From: Gemmatimonas phototrophica
GTDB taxonomy: Bacteria; Latescibacterota; UBA2968; UBA8231
DNA: 64,000 bases
Direction of reading: 5' to 3'
Assembly: GCA_945861755.1 (NCBI GenBank)
Contig: CAMAVQ010000008.1
Coordinates: forward strand, 1-64,000
Notes under the pieces: model-generated
What the model was told of the DNA's origin: nothing
Seen by the model: only the letters and a program-made list of their open reading frames with translations
The model's database searches: none
In this document: in pieces, positions 1-64,000 of the stretch
Layout of the letters: each line of letters opens with the position of its first letter
How positions within the stretch are numbered: the first letter of the stretch is position 1
Program-made: the position numbers and the translations under genes

Positions 1-894
1 CGGAAAAACGATGGCAGCGACTGCACGGCTATCGGCTCCTCGACCAAGTCATCGCCGGTGTAGTATTCGTTGATGGCGAACTGAAAAACGCGGCTTGATC
101 ATGCAGGATACGCTCACCCCACATCCACAACATTTGACAAAAGCTCTCAGGGTCATCAGCGCTTTGCGACCCCAATCCCCGAGGGGCGAGTCCTCGTCCT
201 GAAAGTATTCGGGGTAGAGCACCCGAAAGAGCAGACCGAAATGGAAACGCCGCGCCTCATCGGGGGTTGAGCCCGCCAAACCCGCTGCTACTCGCTCCTG
301 GTCCTTGGCCGGCAACTTGATGCCCGCCAGATCCGCCGCCGCAAAAAGATCGGGCCGGCCCAATTCGTTGTTGAGGGCGTCGATGACTGCATTCCTGCCG
401 CTCTCGTCGAGGGTGTCACCCCCGGCGGTTTTGGCGAGGGCCTGCTGCACCGGCAAAGGCAAGCCCTCCCAGAGCCGACGGCGGGAAACGGGCTGCTCGC
501 CATCTGCCGGCGGGCTCAGGCGCCGGCCCAGTTCTGGCCAGTCCTCGATATACTGGGCCTTGAGCCGTTCGGGTTCCCACCCACCGCTGTTGAACAGAGA
601 GAACAGGGGCATCAGCAGGACCGAAAAGAAGACCACCGGCAGCAATCGGGAAGCGGCCTGCCTTTTGAGAAAGGCTCCCAGCGGCGGCAGGTCGGACGCG
701 GAGCGGGCCAGGAAACCGGCCAGCACCACGAAGAGCGGCATGTGGAACGCGTAGATCAGCTTCTGCTGCGCCAGGGCAGTCTGGTTGCCCTGGTCGTACA
801 CCCTTTCCACGAAATGTCCGTAGAAGACCAGAAACATGCCGCAGGCTTTGGCAGTGTCGAGCCACTCGATGCGAGGTCGGGAGGAGTGCTCCAT
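1..894 (-). pseudogene. Acyltransferase-3-like membrane protein, frame-disrupted and running off the left edge
   Basis: N-term MEHSSRPRIEWLDTAKACGMFLVFYGHFVERVYDQ..FHMPLFVVLAGFLAR is typical of acyltransferase family 3. The ORF stops at 49, but another frame reads FAINEYYTGDDLVEEPIAVQSLPSFF to the window edge, and an intermediate frame reads ESFCQMLWMWGERILHDQA. Confidence 0.6.
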
Positions 895-993
895 CTCAAC
901 TTTCCTTGTTGCGGGGAGAGATCCGGGATAGGGGTTCTCCCAACAAGGTAGGGCAGACGAACCTCGGCTGAAAGAGCCAGGACTGGATGGAGT

Positions 994-1371
994 TCAAACC
1001 TGCTGGCCGAAGCAGAAACACACCCCGTAGGGCTCCCTGGCGAAGCAAACGCGGTATTGTTTCCCCTCGTGTTCGTCTAGCCGGATGGGCGTCGGCTCGA
1101 TGCCTTTGGCCTCCAGTTCCCGCAGCAACGCCTCCACGTCGCCGACGGCGAAGTAGCAGCTGGCCTGCTCCGGGTCCTGGCCGTTTTCCGCCAGGCCGAT
1201 CCGGGCCTCATCCCGCCGCAGCACTGCCTGCTTCTCTTCACGGCTCACCACCGAGAAGCCCAGGACCTGGGTGTAATAGCCGATGGCCGGACCTAGGTGT
1301 TTCACCGGCAGATTGTTCACATCGGTATCGCCGATGGGATAGACCCCGCTGAAGAAAACGCCGCCACTCAT
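994..1371 (-). CDS. VOC (glyoxalase/bleomycin-resistance) family protein
   Basis: 125 aa; LPVKHLGPAIGYYTQVLGFSVVSREEKQAVLRRDEARIGL...CYFAVGDVEALLRELEAKGI pattern. Confidence 0.85.
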   Translation of the reverse strand: MSGGVFFSGVYPIGDTDVNNLPVKHLGPAIGYYTQVLGFSVVSREEKQAVLRRDEARIGLAENGQDPEQASCYFAVGDVEALLRELEAKGIEPTPIRLDEHEGKQYRVCFAREPYGVCFCFGQQV

Positions 1372-1395
1372 CTCGTGCTCCTCGTTTAGGTGCGC

Positions 1396-1830
1396 TTAGA
1401 AAGGCAGTTCAGCCGCCACTTCTTCGACCCCTTCGCCCGCCGCAGGCCGGGATTCCTGCCGGACATAGTCCAGATCTAGTTCGGCCGGGCCACTGGGTGA
1501 ATCTAAGATCTGCAGGTCGCTGACCACCACCTCGGTCATGTAGTGCCGTTGGCCTTTGACGTCCTCCCAGGAACGGGTCTGGAGCTTGCCTTCCACGTAC
1601 ACCTTGCTGCCCCGGCGCAGGTACTGGCCGGCAATTTCGGCCAGCCGGCGCCACAGCACCAGCCGGTGCCATTCGGTGCGCTCCCGCCGCTCGCCGCTCT
1701 TGTCGGTCCAATTGTCGCTGGTGGCCAGACTGACGGTGACCACTTGGGTGCCAGCGGGGGTAAAGCGGGTCTCGGGGTCTGCCCCGAGGTTGCCGAGCAG
1801 AGTGACTTTATTGACGCTGTTGCGCGACAT
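1396..1830 (-). CDS. ssb: Single-stranded DNA-binding protein
   Basis: [41 protein letters not shown]...[38 protein letters not shown]-term acidic-hydrophobic AELPF. Confidence 0.95.
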
Positions 1831-1957
1831 AGCTGTTTTCCTTGCTGCGCTAGGGGGTTTGCCGCGGGTCGGCGCCCGGTTCCAAGATATTAGTTGAGAG
1901 TGGCACCCCCGCTACAGTGATGCGGCGTTGCGGCTGCGTTTTGAGGACGGGCCCCTG

Positions 1958-2161
1958 TTATTCTTTGGGATCGGTGAAGGAACGCCTGAAGCTCTGGTGG
2001 TGCTGACGCTTGCGGCTCTGCGGCGTGGGAATGCCGAAACGGCGACAGAGCCGACCGAAACTGCCCGGGGCAATACCCAAGGCCAGACCGGCGTCGCGGT
2101 TGCTGGTATAGATCCGTGCGGCCCGCTCGATGCGTTCCTTGTCGATCTTGTTCATGGCCAT
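1958..2161 (-). CDS. Small helix-turn-helix DNA-binding protein
   Basis: Start MAMNKIDKERIERAARIYTSNRDAGLALGIAPGSFGRLCRRFGIPTPQSRKR, preceded by GGGAGG; HTH-like spacing. Confidence 0.6.
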   Translation of the reverse strand: MAMNKIDKERIERAARIYTSNRDAGLALGIAPGSFGRLCRRFGIPTPQSRKRQHHQSFRRSFTDPKE

Positions 2162-2172
2162 ATCCTCCCTTT

Positions 2173-2352
2173 TTAGGCCAGGTGCTCGATGAAATGGAGA
2201 CTGGTGATGATCAGTATGCCCGCCAGCAGGGGTGCCCCCAGCAAGTGGGACATCCGGGCCAGACCGTAGAACGCACACACCATCCCCGCCGCGATGCAGT
2301 AGAGCAAGCCGTTGTCAGCCAGTTCCCGCCTCCAGCTCTTGCGCTCTTCCAT
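2173..2352 (-). CDS. 59-aa putative small membrane protein (not in the ORF track)
   Basis: Manual translation: MEERKSWRRELADNGLLYCIAAGMVCAFYGLARMSHLLGAPLLAGILIITSLHFIEHLA*; hydrophobic stretches; 11 bp upstream of the HTH ORF. Confidence 0.6.
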   Translation of the reverse strand: MEERKSWRRELADNGLLYCIAAGMVCAFYGLARMSHLLGAPLLAGILIITSLHFIEHLA

Positions 2353-2389
2353 GGGTGCTCCCTCCGCGATATGAGGTTTCGAGGCATTA

Positions 2390-2427
2390 AGTACGTACTC
2401 TCATTAAGTATACATTAGTATACTAAA
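2390..2427 (-). promoter_or_regulatory. Cluster of palindromic motifs, putative operator/promoter for the 59-aa ORF and HTH ORF
   Basis: Minus strand TTTAGTATACTAATGTATACTTAATGAGAGTACGTACTTAATG: palindromes AGTATACT, GTATAC and AGTACGTACT, plus TTAATG repeated, in an AT-rich gap. Confidence 0.45.
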
Positions 2428-2445
2428 CAGATGTGCAGCTGTCAA

Positions 2446-2485
2446 GCAAAAAAACAGGGCCTCCGGAAAGAATTCCAGAAGCCCT
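2446..2485 (-). terminator. Rho-independent terminator downstream of the GT-C-like gene
   Basis: Minus strand AGGGCTTCTGGAA-TTCT-TTCCGGAGGCCCT followed by GTTTTTTT; stem fully paired allowing G-U pairs. Confidence 0.85.
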
Positions 2486-2508
2486 ATTTGCTATTTATTT
2501 ACAGTATT

Positions 2509-4056
2509 TTACATATGACCCCAGACGAGCTTGTACACCACCAGCCTATCCCCTGCACAAACCGTGTTGTGCTCGATGGTGATCTCGTATACTGGCTGGA
2601 GGAGATTGCCTTCCTGGGCCAGGTGCGGATACCAGTTGGGCAGCATCACCATATAATCTGGCCTTTCGTGCTCCAGGAAGCGCCGCACCCCCTCATCGGC
2701 CAGACCACCCACCGGCAGAAACGCCAGGGCCCGCGGGGTGACCAAGCCGGTGGTGTCCAGCAGCCGGCGCCCCGAGAAGTAAGCGATAGCGCCCACATCG
2801 TGGCTGGCGATCACCGCCCCTGGCGGCGTGTTTGCTGCCAACCATTTGCCCATGGACACATGCATGTCCTCGATGTTGGTCACATTCCACCCATAGGTCT
2901 GGGCGTACCTGGGCAGGGCGATCAGCAACTGCAGGAACACCAGTCCCCAAACCGCTGGCCCGCCCCAGCGCTCCAGCCGGCGCCAGCGGGCAAAATCCCG
3001 CCCTTCGGCCAAGAGCTGCCAGGCCCAGCGCAGCCCCAGCAGGCCGGCCAGGGTGATCAGGGGAATCAGATGGGCCGCATAACGCCCGTGCTGAAAGAGC
3101 GCCCCCTTGAAGGGTGCCAGCATCCCCTTGAGCAGGGGAAAACTGAGCAGCACCAGCAGGATCAGCCAGGAGGCCCGCTTTTGCCGCAGCAGGAACAGGA
3201 ATCCCAGGGGCGCCAGGCCGGCCAACAACAGATTATTCTCGGCGCTGAAGGCCACCAGCTCCTGGGCCTGCAAGAGCGGGTAGTAAAACAGCACCTTCGC
3301 CACCCGCATCCAATCCCCAGCGGCCAGAGCCCCGGTCAAACCGTAGGGCCCGACCTTGGCGTAAAAGGTGTTGGGTAGAGGTTTGCCGAGGGTCAGGAGG
3401 TTAAAGGCGGCAAAAGGCACCAGCAGCGCGGCGTAGAGCCCCAGGTGTTTCCAGGGAAGAGCATGGCCCAGGTGCCAACGGTCGATCAGTACCAGGGGGA
3501 AGAGCAGCAGGCATTCGGGCCGGGCCAGGGCCGCCAGGGCCAGGGCCGCGGTGCCCCACCCGCAGGGGGCTCGTTCTAGGGTCTCCAGATGTCGGCAACA
3601 GCCGTACATGGCCAGCGCCGTGTAGAGCATCACCTCCATGCCCGAGAGGCTGCCCCACACCAGGCGCGGGGTGAGCACCACCACCAGCCCTCCCGCCAGG
3701 GCCCAGCCTCGCTCCAGCCCCAGGCTGCGGCCCAGGCGCAGGACCAGCAGACCGGTGAGCCACAGCAGGCCCACCCCCAGGGCCTTGGCGCTCCACACCA
3801 CCTCCCAGGGCAGCCAGAAAAGCAGCGCCAGCACCAGGGTCCACAGGGGCGCGGTGGAGGCCGAGACCACCTCCCCCGGATTAAAAGAGAACCCCTGCCC
3901 GTGGACCAGGTTGCGGGCAAACTGCAGGTGGATCCAGGAATCGTCGAGCGGAAAACCCCAGCGGCCGGCCAGCAGGTGTTCCTGCCAGAGGAAGAGCCCG
4001 GCCGCTGCCAGCGCGGCGAGGGCCAAGAGCAGACCCTCAGATCTGCGCCAGGGCAT
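2509..4056 (-). CDS. Multi-pass membrane protein, GT-C-type glycosyltransferase-like
   Basis: Many TM segments; FPLDDSWIHLQFARNLVHGQGFSFNPGEVVSASTAPLWTLVLA resembles the N-terminal acidic loop of GT-C/ArnT-like proteins. Confidence 0.7.
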   Translation of the reverse strand: MPWRRSEGLLLALAALAAAGLFLWQEHLLAGRWGFPLDDSWIHLQFARNLVHGQGFSFNPGEVVSASTAPLWTLVLALLFWLPWEVVWSAKALGVGLLWLTGLLVLRLGRSLGLERGWALAGGLVVVLTPRLVWGSLSGMEVMLYTALAMYGCCRHLETLERAPCGWGTAALALAALARPECLLLFPLVLIDRWHLGHALPWKHLGLYAALLVPFAAFNLLTLGKPLPNTFYAKVGPYGLTGALAAGDWMRVAKVLFYYPLLQAQELVAFSAENNLLLAGLAPLGFLFLLRQKRASWLILLVLLSFPLLKGMLAPFKGALFQHGRYAAHLIPLITLAGLLGLRWAWQLLAEGRDFARWRRLERWGGPAVWGLVFLQLLIALPRYAQTYGWNVTNIEDMHVSMGKWLAANTPPGAVIASHDVGAIAYFSGRRLLDTTGLVTPRALAFLPVGGLADEGVRRFLEHERPDYMVMLPNWYPHLAQEGNLLQPVYEITIEHNTVCAGDRLVVYKLVWGHM

Positions 4057-5164
4057 CCAGAAAGCGCTCCACATCGTCGCTGCTGTTGTACAGATGCCCC
4101 GAGACCCGCACCCGCCCGAATTCCCCCCACACTAGGACCTGACTCTTGGCCAGTTGCTGCTGTAGGCCCTTGGCATCCTCGTCCAGAAAGCAGGTGTTGC
4201 CCGATCGGGCCGCGTACCGCGAGGGCGAGATGACCGTGCGCCCAGCCTTCTGCAGCCCAACGTCGAGGTACTCGGACAAGCTCCTATCATGGGCTTCGAT
4301 ACGCTCCATGCCCAGATCGAGCAGGATCTGGAGGGCCCGGTCGAGAAACATCACCACCACCATGGCCGGATTCCCCGGCTCCAGCTTTTCGGGCATGGGT
4401 TTGAGATCTACCTCCGGGTGGCGCTCAGCCCGCTGGATCGGCCACACCGCCAGGTTGTGCCAGCCAAAGGAACTCTCCCCGGTGCGCTCCTCGGCCCGCT
4501 CGCTCAGGTAACAGGGCGCCACGCCGTGGGTAGCCAGCATCCACTTGTAGGAGCTGCTGAGACACAGATCGGCCAGCCCGGCGGACACCTGCACTGCCCC
4601 CGAAGCGTGGGTGGCGTCCACCGCCAACAGGGTGTCCTTGCCTTTCAGGCCGGCGGACAACTGCTCGATATCCAAATTCTGCCCGGTGTAGAAACTCACC
4701 TGGCTCACCGCCAGCACCCGGGTGCGCTCGTCCACCGCTGCCAGCAAGTCCTCCTCGTCCACCTCCCAGTCCTGGTGCGCCACCATGCGCACTTCCACCC
4801 CCATCTCGCGCAGGTTGCGCCAGGCGTAGGCCACTGAGGGGAATTCGAGGTTGGTGGTCACCACGTTGTCCCCTGGCTGCCACTCCAACCCGCGCGCCAG
4901 CCAACTCATACCCTCGGCCGCCGATGGCATGAAGGCCACCCTTTGGGCCGGCACGCCCCACAAGCGCCCCATTTTCTCTCTGCAGGCCTCACCCCGGGCG
5001 TAAATCAGACGCCGGCCCTCGTCTCCCCCGCTCTTGAGCCGGGCGAATTCGGCGTACACCTCTCCATGGGCCTTCAGCCAGGGGGATTCCCCCCCGGTAC
5101 ACAGATGGGTCAAGCCTTCTAGGCCCACAAAGGCCTCGGGGGAAAGCAGGGGATCGATGTTCAT
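4037..5164 (-). CDS. Class V aminotransferase (selenocysteine lyase/cysteine desulfurase-like, PLP)
   Basis: MNIDPLLSPEAFVGLEGLTHLCTGGESPW...VVTTNLEFPSVAYAW...VSQVSFYTGQNLDIEQL...LLAVDATHASGAVQVSAGLADLCLSSSYKWMLATHGV (Schiff-base Lys context SSYKW). Confidence 0.85.
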   Translation of the reverse strand: MNIDPLLSPEAFVGLEGLTHLCTGGESPWLKAHGEVYAEFARLKSGGDEGRRLIYARGEACREKMGRLWGVPAQRVAFMPSAAEGMSWLARGLEWQPGDNVVTTNLEFPSVAYAWRNLREMGVEVRMVAHQDWEVDEEDLLAAVDERTRVLAVSQVSFYTGQNLDIEQLSAGLKGKDTLLAVDATHASGAVQVSAGLADLCLSSSYKWMLATHGVAPCYLSERAEERTGESSFGWHNLAVWPIQRAERHPEVDLKPMPEKLEPGNPAMVVVMFLDRALQILLDLGMERIEAHDRSLSEYLDVGLQKAGRTVISPSRYAARSGNTCFLDEDAKGLQQQLAKSQVLVWGEFGRVRVSGHLYNSSDDVERFLDALAQI

Positions 5165-6780
5165 GCCTGGCCTCCTTGCGGCAGCTGCGCGCGTTCGATG
5201 AGGTGTCTGAAATTCTCTCCGAGAATCTTCTTTTTGCTCGACAGGGGCAGATCCGCCCACACCACCCACCCCAACTGCTGCCGGGGATCGCGCATGGGTG
5301 CATCCGTGCCGAAAAGCACGTGTTCGTCGTCGGTGGCGCTGACCAAGTACTCGACGATCCGGTTGCACACCGGAGTGAGGGTCAGTTCGGCGTACACGTT
5401 GGGGTGTTGCCGGATACAGGCGGCCACCTCCTCGGCAAACTCGTAACTGCCCCCGGAATGGGCAATGACCCAGCTCAGCTGCGGGTAACGCGCTGCCAAC
5501 CGGCCCACCGCCGGCACCCCGCCGGTGTGCGGGGCCAGGTGCAGCAAGGCGTAGAGCTGATGGGCATTCCCAAACTCCCACCAGGGCATAAAACCCTCGT
5601 CCTCGTAGGAGAGGTTCATACGCACATAGGGCTTGAGCCCGATGAAGCCCTGCTCCACATGGCGTTTGTGGATCTCGGCGTCCATCGCGGCCCGGCTCAT
5701 GTGGGTGGGGTCGATCACCGCCAACCCTGTGATCTCCTCGCCGAAACGCTGCATCGCCCGCCAGACGACTTCGTTGCCATCCTCGGCGTCGGTACACACC
5801 GGCCCGTGCCAGCTCATCAGGGCGATGCGATCGATACCGCACCAGTGGTTCACTTCGATCATGCCCTCGGCATCGCCCCGGTACATGATATAGTTGCCGC
5901 CTGCCGCCTGCCCGCCCTCGTGCAAGACATGGGCGTGGGCATCGAAGACAAAGACCGACTGGGGCCGCCCGGCCCGCGCGTCTGCCACACACACATCCTC
6001 GGGCCGGCGCGCCGGAGCTTCCTGGGCCGGCCCCTGTCCTTTGAGCAGCCGGCGCAAATTCTCCCCGGCGATGCGCCGTTTGCTGACCTCGGGCAATTGG
6101 GCGTAATCGACAAAAATGCGTGCTGCCCCCGGCGACTTCTCGGTGCCCCCGGTGCCAAAGAGCAGGCGCTCGTCGCCGAACTGGGCGGCGTACACCTCCA
6201 GCCCTCGGTTGATCTGATACCCCGAGAATTCGAGGTGCAGGTTCTCATGTAATTCCATCAGCCGGTGCACATGGCGCTGGTGCGGCCATATCGCGTCGGT
6301 CAGCAGCACGGGCAGGCGCGGATAACGCCGCAAGAGGTCGTGGAAGACCGCGAAATAGTCCTGCCCACCCACCCAGCCCGGATCGACCAGGGTGAGCACC
6401 TGCGCCTCCTGCAGCGCCGCAAAGGTGGGCCCCATCACCTGCTCGTGCAGGGAATAATTGCCCGGCACCAAACGCACCGCCCGCACCCCGGCCTCTTCCA
6501 TGGCCCGCAGCATCTCTTCGCCAGTATCGTACCAGTCGGGCTGGCCCAGGGGCAGGATGCTCCACACCGGGAAGAGCCGGCCCGGCGCCTTTTCGATCTC
6601 GGCGTGTAAGCGGGCATTGCCGTAGCGCGGGTCGTAGGAATGGGCCAGCATGTGGCTGACCAGGGAGCCGGCGACTTCGGCCAGGTCCAGATCCTCCAGC
6701 CATTGCTCGGTAGACCAGCGGGTGCGTTTGTGCTTCTGGGGGCGTTGGCCGATCTTGGCGTTGCAGTCGAAATAGAGCAT
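5161..6780 (-). CDS. Tandem-duplicated amidohydrolase (two amidohydrolase_2-like domains in one chain)
   Basis: MLYFDCNAKIGQRP...AGENLRRLLKGQG then VFVFDAHAHVLHEGG...VLFGTDAPMRDPRQQLGW...KKILGENFRHLIE; ATGA overlap with the downstream aminotransferase. Confidence 0.85.
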   Translation of the reverse strand: MLYFDCNAKIGQRPQKHKRTRWSTEQWLEDLDLAEVAGSLVSHMLAHSYDPRYGNARLHAEIEKAPGRLFPVWSILPLGQPDWYDTGEEMLRAMEEAGVRAVRLVPGNYSLHEQVMGPTFAALQEAQVLTLVDPGWVGGQDYFAVFHDLLRRYPRLPVLLTDAIWPHQRHVHRLMELHENLHLEFSGYQINRGLEVYAAQFGDERLLFGTGGTEKSPGAARIFVDYAQLPEVSKRRIAGENLRRLLKGQGPAQEAPARRPEDVCVADARAGRPQSVFVFDAHAHVLHEGGQAAGGNYIMYRGDAEGMIEVNHWCGIDRIALMSWHGPVCTDAEDGNEVVWRAMQRFGEEITGLAVIDPTHMSRAAMDAEIHKRHVEQGFIGLKPYVRMNLSYEDEGFMPWWEFGNAHQLYALLHLAPHTGGVPAVGRLAARYPQLSWVIAHSGGSYEFAEEVAACIRQHPNVYAELTLTPVCNRIVEYLVSATDDEHVLFGTDAPMRDPRQQLGWVVWADLPLSSKKKILGENFRHLIERAQLPQGGQA

Positions 6781-6782
6781 GC

Positions 6783-8873
6783 TCAGGCAGGGACCTCCAG
6801 CCCCATGCGCTCCATGATATTGAACAACATGCGGCCGAACTGCGCGTCCGTCCCCAACACCTGGGAAGAGAGCACGCTGCCGGCGGCGAAGATCAACCCC
6901 TGTCCCGGCCGCTCGCAGAGCAACATCTCGCTGGCCATCTCGCCGGTGAACTGCTTGTTGTCCCCATCTAGCACCGTCGAGCCGGGCAGCAGGGCCCGGG
7001 CCAGCATGGTCCATGCCGGGTCAGGGGGCTGGTCCAGGTCGGGCTCTGGTCTGGCGGCCCGGTCTGGGTACCGCGCTAGTTCAGGCCGGCCACAGCGCTC
7101 ACACAGGGTGTGCAGGCTCAGGTCGGTTTCGTACCCGGCGGCCTGGTCGGCAAAGGGTGAGGTAGTTTTCACTTGGCGCGGCTGGCCGAAAGCCCAGTGC
7201 TCCGGGGCCAGCACCTGGTACCCGGCACGCGGTCCTTCGAGGGGCGGCGTGGTCCAGCCATTGCTCAACCCGCCCAGCAGGCCCCACTCTGGGTACCCCG
7301 CCTCGCGCATCGTCGCTCCGGGCTGACCGTCGAGCTGGTGGTGATGGGCCGCGTGGATCATCGGGTCGCAGGTGATGCCGGCGGCGGGCAGGCGGGCGTG
7401 TTTGCGCACCTCCATCACCCGGTTGCGCAAATCCAGGCTCACCCGCCAGTACGCGGTGTTGCCCGAGAGGGAGAGCAGATGTCCCCCGCGCTCGACGAAA
7501 CGCTGCAGGCGCTGGTAGTGGTCTGCGGTCCAGTACTCATTGTGGCCGGCAAAAGCCACCACCGAATAGCGATCGAGCAACGAGGGGTCGGCCTCCAGAT
7601 CCCATTCGCTGTACAGATCGTATTCGAGGTGGTGGTGATCGAGCCAGGCGTAGAAGGGCAGTTCGAACTCCACCGTGGCCCGCTCCCACAACTCGCCAGT
7701 GGCCGGTCGCGCTACCCCATGCAGATGGCCGAGGATGGGATAGAGTGGATGCGGATGGTACGCCCCGTAGTCGTATGCCAAATTGTCGAAGGGCCGGAAA
7801 TTGTAGGCAACGCGGGTACTGGTGGTGCTCAGGCACATCAGCCGCGCCCGGGGTTGGCGGGGCCGCACCACAAAGTACACGTGGCGCACCTGACCGGCCT
7901 CGTCGCGCAGCCGGATGCCGTACTGGCCGCTGCGCGCGTCAACGGGCACCTGCCAACTCAAGGCCTGCGGCCAACGGCAGTCCACCAGGGCATCGGCCAT
8001 CAAACGGATCGCGTGGCCAAAGTCGGGGTCGGCGGCAGGGTCGTAGGTACACCAGTCGCTGTCCTCCATGCGGCGCGGGCCCGGCACCATACGGATGGGA
8101 TAATTGACCGGCTGGCCGTGGCGTCCCGCCACCGAAACATCGCGGCAGGGCAGGCCCCCCAGGCTGTCGAACTTCCAGTGGCCGGCGCAGGGGCCTGTCG
8201 GCTCGGTGTTTTTCTCCAGAAAGCGGGCCAGAATCACCGCTGATGAGAACACCTCTTCATAGAGTGTCGGCCCGCACAGATCCCCGGTGAAGAGGGCGCA
8301 GGTCCGGCCCTCCTCGTCGGTCAAGGCCCCCAGGCGCAGCGGACCGCCGCCGGCCAGGGCTGCGCCTTCCCCCTCAGCCACCAGCCGGCCATCCAGGTAC
8401 AGGCGCAGTCGCCCGTCTTCGCAGCAACCCACCGCATGGTGCCACTCCTTCAGGCTCACCTGTCCGCCGCTGATCTTGACCTCGCCCACCGTCCAGCAGA
8501 GCCCATCCTCCTCCAGCCACAGGCCAAAGCCTCGCTGAGAGATCAAGCCACTTTGGGGTGCCAATACCAGAGTGCGGAACCACACTTCCGCACTAAAAGC
8601 TGCTGGCCGTGCCAGACCGCGCTCCACGTACACATAGCTGCCCCGATGCACCGGCTGCGGTGTGGCCTCGATAGGCGGCAACACCGCAATCACCTCGCCC
8701 TCGGCGACCTTGTCCCCCCGCAGGCGCAGCACCTCGGCCTGCACGCGGCCCTCGCCGCTGAGGCGCAGGTCCACCACCTCGCCTGGCTTGACACTCAGGC
8801 AGCGGCTGTACGCGTGGAACCCAGGCACCCAGGAGGGCTGGTGGGGCGGGAGAAAGGCGAGGTCGTCAGTCAT
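6783..8873 (-). CDS. N,N-dimethylformamidase beta-subunit-like protein with LamG/ConA-like N-terminal part
   Basis: VVAFAGHNEYWTADHYQRLQRFVERGGHLLSLSGNTAYWRVSLD; LEFTGDLCGPTLYEEV-like laminin-G features; characteristic of the DMFase large-subunit family. Confidence 0.8.
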   Translation of the reverse strand: MTDDLAFLPPHQPSWVPGFHAYSRCLSVKPGEVVDLRLSGEGRVQAEVLRLRGDKVAEGEVIAVLPPIEATPQPVHRGSYVYVERGLARPAAFSAEVWFRTLVLAPQSGLISQRGFGLWLEEDGLCWTVGEVKISGGQVSLKEWHHAVGCCEDGRLRLYLDGRLVAEGEGAALAGGGPLRLGALTDEEGRTCALFTGDLCGPTLYEEVFSSAVILARFLEKNTEPTGPCAGHWKFDSLGGLPCRDVSVAGRHGQPVNYPIRMVPGPRRMEDSDWCTYDPAADPDFGHAIRLMADALVDCRWPQALSWQVPVDARSGQYGIRLRDEAGQVRHVYFVVRPRQPRARLMCLSTTSTRVAYNFRPFDNLAYDYGAYHPHPLYPILGHLHGVARPATGELWERATVEFELPFYAWLDHHHLEYDLYSEWDLEADPSLLDRYSVVAFAGHNEYWTADHYQRLQRFVERGGHLLSLSGNTAYWRVSLDLRNRVMEVRKHARLPAAGITCDPMIHAAHHHQLDGQPGATMREAGYPEWGLLGGLSNGWTTPPLEGPRAGYQVLAPEHWAFGQPRQVKTTSPFADQAAGYETDLSLHTLCERCGRPELARYPDRAARPEPDLDQPPDPAWTMLARALLPGSTVLDGDNKQFTGEMASEMLLCERPGQGLIFAAGSVLSSQVLGTDAQFGRMLFNIMERMGLEVPA

Positions 8874-8915
8874 GGACGGGTACCTGGTCTCGGTATTTTT
8901 CTCAGGAGTGACGCT

Positions 8916-10112
8916 TCACTCACTTCTCTGCATATCGGCGAGGTCGATGATGGCCTGGGCGGCAAAGAGCCGGTTGCGCGCCCGCCCGGTCACCTCTGTC
9001 AGAATGCCGGCATCGACTAACTTCTGGATATTCAGGCTCGCGGCCCGCTGGGTGACCCCCAAGACCTTGGCAGCTCGCGAAATGGTGAGGACAGGATACT
9101 CGAACAAATCATCCACCAGCCGCAACAGCAACGCCGAGGAACGCGCGACAGCAAAACGCTGGTGATATTGCTGCCATAGATTGAGCAGGGTTTCGGTCCG
9201 CCAGAGTGCATCCCGCGCCTGCTCGGCCACCCCTGCCAGCACGAATTCGATCCACGGCATCCATCGGCCGGTGTGGCTCACCTCCAACAAGAGGCGGTAA
9301 TACTCTTGCCTATGCTGCTCAAAGTACGCGCTCAGATAGAGCAAGGGGTGAGCGAGCAATCCTTCATGGCACAGTAGCAATGCCATAAGCAAGCGGCCGA
9401 TGCGCCCGTTGCCATCCAGGAAGGGGTGAATGGCCTCGAACTGGTAATGCACCAGCGCCAATCGCACCAGCGGCGGCAAGGGGGAACTGGCGTGCAGATA
9501 TTGCTCCAATGCGCCCAGGGCTTCCTCCATCTCTGCAGGCGGAGGCGGCACATAGGTGGCGTCCATCAGGGTACACCGGGGAGGGCCGATCCAGTTCTGT
9601 GAGCGGCGAAACTCTCCAGGCGTCAGGTGCTCCCCGCACCCTCCTTCCATCAACTCGGCATGCATCTCGCGCAGCAGCCGCAGACTGAGGGGTAGTTCGT
9701 TCAGACGCTTCAGCCCATGCTCCAGGGCGCGGACATAGTTGGCCACCTCGCGCACATCCGGGGGGGTGGGGCGCACTGCCGATCCCGCCCCCGCAGCCTC
9801 AAAGAAAAACAGGTCTGAAAGGGAGGCCTGCGTGCCCTCGATCCGGCTGGACAGCACCGCCTCGCGCCGGATAAAGGGGCCAATCAGCAGATGGGGATTG
9901 GGCAGGTTGCGCGCGCTACCGGCCAACTCACCCAGCGCCCGATCTGCTGCGGAAAGTTTACCGGCCAGTTCCCAAGTCAATTCCAGCTTGGGCGGCAGTG
10001 GATGAGGTAAAAAGGCCCTGTATCCTGCTCCTCCAGCGGGGTTCCAGACGAGTTTCCCCCATTTATCCTGTGTGAAATCATCAGGTTGCATTGAACGATA
10101 CTCAATTACCAT
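8916..10112 (-). CDS. Fic family protein (putative AMPylase) with N-terminal inhibitory motif and C-terminal wHTH
   Basis: Fic motif IHPFLDGNGRIGRLL; N-terminal SSRIEGT matches (S/T)xxxE(G/N); C-term YPVLTISRAAKVLGVTQRAASLNIQKLVDAGILTEVTGR. Confidence 0.92.
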   Translation of the reverse strand: MVIEYRSMQPDDFTQDKWGKLVWNPAGGAGYRAFLPHPLPPKLELTWELAGKLSAADRALGELAGSARNLPNPHLLIGPFIRREAVLSSRIEGTQASLSDLFFFEAAGAGSAVRPTPPDVREVANYVRALEHGLKRLNELPLSLRLLREMHAELMEGGCGEHLTPGEFRRSQNWIGPPRCTLMDATYVPPPPAEMEEALGALEQYLHASSPLPPLVRLALVHYQFEAIHPFLDGNGRIGRLLMALLLCHEGLLAHPLLYLSAYFEQHRQEYYRLLLEVSHTGRWMPWIEFVLAGVAEQARDALWRTETLLNLWQQYHQRFAVARSSALLLRLVDDLFEYPVLTISRAAKVLGVTQRAASLNIQKLVDAGILTEVTGRARNRLFAAQAIIDLADMQRSE

Positions 10113-10215
10113 TCATGCTAATTAATAATACTTTATCGATCAAAGGTATCATTGGAATGGAGCAGGGTCAATTCTGCCGCGCCAGACCCGTCATCCGGCA
10201 GCAAACGCTTCCCAC

Positions 10216-11022
10216 TCAACCATAAGGCCCCTTGGGGTGCTTGCCCAACACCCGCAGCAGTCGTTCGTCCGCCCCCTCTAATACGTGCTCCGGCATGTGA
10301 TAGTTGAGGAAGGGATAGAAGCGCTGGGCCACCCAGCGCCGGCCCATGGCGTGCTGGAGCAGGTAGCGCACCCGGGTTGAGGTGTTGGGCGCGCCCCGGT
10401 GCCAGCACTGACCGTTGTGCAGGTAGATGTCGCCGGCCCGGCCCAGTATCGAGACCGGGCCCTGGCCCGCAAAACTGGGGGTGAGCGGATCGCTGGGGTT
10501 GCGGCCGGAATAGTGGGAGCCGGGCACAAACTGGGTGGGGCCGTATTCCTCGACCTCCACGTCGGAGAGCAGGATCTGCACGGTCAGGCGGAAAACCGGC
10601 AAACGCAGGCGCGCATCGTGGCGGGGAATCTCGTCGGGCAGGGGGAATTCCACCTCGTCGTCCACATGGAAACGGTCGATGGCCTGGCCCTGGCCGTTGC
10701 GCACCAGGTTCTGGGCGAAGAGGTGGCACTGAGCCCCCAGCACCGCCTCGCAGAGACTGATGATGGGTTCGCGCACCAGCAAATCGCGGAACATGGTGTC
10801 CAGTTCAAAGAGGCGCACCATGACGATCTCGCCATAGCGCAGGTCCGACTGGCCCACCGGGTGCGCGGCAAAGGCGCGGTCTGCCCGTTCGCGCAGCTGG
10901 GCGCACTCTTCAGCGCTGAGCACCTTGGGGATGTAGGCGAAACCGTCGCGGTAGAAGCGGCCGAGAATTTCGGTGCTCTGTTCTTGGGAAAAAGGCTGGT
11001 CCTGCGGGATAGGTGCGGTCAT
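10216..11022 (-). CDS. Phytanoyl-CoA dioxygenase (PhyH) family protein
   Basis: DRFHVDDEVEF (HxD) and GDIYLHNGQCWHRGAPNTSTRVRY (distal H...R) Fe/2OG motifs. Confidence 0.88.
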   Translation of the reverse strand: MTAPIPQDQPFSQEQSTEILGRFYRDGFAYIPKVLSAEECAQLRERADRAFAAHPVGQSDLRYGEIVMVRLFELDTMFRDLLVREPIISLCEAVLGAQCHLFAQNLVRNGQGQAIDRFHVDDEVEFPLPDEIPRHDARLRLPVFRLTVQILLSDVEVEEYGPTQFVPGSHYSGRNPSDPLTPSFAGQGPVSILGRAGDIYLHNGQCWHRGAPNTSTRVRYLLQHAMGRRWVAQRFYPFLNYHMPEHVLEGADERLLRVLGKHPKGPYG

Positions 11023-11159
11023 GGCGGCCTGCAGCTTTGGGGGAGATTCAGATAGGTCAAAGATAGGGAGGGTCAACCAGAGGGACAACCAGAGCAGCGA
11101 GGGCCTAGCGCGGACGGATCTAGCACCACAGAGCCCTCTTTTCCCCGCAGTAGGATCGA

Positions 11160-11761
11160 CTTATCTTCTCGCCGTACCCCTCAAAAGCACAGCCCAGGAT
11201 ACCAAAGCGTTCGAGATGGCCCCCGGCGGCTTCAACCAGGTCGAGGGCCCGCGCTTCTGGGGCTGCAAACCGCCCTACCTGCCCCTGGGCTCGCGGCCCG
11301 ACGTGCTGGTTTTCCAGACCGCGCCCCTGCCGCAAGACCTGGAGGTGACCGGCCCCATCGAGGTGTTGCTCTGGGTGGCTTCCTCGGCCCGCGACACGGA
11401 CTTCACCGCCAAACTCATCGATGGGTACCCGCCCAGCAACTGGTACCCTCCCGGGTATGCCCTGAACATCACCGACAGCATCCTGCGCCTGCGTTACCGG
11501 GGCGAGGGCAAGAAGGCCCAGCCCTACACCCCCGGCGAGGTGGTCGAGATCACCATCACCCTCTAACCCACCAGCAACCTCTTCGCTGCCGGCCATTGCC
11601 TTCGCCTGGACCTTTCCAGCTCCAACTTCCCGCGCTTTGACGTCAATCCCAATACCGGCGAGCCCCTGGGCACTGAGCGCAGACGAGCCGCTGCCGACAA
11701 CACCATTTTCCACCACGCCCTTCGCCCCTCGCATATCGTGTTGCCGGTAATCCCCTCCTAG
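11160..11761 (+). pseudogene. C-terminal remnant of a CocE/NonD (X-Pro dipeptidyl-peptidase-like) hydrolase with an in-frame stop
   Basis: RPDVLVFQTAPLPQDLEVTGPIEVLLWVASSARDTDFTAKLIDGYPP..GYALNITDSILRLRYRGEGKKAQPYTPGEVVEITITL-stop(TAA 11564)-PTSNLFAAGHCLRLDLSSSNFPRFDVNPNTGEPLG...IVLPVIPS*. Confidence 0.85.
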
Positions 11762-11770
11762 CCAGGGCAA

Positions 11771-12679
11771 TCAGCTCCGCTTCGCCCCCAGCGCCGCCAT
11801 CGCCGAGCCGCTCACCACCATGGCTGCACCTACCAGGCTGAGGGTGTTGAGGGGCTCGGGGGCGAAGAGCTGGGGAAAGAGCCGGGCCCAGGTCAGGGAG
11901 CCGGCCACGGTGATCAGCGGGGTCAGGGCCATCACCACGCTGAAGCGCGAAGCAGGCAGGCGGCCCAGGGTGGCGGCGAAGCTCAGGTAGGAAACCAGGG
12001 TCATGAGGATACACAGGCCCAGCAAGAGCAGGCGGCCCCCGTCCAGCCCCGCCAATTCGTCCGGGCGACACCGCGGCAGCAACCCGATAGCGCCCCCGGC
12101 AAAACACACCATCAGCACAAAGTTGGTCGGCAACTGGCGCTGCAGTTGTTTTTGGATCAGGGCATAGATCGCCCACGAGAGGGAGCAGCCCACTGCCAGG
12201 GGCAGGCCGAGGATCAGGTCGCTGTCGCTGGAGAAGAATTCGGCATAGCGGTTGTTGAAGAAGAGGGCCAGGCCCACCAGCAAGAGCGCGAAGCCGGCCC
12301 ACTGCCTGGGAGTGAAACGCTCCCCAAAAACCAGCATACCCCCGACCAGCAGGAAGACCGGCGACATCTGGGTGAGCACCTGAGTCGCACTGGGGGCCAG
12401 GTGGTCCAGGGCCATCAGGTAGAAAACATAGTTGGCGGTGAGGGAAACGACCCCGGCCAGCAGCCATCCCCAGATGCGGCCCGGCACCTGACGCAGCGCC
12501 ACCCGCCCCTGCCCGCCCCGCTGCAGCAAAGAGAGCGCAGCGGCCGTGACGATCAGCCTGCACCAGGTCAGGGTGTAGGGGTCCAGGGTGCCGAGCAGGT
12601 TCTTGAGCAGGATGGGCAGCGATCCCCACAGGAGGGCGGTGATCCCGGCAAAGAGCAGGCCTGCGTTCAACCGGCCCAC
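11771..12679 (-). CDS. EamA/DMT family transporter
   Basis: 10-TM-like; GITALLWGSLPILLKNLLGTLDPYTLTWCRL, second EamA repeat in the C-terminal half; GTG start directly after chrA stop. Confidence 0.85.
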   Translation of the reverse strand: MGRLNAGLLFAGITALLWGSLPILLKNLLGTLDPYTLTWCRLIVTAAALSLLQRGGQGRVALRQVPGRIWGWLLAGVVSLTANYVFYLMALDHLAPSATQVLTQMSPVFLLVGGMLVFGERFTPRQWAGFALLLVGLALFFNNRYAEFFSSDSDLILGLPLAVGCSLSWAIYALIQKQLQRQLPTNFVLMVCFAGGAIGLLPRCRPDELAGLDGGRLLLLGLCILMTLVSYLSFAATLGRLPASRFSVVMALTPLITVAGSLTWARLFPQLFAPEPLNTLSLVGAAMVVSGSAMAALGAKRS

Positions 12680-12680
12680 C

Positions 12681-14039
12681 TCAAGGGAAGAGGGTTTTCA
12701 GCGCCAGGCCAGCCAGGGCGCAGGCGGCGATGACCTCGATGACCCGGCGCTTGTACCCAAAAAGCGCTACCACAGCTCCCACCGAGACCAGAGCCGAAGC
12801 CCAGTCCACCCCGCCGGCGAAACCCGCGGGCCAGAGGACATGGTAGCCAAAAAACAGGGCGAGGTTCAGGATCACGCCTACCACCGCGGCGGTGATCGCC
12901 GCCAGCGGCGCGGTGAACTTCAGGTCCCCGTGGGTCGACTCCACCAGCGGTCCACCTGCCAGGATGAAGAGGAAGGAAGGCAAAAAGGTGAACCAGGTCA
13001 CCAGCGCCGCTGCCGCTGCCCCGGACCAGAAGAGCAGTTCGGGCCCCAGGAGCGCCTGGGTATAGCCGCCCACAAAACCGACAAAGGCCACCACCATGAT
13101 CAGGGGCCCCGGCGTGGTCTCGCCCAGGGCCAGGCCGTCGATCATTTGCTCCGGGCTGAGCCAGCCGTAGTGCCCCACCGCCCCCTGCCAGACATAGGGC
13201 AGCACCGCATAGGCCCCGCCAAAGGTCAGCAGCGCGGCCTTGGTGAAAAACCACCCCATCTGGGTGAAGGCGCCCCCCCAGCCGTACTGCACCCACAGCA
13301 TACCCATGGACCCTGCCCACAGCAACCCTCCCACCCCACCCACCCGTGCTAAGCGGCCCCAACTAAAACGGGCGTGCGCCGGGGTCGGGGTGTGGTCGTC
13401 GATCAGCGCCGGCCCATAGGACTTGGCCCCACCGCCGTGCCCACCTCCCCCGCTGAATTGCCCAGGGATGATGCGCCCACCCAGGTACCCGGCTAGGCCC
13501 GCGCCGGCGACAATTGCCGGGAAAGGCACCTGGAGCACAAATATCGCCGCCAAGGCCACTGCAGCGATGGCCCACTGCACGGGATGGCGCAGTGACCGCG
13601 CGGCGATGCGGTGGGCCGCGTGGGCGACGATGACGGTGACCGCCGGCTTGATGCCGTAGAAGAGCCCGGCCACCAGGGGCATTTCGCCCAGGGCGATGTA
13701 CACCCACGAAAGCGCGATGAGGATGAAGAGCGAGGGCAGGACGAAGAGGACCCCGGCCGCGATGCCGCCCCAGGTGCGGTGCATCAGCCAGCCCAGATAG
13801 GTGGCCAACTGCTGCGCTTCGGGGCCGGGGAGGACCATGCAGTAGTTGAGCGCGTGCAGGAAGCGCTTTTCGCTGATCCAGCGCCGGCGCTCCACCAACT
13901 CGCTGTGCATGAGGGCGATCTGCCCGGCCGGCCCGCCAAAACTGATAAAACCGAGCTTGAGCCAGAAGCGGAGGGCAACCCAGAAACCTACCATCTCGGG
14001 CCGGCCCACTGGACCCCTTGGCTCTGCGCTCTCAGCCAC
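12681..14039 (-). CDS. chrA: Chromate transporter (long-chain, two-domain)
   Basis: LKLGFISFGGPAGQIALMHSELVERRRWISEKRFLHALNYCMVLPGPEAQQLATYLGW and second domain FFTKAALLTFGGAYAVLPYVWQGAVGHYGWLSPEQMIDGLALGETTPGPLI. Confidence 0.95.
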   Translation of the reverse strand: MAESAEPRGPVGRPEMVGFWVALRFWLKLGFISFGGPAGQIALMHSELVERRRWISEKRFLHALNYCMVLPGPEAQQLATYLGWLMHRTWGGIAAGVLFVLPSLFILIALSWVYIALGEMPLVAGLFYGIKPAVTVIVAHAAHRIAARSLRHPVQWAIAAVALAAIFVLQVPFPAIVAGAGLAGYLGGRIIPGQFSGGGGHGGGAKSYGPALIDDHTPTPAHARFSWGRLARVGGVGGLLWAGSMGMLWVQYGWGGAFTQMGWFFTKAALLTFGGAYAVLPYVWQGAVGHYGWLSPEQMIDGLALGETTPGPLIMVVAFVGFVGGYTQALLGPELLFWSGAAAAALVTWFTFLPSFLFILAGGPLVESTHGDLKFTAPLAAITAAVVGVILNLALFFGYHVLWPAGFAGGVDWASALVSVGAVVALFGYKRRVIEVIAACALAGLALKTLFP

Positions 14040-14787
14040 CGCTATTCAGCACCTCCTCGCTGAGCGCCGTGGGGCACCAGAACTTCTCGATGAACTCCAC
14101 CACCAAACGCGTGCCTTCCTCGTGGCTGACATAGGGAGGCCGGGCCGGGTTGTACATGGTGTCGGTCAGGTCGCGCAGCAGGGTCACCTCCATGCCCCAT
14201 TTCACCATCTGCTTGATGGCAAAGGAGCGGTTGAGCACACACATATTGGTATGCACCCCCAAAATCAGCAGCCGGCGGCGGCCCTCCCCGCGCAGGAAGC
14301 TGTAGACTTCCTTCCCTTGGTCGGAGATGCCGTCCTGGTCCTGGTCGATGTGGATGGCTGGATGCTGCCGGCTCCAGGCCTTGTGCCAGGTGGGCTCGCC
14401 GGTGTCGGTGCCGCTGTCCGAAGCGTCCACAGGCAGGGGAGGGTCCTCGCGTTCGGCCGGGGTTGGCAGTTCCACCGCCCTGGCCTCCTGCACCCGCTGC
14501 CGCGCCGGCGTCCCCTCGTAAAAAGCCATGGTGTCAGATGGGGCATGGATGATCCGCACCCCCAGGCTGCGGGCAGCGCGCACCACCTGGTCCATACGCG
14601 GCAACAGGGGTGCGAGCCTTTCGTTGGCCCCCCGGCTCCAATGCCGGTCCCACACGTCGCACAAAAGCAGCGCGCTCTGGTTCGCCGGCCAGGCAACGCG
14701 GGTCTCGCTCACCTGCCAGACATTGCGCCCATGCTGGTCCTGCCCCAGGGTCTGGGTGCGCCGTTCGAGGTTCAGGGTCTTGCCCAT
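14032..14787 (-). CDS. Isochorismatase family cysteine hydrolase
   Basis: ALLLCDVWDRHW...RRRLLILGVHTNMCVLNRSFAIKQMVKWGMEVTLLRDLTDTMY. Confidence 0.88.
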   Translation of the reverse strand: MGKTLNLERRTQTLGQDQHGRNVWQVSETRVAWPANQSALLLCDVWDRHWSRGANERLAPLLPRMDQVVRAARSLGVRIIHAPSDTMAFYEGTPARQRVQEARAVELPTPAEREDPPLPVDASDSGTDTGEPTWHKAWSRQHPAIHIDQDQDGISDQGKEVYSFLRGEGRRRLLILGVHTNMCVLNRSFAIKQMVKWGMEVTLLRDLTDTMYNPARPPYVSHEEGTRLVVEFIEKFWCPTALSEEVLNSGG

Positions 14788-14811
14788 CGCCGTTCCTTTG
14801 CGAGGTGAGGG

Positions 14812-15867
14812 TTAGTGTCCACTATCGCAGCCTTCGACACAGACACCATTTTTGAAAATCATGGAATTTAGTACTCCGCCCTCACTATCATACCAAATCC
14901 ACTCCCCTTCCTGTTTCCCAGCGACGTACTGTCCCTCGCCGTATTTTGTTCCATCTTCACTGTATGAAAGCCACTTTCCCTCCCGCTTCCCATCTTTGAA
15001 TTTTACCTCCCACTCTACCTTCCCATCCTCTTGATACCCTACCCACTTCCCCTCTGGTATCCCACCTTTGAAATTTACCTCCAAAACAGGCTTGCCTGTC
15101 TCATAGTACGCTTTGTAATACCCCGCGAAGGCGTGATCGTTCTTTGCCCTGACAATGTGGTCTTCTTCTGATTTCGGTTGGGCGCCGCCGACATAATACT
15201 CATACTTGAACTTCGTCTTCCCATCGGGGTACTTTTCCTCCCATACCAGCACCTCCTCCCCCTTTGGACCGGTTTTCTTTTTGTTATCGGTGGCGGGCGC
15301 GCCAACCTCCTGGGCGGCAGTGCCGCTTGCCTCGACCTTCCCTTGGGGACTCAACTTCCAGAATTGGCCGGCATAATCGCCCATCTCGCCCATAAAGGGG
15401 TCATTTGCGCCATCCCCATAGGTGTCCAGCGCCCACCCCGCTTCCAGACTTTGGTTGGTCAAACGGTAGTATCCCTCTCCGAGCGGGGTTATTTCCCACA
15501 ACTGCCCAGGGGAGATCTCCTCTGCCGGGGTCATCAGCAGCTTAGTGCTGTCCCCCGGATCGATGTCGAGGGCCAGGCCATCACCCAGGTATTTGTTGGT
15601 AAGCTGATACACCCCCTCCCCCTCCGTCGGCTGCAGGCGCCAAAGCTGGCCCGGCACCTGAGCTGCTTTGCCCATGGCCGGATGGCTTTGGTCCGCCGCG
15701 TTGATCTCCAGAGCCCGTTCTGCGCCGAGAAATTCGTTGGCAAGGCGGTACCAGCTTCCCGGGTCAATGGTCGATTGGGCATGTGCTGGCAATGCCGCAG
15801 CGGTGTACAAAAGGGTGAGCAGCACCAGCAGGGCAGAACACTGTACTCGGCAGTATATTTTTTTCAT
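14812..15867 (-). CDS. Secreted protein: ricin-type beta-trefoil-like N-terminal half plus MORN/YwqK-like C-terminal repeats
   Basis: Signal peptide; three WYRL.N..L/YQLTN..L/YYRLTN..L units each ending GQLW/GQFW; then EGKWVGYQEDGKVEWEVKFKDGKREGKWLSYSEDGTKYGEGQYVAGKQEGEWIWYDSEGG. Confidence 0.7.
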   Translation of the reverse strand: MKKIYCRVQCSALLVLLTLLYTAAALPAHAQSTIDPGSWYRLANEFLGAERALEINAADQSHPAMGKAAQVPGQLWRLQPTEGEGVYQLTNKYLGDGLALDIDPGDSTKLLMTPAEEISPGQLWEITPLGEGYYRLTNQSLEAGWALDTYGDGANDPFMGEMGDYAGQFWKLSPQGKVEASGTAAQEVGAPATDNKKKTGPKGEEVLVWEEKYPDGKTKFKYEYYVGGAQPKSEEDHIVRAKNDHAFAGYYKAYYETGKPVLEVNFKGGIPEGKWVGYQEDGKVEWEVKFKDGKREGKWLSYSEDGTKYGEGQYVAGKQEGEWIWYDSEGGVLNSMIFKNGVCVEGCDSGH

Positions 15868-15966
15868 GGCGCGATTTCCTCCGTTTGGAAACTAGCGTGA
15901 GGTCCCGTCGACTTCCGATGTCGCTTCCACCTCAAACAGAACCTTGTCCTTCATCCGCTGCAACCA

Positions 15967-16854
15967 TCAGTTCCGCAGCCGCGCCGGCAAACCCACCGGC
16001 TGGCCGCCCTGGAAAACCTTGGGAAAGTGCGGACCGGCCTCGGCCATAGGCGCTCCGTCCGCTATGCTCACGAACTGCTTCATCGGGTGCTCCCCCTTGG
16101 CGTCGTAGCAGGCCTCGCCGGTCATGTAGTGGATGGCGATGGCCCGGCGCGGTCGGGGCGAGTGGTTGGCGGGCGAACCGTGCCAGGTGAGGGAGTGGTG
16201 GAAGGAAACCTCACCCTTCTTCACCGGCCAGGGTTTGGCCTCTACGGTCTGGGCCTGGGTGCCGCCGGGAGGCGTGAAGCCCTCGAGGTGCCCGAACTCC
16301 TCCAACTGGGTCAGCTGGTTTTGGGTGCGCAGGAAATCCATCTGGTTGCCCCAGGTGTGGCTGCCGGACACCATCCACATGCAGCCATTCTCCTCGTCGG
16401 CGTCGTCGAGAGGAATCCAGGCCGAGACCGGGGTCATGGGGCGGATGATGGGCCACAGCGGCGCGTCCTGGTGCCAGCGGGTAGGCCCCCCGTGATTGGC
16501 CGGCTTGTACTGGATCTGGTCGTGCCACACCTGCAAGTCCTGGTGGCCGGTGAGTTGGCTGATGCCCTTAGTGATGGCCGGATGGTAGATGAGGCGCTCA
16601 AAGGCCGGCGCGGCCTCCCAGATGTTGACGATCTGCCACACCGGGGTGGGACCGGGTTTGCCATCGACCGCCCCGCCGCTGATATCGCGGAAGAGCACGG
16701 GCGGAGCTTCGTCCGGGCCGAAGCCCTCTGGTCCTTTGGTCAAGATCGCTGCGAGGCTATCCCGCAGCTCAGCGACTTCTTCCTCGTCGAGCACCAGGCC
16801 GCCGTTGAGGAAACCCTGGCGGTGGAACTGATCGACCTGCGCGGTGTTCAGCAT
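15967..16854 (-). CDS. Phytanoyl-CoA dioxygenase (PhyH) family protein
   Basis: GPTRWHQDAPLWP (HxD), FHHSLTWHGSPANHSPRPRRAIAIHYM (distal H/R). Confidence 0.88.
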   Translation of the reverse strand: MLNTAQVDQFHRQGFLNGGLVLDEEEVAELRDSLAAILTKGPEGFGPDEAPPVLFRDISGGAVDGKPGPTPVWQIVNIWEAAPAFERLIYHPAITKGISQLTGHQDLQVWHDQIQYKPANHGGPTRWHQDAPLWPIIRPMTPVSAWIPLDDADEENGCMWMVSGSHTWGNQMDFLRTQNQLTQLEEFGHLEGFTPPGGTQAQTVEAKPWPVKKGEVSFHHSLTWHGSPANHSPRPRRAIAIHYMTGEACYDAKGEHPMKQFVSIADGAPMAEAGPHFPKVFQGGQPVGLPARLRN

Positions 16855-16941
16855 TCTCTCCTCCTGTTTTTTCCCTTGAGCATTGGTCAAAATAACGCTA
16901 ACTTGCTCTGCTGCGCCAAGAGACTTTTTACCCTTTTTCCT

Positions 16942-18843
16942 GTGTCCGCCATCTTGATCAAAACCCTGTTGGTCCTGCTGCTCTCGCTGACCCTGTGCGC
17001 CTTCCTCAATTTTGTGGGGGTCCGCGGCTATGTCCTGCTCGACCACTACTCGGGCTTCGCCGACCACTTCAACACTGTGGGCGTGGTCTTTCTGCTCTTC
17101 TGGGTGACTCTCATCGGCCTGCTGCTGCGCCCGTTCCTACCCCTTTCCCCCGCTTCCTTCGCCCTGATCTACGCCAGCCTGATGGTGGCCACCGTCATCC
17201 CGACCATGGGTTTTGGCGGTTACTTCCTCCCGCTGATCGCCGGGGTCATCTACTACGCCACCCCGGAAAATGACTGGAGCAACCTGCTGTGGGACCACAT
17301 CCCCGAGTGGGCCGCCCCTCACGACCTGCAGGCGGTCCGCGGCCTGTTCGAGGGCATCGGGGCGGACCAGCCCATCCCCTGGGGCCTGTGGACCACCCCC
17401 CTGATTCTCTGGGGTTTGTTCATGTTCGCCTTCTACCTGGTCAGCCTGGGCTGCGTCAGCCTGGTGCACCACCAGTGGTCGCGCGAGGAGCGCCTGGTCT
17501 ACCCTCTGGCGGTGGTCCCCACCCTGATGGTGGAGAGTTTTGATCCGTCCTCGCGCAGTTTCCTGCGCAGCAAGCTGCTGTGGGTTGGCTTCTTCATCTC
17601 CTGGAGCATGCCGACGATCAACATGCTCGATCAGGTTTTCGACTTTCAGGCCATCGGCTACGTGGGCATCCCCGGCACCGCTATCTACATCCGCCAGCTC
17701 AATCTCAATTACGCGATCTACACCGACCTGTTGACCGTGGGCCTCAGCTACCTGGTCAATCTCAACGTGCTCTTCAGCGTCTGGTTCTTCCACCTGCTGG
17801 TGTCCATGGAGGAAGGCCTGCTGGGTTATGCCGGCATCAGCCTGCCCCTGCCCACCCAGCCTCACGGCGCCGGCTCGGTACTGCTGGCCAACCAGCAGAT
17901 CGGCTCCCTGCTCTTTCTGGTGGTCTCTTCCCTGTGGATGTCGCGGGACTTTCTCCGTCGCCAGTGGCGGCTCATCGTTGGGCGCGAGCAACACGATCAC
18001 GACAATCTGATCTCGCCGCGCGTCTCCGCCCTGCTAGGCCTGATTGGTCTGCTCTACATGACCGGCTTTCTCTGGGCTACCGGCCTCCACCTGGGCTGGG
18101 CCCTGCTCTTCCTGCTGGTGGGCCTGCTGGTCTTCTTCGGCACCGCCCGACTCCTGGCCCAGACCGGCATCGGCCGGCTGCGGGCCGCCTACTCCATTCC
18201 CCCGCTCTTCACCAACAACCTGGGCACCGCCGCCTTTGGCAGCCAGGGCCTGGCCGCCATGGGCCTGAGCTTTGTCTGGTCGGCCGACATCCAGCTCTTC
18301 CTGATGGGCACCCTGGCCCACGCCTTCCGGGTCTGCGAGGATACCCGCCTCAAGATCAGCGGCCGCAAGCTGCTGCTCTTCCTCACCGCCGCGGTGATCG
18401 TCAGTCTGGTCACCACCATCCTCTGCTATATCTGGATCGGCTATCGCAAGGGCCTGATCCACGGCTTTATCTGGTACTACGTCATGTCCCCCAACTACCA
18501 TTGGGGCTGGGTGGTCAACAGCATCAACAACCCCCACCCCCCCCAGTACCTGGCCACCTTCTTCCTGATCCTCGGCGTCGGACTCGCCGCCCTGCTTTCC
18601 TTTGCCAATCACCACCTGGCGGGTTGGCCCCTGCACCCAGTGGGGCTGGCCGTGGCCCTGACCAACACGGTCAGCTTCGACTGGTTCGGCATGTTCCTGG
18701 CGTGGTCGATCAAGGCCCTGGCCCTGCGCTACGGGGGCATCGTGCTCTACCGCCAGTTGCGCCCCTTTTTCGTCGGCCTGATCCTGGGCAGTTGTGTGGG
18801 CCTGGGCGGCGCTGAACTGGTCTACACCTTCTACTATATCTGA
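16942..18843 (+). CDS. DUF6785-like multi-pass (OPT-like) membrane protein
   Basis: Likely GTG start, MSAILIKTLLVLLLSLTLC...GFGGYFLPLIAGVIYYATPENDWSNLLWDHIPEW; paralogous to 28812..30767 and 63551..64000. Confidence 0.75.
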   Translation: MSAILIKTLLVLLLSLTLCAFLNFVGVRGYVLLDHYSGFADHFNTVGVVFLLFWVTLIGLLLRPFLPLSPASFALIYASLMVATVIPTMGFGGYFLPLIAGVIYYATPENDWSNLLWDHIPEWAAPHDLQAVRGLFEGIGADQPIPWGLWTTPLILWGLFMFAFYLVSLGCVSLVHHQWSREERLVYPLAVVPTLMVESFDPSSRSFLRSKLLWVGFFISWSMPTINMLDQVFDFQAIGYVGIPGTAIYIRQLNLNYAIYTDLLTVGLSYLVNLNVLFSVWFFHLLVSMEEGLLGYAGISLPLPTQPHGAGSVLLANQQIGSLLFLVVSSLWMSRDFLRRQWRLIVGREQHDHDNLISPRVSALLGLIGLLYMTGFLWATGLHLGWALLFLLVGLLVFFGTARLLAQTGIGRLRAAYSIPPLFTNNLGTAAFGSQGLAAMGLSFVWSADIQLFLMGTLAHAFRVCEDTRLKISGRKLLLFLTAAVIVSLVTTILCYIWIGYRKGLIHGFIWYYVMSPNYHWGWVVNSINNPHPPQYLATFFLILGVGLAALLSFANHHLAGWPLHPVGLAVALTNTVSFDWFGMFLAWSIKALALRYGGIVLYRQLRPFFVGLILGSCVGLGGAELVYTFYYI

Positions 18844-18854
18844 AAGGAGTTGCC

Positions 18855-19739
18855 ATGAGCATCCTACTGGCCCTGCTCATCGCCCTGGGAAGCACCTTGC
18901 CGGCCCTGGCCCATTTCCCCGACGGGGTGACCTACAAAATCTTCCAATTTCCCGATGACCGCGTGCCCAAGATGGATGGCAAGGCCGAGGACTGGGCGGT
19001 GGTGCCGCCAGCGTATTTCCTCGGCCAGACCGACCACGCAGAGGTTTTCCGCGGCCTGGGGGACGACTACGACCCCAAGGACCTGGACATCAAAAAGGTG
19101 GCGGTGGGTTGGAACGAGCGCCTCAACCGGCTGTATTTCATGGCCGAGGTGTACGACGACGTACATCGCTTCTTCAAGGAAAAGCTGGACCTCAACACCC
19201 TGTACAGCCGCACCGCCGGGGCGTACGTACACGGGGACGACATCTGGGAGATCGTTATCGACGCCGACCACGCCGGCGATAAGGTGGTCAACTTCTCCAA
19301 GGATGACATGGAGGTGGAGATGCGCCAGCGCAGCGCCTTCACCCAGAACTACCACCTCTACATGCCGCCCCTCAATGGCTACTACTGGCACTGGCTATGG
19401 GGCAAGGCCATCTGGAGCGAGAGCGCTGCGTACTCGGGGGTGGGTTGGCAGTATGCCGGAGAGAACCTCTCCAGCGGCACCTGCTTCTACGAGTGCTACC
19501 TGACCCCCTTCGACGATCTCAACCCAGCCGGACCGGACAGCAGCAGGGTACACAACCTGAAAGAAAACGCCATCATCGGCCTGAGCTGGGCCTTCCTCGA
19601 CGCCGACAGCAGTGACACCGAATTCGACGCCTTCTGGAGCCTGTCCAAGAAAATGGAGATGTACTGCATGGGTCAGTACCTGGTGGACTTCCAGCTCATG
19701 CCGGTGGAACATGGCCTTTTCGGCGGCGACCAGAAATAG
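18855..19739 (+). CDS. Secreted CBM9-like (carbohydrate-binding family 9-type fold) protein
   Basis: Signal peptide; DDRVPKMDGKAEDWAVVP...VAVGWNERLNRLYFMAEVYDDVH...DIWEIVIDADHAGD; AAGGAG RBS; paralogous to 42698..43606. Confidence 0.6.
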   Translation: MSILLALLIALGSTLPALAHFPDGVTYKIFQFPDDRVPKMDGKAEDWAVVPPAYFLGQTDHAEVFRGLGDDYDPKDLDIKKVAVGWNERLNRLYFMAEVYDDVHRFFKEKLDLNTLYSRTAGAYVHGDDIWEIVIDADHAGDKVVNFSKDDMEVEMRQRSAFTQNYHLYMPPLNGYYWHWLWGKAIWSESAAYSGVGWQYAGENLSSGTCFYECYLTPFDDLNPAGPDSSRVHNLKENAIIGLSWAFLDADSSDTEFDAFWSLSKKMEMYCMGQYLVDFQLMPVEHGLFGGDQK

Positions 19740-19761
19740 AGAACAGGTCTAGGCAGCCATA

Positions 19762-21738
19762 TCAGTACACCACCGCGACCAGACGTGTCACTACCTCGGC
19801 GCCACGGTCCGGCTCCACCCGCAGGCGCGCCAGGTAGATGCCGGGCGTCACCCTCCGGCCCTGGTCGTCGCGGCCATCCCAGGCCACCGACAGCGGCCCG
19901 CTGCGGGCGGTCCCCTCGACCAGCCGCCGCACCCGCGCACCTGTCAAGTCGTACAGCTCAACACTCACCGGCGCCTGGCCGCCCAAGTTCACCAGGTCGT
20001 ACTCGATGCTCGCCTGGTCGTTGATCCCGTCGCCATTGGGAGTGAACACCGCCGGCAGCACCCGCACCTCCTGCGCGATCCGACCCCCCAGTTCTTCCAG
20101 TTCCACCTGCAGCCGGTTGCTGTCCACCAGCGGGTCGGCGTCCCCCGGGGTGACGCGCTGATGCACCTCGAGGGGCCGGCTGCCGTCGAAGACCCGCACT
20201 GGGAACACCGCGCCGAACTCGAACACCTCGGCCTGAAACACCACCTCGATGAACTCCCCGGTCCGCTTCGCGTCGATGCGCGGCATACGCAGGGCAAAAC
20301 CCCGTTCGTCCAGCCGGGTCACGGCAAACTCCACCTCTTGCCGGTTCAGGCGCACCGCCTCCACGCTGAGGGGCCGGACCGGGGTGTCGATCTCGATATG
20401 GTCAAACCCCAGGTCGTCGGCGTTCATTTCGGGCCTGAGCACGCAGGTGAAGCGCACCGGCTGCGCGGCAGGCACCACCGCCGGCCAGATCTCGGCCAGC
20501 ACCTGGCTGACCACCGGCGGCATGGACACGGCGAACTCTAGCCAGTCCACCTGCCCCCCGGCCTGTTCACCAGAGGAGAATTCCGCCCGGAATTGCAGGT
20601 ACTGCCGCGGTTCGAATCCGGCCATCGCCCCCTGGGCCTGGCCAAATTCATAGGGCGGTGTCCAGAAGTCCCAATACTCCGTGTCATAGGTGATGCCAGC
20701 TTGCTCCACGGGCTCCAGCTGGGCATAACGCTCCAGGGTCAGGGGCCGGCCGTCGGTGCCCAGGCGGCTGCGCTCGTCACCGCGGAAGGTGCGGCGCCAG
20801 TAATTGTCCGGATCTGCGTCGTTGCCGCTGCGCATGCTCAGCGCCACACTGGTTCCGGGCGGCTGTTGCCCCGCCCAGGAGAGGTCTCCCAGGCCGGCTG
20901 GTTGGCCCAGGTCTATGATGTTGGAGGTATAGGTGGCGCGAGGAGCAAAACCATTGCCGAAGATCTCGAACTCGGCGATCTCCCAGATGCCGCGCACATT
21001 CTCGGGCGCCTCGAAGAGCAGCCGGCGGATGGGCTGGGACGGCAGTTCCAGGTCGATGGTGGAGCGGGTGTTCTCGGTTGCTTGGGAGATGATATCAAAA
21101 TCGAAGTAGCGTCCGTCCCGGAGCCCCAGATTATACTGCCGCGTGCCCTCCTTGAGCGGGTCGCCGTCGCTGATACCCACGGCGAAGCGCTCTACAAAGC
21201 GGGTATCGGCAAAGCGGAGGCGGGGATAAAAGCGGAGGCGGCGGATGAAGAAGGGCCCGCCGAAGTCGAACATCCAGGCCTTTCTGGGCGGGCCGAGGTG
21301 CCCGTCGCTCAGGAAGGCGGTATTGGGATCGCGGTCGAGGATGGTTCCGTGGTCTTCTTTGATCGGGACCCAGCCCAGCCAGCTCAGGTCCCAGATCTGA
21401 CCCCCGAACTGCTCGAGGAGCGGGGTGAGATTGACCGCGGGGTCCAGTTGCCGAGGGCGGATGAACTCCTGCTCTGCCTCCAGCAGTTCGGCGCGGCCGT
21501 GCCGCCCCTCCTCCACCGGGATCCAGGGCAATTGCACAAAGTTGAAGGCACCGGGCAGTTCGGGTGGGGGCAGGCCCTGGCCGCCGAGGCGGTACACGGT
21601 GAGCCCCTCGGCCAGCCCTGCCATTGCCAACCAGATGCCGGCTAGGCCGACGGCGAACCTCCCTAGAGCCACGTGGTAACCGCCGCGCCCCGCCAGTGGC
21701 ATGGCACTGGGGATCCTTTCGACTTCCCCGATCTTCAT
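19762..21738 (-). CDS. Large secreted protein, family II ('YRLGGE' N-term), C-terminal FlgD-like/T9SS type B-like tail
   Basis: N-term LTVYRLGGQGLPPPELPGAFNFVQLPW; C-term VLPAVFTPNGDGINDQASIEYDL...GRDDQGRRVTPGIYLARLRVE. Confidence 0.75.
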   Translation of the reverse strand: MKIGEVERIPSAMPLAGRGGYHVALGRFAVGLAGIWLAMAGLAEGLTVYRLGGQGLPPPELPGAFNFVQLPWIPVEEGRHGRAELLEAEQEFIRPRQLDPAVNLTPLLEQFGGQIWDLSWLGWVPIKEDHGTILDRDPNTAFLSDGHLGPPRKAWMFDFGGPFFIRRLRFYPRLRFADTRFVERFAVGISDGDPLKEGTRQYNLGLRDGRYFDFDIISQATENTRSTIDLELPSQPIRRLLFEAPENVRGIWEIAEFEIFGNGFAPRATYTSNIIDLGQPAGLGDLSWAGQQPPGTSVALSMRSGNDADPDNYWRRTFRGDERSRLGTDGRPLTLERYAQLEPVEQAGITYDTEYWDFWTPPYEFGQAQGAMAGFEPRQYLQFRAEFSSGEQAGGQVDWLEFAVSMPPVVSQVLAEIWPAVVPAAQPVRFTCVLRPEMNADDLGFDHIEIDTPVRPLSVEAVRLNRQEVEFAVTRLDERGFALRMPRIDAKRTGEFIEVVFQAEVFEFGAVFPVRVFDGSRPLEVHQRVTPGDADPLVDSNRLQVELEELGGRIAQEVRVLPAVFTPNGDGINDQASIEYDLVNLGGQAPVSVELYDLTGARVRRLVEGTARSGPLSVAWDGRDDQGRRVTPGIYLARLRVEPDRGAEVVTRLVAVVY

Positions 21739-21763
21739 CGGTCAGCCCTTCGGCGAGAAAGGT

Positions 21764-22963
21764 TCAGTCCTGGTCTTCGTGGTAGCGCCAGCCCTTGTCG
21801 GGGGAAAGGACGAAGTGCTCCACCAATTCGGTGGGCAGTTCGATGCCGATGCCGGGCCGCTCCGGCAAGGCCACCGCTCCATCCACTATCGGGAAGAAGA
21901 GTTCCTGCAGCGCCTGGCGCAGCGGCGACCAATACACCTCCGCAGGGGCCATCTCGAAGATGGGGGTGATGGGCGAGTACGCGGCCAGGTGCACCGAGGC
22001 TGCCCCCAGCAAGTGGGTGGACCAGTTGCCGGGACACACCAGCGCCCCGCGCGGCTGGGCCAGTTCGACGATGCGTTTGGCCTCGGTGAGCCCGCCGCAG
22101 GTGGTCATGTACGGCTGGGCCACCTGCACCCCGCCCCGGTCCATCAGGTCGAGGAATTCCCAGCGGCTCACCGTGTGCTCGCCGGCGGCCAGAGGGATGG
22201 GGGACCGCGCTGCCAGCTTGGCGTACGCCTCCATGGAGTCCACCGGGAAGGGGGTCTCGAAAAAGAAAATGTCGTGTTCGACCAGGCGCTCGATGGTGGC
22301 CAGGGCGGTGCCCACGTCGTTCCATAGGTACCCGACATCGACACACAGGATCACGCCGGGGCCCACGGCCTGGCGGGTCAGCCGCGCCAGCTCGACGATG
22401 GTACCCGGATCCTGGTACATGGGCTCCACCTTGAAGGCCCGGTACCCCAACTCCCGCAGTTTGACCACCCGCTCCACCTGCTCCCTGAGCACGCTGTCGC
22501 GGTCCCACTGATCGGAGATGATGGTGCAATAGGGCACCACCTCGCGGCCATCCCCGGCGCGCCAGACCTGGTGAGAAGCGCGCTCGGCCCCGCCCAGGAA
22601 CTGGTACACCGGCTGCTTGAGTGCCTTGCCGTACAGATCCCACAGGGCCACGTCCACCGCGCCCAGGCAGATGATGGCCCAGCCCCGGCGGTTGCCGTGC
22701 AACATGCTGTGGTAGAGTTTGGTCCACAGCCGCTCCGGATGGCCGACCTGCTCGCCGATCAGTTGCCGGCCGTACAGGGACTCGGGGCCGTCGAGCACCG
22801 CCCGGGCCACCCCGGGCGGCACGGTAAAGATCTCGGAGATCCCGGTGAGGCCCTCGTCCGTATGCAGGCGCACAAAGGCCAGGCCGTGGATGCGCGAGGC
22901 ATCCACCTTGCCCTGGGGCTCAGGGTCGCCCAGAACGAACACTTCGCTGCGGGTGATTTTCAT
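21764..22963 (-). CDS. Mandelate racemase/muconate lactonizing enzyme (enolase superfamily)
   Basis: MKITRSEVFVLG...YRAFKVEPMYQD...ILCVDVGYLW...FFFETPFPVDS...PLAAGEHTVSRWEF. Confidence 0.88.
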   Translation of the reverse strand: MKITRSEVFVLGDPEPQGKVDASRIHGLAFVRLHTDEGLTGISEIFTVPPGVARAVLDGPESLYGRQLIGEQVGHPERLWTKLYHSMLHGNRRGWAIICLGAVDVALWDLYGKALKQPVYQFLGGAERASHQVWRAGDGREVVPYCTIISDQWDRDSVLREQVERVVKLRELGYRAFKVEPMYQDPGTIVELARLTRQAVGPGVILCVDVGYLWNDVGTALATIERLVEHDIFFFETPFPVDSMEAYAKLAARSPIPLAAGEHTVSRWEFLDLMDRGGVQVAQPYMTTCGGLTEAKRIVELAQPRGALVCPGNWSTHLLGAASVHLAAYSPITPIFEMAPAEVYWSPLRQALQELFFPIVDGAVALPERPGIGIELPTELVEHFVLSPDKGWRYHEDQD

Positions 22964-22974
22964 CGTCTCGCCTT

Positions 22975-24162
22975 TCAGATGATGGAAAGGGCCTGGCCGG
23001 CGATCTGGTCCCAGTCCGGCTCGGGGGGCGGCTCGGGACTCCAGGCGATGGACAGGTACCCCTCGTCGACCACCACCCTTCCCAGGCAGTCGAGTTTGGC
23101 ATCCGGCGGCAGAGGCTGCAGGTGGTGTACCGCCTCGTAGAGCGGATCGTTGGGAATGGCCAGGATCACCTGGGGGTTACCCCCGTGTACCTGCACCCCG
23201 AAGCTCTCGGCCAGGTGCGCCAGTTTCACCTGGCCGGTGATGCCGATCCCGCGCTGGCGCAGGATGTCGATGGCCTGCATGGCCAGGAAAGGGGCGGCGT
23301 TGAAGGGCTGACCGCCGATGGCCCCGATCCACTCCAGGGCCAGGATGGGCAGGTCGAGGCTGTCGCTGAGTTTCTTCAGACCGAGGAGATCATAGTCCTG
23401 CAACGGCTCCTCCATCCAGACGTAGTTGCATTCCTCGAGCACCCGGCCGATCTTGATCGCCTCGTCCACGGTGTAGGACTCGACCGGATCGTGCAAGAGC
23501 AAAAAGTCCTCCCCCACCGCTGCCCGCAGGGCCCGGGCCAGTTCGCTGTTGCCCTTCACCCCGCGATAGGAGTGGTCCTTGCAGCCCTTGAAACCCTGCT
23601 CCCTGGCCCGCAATCCATCAGCCACCAGCTCGTCGATAGTGCTGCCGCCGATATTGCGGTACGCCGGCACCTGCTCGCGACACCCGCCCAGGAGTTTGTA
23701 GATCGGCAGGCGGGCGTGGCGGCTGGCCAGCTCCCAGAGCATGTTGTCCACCATGTCCAGCGGTCCCCTGCCGGTGTAGAAGAAGCGCTGGGCGTACCAC
23801 AGCCGCTGCCAGATGAACTCGCGGTCGAAGGCATCCACCCCCACCAGCATGTGGGTGATACGCGCCTTGAACTGGCGGGCATCCCACTCCAACTCCTCCT
23901 GGCTGAAGCCGCTGCCGAAGGAGGTGTACGCGTCGAGGGGGCCGTCGGTGACCAGGTGCAGGGTGGCCGTATAGGTGGGCTGCTCCTCGCCCTGGTACTC
24001 GACGATCTCCTCGGGCCGCTGGGCGCGGAAACCCAGGGCGTGGGTGAAGAGCCCTGAGAGCCCCGGCGGTACCGGCTCGATGGTGCCCAGCCCGCGGTTG
24101 GTGGCCTGCCGGCGGCCGGGCGGTCCGGGCAGGATGTAGATCCTGGCTTCCTTGATCAGCAT
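22975..24162 (-). CDS. Mandelate racemase/muconate lactonizing enzyme (enolase superfamily), KDH variant
   Basis: LIKEARIYILPGPPGRR...FKGCKDHSYRG...LLHDPVESY...VWMEEPLQDYDLLGLKKLSDSLDLPILALEW. Confidence 0.85.
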   Translation of the reverse strand: MLIKEARIYILPGPPGRRQATNRGLGTIEPVPPGLSGLFTHALGFRAQRPEEIVEYQGEEQPTYTATLHLVTDGPLDAYTSFGSGFSQEELEWDARQFKARITHMLVGVDAFDREFIWQRLWYAQRFFYTGRGPLDMVDNMLWELASRHARLPIYKLLGGCREQVPAYRNIGGSTIDELVADGLRAREQGFKGCKDHSYRGVKGNSELARALRAAVGEDFLLLHDPVESYTVDEAIKIGRVLEECNYVWMEEPLQDYDLLGLKKLSDSLDLPILALEWIGAIGGQPFNAAPFLAMQAIDILRQRGIGITGQVKLAHLAESFGVQVHGGNPQVILAIPNDPLYEAVHHLQPLPPDAKLDCLGRVVVDEGYLSIAWSPEPPPEPDWDQIAGQALSII

Positions 24163-24176
24163 CGCTCATCCCTCCT

Positions 24177-25205
24177 TCAGAGCACCCGCTCGGTGTGTTT
24201 TTCCACGGCCGCCCAATCCAACTCCACGCCCAGGCCCGGCCCGGTCGGCACTTCCAGATGCCCGTCGGCAATGTGCAGCGGATTGCGGATCAACGGCTCG
24301 CCTCCCAGGGACCCCAACTTCCAGCCCTCGAAAAAGCGGCAGTTGCGGATGGCCCCCAGCACGTGGGCATGTGCGAAGCCGTGCATCACCCCCACCGAGG
24401 TGACCTCGCAGTTCAGCCCGAAGGCCTCGGCCAGACGGGCGATCTTGAGCAGGTCGGTGATGCCCCCGCGCCAGGGGATGCTGGCCCTCACGATGTCCAC
24501 CGCCTGCTGGGCTACCAGCTGGGAGGTGGAAAAAGCCGTACCCGGCAGGTACTCGGCGGCGGCCACCGGCACCTCCAGCTCGGCGCTGAGTTTCTTCAGG
24601 CCCATCAGGTCGTAATCGCGCAGCGGTTCCTCGAACCAGGTATAGTCCTGCTCCTCGAGGGCGCGGCCCACGCGCAGGGCGTCGATGTAATTGTAGTTCT
24701 GCACGCAGTCGTGCATCAGGTGGAAGTCGGGGCCCACGGCCTGGCGGGTGGCGCGGGCCACCTTGATCATGCCCTCGGCTCCGTGGTAGCAATGGTCCTT
24801 GTACCCGAAAAAGCCCTCCTCCCTGGCCTGGACCGCGTCGCGGGCGAAGTCGGCGACCGTGGGCAGGTTGCCACCGCTCTTGTACACCGGAAGCCGCTGC
24901 CGGAAACCGCCGATGAGGCGGAAGACCGGCAGTCCCACCGCCTTGCCGGCCAGGTCCCACAGCGCCACGTCCACGTACCCCCGCACTGCGTGGGGCATAT
25001 AGGCGAAACGGTCGAGGCGCAGCAACTCCTGCCAGAGCCGCTCGCGGTCGTGAACCTCCTGCCCGATCAGAGGCTGGCGATACACCGCCTGGATCAACTG
25101 CGCCGAATTGGGGTCCACCCCCAGGCACCAGCCTTCCAGGCCCTGGTCGGTGATCAGGCGCAGGAGCCCGGCCGGCTGGTGGATCTTCAGCTCGGTGATT
25201 TTCAT
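24177..25205 (-). CDS. Mandelate racemase/muconate lactonizing enzyme (enolase superfamily), KDH variant
   Basis: MKITELKIHQPAGLLRLITDQGLEGWCLG...FFGYKDHCYHG...LMHDCVQNY...TWFEEPLRDYDLMGLKKLSAELEVPVAAAEY. Confidence 0.85.
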   Translation of the reverse strand: MKITELKIHQPAGLLRLITDQGLEGWCLGVDPNSAQLIQAVYRQPLIGQEVHDRERLWQELLRLDRFAYMPHAVRGYVDVALWDLAGKAVGLPVFRLIGGFRQRLPVYKSGGNLPTVADFARDAVQAREEGFFGYKDHCYHGAEGMIKVARATRQAVGPDFHLMHDCVQNYNYIDALRVGRALEEQDYTWFEEPLRDYDLMGLKKLSAELEVPVAAAEYLPGTAFSTSQLVAQQAVDIVRASIPWRGGITDLLKIARLAEAFGLNCEVTSVGVMHGFAHAHVLGAIRNCRFFEGWKLGSLGGEPLIRNPLHIADGHLEVPTGPGLGVELDWAAVEKHTERVL

Positions 25206-25238
25206 AAATTCCCACCTCATTTTCAGGGTTAGCAACCG

Positions 25239-27632
25239 CTAACGCAGCAGCACCAGCTTGCGCATCTCCACCCACTCACCGACCTGCAGCCGGTAGAGAT
25301 AGACGCCGCTGGCCAACTGGCGCCCCTTTTCGTCCCTCCCATCCCAGTGTACCTGGAAAACACCGGCCTCCCGCGCTCCGGCTGCCAGGGTGGCCACCCG
25401 CTGCCCGCTCAGGTTGTAGACCGCCAGTTCCACCTCTCGGCGCTGCGGCAACTCAAAACGAAACACCGTCTCGCCGTTGAAGGGGTTGGGGAAATTCTGC
25501 TGCAAAGCCACTCCCCCGGGTCTCGCCTCCAGGCGTTCCTCCAGCACGGCGGTGCTCAGCCGCTGCGATGCGGCCACCAGGCGCACCTCATCCAGGTAGA
25601 AGGCGCCCTCCAGATTGCCGGCAAAGCGAATGGCCTCGAAAGGCCCTTTGAGTTCGAACCGCTCCACAGGAATCTCCACTATCTGCCAGGCTGGCCGGCC
25701 CATTTCCACCAAACCCTCCTTGAACAGGTTGACCGTCTTGCCTGGCCGCAGGGCCACCGAGAAGATCTCCCCCCTGGAAGGAAGGGTCGCCTCACCCGGA
25801 TTGAAAGCAAAACGCACCGTCTTGTATCCGGCCGTCTCCAGAGGAAGGGGCGGTTGAAAATCCACGTTCCACCCGCGCAAGGCACTCTCGGCTTTGGCCT
25901 GCACCGCAATTGCGCTGCTCCCTGAGAAGACCTGCGGGGCGCCAAAACTCAACTCGGCACCGCCCGCGCCCGCCGCCTGCCAACCCGCGCCCAATCCATC
26001 GCCGGCCACTATCAGGTCCTCTCCCGGCAAGACCGCGATCTGGTGGACCAGCCGGGTCATCAGGCGATCTGCAGCGGTCTGCTGGGCGATATTGATGGTC
26101 ACCCGTTTCAGGCCGGGCGCCACCTCGAGAGACAGCGAGACCTCCAGCCGGTACTCGCCTCCCTCCGCAGCCTGTAATGGCAAGACCGCAGGGCCGCCCA
26201 ACGCGCTCAGATCCGCAGTGACCACCGGCGCCTCGCCCTCTGGATCCGTCTGGACCAACCGCACCGTGGCCCGCACCCTCAGCTGCTCGCCGACAAAGGC
26301 CGAATCCGGCAGCTGGTGTTCCCATTTCCCCTGTAACACTCCGGGCGTCACCTTCAGGATGACGTTGGTGATCCAGTCGCTGCTGGCGTAGAGATTTCCC
26401 TGCGGGTCGGAGGTGATACCCACTGGTTTCCCCCATACCTCGCCATCGGCCCGCTGAAACCCGGTCATGAAGTCCGCCACCTGTGCGCCGCGCCCATCCG
26501 GCTCAGCGAAGAGTACCCCGACCTTGAAACCAGCCTCGGCCGAGCTTTGCCCGCCGCGAAAGGCGACGAAGGCCGCATGGTGGTACTGGGGAGGAAAGCG
26601 CTCCTGGGTGTAAAAGTGGATGGCCATGGGGGCCAGATGCGCCCCCACCAGGGCCGCCGGGCGCTGCATGTGCTGCACATCCAGGCTGTCCTGGAGAGTG
26701 AGGGGGAGGATGGCGTCTTTGTACTGGGAGATGGAAAAATCCACATAGACCTGATAGCCATAGGCCAGGGGCCAGCCGTAGAATCCTCCGTCGCGGATGA
26801 TGTCGATCCACTCCGGCGGCAGGGATCGGCCCTCCCGGTCGTGGCCGTTATTGGTGGCCCACAACTGGTTGGTGACCGGGTGCAGCGCCAGGCCCACTCC
26901 GTTGCGCAGGCCGCGCGCAAAGACCCTCCTGCCGCTGCCATCCGCGTTGAATTGGAGGATGGCGGCCCGCTCTGGATCCTCCTCTCTACACAGATCACAG
27001 GTAGATCCCACGGAGACATAGAACTTGTCATTCAGTGCGTCGAAGAGCATGGTGCGGGTGACGTGGTGCTCGCGCTCTCCCTCTGCTGCCCTGGGCAGGG
27101 CCACCACCTGCTCGCGCTGCTCGTAAACCCCGTCTCCGTCCCCGTCCCTGAAACGGATGACCTGGTCGGTGTCCGCCACATACATATCGCCCTGGTAGAA
27201 GGCCAGACTGTTGGCCCACCAGAGTTTGTCCGCCACCACCAAAGCAGTGTCTGCCACCCCGTCGCGGTTATTGTCTGGCAGGGCCAGGATCTGCCCGCCC
27301 ATCCGGCTCGGGTCCGGCCCAAACTCCGAGGCCTTGCCGGCCTTCATATTGGCCACGTGCAACACCCCTGAGGGACTCCAGGCCATCAGCCGCGGCCCGC
27401 GCAGACCCGTGGCCGCAAACACCTTGACCGAGAATCCCGGCGGCAGATTCACCTCCAGCCCTTCGGGGACCAGTTCCCTGAACTTTTCCGGTACCTCCAC
27501 CGGCACCGGCTCCAGTCCCAGGTCGAGACGCGGGGTCATCTGAAAGGTGCCTGGCGGGTAGTCCTCCTGAGCGTATAGACCAGGGGGAAGAGCGAGTAAA
27601 AAGATGATGACCCACTTTATCGGTACGTGCAT
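25239..27632 (-). CDS. Secreted PQQ-dependent sugar dehydrogenase-like beta-propeller with a T9SS type A-like C-terminal tail
   Basis: PPGFSVKVFAATGLRGPRLMAWSPSGVLHVANMKAGK...RDGDGDGVYEQREQVVALP...HHVTRTMLFD; C-term QQNFPNPFNGETVFRFELPQRREVELAVYNLSGQRVATL. Confidence 0.8.
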   Translation of the reverse strand: MHVPIKWVIIFLLALPPGLYAQEDYPPGTFQMTPRLDLGLEPVPVEVPEKFRELVPEGLEVNLPPGFSVKVFAATGLRGPRLMAWSPSGVLHVANMKAGKASEFGPDPSRMGGQILALPDNNRDGVADTALVVADKLWWANSLAFYQGDMYVADTDQVIRFRDGDGDGVYEQREQVVALPRAAEGEREHHVTRTMLFDALNDKFYVSVGSTCDLCREEDPERAAILQFNADGSGRRVFARGLRNGVGLALHPVTNQLWATNNGHDREGRSLPPEWIDIIRDGGFYGWPLAYGYQVYVDFSISQYKDAILPLTLQDSLDVQHMQRPAALVGAHLAPMAIHFYTQERFPPQYHHAAFVAFRGGQSSAEAGFKVGVLFAEPDGRGAQVADFMTGFQRADGEVWGKPVGITSDPQGNLYASSDWITNVILKVTPGVLQGKWEHQLPDSAFVGEQLRVRATVRLVQTDPEGEAPVVTADLSALGGPAVLPLQAAEGGEYRLEVSLSLEVAPGLKRVTINIAQQTAADRLMTRLVHQIAVLPGEDLIVAGDGLGAGWQAAGAGGAELSFGAPQVFSGSSAIAVQAKAESALRGWNVDFQPPLPLETAGYKTVRFAFNPGEATLPSRGEIFSVALRPGKTVNLFKEGLVEMGRPAWQIVEIPVERFELKGPFEAIRFAGNLEGAFYLDEVRLVAASQRLSTAVLEERLEARPGGVALQQNFPNPFNGETVFRFELPQRREVELAVYNLSGQRVATLAAGAREAGVFQVHWDGRDEKGRQLASGVYLYRLQVGEWVEMRKLVLLR

Positions 27633-27678
27633 TGGGGCGGCCTTTTGTTAAGTGAGTTACTATATTTCGCAGATCGCA

Positions 27679-27805
27679 GATAATGTTGCCGCTCTCCCCG
27701 GTGTTGAAATCCACTGGGGAAACCCCGGTAGTGCACCGGCCACCACAAATAAGGCTGCCGCGCACACATGAGCAAGCCCATGACCGCCGCGCCGATGCCT
27801 GAGAA
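27679..27805 (-). pseudogene. Deleted and frameshifted relic of a DUF6785-like gene C-terminus
   Basis: 27679-27718 closely matches 28831-28870 (GATaATGTTGCCGCTCTCCCCGGTG), directly joined to 27719-27805, which closely matches ~29040-29127 (GTGCACCGGCCACCACAAATAA.GCTGCCGCGC). Confidence 0.8.
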
Positions 27806-27971
27806 CTTGTTGATGGGAGTTGGGCGCCCTATGTTTTTCGTCGTTCCCAGACCACTGCATCCGGCGCGTGGGCAATACGCAACCCCTCGCGCCTGTTCGG
27901 CGTCAATTTTACTTGCTGCACACCGCCCTTCGCTTGGTATTCCCAAGCGCATCACCGCCAGGAGGCACTCT

Positions 27972-28748
27972 ATGTGGAGCGAAGACCAACTTGCCCATTT
28001 CCATACCTTTGGCTTCTCCCTTCAGCCTCAACTCTTCCGACCTGACGAAATAGCAGCGACCACCAGCACCGCTGAGTCCCTCTGGGAAGAGGTCTTGGGC
28101 CGTCTCCCAAAGGGCGAAGAGGCCATACACATTGTCCCTTTTGTCGAACTGCGGGCCCAGCTGACGCAGCTGCTCGAAGATGACCGCATCTACCAACCCC
28201 TGGTCCAACTCATGGGGGCGGATTTCGTCTGGTCCGGCTCCGAAGGCAACCGGGGGTTTGCACCCGGCCGCACGGCCCACCACTGGCACGCCGACCGGCC
28301 GGGCGAACCGGAACTGGACTATCTGCGGGTAAAGGTCATGATCTACCTCGATAGGCAGCAAAAGGATACCGGCGCCTTCCGGGTCATCCCAGGTTCCCAT
28401 CGCCTGCCCCTGCACCAGGATCTGCAACCCTTCCAGCACCGTCATAGTGACAGCGATCCGACCTTCTTCGGTTTAACCGGCGACCAGGTCCCCTGCTGCG
28501 CGGTCGAGACCCGACCCGGCGATGTGGTGTTCTTCAACCAAAGCCTCTTCCACGCCGTCTATGGCAAAACCGGGCGCCGGCGCTTTATCGCCCTCAAGTT
28601 TGCCTCCAGGCCGGCCAGCGCTGCCCACCTCACCTCCCTGGCCCAGTGGTCTCCATATATCTTCGAGCCTCACCAGAACTTGGTACACCATCAGAGTCAA
28701 CGCATCAGCCGCATGGTGGAGGGCTTGGTTGAGCTTAAAACTGGATAA
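27972..28748 (+). CDS. Phytanoyl-CoA dioxygenase (PhyH) family protein
   Basis: ATG after AGGAGG; HHWHADRPGEPELDY (HxD), QKDTGAFRVIPGSHR, FFNQSLFHAVYGKTGRRRFIALKF. Confidence 0.9.
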   Translation: MWSEDQLAHFHTFGFSLQPQLFRPDEIAATTSTAESLWEEVLGRLPKGEEAIHIVPFVELRAQLTQLLEDDRIYQPLVQLMGADFVWSGSEGNRGFAPGRTAHHWHADRPGEPELDYLRVKVMIYLDRQQKDTGAFRVIPGSHRLPLHQDLQPFQHRHSDSDPTFFGLTGDQVPCCAVETRPGDVVFFNQSLFHAVYGKTGRRRFIALKFASRPASAAHLTSLAQWSPYIFEPHQNLVHHQSQRISRMVEGLVELKTG

Positions 28749-28811
28749 ACAATACGCTGGACTTGCCCCGGCTTGCTTGACGCCTTCGCCGTTGGGAAAA
28801 ACGGGGGATCT

Positions 28812-30767
28812 TCATATCTGCATGCCCACGTAGATGATGTTGCCGCTCTCCCCGGTGATGAAATCCACCAGGGTCCAAAAGCCCGAACAAGTAATCTGCC
28901 CCAGGATCAACCCGAGAAAAATGGGCCGCAAGCGGCGGTACAGCCCCACCCCGCCGTACTTCAGGACCAGGGCCTTGAGCGACCAGCCGATCAGGATGCT
29001 GAACCAGGTAGAGCTGATCATGTAGGTGGCGCCGATGGGAAAGCCCAGGTAGTGCACCGGCCACCACAAATAACGCTGCCGCGCGTACATCAGCAACCAC
29101 ATGACCACCGCGCCGATGCCGGCGAAGAGGAAGCGCGGCGCCACCACCGCAAAGTCGGCAAGCGGGTTGAGCGGATTGGCCACCTTGTAGGCCGCGTCGT
29201 TGTGGATCAGCTGGCCCAGCAGGTTGTAGAACCACCAGTGCAGGTTGATGCCCCCGTAGGTGTACCCCATCCAGATCAGCGCCCACACCGAACTGCCCAG
29301 GGTCACCCCGATGGCCAGCAGCATGGCCCAGAAGAGGGGCCGGCCCCGCACTCCGCCGGCATCGGCCAACTTCATGCCGTTGATGGCCGAGGCCATGACC
29401 ATAGTGCGCATATCCCCGGCCCAACTGAAGGTGAAGCCCAGGGTGGCCAGGCCGGACGGGGTCAAGTAGTCGGTGCCCAGGGCGCTGACCACGAAGGGCT
29501 GGGCGGTCATCTGGGCCCGGGCGAAACCCAGGCCACCTTCGGCGACGATGCGCGCCAGGCCGTAGAAGAGGGCAAAGGCTACCAGCAGGAAGAGCAGCAC
29601 CGCCCCCGGGGGCAGGCCGGCCAGCCACAGCCAGCCGGCGGCGTAGAGCGAGCCACCGCAGAGTATGAGAAAAGCCGCCCGGTAGGAGAGGATCTCGTCC
29701 CTGTCCTCGGCGGCATCGGGCCGCCCCAGGATCCGGCGTGCCACCTGGCGCAGATGGCCGCGGCCGGTCCACAGACCGAATCCCACCAGCGCCAGCATGG
29801 CCCCCATCCCCTGGTAGGAGACGCTCATCGAGCCCTCCATGAACAAATCCTGCCGGCCCGGCAGGGTGTAGCCCAGAGTGTTCTCCACCGCCATCTGCAC
29901 CTGAGTCAGCAGGTGGAAGAGCCAGATGCTCATGCCCACGTCCAGGCTGAGGAAATAGGCCAGGCCCATTACCGTGAAACTGATGAACAGGTGCAGGATC
30001 ATCGAATTGTGGAAGAGGGGCAGATACGGGCTGAACTGCAGGGACGGGATGAAGGGGAAATAGTGGTTGAGGCCGCGCGTGCTGAGCGCCAGGAAGGCCA
30101 CCCCGAAGCCGGCCCACATCAGCGGGTTCTTCAGCAGCGGCCCCACCCGGGTGCCGGGCGCCCCCTCCTGGGCCAGGTCCATGGGCAGCTGTACCAGGGG
30201 AAAAGTGAGCCGCTCGTGGTCCACCCATTGCCTGCGGATGAGCACCATGAGGGCGATCATCATCAAGTGGACGGCGACGATGAAGGAACACCAGGCGGCG
30301 ATGGGCACGGCCCAGGCGCCCCAGGGGATGGGCGTGTCCTTGGGCAGACCCTCGAAGAAGTACTTGATAGCTTCGGGGTCGTGGGGCACCAGCCAGGTAC
30401 GCACGTAGGGCTGGAGCAGTTCGGCCCAGTTGTTTTCGGGGGTGGCGTAGTAATAGACCGCCGGCAGCATGGGGATGAGGTTGGCGGTGAACCCCCAGCT
30501 GGGGATGGCCGAGGCGATGAGCAGCATGACGTACACCGTCACCAGCTCGGCCTGACTCAACCCCCAGGAACGCTTGAGCCCCTTGAGCAGCGGATTGAGC
30601 AGCCCGAGGACGATGAAAAAGAGAAACACCGCGCCGGCAGTGATGTAGTCGGAAGACATGCCGGCGGTGTTCATGACCAGGAGCGCGCAGGGGAAAACCG
30701 CGCCGATCACCAGACACAGCAGGGCGCCCACCACCAGCGCGCGCAACCGGAAAGCTCCTCCTAGCAC
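28812..30767 (-). CDS. DUF6785-like multi-pass (OPT-like) membrane protein
   Basis: 651 aa; FTANLIPMLPAVYYYATPENNWAELLQPYVRTWLVPHDPEAIKYFFEGLPKDTPIPWGAW; TM-rich; paralogous to 16942..18843. Confidence 0.8.
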   Translation of the reverse strand: MLGGAFRLRALVVGALLCLVIGAVFPCALLVMNTAGMSSDYITAGAVFLFFIVLGLLNPLLKGLKRSWGLSQAELVTVYVMLLIASAIPSWGFTANLIPMLPAVYYYATPENNWAELLQPYVRTWLVPHDPEAIKYFFEGLPKDTPIPWGAWAVPIAAWCSFIVAVHLMMIALMVLIRRQWVDHERLTFPLVQLPMDLAQEGAPGTRVGPLLKNPLMWAGFGVAFLALSTRGLNHYFPFIPSLQFSPYLPLFHNSMILHLFISFTVMGLAYFLSLDVGMSIWLFHLLTQVQMAVENTLGYTLPGRQDLFMEGSMSVSYQGMGAMLALVGFGLWTGRGHLRQVARRILGRPDAAEDRDEILSYRAAFLILCGGSLYAAGWLWLAGLPPGAVLLFLLVAFALFYGLARIVAEGGLGFARAQMTAQPFVVSALGTDYLTPSGLATLGFTFSWAGDMRTMVMASAINGMKLADAGGVRGRPLFWAMLLAIGVTLGSSVWALIWMGYTYGGINLHWWFYNLLGQLIHNDAAYKVANPLNPLADFAVVAPRFLFAGIGAVVMWLLMYARQRYLWWPVHYLGFPIGATYMISSTWFSILIGWSLKALVLKYGGVGLYRRLRPIFLGLILGQITCSGFWTLVDFITGESGNIIYVGMQI

Positions 30768-30793
30768 CCCGCAGCTCCCGGTAAGGGGCTTGC

Positions 30794-33358
30794 TCAGTAG
30801 GCCAGCGAAACAACCTTGAGCACGTTTTCGCGCCCAACGCGAGCGCCCTTCACCTCGGTATCGATACTCAGCCGAGCGTAATACACTCCCGGCGGCGCGA
30901 GGCGGCCCCCAGCGTCGCGGCCGTCCCAGCCCATGGCATAGGCTCCAGTGCTCAGTGACCGCTGCTCGACCAAGGCACGCACCAGGCGGCCTGCCAAGTC
31001 GTAGATGTGCACCTGGACCGGGCTGTCGTCGCCCACCCGCACCACCTTGAAATGGAACACCGCCTGCTCGTTGATTCCGTCGCCGTTGGGAGTGAACAGG
31101 GCCGGCACCACCTCGACCTGGTCGATCAAAGCGACACTCCTGAAGGCGCCAACCAGGGTGGTGGTGTTGCCGGCGACGGCGGGATTGGCGTCCCCTGGAT
31201 CGACCCGCTGCCAGGATCCCGAGCCTCCGGCGCGGTGCTGCAGGGCGGCGTGTAACACCGCCCCTGTCGAGTAGAGGGCAGTGCGGAAATCGAGGCGAAC
31301 CAACTCAGACCCAGCGGCCGGGCCGATGAGCGGGAAGCTCAACAACAGGCTGTCGCCGGCGGTGGGCAACTGCTCCACTCCCTCGACCCCAGCCAGCTGG
31401 TCTTGGCTGCCGGCGTACAGGCCGGCGTATTCGAGGTTCATATCGGGCGGGGCCACCAGCAGCAGTTGGTCGAAACCTGGATCAATGCGGTCAAAGCTCG
31501 GACGCACGTACAGTGAGAAGACCCGCTGGCTGCCCAGGGTATCCACCAGGACCGGGGAGACCTCGCCCACCAGGCTCTGGGCCACCGGATCGGCAAAATG
31601 CAGGCGCAGGGAGTGCAACTCCGCACTGGTCTCCAGATCGGCGGAACGCAGGGTGACCTGCACCTTGAGGAATTCGCGCGGGGAAGGCGAGGTGATGGAG
31701 CTGCCGGAGGGGTCGGTGTACGGCTCGCTCCAGCCGCTCCAGTCGTTGCCGGGCACCTCTTCGGCCACTACCTCGCCTTTGAAGACGGAGAGCAGTTTCT
31801 TGTACTCACCCTCGGTGACCTCGGTGCCGTCCTTCTTGAAATAGTGCTGCACCTCGGCCAGCTGGTCGCCGGTGCGGGTCTGGATCAGCAGCTGGGTGCC
31901 CGGCGGGGTGATGGCGTCCCAATCAATGGTGAGCAGGTTGCGGCTGCCCCCCAGGCGGATCAGGTCGGACTCCATAACCACCTCGGGCTGCACCCCCTCG
32001 CCGTAGAGTTGGACCTCGCTCAGGTCGATGGACGCCCCACCACCACCGGCGCCGGTGCCGGTGGCGTAGAGCGTCCATTTGAGGCGGAAGAAGCGGGCTT
32101 TGACCGGGTCGAAGTGGTTGCCTTCGAAGCGCACCCCGCCGCGGATGGTCTGCCGGCGTTCGGCGGCCACCCTCCACTTGAGGGTGCCATCGGCGGCCCT
32201 GGCCCCGTCGGAGAATTCGAGATTGTAATCCCCGAAGGTGGTGTGCCCCGGGCCATAGGCCAGGCGCTGGCTGTCGATCCAGAAGAAGGAGCCCAGATCG
32301 AAGAAGACCTCGCGGTCGTTCTCGGCCCCCAGGGAGACCACCCCGACGAAGGGCCGGGAAAAACTCTCTAGATCCCCGTCCATGAAGCCGCCCAGGCTCA
32401 GGGTCTGGAGCGGGGCGCTGGCCGTCCCCCCGCGCGCCAGGGTGCCGCTGAGGATCTCGTCCCCCTCGGTCCATACCTCCAGCTCGGCCAGGCGGGGCCG
32501 TTCGCGGCGAAAGTAGTGGATACTGCCCTGGCGCTCGGCGGGCAGATCCCGATAGATGTCCAGGTCCACCTGGATCTCCCGGCCGTCGGCCAGGCGTTTG
32601 TAGTACTCCACAGCTCCCTGCTCCCCGGCGGCCAGGACTGCGTATTCTTCCTGGGTGACCTCGCGGCCACGGCCAAAATCGCTGCCATTCACCACCACCT
32701 GCACCAGGCGCAGTCCCTCGCTCCGTACTTCCGGATTCTCCCCCTGCAGGTCGACCTCAAAAAGGCGCTGGCTCTTGTTGGGCTGCAGCAGGCGCATCAC
32801 CGTCTTGTACTCCGGAGTGGTAGCCCCCACCACCCGGGCCGGCTTGGTGCCATCGGAGACCAGCACGTCGAAGAGCAGAAAGGGATCGCCCAGGTCCTCA
32901 TCGACGAACTTGAGCACGATTTTCTTGGCAAAAACGAAGCGTCCTAGGTCGACGGCGAACCACCACTGGGCGGCCAAGTCCACTCCCTCGCTGGGCGGGG
33001 AGGGCTCCCAGTAGGTGGCGGGATCCCCGTCCAGGGCCAGGGGCACCCCCTGGCGGTTGGAGCCGGCCTGCACCGCGTCGAGCAGGGTCAATTCTTCGGG
33101 CTCCTTCTTGGCCAGGGCGCTGGGGGTATAGAGGCGCAGGTAGTCGACGATGTCGGCGGTGGCGTTGATGTTCTTGCGCAGCTGGTGGGCCCGCACCCCG
33201 CCTTCGGCGGTGAACTCCAGGGTGCCTGGGGCGTACGTCCAATTCTGCCAGTGGCGGCTGCTGTTGACCACCACCTGGTCGCCGCTCAGCTGATGCCCCT
33301 GAGCCAGGGCCTGGCCGGCCAAGATCCAGGCCGCCAGGATGCCGCTCCACTTGATCAT
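30794..33358 (-). CDS. Giant secreted discoidin-like protein, family I, FlgD-like C-terminal tail (A)
   Basis: Signal peptide MIKWSGILAAWILAGQALAQ; WWFAVDLGRFVFAKKIVLKFVDEDLGDPFLLFDVLVSDG; C-term VVPALFTPNGDGINEQAVFHFKV. Confidence 0.75.
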   Translation of the reverse strand: MIKWSGILAAWILAGQALAQGHQLSGDQVVVNSSRHWQNWTYAPGTLEFTAEGGVRAHQLRKNINATADIVDYLRLYTPSALAKKEPEELTLLDAVQAGSNRQGVPLALDGDPATYWEPSPPSEGVDLAAQWWFAVDLGRFVFAKKIVLKFVDEDLGDPFLLFDVLVSDGTKPARVVGATTPEYKTVMRLLQPNKSQRLFEVDLQGENPEVRSEGLRLVQVVVNGSDFGRGREVTQEEYAVLAAGEQGAVEYYKRLADGREIQVDLDIYRDLPAERQGSIHYFRRERPRLAELEVWTEGDEILSGTLARGGTASAPLQTLSLGGFMDGDLESFSRPFVGVVSLGAENDREVFFDLGSFFWIDSQRLAYGPGHTTFGDYNLEFSDGARAADGTLKWRVAAERRQTIRGGVRFEGNHFDPVKARFFRLKWTLYATGTGAGGGGASIDLSEVQLYGEGVQPEVVMESDLIRLGGSRNLLTIDWDAITPPGTQLLIQTRTGDQLAEVQHYFKKDGTEVTEGEYKKLLSVFKGEVVAEEVPGNDWSGWSEPYTDPSGSSITSPSPREFLKVQVTLRSADLETSAELHSLRLHFADPVAQSLVGEVSPVLVDTLGSQRVFSLYVRPSFDRIDPGFDQLLLVAPPDMNLEYAGLYAGSQDQLAGVEGVEQLPTAGDSLLLSFPLIGPAAGSELVRLDFRTALYSTGAVLHAALQHRAGGSGSWQRVDPGDANPAVAGNTTTLVGAFRSVALIDQVEVVPALFTPNGDGINEQAVFHFKVVRVGDDSPVQVHIYDLAGRLVRALVEQRSLSTGAYAMGWDGRDAGGRLAPPGVYYARLSIDTEVKGARVGRENVLKVVSLAY

Positions 33359-33372
33359 CGCCTCGTCCTGTC

Positions 33373-35958
33373 TTAATAGACCAGCGCGATGCGCCACAGC
33401 AGGCTGCTGCGAGACACATCAGCACCCTCAGTGTCGGCATCCAGGCTCAACCGAGCCAGGTAGATTCCCGCCGGGGTCAGCCCACCCTGCCCATCGCGCC
33501 CGTCCCAGAGGACCCGGCGGCGCCCGGTCCCTACCGATTCACCGACGCTTTCCATTCTTCTCACCAGGCGCCCTCCCAGATCGCGGATCTCGACCACCAC
33601 CGGACTGGTGTCGCCCAGCAAGACCACAGAGAATTCAAGTACCACCTGGTCGTTGATCCCGTCCCCGTTGGGGGTGAAGAGCGGGGGCTCCACTTGGACC
33701 TCGCCCAGCAGCTCCTTGCGCTGGACCACGCTCACCAAGGTCAGGGAACTGCTCTTCACTCCGGCAAAGGCATTACCCGGATCCACCCGCTGCCACTGGC
33801 TGGCCCCGGCGCCGCTGTGCTGTAGGGCTGCCTCCACTACCGCGCCGGTGGCGAAGAGGGCGCTGTGGAAGTCCACCCGCAGCAGCTCAATGCCGGACTG
33901 GGGGCCGATGGGCGGAAAGGACAGGTGCAGGGAATCGGCCCGACTGGGGATCCGTTCCACCCCGGCCACAGCCAGGTGCTCCAGCTCGGGATTTTCGAAG
34001 TCAGCCGGCCCGCCCGCGTACACTCCGTCCAGTTCCAGCCACATGTCCGGTGGCACCCGCAGCAGCAGCTGGTCGAAACCCAGGTCCGCAACGGCAAAGT
34101 CGGGTTTCACGTAGAGCGAGAAGACCTGGCGCTCCCCCAGGCGTGGCAACTGCACCGGATCCAGCTCCCCCACCAGGCCCTGGGCCACTGGATCGGCAAA
34201 ATGCAGGCGCACCTGGCTCAGGGTGGCGGTGGCCTGCGAATCGTCGGAGAGCAGCACGGCCCTGAGCTTGAGGAATTCGCGCGGCGAAGGCGAGGTGATG
34301 GGGCTGCCCTTCGGATCGGGGTAGGGCTCGGACCAGTCGCTCCAGCCGCTGCCCTCCACCTCGCGGGAGACAATCTCCCCCTTGAAAATAGATAGGAGTT
34401 TCTTGTACTGTGCCTCGCCGACCTCGGTGCCGTCCTTCTTGAAGTAGTGCAGTTCCTCCTGCAGGTCGTCGCCGGTGCGGGTCTGAATCTGCACCTGGGT
34501 GCCTGGAGGCGTGTCGGCTCCCCACTCGATGCTGAGCAGATTGCGGCTGCCCCCTAGGCGGATCAGATCCGACTCCAGCTCCACCTGGGGCTGGTAACCC
34601 TCCCCGTAGAGCTGGATCTCGGCCAGGTTGGCCGTCTGGTGCCCCCCGTTGCTGAGGGTGTACTGCAGCCGGAAGAACCGCGCCTTCAGCGGCGCAAAGC
34701 GGTTGCCATCGAAGCGCACTCCGCTCTGCTGGACCTGTTTGCGGTCCACGGCCCGCGTCCACCTGATACTGCCGTCGGCAGCCAGGGTGCCGTCGGAAAA
34801 ATCCAGGCGGTAATCGGCCATGCTCCCCCGGTACAGGCCCTGGCCGTAACACATGCGCTGGGTATCCACCCAGAAGGTGGAGCCCAGGTCGAAGATCAGG
34901 CTGCGCTCAGGCTCGGCTACCTGCACCACCTTGCCGATGATCAGGTTGGAGTCGGTCACCAGGTCGCCGTCGACAAAGCTGCGCAGGTTGACATCCTCGC
35001 CGCCGGGCAGGGCCATGTTGCCGCCGCGCTCAAAGGTGCCGACCAGCACCTCGTCGCCCTCGGCCCACACCTCCAGCTCGGCCAGGCGGGGCCGCTCGCG
35101 GCGGAAATGACGAATGCTGCCCTGCCGCTCGGGGGCCAGCTGCTCGTACACCGCCTGCCTCACCCCTACCTCCCGGCCACCGCTGAGGCGTTTGTAATAC
35201 TCCACCATTCCCCGTTCGGCCAGGGGCAGGGCCTCGTACTCCTGGCGGCCCATTTCCCGGCCGCGGTCAAAGTCGCTGCCGGTCACCACCACCTGCACGA
35301 AGCGCAGGCCCTCTCCGGCCACCACCGGGTCCAGTTTGGTCAGGTCAATCTCAAAGGTTCGCTGGGTTTTGTTGCGCTGCAGGGTCTGGAGCACGCTGCG
35401 GTACTCGGGGTTGGCCGCCCCGCGCACCCTGTCCGGCCGGGTGCCGTCGGAGACCAGCACGTCGAAGAGCAGAAAAGGATCGCCCAGCTCCTCGTCGACA
35501 AACTTGAGCACGATCTTATCGGCAAAAACCAGGCGGCCCAGGTCCACCACCAGCCACCACTGGGTGGCCAGATCCACCCCGGCGGGCAGGGGGGCGGGTT
35601 CCCAGTAGGTGTTCGCATCCCCGTCGAACAGGGCGGCCACCTGGCCCGGGTTGGAGCCGGCCTGCAGCGCGTCTGACAGGGTGATCTCTTCTGGCTTCTT
35701 GCTGGCCAGAGCCGCCGGGGGGTTGAGTCGCAGGAAATCGACGATATCAGACACGGCGTTGATCTTCTTGCGCCAGTACCGGGCCCGGACTTGCCCCTGG
35801 GGAATCAGTTCGAGGGTTCCAGGAGCATAACTCCAGTTCTGCCAGTGCCGCCGGGCGTTGACCACCACTTGGTTGCCGGCGATCTGATAACCCCGCTCCT
35901 GGGCCTGGGTGGCCACGCCGGCCAATAGCAGAAGCGCTACCACGCCCAGTGCCTTCAT
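33373..35958 (-). CDS. Giant secreted discoidin-like protein, family I, FlgD-like C-terminal tail (B)
   Basis: Tandem paralog of 30794..33358 and 36070..38730; VEPPLFTPNGDGINDQVVLEFSV. Confidence 0.75.
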   Translation of the reverse strand: MKALGVVALLLLAGVATQAQERGYQIAGNQVVVNARRHWQNWSYAPGTLELIPQGQVRARYWRKKINAVSDIVDFLRLNPPAALASKKPEEITLSDALQAGSNPGQVAALFDGDANTYWEPAPLPAGVDLATQWWLVVDLGRLVFADKIVLKFVDEELGDPFLLFDVLVSDGTRPDRVRGAANPEYRSVLQTLQRNKTQRTFEIDLTKLDPVVAGEGLRFVQVVVTGSDFDRGREMGRQEYEALPLAERGMVEYYKRLSGGREVGVRQAVYEQLAPERQGSIRHFRRERPRLAELEVWAEGDEVLVGTFERGGNMALPGGEDVNLRSFVDGDLVTDSNLIIGKVVQVAEPERSLIFDLGSTFWVDTQRMCYGQGLYRGSMADYRLDFSDGTLAADGSIRWTRAVDRKQVQQSGVRFDGNRFAPLKARFFRLQYTLSNGGHQTANLAEIQLYGEGYQPQVELESDLIRLGGSRNLLSIEWGADTPPGTQVQIQTRTGDDLQEELHYFKKDGTEVGEAQYKKLLSIFKGEIVSREVEGSGWSDWSEPYPDPKGSPITSPSPREFLKLRAVLLSDDSQATATLSQVRLHFADPVAQGLVGELDPVQLPRLGERQVFSLYVKPDFAVADLGFDQLLLRVPPDMWLELDGVYAGGPADFENPELEHLAVAGVERIPSRADSLHLSFPPIGPQSGIELLRVDFHSALFATGAVVEAALQHSGAGASQWQRVDPGNAFAGVKSSSLTLVSVVQRKELLGEVQVEPPLFTPNGDGINDQVVLEFSVVLLGDTSPVVVEIRDLGGRLVRRMESVGESVGTGRRRVLWDGRDGQGGLTPAGIYLARLSLDADTEGADVSRSSLLWRIALVY

Positions 35959-36069
35959 AACTCAGTACCCCACCGCTCAGGATTTGTCACGAAACACCCG
36001 CTCTGTTTGGCTAGGTGAGATTACTCTCAGTTGCCTGGGGAAATCGATCAGTAATTGTCTCACGATTCC

Positions 36070-38730
36070 TCAGTACGCCACGGACACCAGGCGCAAGATC
36101 TGTCGGCGGTCTAAGTCTGCCCCTTGGGTATCCGACTCCAGGCGCAGCCGGGCCCCGTAGACCCCGGGCGGCACCAGTTCCCCACGCTCGTTCCGGCCAT
36201 CCCAGCCCACCAGCCGGCGACCGGTACCCCGGGACTGCTGCTCGACCAGACGCCGCACCAGGCGGCCGCCCAGGTCGCGGATCTCGATCACCACCGGGCT
36301 CTGGTCACCCACCAGCACCACCGAGAAATCGAAGCGGGCCTCGTCATTGATCCCGTCTCCGTTGGGGGTAAAGAGTGCCGGCTGCACCTGCAGGTCGATG
36401 ATCACCTCCTTGCGCTGGGCAATGCCCACCAGAGTGGTGGAGTTGCTCCCCACCGCGGCCAGGGCATTGCCGGGCTCCACCCGCTGCCAGAGACCCTCCC
36501 CGCTGGCGCTGTTCTGCAGCGAAGCCTCCAGCACCGCTCCGGTGGAGTACAGGGCGGTCTGGAAGTCGAGACGCAGGGCCTGGCCCGCAGCTGCGGGCTT
36601 GAAGGGCGCGAACCTCAGCCACAGGCTGTCTGGGCTGGTGGGGACCACCACCACTCCCTCTAGGCGCAGCCGGGCCAGGTCCCCAGCCCCGGCGACTAGC
36701 TCATCCTCCTCCCCCTGGTACAGGCCGTCGAAGCGCAGGCGCATGTCGGCGGGAACTTTGAGCAGCAGGCCATCAAAACCCGAATCGCGGGCGGCGAACT
36801 GCGGTTGAATAAAAAACGAGAAAGGCCGCTCTAGGCCCAGCTCCTCCACCTGGAGAGGACTGACCTCGCCGACCAAACTCTGGGCTACCGGACTGGCAAA
36901 ATTCAGGCGGATGCTCCGCAGGGTGGCATGGGTTTGCGGGGAGGATGAGCGGAGGATGGCGCGGATCTTGAGGAACTCCCGGGGCGAGGGCGAGCCAACA
37001 GAACTGCCCTGCGCCTCCTCGTACGTGGTGCTCCAGTCGCTCCAGTCGTTGCCGGGCACCTCCTCGGCCACCACTTCGCCTTTGAAGAGGGAAAGGAGTT
37101 TCTTGTACTGGTCTTCGCTGACCTCGGTGCCATCCTTCTTGTAATAATGGAAAATCTGGCCCAGCTCGTTGCCGGTGCGGGTCTGCAGCAGTACCTGGGT
37201 GCCGGGCGGGGTGTCGGCCTCCCAGCTGATGCCGAGTAGGTTGCGGCTGCCCCCCAGGCGGATCAGGTCCGACTCCAGCACCACCTCGGGCTGATAACCC
37301 TGGCCGTAGAGCTGCAGCTCGGCGATCACCCCCAGATTGGCGGGAAAGGTGGTCAGGTGGGGGGTGTAGCGCATGCGGAAGAAACGGGCCTTGAGCAGGT
37401 CAAAATCATTGCCCTCGCCCACCACTTTGGTCAAGGATTGCTCGCGGTTCACCACCTGTTGCCACTTGAGGCTGCCGTCGGGAGCGCGCGACCCATCCGA
37501 GAAATCGAGCCGGTAATTGGCAAAACGCCAGGAGTGGTAGTTGGTGGGGTTATACGCCATGCGGTGGGCATCGATCCAGTAGAAGGAGCCCAGGTCGAGG
37601 AAGACCTCGCGCTCGACAATGATGGTGCCGCTGATTTCCTGGTTCATGCTGGCGTAGCTGTCGATGTCGCCGTCGACGAAGGTGGCCCCGTTGACTACCT
37701 GAGTGGAGGTGATGAACCCGCCCCGCTCGATAGTGCCGTTGACCATTTCGTCCCCTTCGGTCCACACCTCCAGCTCCGCCAGGCGAGGCCGTTCGCGGCG
37801 GAAATAGCGCACCGTCCCTTGCCTGGCCGGCTCCAACTGGTTGTAGACCTCTTGTTTGACCACCACCTCATTGCCCTCGGCCAGCCGCTTATAGTACTCG
37901 ACAGCACCCCGTTCGCGGGCCACCAGTTGCCCGTACTCCTCCTGCGAGACCTCCCTGCCGCGGGCAAAGTCGCTGCCGTTCACCACTACCTGCACGTAGC
38001 GGGCCCCCAGGCTGCCCAACTCGTTGCCGGCGCCCACCGTCACCGTCCCTCCCCCATCGCTCTGGTCGCGGGCCCCGGTGTCCTCGGCCAGACTGGCGGA
38101 GGCGCCCAGCTCCACTTCGAAGACCCGCTGGCTTTTGTTGCGCTTGAGGGTGCGCAACACGGTCTGGTACTGGGGGCTGGCCGAACCCTGCACATTGCCC
38201 GGCTTCAACCCATTGGAAACCAGCACGTCGAAGAGCAGGAAGGGATCGCCCAGTTCCTCGTCGACGAATTTGAGCACGATTTTCTGGATGAAGACAAAGC
38301 GGCCCAGGTCCACGTTGAACCACCACTGCGAGGCTAGGTCGATGCCCGCCGCCGGCGGGTCCGGCTCCCAATAGGTCGCCATATCTCCGTCCAGCACCGC
38401 CACCACCCCTGCGCGGTTGGAACCGGCCTGCACGGCATCGAGCAGGCTGAGTTCCTCGGGCTTTTTGCCCCCCAGCTCCTTGGGGGGATGGAGGCGGAGG
38501 AAATCACCGATGTCCCGCACTGCGTTGATATTGCGCCGGATCAAGCGCGGGCGCACCGTCCCGTCTTTGCCCAATTCCACCGTGCCGGCCGGAAAACCCC
38601 AGTGCTTCCAGTGGTCGAGCCCGGCCACCACCACCTGATCGGCGGTGAGGCGGTACCCGGTTTGCTGGGCAGGCGCCCCGGCTGCGGCGAGCAGCACCAG
38701 GGCGAGGCTGATTCGGTTCTTCTTTGCCAT
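36070..38730 (-). CDS. Giant secreted discoidin-like protein, family I, FlgD-like C-terminal tail (C)
   Basis: Tandem paralog; QPALFTPNGDGINDEARFDFSVVLVGDQSPVVIEIRDLGGRLVRRL. Confidence 0.75.
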   Translation of the reverse strand: MAKKNRISLALVLLAAAGAPAQQTGYRLTADQVVVAGLDHWKHWGFPAGTVELGKDGTVRPRLIRRNINAVRDIGDFLRLHPPKELGGKKPEELSLLDAVQAGSNRAGVVAVLDGDMATYWEPDPPAAGIDLASQWWFNVDLGRFVFIQKIVLKFVDEELGDPFLLFDVLVSNGLKPGNVQGSASPQYQTVLRTLKRNKSQRVFEVELGASASLAEDTGARDQSDGGGTVTVGAGNELGSLGARYVQVVVNGSDFARGREVSQEEYGQLVARERGAVEYYKRLAEGNEVVVKQEVYNQLEPARQGTVRYFRRERPRLAELEVWTEGDEMVNGTIERGGFITSTQVVNGATFVDGDIDSYASMNQEISGTIIVEREVFLDLGSFYWIDAHRMAYNPTNYHSWRFANYRLDFSDGSRAPDGSLKWQQVVNREQSLTKVVGEGNDFDLLKARFFRMRYTPHLTTFPANLGVIAELQLYGQGYQPEVVLESDLIRLGGSRNLLGISWEADTPPGTQVLLQTRTGNELGQIFHYYKKDGTEVSEDQYKKLLSLFKGEVVAEEVPGNDWSDWSTTYEEAQGSSVGSPSPREFLKIRAILRSSSPQTHATLRSIRLNFASPVAQSLVGEVSPLQVEELGLERPFSFFIQPQFAARDSGFDGLLLKVPADMRLRFDGLYQGEEDELVAGAGDLARLRLEGVVVVPTSPDSLWLRFAPFKPAAAGQALRLDFQTALYSTGAVLEASLQNSASGEGLWQRVEPGNALAAVGSNSTTLVGIAQRKEVIIDLQVQPALFTPNGDGINDEARFDFSVVLVGDQSPVVIEIRDLGGRLVRRLVEQQSRGTGRRLVGWDGRNERGELVPPGVYGARLRLESDTQGADLDRRQILRLVSVAY

Positions 38731-38740
38731 CCAGCTCTCC

Positions 38741-40651
38741 TCAATAGACCAGGGAAACCACGGCTTGGCTGGTGGTGGTGCCCTTGTCCGCCTCGACCTT
38801 CAGCCGCACGATATAGAGCCCTGGTTCCATCAGGTGGCCCTGACCGTCGGTGCCGTCCCAAGGCCGCCAGGAGCGGCCGCTGACTTGGCGGTCAGCGTAG
38901 ATCCGGGCGCGCATCCTGCCCGATAGGTCGAAGACCTCCAGGCTCACCGGCACCCCCCCGGCCAGGTTGAGCAGGTTATACTCGATCAACACCTGGTCGT
39001 TGATCCCGTCGCCGTTGGGGGTAAACGCCGCCGGTGCCAGGCGCAGATCCTGGATGGCCTGGGCATCCAATTCCTCCAGATCCACCCGCAGCGCCTCGCC
39101 CTCCACTAGTTCATCCGCATCCCCCGGGGTCAGGGCCTGGGCCACCTCTTGGGGGCGGGCACTGTTGAAGACCCGGCCGGTGAAGATGGTGCCGTATTTG
39201 AAGATCTCGGCGCGGAAATCCACTTCGATCAGTTCTTCGGTTCCCTGCAGATCGATGGGGGGGATACGCAGGCCCAGGCCGCGCTCGTCCAGGCGCACCA
39301 GTTCGAAAGCCACCGGCTGGCCGCTGATCCGCACTGCGTCCACGCCCTGGGCCCGGGCCGGGGTGTCGATCTCGATGGTATCGAAGCCCAGATCCCCGGC
39401 ATTGAGGCTGGGTTTGATCCGGTAGGTGAAGGAGGTAGACCGGCCAGCCGGGGCGGACAGCGGGGCAATCTCAGCCAGCACCTGGGTGGCCAGCGGCGGG
39501 ATGGACACCGAGAACTGCAGGTAGTCCAGCTGCCCTCCGACGTTCTGGTCCGAGAAGAAATCCGCCTTGAACTGCACATAGCGCCGGGGGCGGGAGGCGG
39601 CCATGGCCGCCTGGGCGGGAGCAACGTCATAGGGCGGCGACCAAAAGTCCCAGTTTTCGGTGTCGTGCGTGGCGCCGGCCTTTTCACCCTTTTCCAGGGC
39701 AGTGTAGGTAGCCAGGATCAGCGGCCGACCCTTGGCGTCGAAACGGGTCCGCTCCTCGCCCCGGAAGGTGTAGCGCCAATAGGTGTTGGGTTCGTTGTCG
39801 TCGCCGCTGCGCATGCCCAACTCAACCCGTGCCCCCGTATCCTGCCTTCCCCCCCAAGTCAGCGAGCCCAGGCTGGCTAGGCTGCCCAGGTCGATGATGT
39901 TGGACACGTACCCGGCAGCGGGCACATATCCCTCCCCGTAGATCTCGAATTCGGCGATCTCCCAGATGCCGCGGGTATTTTCGGGGATCTGGAAGAAAAG
40001 CCGCTGCACCGGCCCGGGCGGCAACTCCAGGTCGATGAGGGGCTTGGTGTTCTCGCGCACATCGTAGGCGATGTCGAAGTCCAGCACCGTGGCCCCATAG
40101 TTGCCCCCGGTGCGAAACTCGCGGGTGCCGTCCTTGAGCGGGTCGCCGTCGTTGGTACCGATGCGGAAACGCTCGATAAAGCGCTCGTCCATAAACTGCT
40201 GGCGGGGGAAGAAGCGGACGCGGCGGATGGGGAAGGGTCCGCCGAACTCAAAAAACATGTTCTTTTCGGCCGGGCCATGTACGGCAAAGTGCCCGTCTCC
40301 CAGATACGCGGTTTCCGGGTCGCGATCGAAGAAGAGGAGGTTGTCCTGGACCTTGGGCTCCCAGCCGGTCCATTCCAACACGTAAAATTGCCCTCCCTGG
40401 TCGATGAGGGTAGGGGTCAGATTAACCGCCGGATCCAGCTTCAGGGGTTCGATGGTGCCCGGCAAGATCGTCAACAGGCGGGATTCACCGTGCTGACCCT
40501 GGGCCGCCGAGGCCCAGGACAGTTGTACGAATTCGTGCGGTACCCCTGGGTCCGGAGGCGGCAGGGTTTCGCCGCCGATGCGATAGATGGTCAACGCCCC
40601 GGCCTGGCCCACCCACCAACTGGCCAGCGCCGCGAAGATCAGCTTTCTCAT
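38741..40651 (-). CDS. Large secreted protein, family II, FlgD-like C-terminal tail (D)
   Basis: MRKLIFAALASWWVGQAGALTIYRIGGETLPPPD; LAPAAFTPNGDGINDQVLIEYNLLNLAGGVPVSLEVFDLSGR. Confidence 0.75.
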   Translation of the reverse strand: MRKLIFAALASWWVGQAGALTIYRIGGETLPPPDPGVPHEFVQLSWASAAQGQHGESRLLTILPGTIEPLKLDPAVNLTPTLIDQGGQFYVLEWTGWEPKVQDNLLFFDRDPETAYLGDGHFAVHGPAEKNMFFEFGGPFPIRRVRFFPRQQFMDERFIERFRIGTNDGDPLKDGTREFRTGGNYGATVLDFDIAYDVRENTKPLIDLELPPGPVQRLFFQIPENTRGIWEIAEFEIYGEGYVPAAGYVSNIIDLGSLASLGSLTWGGRQDTGARVELGMRSGDDNEPNTYWRYTFRGEERTRFDAKGRPLILATYTALEKGEKAGATHDTENWDFWSPPYDVAPAQAAMAASRPRRYVQFKADFFSDQNVGGQLDYLQFSVSIPPLATQVLAEIAPLSAPAGRSTSFTYRIKPSLNAGDLGFDTIEIDTPARAQGVDAVRISGQPVAFELVRLDERGLGLRIPPIDLQGTEELIEVDFRAEIFKYGTIFTGRVFNSARPQEVAQALTPGDADELVEGEALRVDLEELDAQAIQDLRLAPAAFTPNGDGINDQVLIEYNLLNLAGGVPVSLEVFDLSGRMRARIYADRQVSGRSWRPWDGTDGQGHLMEPGLYIVRLKVEADKGTTTSQAVVSLVY

Positions 40652-40665
40652 CTCCGTTCCTTTCC

Positions 40666-42591
40666 TCAGTACGCCAGCGAAACCACGGTCTGGGCCACTG
40701 CCTGCCCTTTGTCCGCCTCCACCTCCAGGCGGAGCACGTAGATCCCCGGGGGCACAGGCCCACCCCCTTCGGCCCGGCCGTCCCATTGCAGGGCGAAGCG
40801 GCCGCTGGCCCGGGTGCCTCCCTCCACCGTCCCCACCCGGCGGCCACTCAGTTCATAGATTCCCAGCCGCACCGGCACTGCCCCGACCAAGTTGAGCAAT
40901 TCGCACTCCACCTCCACTTGATCGTTGACCCCGTCGCCGTTGGGGGTGAAAAGTGCGGGGTCGACCCGCAGCGAGCGAATGGTGCCCACCTCCAGCGAGC
41001 TGAGGCCCACGGTCAGGGTATTGCTGTCCACCAGGCCGTCGGCATCCCCGGCGGTCAGGGGCTGGTGCACCTCGTGCGGGCGCTGGCTGTCGAAGATGCG
41101 GCCGGGGAAAACCGTCCCGTACTTGAAGACCTCGGTGCGGAAGTCGACCTCGACCAGTTCGCCAGTCTGCTGGGCTCCCACCCTGGGCAAGCGCACGGTC
41201 AGTCCGCCCTCATCAAGGTGCACCACCTGGTAGTCGACCGGCACCCCGCTCAGGCGCACGCCCTCTACTCCCAGAGGCCGGGCCGGAGTGTCGATTTCGA
41301 TGCTGTCGAAACCCAGATCCTCCCGCCGCAGCCTGGGCCTGAGTTTGTAGGTGAACAGCGTCGCCGTGCCCGCTTCGGCGGCCAGGGGGATGATCTCGGC
41401 CAGGGCTTCGGTGGCCACCGGCGGGATGGAGACAGCAAATTCGAGGTAATCCAGGCGGCCGCTGGTCTGTTCAGTGGAAGAAAATTCGGCGCTGAACTGC
41501 ACATAGCGCCGGGGTTCTGCCGCTCCCATCGCGGCCCGGCCAGCGCCGAATTCGTAGGCGGGAGACCAGAACTCCCAATGTTCGGTGTCGTGGGTGACGC
41601 CCGCCTTTTCAGCCGACTCCAGTCTGTTGTAGGAGGCCAGAGTCAGGGGTTTGCCCGCCGCGTCAAAACGGCTCCGTTCATCGCCGCGGAAGGTGTAGCG
41701 CCAGTAAGTGTTGGGCTCCTCGTCCTCCCCGCTGCGCATGCTCAGGCTCACCTGGGCGCCCTGGTCCAGGTGGCCCTGCCACGACAACTGCCCCAGGCTG
41801 GCCGGGCTGCCCAGGTCGATCACGTTGGAGACATAACTGGCAGAGGGCACGTAACCTATGCCATAGATCTCGAATTCGGCCACTTCCCAGATTCCCCGGG
41901 TGTTATCGGGGGCCTCAAAGAGCAGGTGGCGAATGGGGGTCCGGGGCAGGTGCAGTTCGATCATGGATTTGGTATTTTCAACCCCTTCGTAGGCCACCTC
42001 GAAGTCAAAGGCCCCGCCCCGACCGCCGAAATTGTGCGTGCGGGTGCCATCCTTGAACGGGTCGCCGTCGTTGGTGCCGATGATGAAGCGCTCGACAAAG
42101 CGGTTGGCGAGAAAGCGCGAGCGCGGGTAGAAGCGGATCCGGTCGATGAGGAAACGCCCCCCCAGGTCGAAGACCACGGACTTGTTCTTGATTACCCCGT
42201 AGTCCCCGCCCCAATCCCCATCGCCCAGGAAGGCGGTATTGGGATCTCCATCGAACATGTCGAGATCGCGCCCAAAGGCCGGATTCCAGCCAATCCAGGT
42301 CAGCGAGAACACCTGCCCGCCCTGCTCCTTGAGCCGGGGTGCCAGATTGACTCCGGGATCTAGTCGCTGGGGGGCGATGGCCTTCTGGGAGACCTGGATC
42401 TGCTCGGTGCTCCCGTACCGCGCGGCCTCGATCGCCGACCAGGGCAACTGGACAAAGTCGAAGGGCGCCTCGAGCTGGGGCGGCGGGATGCCTTCCCCGC
42501 CGATCCGGTAGATGGTGAGGCTGGCGGCCGGCCCTACCATGCCCAGCGAAAGGAGCAGCACCCAGTGCAGCGCAGCTTTTCCGGTGTACAT
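40666..42591 (-). CDS. Large secreted protein, family II, FlgD-like C-terminal tail (E)
   Basis: MYTGKAALHWVLLLSLGMVGPAASLTIYRIGGEGIPPPQLEAPFDFVQLPW; VDPALFTPNGDGVNDQVEVECELLNLVGAVPVRLGIYELSGR; RBS TGGAGG. Confidence 0.75.
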   Translation of the reverse strand: MYTGKAALHWVLLLSLGMVGPAASLTIYRIGGEGIPPPQLEAPFDFVQLPWSAIEAARYGSTEQIQVSQKAIAPQRLDPGVNLAPRLKEQGGQVFSLTWIGWNPAFGRDLDMFDGDPNTAFLGDGDWGGDYGVIKNKSVVFDLGGRFLIDRIRFYPRSRFLANRFVERFIIGTNDGDPFKDGTRTHNFGGRGGAFDFEVAYEGVENTKSMIELHLPRTPIRHLLFEAPDNTRGIWEVAEFEIYGIGYVPSASYVSNVIDLGSPASLGQLSWQGHLDQGAQVSLSMRSGEDEEPNTYWRYTFRGDERSRFDAAGKPLTLASYNRLESAEKAGVTHDTEHWEFWSPAYEFGAGRAAMGAAEPRRYVQFSAEFSSTEQTSGRLDYLEFAVSIPPVATEALAEIIPLAAEAGTATLFTYKLRPRLRREDLGFDSIEIDTPARPLGVEGVRLSGVPVDYQVVHLDEGGLTVRLPRVGAQQTGELVEVDFRTEVFKYGTVFPGRIFDSQRPHEVHQPLTAGDADGLVDSNTLTVGLSSLEVGTIRSLRVDPALFTPNGDGVNDQVEVECELLNLVGAVPVRLGIYELSGRRVGTVEGGTRASGRFALQWDGRAEGGGPVPPGIYVLRLEVEADKGQAVAQTVVSLAY

Positions 42592-42630
42592 GGACGAGCC
42601 TCCAATCATTACAGTAGAGGTGTTATATAT

Positions 42631-42668
42631 AAAAAAAAGGAGGGCAGATCAACAGCGATCTGCCCTCC
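42631..42668 (-). terminator. Perfect 12-bp rho-independent terminator downstream of the CBM9-like gene
   Basis: GGAGGGCAGATC (42639-42650) / loop 6 nt / GATCTGCCCTCC (42657-42668); T8 tract on minus strand at 42631-42638. Confidence 0.93.
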
Positions 42669-42697
42669 CAAGCCAACCAAGTCTGCGAATCAGTTGC

Positions 42698-43606
42698 TCA
42701 CTGGTTGAAGGAGGCCTTGATATGGCCCCAGGTATCGTTCTCCACCGCAGTCGGCAGGCGCTCGTTGTCGACCGGGAGCAGGATGAAGTCGCTAAAGGAG
42801 CTGGCATTGCCGAAGATATCCGACTGGCCGCCCAGCACCCACTTGGCCGTGCGGGGATCTTCTGCGGTGGGGCCGTTGTCGTTGTCGACCACCTGCAGAC
42901 CCGCACCGATGATCTCGCCCTCGACAAAGTCGTGGCGCACACTCACCTCGGGACCCTGGTAGTTGAAGTCATCCCAGGAGACGGTGTACCATTCGGCCTG
43001 GAAGGTGGATTCGCTGCCGTGGCTGCCGTTGAGGGTAAAGGAGGTGGCGCAGCACTGGTAGGGCTCTTTGTCGAACCAATCGGCGCTGCTCATCCAGAAC
43101 CAGGACCAGCCGAAGGGAGCCAGGGCCGGCCAGCGGTAGTGGCTGGTCTGGGCCTGGCGGCCGCGGTTGCGCTTGAGTTCCTCGTCGGTCCCCTCAAAGG
43201 CCCAGAAGAAATCGCCGCTGTGGTCGGCATCCAGACCGATCTCGATGCTGTCGTCCCCGCCGCAGCAGCCATTGCCACCCGCGTCGCGGTCCCAGACATC
43301 GTCAAAACGGTCATAGACATAATAGATGCGGTCGAGGTCGTTGTTCCAACCCATGGCGAAGCGGAAGTTCAGGTTGGCAGTGTCGATTTCGCGCCCCACA
43401 TCGCCTTCAGCCACCGAGGTGGAGAAGATGTCGATCCAGTACTCGGCCGGAACCACGTTCCACTCGGAAATATCGCCGTCCAGGCTGGGAAGATGGGTGC
43501 TGGGCCACTGCCAGGCGGCAAAGACTTGTCCTTCGGGAACGTGGGCCGAGGCGGCGGTGTTCAGGCAAAACACCGAGGCGGCGGCGAACAATGCTGCTTT
43601 CTTCAT
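42698..43606 (-). CDS. Secreted CBM9-like protein
   Basis: MKKAALFAAASVFCLNTAASAHVPEG; LPSLDGDISEWNVVPAEYW...RFAMGWNNDLDRIYYVYDRFDD...GDDSIEIGLDADHSGDF; RBS GGAGGAAGG. Confidence 0.65.
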   Translation of the reverse strand: MKKAALFAAASVFCLNTAASAHVPEGQVFAAWQWPSTHLPSLDGDISEWNVVPAEYWIDIFSTSVAEGDVGREIDTANLNFRFAMGWNNDLDRIYYVYDRFDDVWDRDAGGNGCCGGDDSIEIGLDADHSGDFFWAFEGTDEELKRNRGRQAQTSHYRWPALAPFGWSWFWMSSADWFDKEPYQCCATSFTLNGSHGSESTFQAEWYTVSWDDFNYQGPEVSVRHDFVEGEIIGAGLQVVDNDNGPTAEDPRTAKWVLGGQSDIFGNASSFSDFILLPVDNERLPTAVENDTWGHIKASFNQ

Positions 43607-43667
43607 GCCTTCCTCCGTTGGTAAGTATATGGGTTGGAATAACCCTGAACTGCAATTTTACCTGGCT

Positions 43668-43696
43668 AATATATACATGCTATTTGCTAATGTCAA
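43668..43696 (-). promoter_or_regulatory. Sigma70-type promoter for the CBM9-like gene
   Basis: Minus strand TTGACA (43691-43696) - 17 bp - TATATT (43668-43673), upstream of the GGAGG RBS and ATG at 43606. Confidence 0.8.
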
Positions 43697-43702
43697 AAAA
43701 AT

Positions 43703-45439
43703 CTAGTTTTCTCCAATGGGTGTTCCCGTGGCCCAAGGCATGGCGCTCTGCCCCATTCGCCGGCGGCGCGAGGACTGCTGTAACTCGATCGCCTTCGCCG
43801 CCTCGGCAGCGGCCTCCCGCTGCCGTCCCTGGCGCAGGTACACCTGCCCCAATGCCTGGTGGGCCTGGGCGTACGAGGGATCCAGATCGATGGCTGCGGC
43901 AAAGGCGGCCCGGGCGTTTTCCGTCTGTCCGGCCTGGAAATACTCGACGCCGAGATTGTGGCGGGCCTGAGCCAGGCGCGGATCCAGCCGTATCGCTTCG
44001 AGATGCTGGCTGATGGCCTCCTCCCGTTGCCCTCTGACCGAGAGGGCGATGCCCAGGTGGGTGTGGGCCGGCGCCCACTTCGGAGCGATGGCGATGGCCC
44101 GCTGGTGGGCGGCGACGGCCTCCTCGAGCCGGCCGGCGCGGGTATAGGCTACCCCCAACCCGTCCTGTGCCGCGGCCAGCGAGGGGGCCAGGCGGACCAG
44201 GTATTCGCGGGTTTCCACCTCGGATTGGGAGTAGGAGACGTCCGTCCAGGCCAGGAAGACGATGGGAACACCAAAGTACACCAGTTGTTTCCCGGTTTCG
44301 AACAGGTAGGGGAAGGCAGGCCAGCGCTGCTGCCGCAGTTCCAGCCAGGCCCGCCAGCGCGACCTCCACGGGGCCTCCCCGGTGCCCTCTACCCCCGCCG
44401 CCAGGTTCTGCCGGATCTCCTTCTTTCGCACCTTCCACATGAAACCATCGTAATAGTAATGGAGGAAGGCGGAGGTGGCGATCAACACCTTCACCAAGTC
44501 GTAGATGAGGTAGTTCTGGGTGGACCTGGCCACCACCTCCACCCCGCCATAGGCCAGGATCAGCCCCAGGTAGAACAGGACGATGCGGAAACGACCATCG
44601 CGGAACAGGTAGCGGAAAAAGGAAGCGCCCAGCGCCTCGGAACGCTTCAGGACCCCATGGTTGTAGATCCAGACGATGGCGTAGTACTGGATATCGTGGG
44701 CCATGGCGATGATCGCGTAGCCCAGGAGGATATCCTGCAGGACGATATAGGCGTAGTACGAGGTGCCAACGGTGATGGCGGTGATCGCCAATTTGGGCCA
44801 GACGACCGGCAGTCCCTGGCGCCGTTCACGCACGACATTGGCGGCATAGACAAAGGTGATGGCAAGCGCGAAATACCCGACGGCGGTGCCGAAGCGGACC
44901 ACCCATTCGGGCTCGATCCAGGCGTACAGGCCAAAACCATAGCGGTGGCAACGTTCGAGAAAATTGATCAGGTAGTGGGGACTGGCGACAACCACGTACC
45001 CCAGCCAGGCCGCGCTCAACAACCAGTCGAGACGGGCACTGATCCGCGAGGGCCGCCGGCATTTCATCTCGTAGATACGCATGAAGCCGAAGTGCTGCAT
45101 GAAGAAATGCCACAGGTCCCAAAGGGCGAGGAAGATAAAAAAACCCAGATGGCCGTTGAAGACGCTCCAGCCAACCAGCAGGGCAACCAGGATCGGGGTG
45201 ACGAGGAAACGGGCCCGGTAACGGGCAAAAAGCTCCCGCTCTCCGTAGGCGCGCATCAACCCGGGAAGGTGGTGGCCGACGGCAAAAAACGCCAGCACAA
45301 AAAGGGCAATATCGGCAGAAGCGTAGTAATGAGAGGCGAGCAGGAGGACGAAGAGGCAGACTAAAGGTGTGCCGACAAAAAAACACAGATCGGCGGGCCG
45401 ACTGATGATCCACCCTGGGGCCGGGGCAACCCCGCTCAC
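43703..45439 (-). CDS. Multi-pass His-rich membrane protein with C-terminal TPR repeats
   Basis: FAVGHHLPGLMRAY, LWDLWHFFMQHFGFMRIYE, AMAHDIQYYAIVW, FLHYYYDGFMWKVR; C-term TPR units (AAAIDLDPSYAQAHQALGQVYLRQGRQREAAAEA). Confidence 0.75.
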   Translation of the reverse strand: MSGVAPAPGWIISRPADLCFFVGTPLVCLFVLLLASHYYASADIALFVLAFFAVGHHLPGLMRAYGERELFARYRARFLVTPILVALLVGWSVFNGHLGFFIFLALWDLWHFFMQHFGFMRIYEMKCRRPSRISARLDWLLSAAWLGYVVVASPHYLINFLERCHRYGFGLYAWIEPEWVVRFGTAVGYFALAITFVYAANVVRERRQGLPVVWPKLAITAITVGTSYYAYIVLQDILLGYAIIAMAHDIQYYAIVWIYNHGVLKRSEALGASFFRYLFRDGRFRIVLFYLGLILAYGGVEVVARSTQNYLIYDLVKVLIATSAFLHYYYDGFMWKVRKKEIRQNLAAGVEGTGEAPWRSRWRAWLELRQQRWPAFPYLFETGKQLVYFGVPIVFLAWTDVSYSQSEVETREYLVRLAPSLAAAQDGLGVAYTRAGRLEEAVAAHQRAIAIAPKWAPAHTHLGIALSVRGQREEAISQHLEAIRLDPRLAQARHNLGVEYFQAGQTENARAAFAAAIDLDPSYAQAHQALGQVYLRQGRQREAAAEAAKAIELQQSSRRRRMGQSAMPWATGTPIGEN

Positions 45440-45448
45440 AGGCCGCTC

Positions 45449-48391
45449 CTAGAGTCCGGCAAAAACGGAGAGAAAGGCCATGCCCGAGGTGCGGGTATCG
45501 CGTTTCCCGCCGGCAACCTCCCGCGAGCGCCGATCGTAGCGGATGCCCAACTGGGTGGTGAGGCTGTAGCCGAGGTAGGGTCGGATATTGGTGAGCTGGC
45601 AAGCCAGCACGGAGCCGCGGAAGTCCCCGGTTGGCCGTCCGACCGGCAACTCGTCTTCCTCGGCCAGCAGCTCGAAGAATTGCCGGCGTTCAAGTCCCAA
45701 CTGGACCTGCGATTGCGGAAAAGGGCTGAACTGGACCAGGAAGGTGAGGATGCCGTCCCAGGACCGCCGCTTGGCCTGGGTCCGGCTAAACGGGGTCTGG
45801 CTGAGCCACTCGCTCTTCACCCGGGGCAGGAAGTTCAACTGCTTCCAACGGAGGATGTACTCGGCCTTGTCGATCAGGCCGAAGAATCCCGACACCTCGC
45901 GCCCATTGCGGCCCTCCGGTCCCAGGGGATCGAAGGCCACCAGGGCCTTTCCCTCGGCGTCGCGCACCAATTCCCCCGAGGGGTCCAGCTGGTATTCGAC
46001 CGCTGCCTCGCGCTGCCGCCACGTCTCCCATTTGATCCGGTGCCGCGTCGCCCACTGCCGCGGGCTGTGGTACTCCCAATCACCTCCGAGCGAATTGATC
46101 CAGGTATTCTCCGCTGCCAACGGATCTGCCACCGGCTGGTTGCGACCACTCGTTTCCCCAGGCTGACCGAACTCTGGTTCCGGGATGATCCACTGCGACA
46201 GGTCATCGGCGATGGTGTCTTTTGCCAGACGGGACATCCCGAAAAACTGCACCCGCCCCCAGGCTGGCCAGTCGCGCTCATAGACAGCCATGCCGTACCA
46301 GGTCTGGTTTCCGCGCCGCGCCGCGTGTAACTCCTGATCCAGGCGCCCTAGTGTCAGTTCCAGTTCCGGCACCACCACGACACTGGCATAGAGGTTGTGA
46401 CCCCAATGGTCCTTCCTGTAGGGATAGTCCGGCAGGTCATCGTTCTCGAAGCGGTCCACCCAGCCGTTGTTGTTCAGGTCGATGCCGAACAGGAACCCGG
46501 GGCGGTCGCTGCTGTAACGCAGAAAGGGTTCTTCGTAGTCCGGGAAGGAGTTTTCGCGGTCTCCGTTGTTGTTCTGATTGAAATCGGAAATAAAATCGCC
46601 GTTCTCGTCGTACCCAGGAAAAACCGCTGGATCGGCCACTCCTTCCGGGCGGATCTTGAAATCCTGCCCCGGGATGGGAATCAGGCTCCCCTGGAAGATG
46701 CGCTGTTGATCCGGGTGCCTATCGTTGTCGTCGTTGTCATCGACCAGATCGTACAGTTTGCTCTTGGCCTCAGGAGAGTAGTCGACCACCCCGCGGCCGT
46801 CGACGGGCAGGATGCTGGTGGTATACCCATCGTCCATGCCGAAGCCTTCGGCAAAGAAACGCCAGGGGCCCGCCCGCCGGGAGACATTGGCCATCCAGCC
46901 CAGGGCATGCCGGTCGCCAGCGATCCCGGCGATGCTCCGGTGTTTCCTGCTGCTCGAGGTGGGATACTTGCGATACTGGGTGTTGACGTTGAGCTCGCCG
47001 TAGAAATCGAACCCCTTGAAATCCCGCACCTCGGCCGTCACCCCGTAGATCTGGTTGGCGGTAGGCAGACCGTAGTCGAAGACGACTTCGCGCTGGTTCA
47101 GGTTGTTCTTGATGTTCCCCGGCGCCCGGCTGACCACCAGGAACTGCGGTTGCCCCACAGCGTTGGCCTGACGGTCGGAGGCGACCTCCACCCGGTAATC
47201 GTTGGCCAGCACGAGCCGGAAACGCACGTTTTTGATGGCCGCGATGGCGTCCTCGGCCTCGGCCAGGGTGAGCCCCAGGCCCTGCTGCAGGAGCAGGCGC
47301 AGCGACCCCTCCTCCCCTTCTCCGGTCTCCGGCGCCAGGATGTATTTGAGGTTGATGCTCTCCGCTCCATTCGCGGTGAGGAAGCCGCGCCGGAGTTTTC
47401 CGCCTTCGCGCACCCCTCTGAAACCGATGCTGCTGCCGGCAATCACCGTATCGCGCAACACCATCTGGAAGCTGTCGCCGACGGCCACCTGCCGGCGGAG
47501 GGAGGTGGTGATCTCCACCTCTTCGCTGAAGAGCACCACCCCGCCCTGCTCGTCCTCGGGGGAGTCGTCGCTGAGGCGGACCACCAGGAGGTTTAGGCGC
47601 CGGTCGAGCTGCCCCGAGGTCAGCAGCCCCTTGAAGGGGTTATCGCGAAAACTCTCGCGCGAGCCATTGGCATTGTGGGCATTGACCGCCGTCAACCCGA
47701 GGGTCAGGTGGCCGGCGAGGTCGGCCTCGACGCGGGCGGCGCTCAGGTTGGTGGCGTTCTCGACCGCCACCGTGGGTATGTCGGCGTCGATATTGATAAT
47801 CGGCAGGGTGAGCCGGGAAAACAGGGTGGTGGCGCGCAAACGGGAGGTCGCCAGGCTGGTGGCGATGCCATTGAATCCCGCCTTGCGGAAGGTCATCGGG
47901 GTCAGGGTCGAGTTGATCTCGTCCCCTACCATAATGGTGTAGCTGTAGTCACCGCTCGCGTCGGAGGAAAGGATCAGCCGGTCGAACCAGCTGGCGTAAC
48001 GGGAATCCTTGGTGATGGCGCTGCTTTCAAAGGCCAGAGGCTGGGTCTGGCGCCAGTTGTAGATGAGCCAACCACGGGTGACGAGATCGCCGTAAAAATC
48101 GTAGAAGTAAGATCCCTCCTGGGACCGCTCCAGGTAGCGACGGTAATATTCCCCGGCGTAGTTGGTATAGCGCCATTGCCGTCGGCCGTATTCCTGAAAA
48201 AGCTCCTGGGGCAGGTACCAGCGCTGCACGGTGGGATCGAGGCTGCCGATCTGGACGGCGGTGCCCACGGCCGAATAGAGCGATCGGTCCCCCACTCGGT
48301 GTCCCAGGCGATTGCCGTAGTCGGGCTGAGTCCAGGCCGAGTTTGCGCCCCCCAACCAAAGAAACAGGGCCAGGAGCAATACCCATAGCAT
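45449..48391 (-). CDS. Giant exported barrel-like protein with Ca-loop-like motifs (copy 2)
   Basis: MLWVLLLALFLWLGGANSAWTQPDYGNRLGHRVGDRS; YDENGDFISDFNQNNNGDRENSFPDYEEPFLRYSSDRPGFLFGIDLNNNGWVDRFENDDLPDYPY; paralogous to 48391..51207; TGATG overlap. Confidence 0.65.
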   Translation of the reverse strand: MLWVLLLALFLWLGGANSAWTQPDYGNRLGHRVGDRSLYSAVGTAVQIGSLDPTVQRWYLPQELFQEYGRRQWRYTNYAGEYYRRYLERSQEGSYFYDFYGDLVTRGWLIYNWRQTQPLAFESSAITKDSRYASWFDRLILSSDASGDYSYTIMVGDEINSTLTPMTFRKAGFNGIATSLATSRLRATTLFSRLTLPIINIDADIPTVAVENATNLSAARVEADLAGHLTLGLTAVNAHNANGSRESFRDNPFKGLLTSGQLDRRLNLLVVRLSDDSPEDEQGGVVLFSEEVEITTSLRRQVAVGDSFQMVLRDTVIAGSSIGFRGVREGGKLRRGFLTANGAESINLKYILAPETGEGEEGSLRLLLQQGLGLTLAEAEDAIAAIKNVRFRLVLANDYRVEVASDRQANAVGQPQFLVVSRAPGNIKNNLNQREVVFDYGLPTANQIYGVTAEVRDFKGFDFYGELNVNTQYRKYPTSSSRKHRSIAGIAGDRHALGWMANVSRRAGPWRFFAEGFGMDDGYTTSILPVDGRGVVDYSPEAKSKLYDLVDDNDDNDRHPDQQRIFQGSLIPIPGQDFKIRPEGVADPAVFPGYDENGDFISDFNQNNNGDRENSFPDYEEPFLRYSSDRPGFLFGIDLNNNGWVDRFENDDLPDYPYRKDHWGHNLYASVVVVPELELTLGRLDQELHAARRGNQTWYGMAVYERDWPAWGRVQFFGMSRLAKDTIADDLSQWIIPEPEFGQPGETSGRNQPVADPLAAENTWINSLGGDWEYHSPRQWATRHRIKWETWRQREAAVEYQLDPSGELVRDAEGKALVAFDPLGPEGRNGREVSGFFGLIDKAEYILRWKQLNFLPRVKSEWLSQTPFSRTQAKRRSWDGILTFLVQFSPFPQSQVQLGLERRQFFELLAEEDELPVGRPTGDFRGSVLACQLTNIRPYLGYSLTTQLGIRYDRRSREVAGGKRDTRTSGMAFLSVFAGL

Positions 48392-51207
48392 CACTGCACA
48401 CCAGCGTAGACGGTGATGAAACTGGTGGTCTCGTTGCTGCCTTCGGAGATCTTCTCGAACTTGCCCGGCTGCAGCCCTTCGCGCACCATCTCGGTCCGCA
48501 GCCGGCTGAACCGCAGCCCTAGCTGGGTGGTCAGGCGATAGCCCTGGTAGTCCGAGGTATTCGACAGCTGCAGGGCCACCGTGGTGGCGCGCCGGTCGCC
48601 GGTTTCCCCGGCCAGCCCGGCGGCGACCAGCTCGTCCTCGTCGCGCACTAGATCCCTGAACCACAGCGTTTCGAGCCCCACCTGGAACAGGGTATGCTTG
48701 AGCGCCGGTAACTGGGCCACCAGCTGGCCCACTCCCATCCAATGCCGCCGCTTGTCCTCCTGCACCAGGAAGGGCGTCTGGCTGAGATACTCGCTCTTGA
48801 ACTTGGGCTGCAGCTGGAAACGGCCAAACCGACGGAGGTAATCTACCTTGTTGATCAGGCCCAGAAAGCTGGTCCGATCCTCCAGCCGCCGCCCCTCGCG
48901 ATCGCGTGGGTCATCTGCCCCCTGGGCGTAGAACTCGTATTTGAACTTGTTCACCACGTTCAGGTTTTTTACCCCGGTGTAGTCGAAACCCAGCCACGCC
49001 GTGTTCACCCAGGTGTCCTGGGCGGGAAGCAGATCCTCGACCACCGGCTGGATGGGTGGGCCATCGACGAAGGCGGTCAGTTCGCGGCGATCATCGGGGA
49101 TGGTATCCTCGGCGCGTTTCAGCAGGTTGTACACCCGCAAGCGCCCCAGCCCGGCGAAATCCTCGTCGAGGGTGACCATCAGATAATTGGTCCGATTTCG
49201 CCGCTCGGTGGCAATCATTTTTTCGCTGGTGCGCCCGGCAGTCACCCGCAGTTCCGGTACCACGTTCACCCCGGCAAAAGCATTGTAACCGCGGCGATCG
49301 GGTTTGTACGGGTAATCGGGCAGGTCATCGTCCTCGAAGCGGTCGATCCAGTTGTTGTTGTTCATGTCGATGCCGAAGAGGAACTCGGGGCGGTCCACCT
49401 GGTACCGCAGGAAGGGCTCCTCGTAGTCGGGCACTGAGCTATTGACCGTGGAGTTGTCGTTCTGGTTGAAGTCGTTGATGAAGTCGCTGTTTTCGTCTAG
49501 CCCCGGGAAGATAAGTCGGTCATTAACCGTGCCGAAACGCGACCAATCGGGGAAGCGGTCCTGGTCGTCGTTGTCCTCGACAAACTCGTAGAGGTGGCGC
49601 TGGGTATCATCGTAGCGCACATCCCCGTTGGCGTCCACCAAATAGGCGGTGGTGGAGTAGGTCGGGTCCATGTGGTACGACTCGCCGTAGAAGAACCAGG
49701 GGTGCAACTGCTTGGAGACGTTGAAATGCCAGGCGTCGCCCTGCTCGGCGGAGATACGGTGTTTTTTGCCGGCGGTGAAGAGGGCGGCATTGGGATACTG
49801 GGAATAGCGGCGGTTGCGATCCCACTCCCCGTAGAAATCGAAGCCGGCCACCTTGGTGCCCTCGATGGTGAAGCCGCCGACGAGATTGGCGGTGGGCAAT
49901 CCGTAGTTGAACCGCACCCGCTGCAGATTGGAGATATCCTTGACATTGCCGTCGGCGCGGCGCAGGGTCAGCAGGGCCGGCCTGGAGGCGTCGATGCTCT
50001 CGGCGCTGAGAGGCGGCGAGGGCGAGGGCCGCCGGCCGGTCTGGCGATCGGACCACAAATCCACCCGATAGTCGTTGGCCAAAACGTACTCGAACTCGAC
50101 GTCGATGATCGAGGTGGGGTCGGGGCCGATATAGGCCGGATCGTTAAAGTCGTAGTTGAGGACGATACGCTCCGCGCCATCGGCAGCGAGGAACCCACTG
50201 CGGCGGAACCCGCCGAAGATCACCGGCCATTCCGAACCGGGCCGCACCACCTCCTGGAGGTTGTAGGTGCGCTCGGCGCCGGTTTCGAAGTTGCGGCTGA
50301 CGATCCGCACCTCGTGTCTGAACAGGGCCGCCCCGCCTTCGCCGTCGGCGGGGGTATCGTCGCTGAGCACGATGGCGATGGCGGTCAACGGGGTGGTGCT
50401 CTGGCCGGCGGTCAAGCTCCCGGCGACCATGTCGCCGCTGAAAAGGTCGAGGGTGGTGTTGGCGTTGCGGGTGTCCACCAGGGTGGCGCCCACCTCGATG
50501 AAGTCCCCCAGCTGCGAGGTGACGCGCCCGCCAAAAAGACTGGTGACGTTGGTGCGGGTCTCCGCCTCGCGGGTCTCGCCGATGATGGGATCGCTGACCC
50601 GGGCCGCCAGTACGGTGGCGGCGTACTTGTCGGACATGAAGTCGATCTGGATCCCGTTGAAGGTGGGCTTGGAAAAGGTCAGCGGGGTCAGGGTGGTGCG
50701 CAGCTGGTTGCCCACGGTGATGGCGTAGTGGTATTGTCCCTGCGAATCACCGCCGATCGTCACCGAGCTGAACCAGCTATTGAAACGGGCATTCTGGAAG
50801 ATGCTGTTTCCCAATTGCTGAGGCTGGCTCTGCCGCCAGTCGTAGACCAGCCAGCCCCGGCCGATGAAGTTGCCGTAGAAGTCGTAAAAATGGTCGCCCT
50901 CGAGGGTGGTGCTCACGTAGCGGGCGTATGCCTGCCGGGCGTAGTTGGAGTATTCCCATTGCCGCCAGTGGTATTCGTTGAAAAGCTCCTGCGGCACATA
51001 CCATTTTTTGACCGCCGGGTCCAGCGCCCCGAACATCACCCCCGGACCCCGCGGCTCGAAACTCACACTGCCGCCGCGGCGCTGGCCCAGGCGCGCGCCG
51101 TAGTCCTGGCCGAACAAAGGGCTGCTGCCCAGGATGCCGAGCAACCCGAGACCTACACCGAATTTCACCAGGCTTTTCAAGCCATTTCCTCCCGGTTTCG
51201 CTGCCAT
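48391..51207 (-). CDS. Giant exported barrel-like protein with Ca-loop-like motifs (copy 1)
   Basis: FGQDYGARLGQRRGGSVSFEPRG; LDENSDFINDFNQNDNSTVNSSVPDYEEPFLRYQVDRPEFLFGIDMNNNNWIDRFEDDDLPDYPY; alternating strand pattern in the C-terminal half. Confidence 0.65.
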   Translation of the reverse strand: MAAKPGGNGLKSLVKFGVGLGLLGILGSSPLFGQDYGARLGQRRGGSVSFEPRGPGVMFGALDPAVKKWYVPQELFNEYHWRQWEYSNYARQAYARYVSTTLEGDHFYDFYGNFIGRGWLVYDWRQSQPQQLGNSIFQNARFNSWFSSVTIGGDSQGQYHYAITVGNQLRTTLTPLTFSKPTFNGIQIDFMSDKYAATVLAARVSDPIIGETREAETRTNVTSLFGGRVTSQLGDFIEVGATLVDTRNANTTLDLFSGDMVAGSLTAGQSTTPLTAIAIVLSDDTPADGEGGAALFRHEVRIVSRNFETGAERTYNLQEVVRPGSEWPVIFGGFRRSGFLAADGAERIVLNYDFNDPAYIGPDPTSIIDVEFEYVLANDYRVDLWSDRQTGRRPSPSPPLSAESIDASRPALLTLRRADGNVKDISNLQRVRFNYGLPTANLVGGFTIEGTKVAGFDFYGEWDRNRRYSQYPNAALFTAGKKHRISAEQGDAWHFNVSKQLHPWFFYGESYHMDPTYSTTAYLVDANGDVRYDDTQRHLYEFVEDNDDQDRFPDWSRFGTVNDRLIFPGLDENSDFINDFNQNDNSTVNSSVPDYEEPFLRYQVDRPEFLFGIDMNNNNWIDRFEDDDLPDYPYKPDRRGYNAFAGVNVVPELRVTAGRTSEKMIATERRNRTNYLMVTLDEDFAGLGRLRVYNLLKRAEDTIPDDRRELTAFVDGPPIQPVVEDLLPAQDTWVNTAWLGFDYTGVKNLNVVNKFKYEFYAQGADDPRDREGRRLEDRTSFLGLINKVDYLRRFGRFQLQPKFKSEYLSQTPFLVQEDKRRHWMGVGQLVAQLPALKHTLFQVGLETLWFRDLVRDEDELVAAGLAGETGDRRATTVALQLSNTSDYQGYRLTTQLGLRFSRLRTEMVREGLQPGKFEKISEGSNETTSFITVYAGVQ

Positions 51208-51208
51208 A

Positions 51209-53464
51209 TCAGTACACCACCCCGACCACTCCCAGTTGCCGCTGGGTGCCAGTGCCCGCCCTTAACTCCACCGAAAAAACATAGGTTCCCGGCGGCACCA
51301 AGGCCCCGGCGGCGTCGCGGCCGTCCCACCCGCGGGCAAAGCGGCCGCTGAGGTCAGCAGCGGCATAGAGGCGCCGCACCAGACGCCCGCTCAGATCCCG
51401 GATCAGGATCTCCACCGGGGCGGGACGGGCGATATTGGTGATGTCGTAGCGGATGGCCCCCTGGTCGTTGACCCCGTCGTTGTTGGGGGTGAAAACCGGC
51501 GGTTCGGCGCCCACATTGAGGAGCAGGTCCCGGGCAATTGGCACCTGCACCGACAGATTGCCGACGATCCGGGAGCCCAGGGGCTGGACATCGGGGTCAT
51601 CCTGGCCGGCTGCACCAAGATCGGCGGCATTGCCGGCCACCACTTCCTGCCCGATGTCGGAACCCGACTGGCTGTTGCGGGCCCGACCGGCGAAGGTGGT
51701 GCCGTACTGGAGCACACCGCTGTCAAACTCCACCGTCAGCAGACTGCCGCTTTCCTCGACCAAGGGAAAACCGATCAGCAGCTGTCGCTCCCCGACCTCG
51801 CGAATGGCGAACCCGCCATCGACCAGGGGCAGGCTCGCCAGGCTTTGCCCGGTAAAATCCGCCTCCACGGTCTGGCCGCCGGGCCGGATGGTCCGGATCC
51901 GGCCGACACTTTCGGCCCGCAGCGGGGTGTCGATGACCAACTGGTCGAAGCCGCGGTCTTTGCCGGGCCGCGACTGGTTGCGCACCGCATAGGTGAAACG
52001 CGTCTTGGCCCCCACCTCGGTCTGGCGTGGGATGATTTCACCGACCAGCTCGGTGGCGAAGGGGGGCGTGACTACCTCGAAGGCCAGCGCCCCCAGTCCA
52101 GCGGCGGACTCGAAATCCTCGCTGGTAAAGTCGGCGGTGAATTGGAAGTACCGCCGCGGCTCCGAGGCCGCGATCTGCACCCCGAGGGTTCCGTCGCCAA
52201 TCGACTCGGGCGCCACCTGCCCGAGCGCGGCGGCATAGGGAGGCGACCAACCGCTCCAATTGGTCAGATCATCGCGGATATCACCCTTGTCCTCGTTCCG
52301 CAGCTTGCCGTAGTCGACCTGGTCGAGGGTGATGAGATTGCGCTCATCGACGCTGAGTTCCCTGAACCGCCCAAAGGCCTCTCGCACATCGACTTCGTCG
52401 TTGTCGAGCAAATTGGTGATCAGCCGGCTGAGACTGGCATCACTGACGTCTTCGGCGCGCCGCCAGGGAACCTGCAGGCCGGCCGTCGTGGACCCCTGGG
52501 TGCTGGCCCCGGCTCCGCCCCCCTGCCGGAAGATCCGTTCGCCCGGCCGGATCTTGTTGAACTCGACGGGCTGGGGATCGAGGCCGGTGCGGGTACGGAT
52601 CTGGATCGCGGAGCGATTGGGATCCCCCTGACTCCCGCCTACCCACCGCAGCCTGCCGAGCAGCGCCAGATCGCCAAAGTCGAAGATATTCGATACGTAC
52701 CGCGCCTCCGGCACATACCCCGTGCCGAACACCTGGAGTTCGGCGATCTCGAAGCCGGCAGCGGTCAGGGACTTCAGCCTGAGATACCGCACATACTGGG
52801 GGGCTACCAGGATATCCACCACCGCGTCGGTGTTCTGGTTCGCGATGGCAACGGTCTGGAGGATCGGGATCCCCTCCCGTTGGGTCTCGGTCGTGCCATC
52901 ATTGACGAAGATCTCGAAGCCCCGCATGAAGTCGTTCTGGAAAGGGAAGTTGGGCGCTGGGTACGCCGGGTCGGCATTGCGGGGAAAGAAGCGGAAGCGG
53001 TTGACGCCGAACCGGGCGCCCAGATCCAGATCGATGAGGATGCCCAGCACCCGGGCGCTCTGACCGCCGGCGGCGGCCCTCAGGTCCAGGGCGCTATTAC
53101 CGTCGTCATCGATGATGGAAGGCAGATCGGTGCGGATGCGCTGGGTGTTGGGCGAGGTGATACCACCGCCCCGCTCGGGCGAATCGGCACCTACGGCGAT
53201 GTTGCGGGTGGTATCGGCACGTTGCGGCAAGATCCAGTCGGGGTACCCCTCCGGCTGGTAGTCGATGACACCGCCCGGGGCGTTGGTGCGCTCCACCGTG
53301 CGCGCCGTGCGGATCACCGTGGCGGGGATGTCTCCCCCGCCTCCGTCCCAACGGCGTCCATCGCCGCCGACAACGATGATCTCGGCGCCCCCCGGAAGGA
53401 CAAAGAGCAAAAGGGCAGCGAGGCAGCGCCAAGCCCCGGAGATTCCAATGTTAGTTTTCGGCAT
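51209..53464 (-). CDS. Large secreted protein with FlgD-like C-terminal tail
   Basis: MPKTNIGISGAWRCLAALLLFVLPGGAEIIVVGGDGRRWDGGGG; IAELQVFGTGYVPEARYVSNIFDFGDLALLGRLRW; EPPVFTPNNDGVNDQGAIRYDITNIARPAPVEILIRDLSGRLVRRL. Confidence 0.75.
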   Translation of the reverse strand: MPKTNIGISGAWRCLAALLLFVLPGGAEIIVVGGDGRRWDGGGGDIPATVIRTARTVERTNAPGGVIDYQPEGYPDWILPQRADTTRNIAVGADSPERGGGITSPNTQRIRTDLPSIIDDDGNSALDLRAAAGGQSARVLGILIDLDLGARFGVNRFRFFPRNADPAYPAPNFPFQNDFMRGFEIFVNDGTTETQREGIPILQTVAIANQNTDAVVDILVAPQYVRYLRLKSLTAAGFEIAELQVFGTGYVPEARYVSNIFDFGDLALLGRLRWVGGSQGDPNRSAIQIRTRTGLDPQPVEFNKIRPGERIFRQGGGAGASTQGSTTAGLQVPWRRAEDVSDASLSRLITNLLDNDEVDVREAFGRFRELSVDERNLITLDQVDYGKLRNEDKGDIRDDLTNWSGWSPPYAAALGQVAPESIGDGTLGVQIAASEPRRYFQFTADFTSEDFESAAGLGALAFEVVTPPFATELVGEIIPRQTEVGAKTRFTYAVRNQSRPGKDRGFDQLVIDTPLRAESVGRIRTIRPGGQTVEADFTGQSLASLPLVDGGFAIREVGERQLLIGFPLVEESGSLLTVEFDSGVLQYGTTFAGRARNSQSGSDIGQEVVAGNAADLGAAGQDDPDVQPLGSRIVGNLSVQVPIARDLLLNVGAEPPVFTPNNDGVNDQGAIRYDITNIARPAPVEILIRDLSGRLVRRLYAAADLSGRFARGWDGRDAAGALVPPGTYVFSVELRAGTGTQRQLGVVGVVY

Positions 53465-53534
53465 TGATTTGGAACCATCCCAAGGTGAAAAAGGCTTGCC
53501 TTTGCACTGGTAATTGTAGACTTTCTCCCCGTAG

Positions 53535-55424
53535 TTGGGACACAAAATAACAACTTGCCCAGGCTTGGGCAAGCATTTTCCCCACGAGAAAGCCCTTTTT
53601 TTGCTTCCCGACCTCCTGCTTTCCGCCGGCCTGCTGACGTGGCTGGCCGGCTGTTCTCAACCAGCCAGCCGCCCCGCCGGCCCCTTCTTTTCCGAAGTGG
53701 CGCAGGCCGTTGGAGTGGATTTCCGGCACCAGAGCGGGGCCAAGGGTGCCTATCTGCTGATCGAGACCATGGGTGCCGGGGGTGCCTTCCTCGACGCCGA
53801 CGCCGACGGCCTCCTCGATATCTTCTTGGTCGATGGCTTCGCGCTTTCCGGGGATGCAGACGCCCTACCCCCAACCAATCTGGTGCGGGAAGACGCGGAC
53901 GCGTACTGGGTCAGTGAGGGGGGCCTGCCGCCCCTGAGTTTTGACGGCGGGGTGGATCCGGCCTTTGCCCTGGTGCACCCGCCGCCGGCGGAACCCTTGG
54001 CCGGGGACCACTTTTTCCACAACGAAGGAAACGGCCATTTCGCCGACCAGAGCGCCAGGGCCGGGGTTGGCGACCTGGGTTATGGCATGGGCTGCGCCAC
54101 GGGAGACTACGACAACGACGGGGACACGGACCTCTATGTGGCCAACTACGGCCCCAACACCCTGTATCGCAATGACGGGACAGGCCGATTCGCCGACGTC
54201 ACCGCCGCTGCCCGCGTCGGCGACCCGCGCTGGAGCACCAGCCCGGTCTTCTTCGACTTCGACCGCGACGGCGACCTAGACCTTTTTGTGCCCAACTACC
54301 TCGATTTCACCCCGGCCGCCAACCGGGTGTGCGGCGGCACCGTGTCGTCGCCCGGCAGCCGCCTGCTGAAGATTCCCCGCTCCTGGCGCAGCTACTGCAG
54401 CCCACGCCATTACAACGGAGCGCCCAATACCCTGTACCGCAACGAGGGGGACGGCACCTTTGTCGATCTGACCCGGCCCACAGGCCTGTTCAACCTGTTC
54501 GGCAAAGGCCTGGGCGCGGTGGCTGGCGACTTTGATCGCGACGGGGACGACGACCTTTTCGTCGCCAACGACGGCACGAGAAACTTCCTCTACCGCAACG
54601 AAGGCGGCCGCAGTTTCTCCGAGGTCGGCACCGAGGCCGGCGTGGCTTGGGGGCCGGGCGGGCAGGCCGAAGCCGGGATGGGCACCGACTGCGCCGACTA
54701 CGACGGCGATGGCGATCTGGACCTGGTGGTCACCAACTTCTCGCGAGAGAGCAACCGGCTCTACCGCAATGAAGGCCCCTGGCGTTTCGGCGATGCCACC
54801 GACGAGGCCGGTCTGACCCAGCCCAGTTTCCTGCCCCTGGGTTTCGGGACCCTTTTTTTTGAGGCCGACAACGACGGCGACCTCGACCTGGCGGTGGCCA
54901 ACGGCCATGTTCAAGACCGCATCGCCCTCCTGGAACCCGACCTCAGTTATGCCCAGACCAGCCAGCTGTACGAAAACCGCGCCGGCCTCTTCACCGAGGT
55001 CTCCGCCAGCAGCGGCCCGGCCTTTCTGTTGCCCCTGGTCGGCAGGGGCCTGGCCAGCGGCGATTACGACAACGACGGCGACCTCGACCTGCTTGTCACC
55101 AGCACCGGCGGCCAGGCCCGGCTCTTTCGCAACGACCTGCAACCAGGCTCCCATTGGCTAAGCCTGAAACTGCGGGCCCGCGCCCCCCGCGACGCCACCG
55201 GCGCCTGGGTTGAACTGCGCTGCGGCGGCCTGGTACAGACCCGGCAGGTAAAAACCGCTGGCAGCTACATGGCGGCCAGCGACGGCCGGCTGCACTTTGG
55301 CCTGGGGCCCTGCACCCACATCGAGAACCTCACCGTCCGCTGGCCTGATGGCGGCCACACTGAACTGCACGACCTGGCAGCGGATCAGTTCCTGACCGTG
55401 GACCAAATCCCCTCGACCCCATAG
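53535..55424 (+). CDS. CRTAC1 family lipoprotein (FG-GAP/VCBS repeats, ASPIC/UnbV C-term); start uncertain
   Basis: Lipobox LTWLAGC; repeats DYDNDGDTDLYVANYG, DFDRDGDLDLFVPNY, DFDRDGDDDLFVAND; C-term NLTVRWPDGGHTELHDLAADQFLTVDQ; no ATG before the signal-peptide-like segment. Confidence 0.85.
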   Translation: MGHKITTCPGLGKHFPHEKALFLLPDLLLSAGLLTWLAGCSQPASRPAGPFFSEVAQAVGVDFRHQSGAKGAYLLIETMGAGGAFLDADADGLLDIFLVDGFALSGDADALPPTNLVREDADAYWVSEGGLPPLSFDGGVDPAFALVHPPPAEPLAGDHFFHNEGNGHFADQSARAGVGDLGYGMGCATGDYDNDGDTDLYVANYGPNTLYRNDGTGRFADVTAAARVGDPRWSTSPVFFDFDRDGDLDLFVPNYLDFTPAANRVCGGTVSSPGSRLLKIPRSWRSYCSPRHYNGAPNTLYRNEGDGTFVDLTRPTGLFNLFGKGLGAVAGDFDRDGDDDLFVANDGTRNFLYRNEGGRSFSEVGTEAGVAWGPGGQAEAGMGTDCADYDGDGDLDLVVTNFSRESNRLYRNEGPWRFGDATDEAGLTQPSFLPLGFGTLFFEADNDGDLDLAVANGHVQDRIALLEPDLSYAQTSQLYENRAGLFTEVSASSGPAFLLPLVGRGLASGDYDNDGDLDLLVTSTGGQARLFRNDLQPGSHWLSLKLRARAPRDATGAWVELRCGGLVQTRQVKTAGSYMAASDGRLHFGLGPCTHIENLTVRWPDGGHTELHDLAADQFLTVDQIPSTP

Positions 55425-55458
55425 ATTTCTGGCTGCGAATTCGCGGAGGAAGACGACG

Positions 55459-57135
55459 ATGAAAATGAGATTTCTGCTACTCGCCCCCTTTTGTGCTTTC
55501 CTAACTGCCTGCGGGGGCAGTCCCGAGGACCCAGTGCTTGCCAAGGCCGGCACCGAGGAGGTGCGGGCCAGCCATCTGCAGCAGTTCATGGATCGGATCC
55601 CCGAGGGCCTCAGACAGGGCAACTCCCCGCTCGAGGTGCAGCGCCGGCTACTCGAAAGCCTCATCGACATGCGGCTCCTGGCCCAGGAGGCGAAACAAAC
55701 CCAGATCGAGGAAGATCCCGCCTTTGTCGATCAACTGGAGACAGTCCGACGCGGTGGTCTCTTGGATCTGTACCAACGCCGCCAGATCAATGAACGTCTC
55801 AGCGTCAGCAGCGAGGAACTCGAGCACCACTACCACGAAACCCACCGGGATCGTGCCCTGCGTTTCAGCGGCATCATGCTGCCCACCAAAGAGGAGGCCG
55901 AACGCATCGTCTCCCTGCTCAAAAAGGGGGCCGACTTCCACCAATTGGCCGCCGCCCACTCCGAGCACAAGGAGACCGGCGAACGCGGGGGCGATAGCGG
56001 CGGGTACAAACTCCGCGACCAGATGAGTCCCGCCGTCGCCGAAGGGGTCGCCCATCTGAAGGTGGGCGAGATCTCGGCTCCGGTGCCGGTCCAGTACAAC
56101 CGCCGCACCCACTTCGCCGTTTTCAAGATCCTCGACGAGATGCCCGCCCCGCCGGCCGCCTCCGAGGCCCTCCTCCGCGAGGAGTTGATGCGCGCCAAAC
56201 GGATGGAACGCATTCGCCTCGTACTCGACTCCCTGATGCAGGTCTACGCGCCCCAGGCCCAGGAGGCGCAACTGACCCTCTTCAGCCAGCGTTGTCAACA
56301 AAGCGGCGAGGTGCTGCCCCAGTTCAGCGCCGCGGAATCCGAACTGCCGCTGGTCACCTTTCAGGGCGGCCAGATCACCGTGGGCGACCTGCTGCTCACC
56401 GCCCAGGAGGCCCACTTTTCGCCCCGCCAGTTGGCCAGTGTCGCGGCAGTGGATCATTTCCTGAAAAACGTCACCATCCCGGCGCATCTTTTCGAAGCAG
56501 AGGCGAAGCGGCTGCACCTGGACCGCGACAGTACCCTGGTGGCTGGTCTGGCGCGCAAACGGGAGGAACTCAGCCTGGAGGTGTTGCGCCAGCGCGAGGT
56601 GGACAGCCACATCAGTGCCAGCGAGGAAGAGGCCCGGGCCTTCTTCGACGCCAACCCGGAAAAATTCACCGCCCCGCTGACCATCCTGGCCACCGAGATT
56701 TTGGTTGCCTCTGACTCGCTGGCCCAGCAGCTGAAACGGCGCCTCGAAGAGGGTGAGGACGCCAGCAAGCTGGTGCTACAATACACCCAGCGGGAAGGCG
56801 CCATCCACCATGAGGGGCAGATCCGGCTGAACGTCTTCACCGAGGTGTTCTTCCAGGGAATCCACGCCGCCGCCCTGCGGCTGGAACCCGGGGAGGTAGG
56901 TGGACCGGTGCGGGTGCGGGAGGGATATTCGGTGTTCAAGGTGACCGACAAGGTGCTGGAAAAGGCGCCCTACGACGCCGAATCGCGGCGCCGGGCCCTG
57001 GCCTATGTCAAGGTCGACAAGGCCAAACACTCTTACGTGGACTACGTGCGGGGCCTGCGCGAAAAGTATCGGATCGAGGTGGACGAGGCCGCACTGCGCA
57101 AAATGCCGGCCCCGGCCCCAACCGCCAAGTCCTGA
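55459..57135 (+). CDS. SurA/PpiC-like periplasmic peptidyl-prolyl isomerase lipoprotein with two parvulin-like domains
   Basis: Lipobox LTACGG; RALRFSGIMLPTKEEAERIVSLLKKGADFHQLAAAHSE...GGDSGGYKLRDQMSPAVAEGVAHLKVGEISAPVPV; second PLTILATEILVASDSLAQQLKRRLEEGEDASKLVLQY. Confidence 0.85.
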   Translation: MKMRFLLLAPFCAFLTACGGSPEDPVLAKAGTEEVRASHLQQFMDRIPEGLRQGNSPLEVQRRLLESLIDMRLLAQEAKQTQIEEDPAFVDQLETVRRGGLLDLYQRRQINERLSVSSEELEHHYHETHRDRALRFSGIMLPTKEEAERIVSLLKKGADFHQLAAAHSEHKETGERGGDSGGYKLRDQMSPAVAEGVAHLKVGEISAPVPVQYNRRTHFAVFKILDEMPAPPAASEALLREELMRAKRMERIRLVLDSLMQVYAPQAQEAQLTLFSQRCQQSGEVLPQFSAAESELPLVTFQGGQITVGDLLLTAQEAHFSPRQLASVAAVDHFLKNVTIPAHLFEAEAKRLHLDRDSTLVAGLARKREELSLEVLRQREVDSHISASEEEARAFFDANPEKFTAPLTILATEILVASDSLAQQLKRRLEEGEDASKLVLQYTQREGAIHHEGQIRLNVFTEVFFQGIHAAALRLEPGEVGGPVRVREGYSVFKVTDKVLEKAPYDAESRRRALAYVKVDKAKHSYVDYVRGLREKYRIEVDEAALRKMPAPAPTAKS

Positions 57136-57137
57136 GT

Positions 57138-58769
57138 TCAGTCAGTCTCGCGCACCTTCAGCAGTTGGTTGCCCGGCACCTGGCGCAGCACCTGCCGGGT
57201 GCCGCTGGGCCAGCTCAGCTCGAGGGAGTCGGCCGCCGCCAGCGGGCCCAGGCCAAAGTGTACGACCAGGTCGTGCTGGGACAGATAACTCGAGCCGCTC
57301 TGGACCTGGGCGTACTGGCGGCGGCCACCGGCAAAAAGCACCAGGCGGGTGCCGATGGCGGCCCTGTTGCTGCGGGTGCCCTCAAGCTTGATCTCTAGGT
57401 AATTGCCGGCAGCGCTCCCCTCGTTGCGCAGCAGATAGGGGGTATCGTTGAGATTGAACACCGCCAGGTCCACATTGCCGTCGCGGTCGTAGTCGGCGGC
57501 AGCCACCCCGCGGCTGACGGCCCGCAGTGCCAGGCCGGTGCCGGTGGTGGCACTGACGTCGGCAAAACGCCCCTTGCCCTGGTTGAGGAAAAACCAGTTC
57601 GGCTGGGCGTAACTGGAATTGGCCTGCGCCAGATCGGCCTGGGGATAGGTGTGGCCGTTGGCGATGTAGAGGTCGCGGTCCCCGTCGTTGTCGGCATCGA
57701 AGAATACCGCCCCCCAGGCCACCTCCCGGATGCCGACGGTCCCGACCAGGGAACTGAAGGAAACATCGGCGAAAAAACCGGCCCCCTCGTTGCGGTAGAG
57801 GGTGTTGTGCTCGTCGGCGAAGTTGGTGACCAGAATATCGGGCAAACCGTCGTTGTCGTAGTCATCCACCGCCGCCCCCATACATCCCTGCAGCACCCCC
57901 TCGCCGCTGTACGCCACCCCCGCCATCACCGCGGTGTCGGAGAACCGGCCGCCACCCTCATTGTGGAACAGGTTATTGGGGGTTGAATCATTGGCCACGA
58001 AAAGGTCCGGCCAGCCATCGACATCGACGTCGGCAAAGACAGCCGCCATGCCGAAATAGGGCTCCCCGGCGACGCCGGCCTGGCGGCTGACCTCGGTAAA
58101 GGTGCCATCCCCTTCGTTGCGGTACAATACATCGGGTGCTGGCCGCAGCCCCAGCGGACCGCAGTAGACCGGGATGTTCTTCCACAGGCAGGGGATGGTG
58201 GATTGGTATTCCTGGGAGAAGTCGACGTAGTTGGCCACGTACAGGTCGACATCGCCATCGCGGTCGTAGTCGCCAAAGGTGCAACCCGTGCCCCAACGGG
58301 GGTCGCCGACCCCCGCGGCCCCGGTGCGGTCCGTGAACCGGCCACCCTCGTTTCGGTACAGGGTATTGCGGCCATATTTGGTGACGTACAGATCCAGGTC
58401 GCCGTCGTTGTCGTAATCGGCCACAGCACAGCCCATGGACCAGGCAGTGTCACTGATGCCTGCCGCCACCGCCACCTCGGTGAATTTCTCGCCGTCGTTG
58501 CGATAGAGCTGGTCGAGCGGCTCCGCTCCCCTGGGGGAGCCGTCGAACCGGGAGCCGTTGGTCAGGTACAGATCCGGATCATCGTCGCCGTCGTAGTCGA
58601 AGAAGGCCACCCCGCCCATCATGCCTTCGACGATGTAGCGCTGGGTGCTTCCCGAGACATTGAGCCCGCTCACCCCGGCGGCGGCAGCCTGGTCGGCAAA
58701 TTGGGGCCCGGCCCAGGCCACCTCGCAAGCTGCCAGCGCCACCGCGGCTCCCACCCAGAGTATCGACAC
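57138..58769 (-). CDS. CRTAC1 family protein (FG-GAP repeats, ASPIC/UnbV C-term)
   Basis: GTG start with GAGGAG RBS gives MSILWVGAAVALAACEVAWAGPQF; FDYDGDDDPDLYLTNG, DYDNDGDLDLYVTKYG, DYDRDGDVDLYVANYVDF; C-term LELSWPSGTRQVLRQVPGNQLLKVRE. Confidence 0.87.
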   Translation of the reverse strand: MSILWVGAAVALAACEVAWAGPQFADQAAAAGVSGLNVSGSTQRYIVEGMMGGVAFFDYDGDDDPDLYLTNGSRFDGSPRGAEPLDQLYRNDGEKFTEVAVAAGISDTAWSMGCAVADYDNDGDLDLYVTKYGRNTLYRNEGGRFTDRTGAAGVGDPRWGTGCTFGDYDRDGDVDLYVANYVDFSQEYQSTIPCLWKNIPVYCGPLGLRPAPDVLYRNEGDGTFTEVSRQAGVAGEPYFGMAAVFADVDVDGWPDLFVANDSTPNNLFHNEGGGRFSDTAVMAGVAYSGEGVLQGCMGAAVDDYDNDGLPDILVTNFADEHNTLYRNEGAGFFADVSFSSLVGTVGIREVAWGAVFFDADNDGDRDLYIANGHTYPQADLAQANSSYAQPNWFFLNQGKGRFADVSATTGTGLALRAVSRGVAAADYDRDGNVDLAVFNLNDTPYLLRNEGSAAGNYLEIKLEGTRSNRAAIGTRLVLFAGGRRQYAQVQSGSSYLSQHDLVVHFGLGPLAAADSLELSWPSGTRQVLRQVPGNQLLKVRETD

Positions 58770-58785
58770 CTTGTTGCTCCTCTTC

Positions 58786-58813
58786 GCTGTTGGCAACCCG
58801 CTGTTGGCAACCC
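58786..58813. repeat. Perfect 14-bp tandem repeat (x2) in a divergent intergenic region
   Basis: GCTGTTGGCAACCC at 58786-58799 and again at 58800-58813. Confidence 0.95.
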
Positions 58814-58884
58814 TATTGATCGCGTATTATTATTGCAGGCCAATTTACGCGAGGCTCCCCCGTTCTGGCAAGCCGAGACCACCT

Positions 58885-60354
58885 ATGATCCTCCTGCGCC
58901 TGGGTTTGGTCATCTTACTGGGCGGCTGCGGCCAGCAGACCCAGCCAGCCCCAGCCCCGCCCCCGGCAGTCGAACAGGCCCGCCAGTTGCTGGCCGCGGC
59001 CCGTTACGCCGAGGCCATCTCCCTGCTGGCGGCACAGCCGGTCGAAAGCAAGACCTGTGCCCTGCTGGCCCGAGCCTACCTGGAGGTAGGGCAGTACGAA
59101 CAGGCCGGCGTCCAGGTGGCCAACGCGCTGCAAGCAGGCCCGCCCAGCGCCGAACTCTACGACCTGCAAGGCGCCGCGCTGCTGGCCCGGGCCTTTGCCC
59201 AGGCCCGTTACACCGAAACCGATTCGGCCATCGTCTCCTTCAACCGGGCGCTCGAGCTGGAGCCGAAACGGGCCCTGACACTCTACAACCTGGGAATGGT
59301 TCACGGCTACCGCGACAGCACCGCGCTGGCGGAACGCTATTACCGGGCTGCCCTCGCGGCAGACTCGACCCTGGCGGCAGCCCACAAGAAACTAGGCCTG
59401 CTCTACCGCCGGCGCGGCGATGACACGCTGGCCCTGACCGAAATGAGCGCCGCAGCCAGGCTGGCCCCGGAGGATGCAGAAGCCCAGTTCCACCTCGCTT
59501 TGCTGCACCGCGAAAGCAACCAGCTGGATACGGCCCTTGCCGCCTTTGAGCGGGCCGCCAGCCTGAATCCCGCCTCCCCGCAGGTGCAGCTCAACCTGGC
59601 CAGCACCTACCTGCGCCTGGGCCGGCGCGCAGAAGGGGAACAGGCGTTGCAGCGCTCCGAGATCCTCCGCCAGTACGACCGCGGCATCGGGTCGGAACGC
59701 ACCGCCCCGGTCGGCCAAAACGTGGCCATCGGTCCGGCCACGGCGCGGTATAATCTGGCCCTCAACCACGCCCTGCGCGGCGAGTACGCCCAGGCAGTCC
59801 TGGAGTACCGCGCCGCCCTGGAGTTGAATCCGAAGTTGCGCAACGCCCATGCCGGCCTGGGCGTCACCCTGTACCTGATGGGCAGGCTGGAGGAAGCGGC
59901 GACCGCATTGACCGACGCGGTGGTTCTGGACTCCGCCGATGCCGTCAGCCTGACCCGTCTGGGTCTCATCCGGCTCAAACAGGGGCAAAACGAGCGGGCG
60001 CGGCAGGCGCTGGAACAGGCGGCGCGGGCCGACACCAGCCTCGCGGAGGCCGCCTACGGCCTGGGCTTGCTGGCGGCGCGCACCCAGGACTACCGCGCCG
60101 CCCTCATGCGTTTCTCCCGCGCCCTGGCGCTGCGGCCCGGCTATGCCGACGCTTGCCTGAACCTGGGGGTGGCCCATATGCACCTTGGGCAGCATCTCGA
60201 AGCCGCCGCTGCCTATGAGGAGGCCGTGGCCGCCGATCCCACCAACCCGCGCCCCCACCTATACCTGAGCGACGCCTACGCCAAACTCGGAAAGACCGAG
60301 CAGAGCCAGGCCCACCGCGAGCAGGCTCGCCGCCTCAACCAGAAAAACGACTGA
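58885..60354 (+). CDS. TPR-repeat lipoprotein
   Basis: MILLRLGLVILLGGCGQQTQP lipobox; about ten TPR-like units, e.g. AVLEYRAALELNPKLRNAHAGLGVTLYLMGRLEEAA. Confidence 0.88.
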   Translation: MILLRLGLVILLGGCGQQTQPAPAPPPAVEQARQLLAAARYAEAISLLAAQPVESKTCALLARAYLEVGQYEQAGVQVANALQAGPPSAELYDLQGAALLARAFAQARYTETDSAIVSFNRALELEPKRALTLYNLGMVHGYRDSTALAERYYRAALAADSTLAAAHKKLGLLYRRRGDDTLALTEMSAAARLAPEDAEAQFHLALLHRESNQLDTALAAFERAASLNPASPQVQLNLASTYLRLGRRAEGEQALQRSEILRQYDRGIGSERTAPVGQNVAIGPATARYNLALNHALRGEYAQAVLEYRAALELNPKLRNAHAGLGVTLYLMGRLEEAATALTDAVVLDSADAVSLTRLGLIRLKQGQNERARQALEQAARADTSLAEAAYGLGLLAARTQDYRAALMRFSRALALRPGYADACLNLGVAHMHLGQHLEAAAAYEEAVAADPTNPRPHLYLSDAYAKLGKTEQSQAHREQARRLNQKND

Positions 60355-61913
60355 TGCCCGTCGCCCTGATCTTTCTGCTCTTGCTGATGTGGCCCGGCCC
60401 CGGATCTGGGGCACCGGCCAGCCCGGACACCACCATCGCCGGCCACCCTTATATGCGGGTGCCCGTGGCGCAGTTGCTCAACCAGCTCCGCCAACCCGGA
60501 ACCACCCCCATTCGTTACCAGCACACCGCGTTCACCGGCCCGTTCGATGCCCGCCTCGCCGGACTGACCGAGGTGGTTGCGGGCCTGGAGTTGGAAGACG
60601 TGCTCTTCCTGGAACGGGTGGTGCTCGACGGGGTGGTATTCCGCGGCCCCCTGCAGGGTCGGCGCCTGGGGTTTGGCCAGGGCTTGTCCCTGCTGGGCAC
60701 CCGTTTCGCCGGCAGCCTGCACCTCGAAGATTCGGAATGGCGGGGGCCCTTGAGCGCCAACCAGGCCGTGTTCACCGGCCCCACCAAGATGGAGAACTGC
60801 CACTTTTTTGCCGGCGCCTCCTTCATCGGCGCCGGATTCAACGGCCCCTCCCTGTCGCTGGCCCGTTGCCGCTTCGAGGAAGGCGCCTTCTTCGAAACCG
60901 CCTCCTTCAGCGGGCCGGCGGGTTTCACCGACGCCTACTTCGAGGCCCAGGCCTCGTTCAAAGACGCCCTCTGGAAGGAGGGCGTCTCCTTTGCCGGCGC
61001 CCGCTTCAAGGGCCGCAGCTTCTTCTGGAACGCCACCTTCGGCGGGCCGACCACCTTCGATGAGTCCCGCTTCGGCAGCGAGACCTCCTTTCGCGAAGCC
61101 CTTTTCGCCGGCCAGGCCTCCTTCCGCCGCATCACCTTCGTGCATCCGGCGCGTTTCGACCGCGCCAGGTTTGCCGCCGGCGCCGACTTCAGCGGCAGCC
61201 ACTTCAAACGCCTGGCCGACTTCAGCGGCAGCCAATCCGGCGGCGACCTGGAATTGGCAGCCCGCTTCGACGGGGACCTCGATCTGCGCCAGAGCCGCGC
61301 CACGGCCATCGAATTGCGCCAGCCGACCGCAATGCCCGCGCCCGACAGCCCGGCCGATTCCACCGCCAGCCCGCGCGTCCTATTGCAGGGATCCCGCACC
61401 GACCGCCTGATTTTCCTCTGGGAGGACCTGGCCCCGCGGCTGGCCAATTCGGACTCGGCGGACCTGCAGGGGATGGCCCCGGTTTATGCTTTTGTGCAGC
61501 AGCAACTCCGCGACCAGGGATACACGGAGGACGCCCTGGCCTGCCGGGCCGCCGGCCTGGAGTTCCGGCGGCAGCACCTTCCCTGGACCAGCCCTGAACG
61601 CTACTTTCTGCTAGGGTGGCGTCTGACCACGAGGTATGGCAGTAGCCTGGGTCAGTTCCTCCTTTTTTCGGCGCTGCTGGTGGTGGGCTTCGCGCTGCTC
61701 TACTGTTTTGGCCACCATCGCTTCCGCCCCGTGCAGGGCGCCGGCGTTTTCGCCTTGCCCCAGAGCCTTCGTTTCAGTCTGCAGACCTATCTGCGACTGG
61801 GCACTCCCGCCTGGCTCCCGGTCGGAAGAATACAGGGACTGGCCCTGCTGCAGGGGCTTTTGGGCTGGTTCTCCTGGGCCCTGCTCATCGCAGCCCTGCT
61901 GGCCCGGATGTGA
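60354..61913 (+). CDS. Pentapeptide-repeat protein with C-terminal two-TM, channel-like region
   Basis: FTGPFDARLAGL...FAGASFIGAGFNGPSLSLARCRFEEGAFFETASF; C-term FLLFSALLVVGFALLYCF...FSLQTYLRLGTPAWLPVGRIQGLALLQGLLGWFSWALLIAALLARM; TGATG coupling with the TPR gene. Confidence 0.8.
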   Translation: MPVALIFLLLLMWPGPGSGAPASPDTTIAGHPYMRVPVAQLLNQLRQPGTTPIRYQHTAFTGPFDARLAGLTEVVAGLELEDVLFLERVVLDGVVFRGPLQGRRLGFGQGLSLLGTRFAGSLHLEDSEWRGPLSANQAVFTGPTKMENCHFFAGASFIGAGFNGPSLSLARCRFEEGAFFETASFSGPAGFTDAYFEAQASFKDALWKEGVSFAGARFKGRSFFWNATFGGPTTFDESRFGSETSFREALFAGQASFRRITFVHPARFDRARFAAGADFSGSHFKRLADFSGSQSGGDLELAARFDGDLDLRQSRATAIELRQPTAMPAPDSPADSTASPRVLLQGSRTDRLIFLWEDLAPRLANSDSADLQGMAPVYAFVQQQLRDQGYTEDALACRAAGLEFRRQHLPWTSPERYFLLGWRLTTRYGSSLGQFLLFSALLVVGFALLYCFGHHRFRPVQGAGVFALPQSLRFSLQTYLRLGTPAWLPVGRIQGLALLQGLLGWFSWALLIAALLARM

Positions 61914-61915
61914 AC

Positions 61916-63535
61916 ATGGCCCCCTTCCTCCTCCTACTGCTCTTGGCCTGCAACCAGGCGCCATCCCCCACCTCCCCGGTGCAGTTTACTGAGGTGACCG
62001 TGCCGGCCGGCCTGGACTTCGTGCACTATAATGGTGCCCAGGGGGAATATTATTACGTGGAAACCTTCGGTTCGGGCGGGGCATTTTTCGACCACGACGG
62101 CGACGGCTGGCTCGATCTTTTCCTCGCCAACGGCACCTATCTGTCGGGGGAGCGCCCCGAGCCACTGCCGACCAGCCACCTCTACGCCAACCGCCGCGAC
62201 GGCACCTTCGCCGACCAGACAGCGGCCACCGGCCTCGGCCATTCGGGGTACGGCATGGGCTGCGCCGCCGGCGACTACGACGAGGACGGCGACCAGGACC
62301 TCTACCTTTCCTGCTTTGGGCCCAATGCCATGTACCGCAACGAGGGCGGGCATTTTGCCGAGGTGGGCCACACCCTCGGGGTGGACGACGGCCGCTGGGG
62401 CGTCAGCTGTGGTTTCCTCGACCACGACCAGGACGGCGACCTGGACCTCTTTGTCGTCAACTACGTCGACTTCTCCCTGGCCAACAACGTGGTCTGCAAG
62501 CAGGGACGGATCCGGTCCTACTGCGAACCCACCGTGTACGAGCCGACCAACAGTGTGCTCTACCGGAACGAGGGCCGCGGCGGACATTTCAGCGATGTGA
62601 GCCAGCGCGCCGGCATTACCCTCAAGGGCCGCGGCCTGGGGGTGGCCTTTACCGACTACGACGAGGACGGGGACACCGACATCTACGTGGCCAACGATGG
62701 CATGATGAATTTTCTCTATGAGAATCGCGGCGGGCAGTTCGTAGAAAACGGGCTAGCGGCGGGGGGGCGGTACAACCGGGACGGCCGCGCCGAGGCTGGC
62801 ATGGGGGTCGATGCCGGGGATATCGACGGGGACGGCCATCTGGAGCTGGTGGTCACCAACTTTTCGCGCGAGACCAACACCCTGTACCACAACGACGGCC
62901 AGGGCCGTTTCGAGGATATCACCCCGCGTGCCGGCCTGGCCGAGCCCTCGTATCTGCCGCTGGGATTCGGGGTGTGTTTCCTCGACTACGACCACGACAT
63001 GGACCTCGACCTTTTCGTCGCCAACGGCCACGTCATGGACCGCATCGCCGAGGTGGACTCCTCTCTCTCGTACGCCCAGCCCAACCAGCTGCTGCGCAAT
63101 GAGGCGGGCCGCCGGTTCACCGACGTGTCCGCCCAGGCCGGCGGCGCGCTGGCAGTCCCCAACGTGGGCCGTGCCGCCATCCGGGGCGACTACGACAACG
63201 ACGGCGACCTCGATCTGGTCGTAACCACCGAAGCGGGCCCGGCCCGGTTGCTGCGCAACGATGGAGGCAACCAGCACCATTGGCTGGCAGTAGCGCTGGA
63301 GGGCAAGGCGCCCCGCGACGCCCTGGGCGCCCGGGTGACGGTGGAGGCGGGGGGAGTGCGACAGGTGCGGGAACGCCACTCCGGGGGCAGCTACCTGGCC
63401 AGCCACGACCCCCGACTCCACTTTGGCCTGGGAGAGCATGCCCGCGCCCGGGTGGAGGTGGTTTGGCCTGACGGCCAGGTGCAACAACTGGGCGAGGTGG
63501 CGGCCAACCAGTTCCTCGTGGTGCGCCAGCCCTGA
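61916..63535 (+). CDS. CRTAC1 family lipoprotein (FG-GAP repeats, ASPIC/UnbV C-term)
   Basis: MAPFLLLLLLACNQ lipobox; DHDGDGWLDLFLANG, DYDEDGDQDLYLSCFG, DHDQDGDLDLFVVNYVDF; C-term ARVEVVWPDGQVQQLGEVAANQFLVVRQ. Confidence 0.9.
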   Translation: MAPFLLLLLLACNQAPSPTSPVQFTEVTVPAGLDFVHYNGAQGEYYYVETFGSGGAFFDHDGDGWLDLFLANGTYLSGERPEPLPTSHLYANRRDGTFADQTAATGLGHSGYGMGCAAGDYDEDGDQDLYLSCFGPNAMYRNEGGHFAEVGHTLGVDDGRWGVSCGFLDHDQDGDLDLFVVNYVDFSLANNVVCKQGRIRSYCEPTVYEPTNSVLYRNEGRGGHFSDVSQRAGITLKGRGLGVAFTDYDEDGDTDIYVANDGMMNFLYENRGGQFVENGLAAGGRYNRDGRAEAGMGVDAGDIDGDGHLELVVTNFSRETNTLYHNDGQGRFEDITPRAGLAEPSYLPLGFGVCFLDYDHDMDLDLFVANGHVMDRIAEVDSSLSYAQPNQLLRNEAGRRFTDVSAQAGGALAVPNVGRAAIRGDYDNDGDLDLVVTTEAGPARLLRNDGGNQHHWLAVALEGKAPRDALGARVTVEAGGVRQVRERHSGGSYLASHDPRLHFGLGEHARARVEVVWPDGQVQQLGEVAANQFLVVRQP

Positions 63536-63550
63536 GCCGGCGCCCTCCAC

Positions 63551-64000
63551 TCACATGACGGTGATCATGTTCCCGGTTTCTCCGGTAATCCAGTCGATGA
63601 TCAGCCAGACGCCGCCGACGGTGGCCTCCCCCAGGATCATGCCCAGGAAAAAGGGTTTGGCCCCGACGTAGAGTTTGATGCCCCCGTATTTGAGGATGAG
63701 CAGTTTGAGCAGCCAGGAGACGAAACAAGAAAACCAGATCTGGCTGGTCAGCCAGCCCACGCTGATGACAAATCCCAGGGGGTGCAGCGGCCACCAGTGG
63801 AAGCGGTGCTGGCCCCACAGGAGCACGCCGTCGATCACCCCGCCAATGCCGGTGAAGACCCAGCCGCGCAGATCCGGCGCAGTGGGATTGAGCAGGGGGC
63901 GGGCCATGTCAGTGAAGGTGCGCACCGCCTGGCCGGTCATGAAGAAGGGGTGCAGGTTGATGCCCCCGTCGCGGTAACAGATGGTCAGCACGATCCAGGT
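63551..64000 (-). CDS. DUF6785-like membrane protein, C-terminal part (runs off the right edge)
   Basis: FHWWPLHPLGFVISVGWLTSQIWFSCFVSWLLKLLILKYGGIKLYVGAKPFFLGMILGEATVGGVWLIIDWITGETGNMITVM matches the C-terminal pattern of 28812..30767. Confidence 0.8.
   Translation of the reverse strand, partial: TWIVLTICYRDGGINLHPFFMTGQAVRTFTDMARPLLNPTAPDLRGWVFTGIGGVIDGVLLWGQHRFHWWPLHPLGFVISVGWLTSQIWFSCFVSWLLKLLILKYGGIKLYVGAKPFFLGMILGEATVGGVWLIIDWITGETGNMITVM

Follow-up and report, generated by a model that had tools for sequence, protein, structure and literature searches.

A recurrent gene cassette of FlgD-tailed, discoidin-like proteins and a putative outer-membrane barrel in Latescibacterota, loosely linked to a DUF6785 permease

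Introduction

The described systems that come closest to the locus reported here are the Sus (SusCD) cassettes of Bacteroidota, the discoidin-type (F5/8-C, CBM32) lectins, transport operons of the malE type, and the cargo-barrel gene pairs of type IX secretion (T9SS). In malE-type operons, a promoter and the gene for a secreted binding protein are followed by a strong hairpin and the remaining genes. T9SS type B cargos are paired with adjacent PorP/SprF-like barrels, as in SprB-SprF and PG1035-PorP, and some of these pairs have TPR-bearing PorE partners (PMC9143113, PMC12618676). For the organisms considered here, an early SAG study described rich polysaccharide catabolism and invoked non-specific porins for the outer-membrane step (PMC4454575). 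Our literature search, subscription papers excepted, found no paper that treats Latescibacteria and type IX secretion together, nor one that connects them to SusD and polysaccharide, and no mention of DUF6785 was found in open-access literature.

Here we analyze a six-gene run and its surroundings in the window, the whole 64,000-nucleotide stretch of DNA under study, which comes from a 4.39-Mb MAG (93.6% complete).

Results

The sequence-only reading of the window had described six co-directional genes, and the ORF coordinates reproduced all five of its intergenic gaps: E, D, C, B, A, and a permease gene lie on the minus strand, separated by exactly 14, 10, 111, 14, and 26 bp. Genes were called with a small codon-based gene caller, and families were defined by clustering of 41 loci from the window's genome. 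The minus-strand run extends upstream of E through a gene termed C6, a membrane/TPR gene, two genes of a family termed BARREL, and a further FlgD-tailed paralog. Rfam gave no match in the window. The features are as follows:

16162-18843, plus strand: second DUF6785 permease
18855-19739, plus strand: C6 homologue, following the second permease
19762-21738, minus strand: FLGD family II gene adjoining the second permease/C6 homologue pair
28812..30767, minus strand: permease-like multi-pass protein, DUF6785 and DUF6784, 651 aa
30794..33358, minus strand: A, FLGD family I, 854 aa
33373..35958, minus strand: B, FLGD family I, modelled with AlphaFold2, 861 aa
36070..38730, minus strand: C, FLGD family I, two F5/8-C (CBM32-like) domains and FlgD/CHU_C tail, 886 aa
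38741..40651, minus strand: D, FLGD family II, 636 aa
40666..42591, minus strand: E, FLGD family II, one F5/8-C-like domain and FlgD/CHU_C tail, ending in Y, 641 aa
42638..42669, minus strand: strong intrinsic terminator between C6 and E, 14-bp stem, T8
42698..43606, minus strand: C6, secreted CBM9-like protein, ~300 aa
43668..43696, minus strand: promoter-like site TTGACA-N17-TATATT ahead of C6
43703..45439, minus strand: multi-pass membrane protein, TPR repeats at its C terminus
45449..48394, minus strand: BARREL, predicted outer-membrane beta-barrel family, ~980 aa, no Pfam match
48391..51168, minus strand: BARREL, modelled as an outer-membrane beta-barrel, 925 aa
51209..53410, minus strand: FLGD-family paralog (FlgD-tailed), directly upstream of both barrels

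Proteins A to E comprise three paralogs of FLGD family I (854, 861, and 886 aa) and two of family II (641 and 636 aa), as had been read from the sequence. An FTPNGDGIND tail had been assigned to all five; each does carry a FlgD-like tail, with the exact motif in B, C, and D and the variants FTPNGDGINE in A and FTPNGDGVND in E. Pfam placed FlgD_ig/CHU_C at the C terminus of every one; the CHU_C score cleared its cut-off in A and E and narrowly missed it in D, and TIGR04131 fell below cut-off. Near residues 100 to 210, Pfam F5/8-C matched A (E = 1e-5), B (3e-8), and more weakly C, while D and E showed the tail together with a weak or absent F5/8-C match. A family I profile (61 relatives) compared with the PDB resolved two separate F5/8-C regions, at ~82-191 and ~252-392, plus FlgD, matching sialidase, hyaluronidase, and GH89 CBMs and fucolectin. 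The AlphaFold2 model of B (pLDDT 88) resembled discoidin/CBM32 tandems, a ligand-binding-type fold, with matches to neuropilin b1b2, fucolectin, and CBM32 of ZmpB. The discoidin-like segments proposed earlier for family I are supported by Pfam, by the PDB profile, and by the modelled fold of B. Family II aligns only with the C-terminal two-thirds of family I, including the second F5/8-C region, so the two form one homologous superfamily in which family II, judged by alignment, consists of members without the first F5/8-C domain. Proteins A to C have two F5/8-C (CBM32-like) domains, and D and E have one.

The two BARREL proteins encoded just upstream (45449-51168; ~900 to 980 aa) belong to a family in which none of 36 members had a Pfam match, whether to Plug/TonB_dep_Rec, PorP_SprF (PF11751), usher, or LptD models; with no supporting match, assignment of BARREL as a TonB receptor, usher, LptD, or PorP was rejected. 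The AlphaFold2 model of the 925-aa protein (mean pLDDT 70) was well predicted from about residue 210, whereas the first ~140 residues and an acidic insert were of low confidence and unreliable. It is rich in long β-strands, with a strand running right to the C terminus. The fold matches listed in the PDB were outer-membrane barrels (MtrB, SlpA, LptD, FimD, CymA, MOMP, porins, and TonB receptors), with low TM-scores that leave the nearest barrel type ambiguous, and a viral fold library returned generic barrels only. On the strength of this model, the ~900-aa family appears to be an outer-membrane β-barrel.

The SlpA/SDBC barrel was among the best of these fold matches, and S-layer proteins occur among the weak matches of FLGD proteins. 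Together with the many paralogs, these matches are consistent with a surface-layer or matrix lattice in which FLGD proteins form a structural coat and the barrel is the foot that holds it in the outer membrane, on the pattern of the Deinococcus SlpA complex. However, that a genome has 35 to 40 diverged cassettes points to specificity more than to a single lattice, and CBM32 and CBM9 domains typically bind ligands; we regard a lattice as improbable. The FimD and LptD matches could instead indicate that BARREL itself secretes the neighboring FLGD proteins, as a translocon of the usher or LptD/SprA type, which the cognate pairing, the gene order, and PPIC rotamase neighbors would allow. Yet the genome already has a SprA gene, and the BARREL profile had no match to the examined part of that gene, so kinship with SprA was rejected, or to the genome's PorU/PorV-region proteins. 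With usher and LptD Pfam matches also lacking, BARREL is unlikely to be such a translocon.

Of 65 genomes from the phylum, 40 had BARREL; it was present in 26/26 from the window's family and in 0/22 from three further families in the same class. PPIC rotamases and TPR and LRR proteins were common beside it, and no CAZyme or sulfatase was among the 25 commonest of 69 families in 48 genes near BARREL.

We searched 78 loci from related genomes, most of them labelled Latescibacterota, with profiles of these families. Besides the window's own arrangement, recurrent cassettes were C6-II-I-II-BARREL, PERM-II-II-I-BARREL-C6, and PERM-C6-II-II-x-I-BARREL, where I and II denote the FLGD families and PERM the permease. 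The full order BARREL-TPR-C6-II-II-I-I-I-PERM was kept in locus L011 of another species; because the same order, permease included, recurs there, the window's order is not chance. In a Baikal MAG, loci L009/L010 retain the C6-FLGD part, and in L076 an FLGD gene precedes the permease (93% identical). Directed adjacencies, which are not independent counts because many loci are orthologs, ran from FLGD to BARREL in 56 cases (29 from II and 27 from I) versus 7 from BARREL to FLGD (BARREL to FLGD-II); others were FLGD-II to FLGD-I (55), C6 to FLGD-II (17), and PERM to FLGD-II (9). BARREL distances and FLGD-I distances correlated across loci in these small samples (r = 0.85, n = 5; dereplicated, r = 0.54, n = 9, p = 0.005). 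In the window's genome, the FlgD-tail cluster held 45 ORFs, fragments counted. Diverged cassettes number ~35 to 40 per genome in one Latescibacterota family.

Two complete Latescibacterota chromosomes contained ~34 and 39 full-length BARREL genes, 163 and 169 FLGD matches, and 44 and 50 DUF6785 matches. Since the best 150 FLGD matches were used, FLGD co-location figures are lower bounds: BARREL had a listed FLGD gene no more than 10 kb away in at least 29/34 and at least 36/39 cases, versus 4.5 and 6.8 expected from circular shifts, and the permease lay within 10 kb of FLGD or BARREL in at least 17/42 and at least 24/50 cases, versus 6.5 and 9.4 expected. Within 4 kb, the permease showed no enrichment. 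From these figures, the lectin-BARREL link is the core of the cassette, and the permease link is real but loose.

The permease itself matched DUF6785 (E = 3e-130, 435 bits) and DUF6784 (E = 3e-29, 102 bits), both over cut-off. A relationship to OPT transporters was rejected for want of sequence support: 28 members gave no OPT match in Pfam or NCBIfam, and a sequence search of the PDB had no match. The sequence-only reading had coupled the binding proteins to this one permease. DUF6785 does recur in several differently arranged loci, and a survey of its neighborhoods across loci, like the enrichment within 10 kb in both chromosomes, bore out FLGD-type genes as recurrent neighbors. However, it is a facultative neighbor, whereas BARREL, absent from that reading, is a near-constant partner and outranks it in co-location; the permease was therefore rejected as the core partner. 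In the window's genome, a FlgD-tail gene was directly adjacent at 3 of 26 DUF6785 matches. Permease neighbors included sugar and sugar-acid enzymes (enolase-superfamily MR_MLE, GFO/IDH/MocA, and xylose-isomerase-like) as well as PhyH, taken as raw occurrences and not against a genomic background rate.

C6 is CBM9-like: at a loose threshold, CBM9_1 matched 10/20 members, and the PDB match was to CBM9 of xylanase A (E = 1.4e-5). The TTGACA-17-TATATT site before C6 was kept in two orthologous loci, and the hairpin 3' of C6 was conserved in orthologous loci while its flanks diverge. Terminators with differing hairpin sequences were present in 14/19 C6-to-FLGD gaps, representing about five locus groups, versus 0/83 FLGD-to-FLGD, 0/44 FLGD-to-BARREL, 0/9 PERM-to-FLGD, and 0/13 BARREL-to-C6 gaps. 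In length-matched gaps, strong terminators followed C6 in 15/28 cases versus 2/230 elsewhere and 0/950 shuffles. A search for promoter-like sites had no match in the 46 bp ahead of E or in the interval 28600-36200. With a strong terminator ahead of E, the genes from E to the permease could be a transcription unit separate from C6. We infer either that partial termination overproduces C6 relative to the rest or that a new unit, E to permease, starts within the 46 bp before E.

Surface display by T9SS-like export had been suggested from the tails. The genome contains a SprA_N match, a PorV next to a C25 protease of the PorU type, and other genes of the PorV family; these T9SS markers are compatible with that suggestion, and A to E would take such a route. 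A GldN search, which had no positive control, returned no match in the genome. SusD (PF07980) likewise had no match in the window's genome, and its control search registered in Bacteroides. A C-terminal Tyr was present in 229/233 FLGD-family proteins, mostly as -VAY, -VVY, or -LAY, while proteins sharing only the FlgD tail mostly end in -LLR, -LVR, or -LLK. This conservation, with other FlgD-tailed proteins differing, suggests that the extreme C terminus of FLGD proteins is read by a partner.

Discussion

We read the six genes as the downstream portion of an FLGD-BARREL cassette, of which Latescibacterota have many. We tentatively favor the explanation that T9SS-exported lectins docked on a dedicated barrel capture glycans, in some loci feeding a DUF6785 permease. 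Proteins A to E would be exported via Sec and then a type IX-like system, be held on the cell surface via the C-terminal FlgD/type-B-like domain, and most likely dock on the dedicated large outer-membrane barrel whose gene lies in their cluster. The CBM32-like domains and the CBM9-like C6 would bind glycans; solutes would cross the outer membrane, possibly via the barrel, and the permease, where encoded, would import them to the cytoplasm. C6 would probably be in excess, given its own promoter and the strong terminator behind it, with E to A and the permease expressed through read-through or under a second, weak promoter.

The sugar and sugar-acid enzymes near the permease speak for uptake. 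Against it stand the absence of CAZymes and sulfatases among the commonest BARREL neighbors, the lack of Plug/TonB-receptor Pfam matches in BARREL, a cargo gene placed ahead of the barrel as in SprB-SprF and not as in SusC-SusD, and the loose co-location of the permease (26 copies, 3 directly adjacent). Several of these points suit pure adhesin display, a serious possibility that ranks close behind glycan uptake and shares the same anatomy: FLGD proteins would be type-B-like T9SS cargos and BARREL their dedicated anchor or shuttle, serving adhesion or matrix building, with the permease incidental. The cargo-then-barrel order, the type-B/CHU_C-like tails, the near-invariant C-terminal Tyr, the rotamase, TPR, and LRR neighbors without CAZymes among the commonest, and the cognate PorP/SprF-like barrels and TPR-bearing PorE partners that type B cargos of Bacteroidota have beside them (PMC9143113, PMC12618676) are all consistent with display. 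However, BARREL is ~900 aa without a PorP_SprF Pfam match, whereas PorP/SprF is ~300 aa and 14-stranded (PMC9143113); permeases are enriched near cassettes, recurring in several arrangements; and display leaves the CBM9-like C6 gene and its terminator unexplained.

The earlier proposal of a Sus-like capture-and-uptake system built from different parts gains from the ligand-binding-type folds and the recurrence of DUF6785, while uptake stays conjectural and the permease is not the core partner. In its fullest form, this proposal would combine T9SS-delivered multi-CBM lectins on an undescribed large outer-membrane channel, a CBM9-like protein made in excess via a conserved terminator, and DUF6785 as a new sugar/sugar-acid permease family, some 35 to 40 times per genome in one Latescibacterota family, in nutrient capture analogous to Sus from unrelated parts; so complete a version seems doubtful. 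If true, a globally distributed uncultured phylum evolved its own SusCD counterpart, which would explain glycan uptake by organisms described as "non-specific porin" users (PMC4454575). DUF6785 (44 to 50 copies per genome) would gain a first role, as would an outer-membrane barrel family so far missing from catalogues, and type-B T9SS display pairs would reach beyond Bacteroidota.

Like the Sus/SusCD systems of Bacteroidota, the cassettes join surface-binding proteins to an outer-membrane barrel in dozens of diverged copies per genome, with more than one binding protein per locus and an inner-membrane permease sometimes nearby. Unlike them, FLGD cassettes have no SusD match in their own genome and a barrel without a Plug/TonB Pfam match; the binding proteins have T9SS-like tails and lack a lipobox, the commonest BARREL neighbors include no CAZymes, and the cargo gene precedes the barrel gene. 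By analogy, FLGD-BARREL resembles the type B cargo/PorP-SprF pairing, with a CHU_C-like surface protein encoded first beside an outer-membrane barrel and TPR proteins nearby. It differs in a barrel of ~900 aa that is no detectable PorP/SprF member (no PF11751 match), in tails ending in -VAY, in several lectins per barrel, and in the associated CBM9-like protein and DUF6785 permease. The two F5/8-C folds of FLGD family I recall CBM32/F5/8-C (discoidin) lectins but are set in a C-terminally displayed multi-domain protein rather than on a catalytic enzyme. Finally, the C6 locus follows the malE-type layout of promoter-like site, secreted binding protein, strong hairpin, and later genes, but its binding protein is CBM9-like and its later genes encode, in place of an ABC transporter, surface lectins that may be accompanied by a barrel or a secondary-type permease.

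Other genes of the window and relatives of the barrel family

The stretch 16162-21738 holds another DUF6785 permease gene, whose product has an N-terminal extension of about 270 aa (as called), followed by a homologue of the secreted CBM9-like protein C6. The opposite strand of this locus encodes an FLGD-II paralog of the F5/8-C-like, FlgD-tailed protein E (54% identity). Three enolase-superfamily (mandelate racemase-like) paralogs lie in a row at 21764-25205, adjoined by a GSDH/DUF7133 protein that carries a T9SS-type FlgD tail. This genome shows a strong expansion of the FG-GAP/ASPIC families, and a further cluster of the window comprises:

53565-63535, FG-GAP/ASPIC-UnbV, TPR, PPIC-rotamase and pentapeptide-repeat proteins

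At compared loci L108, L117, L118, L123, and L101, members of one protein family, about 215 to 260 aa long (400 aa in L101), adjoin or lie close to BARREL (outer-membrane beta-barrel), FLGD (FlgD-tailed) or PERM (DUF6785 permease-like) genes. Several have a lipobox; a Pfam scan of two members returned no clear family.

Low-scoring BARREL matches in genomes G001 and G002 represent a divergent subfamily (e.g., G001:C1:5530274-5538899), whose copies stand in tandem, three to four to an array. Near-invariant across the BARREL alignment is an acidic stretch (residues ∼530 to 620 of the 48391-51168 product), with the pattern DDNDDQDR..PG.DENNDF.SDFNQN..PDYEEPFL..DMNNN..DRFE.D..PDYPY, which looks like a series of calcium-binding motifs set into the barrel.
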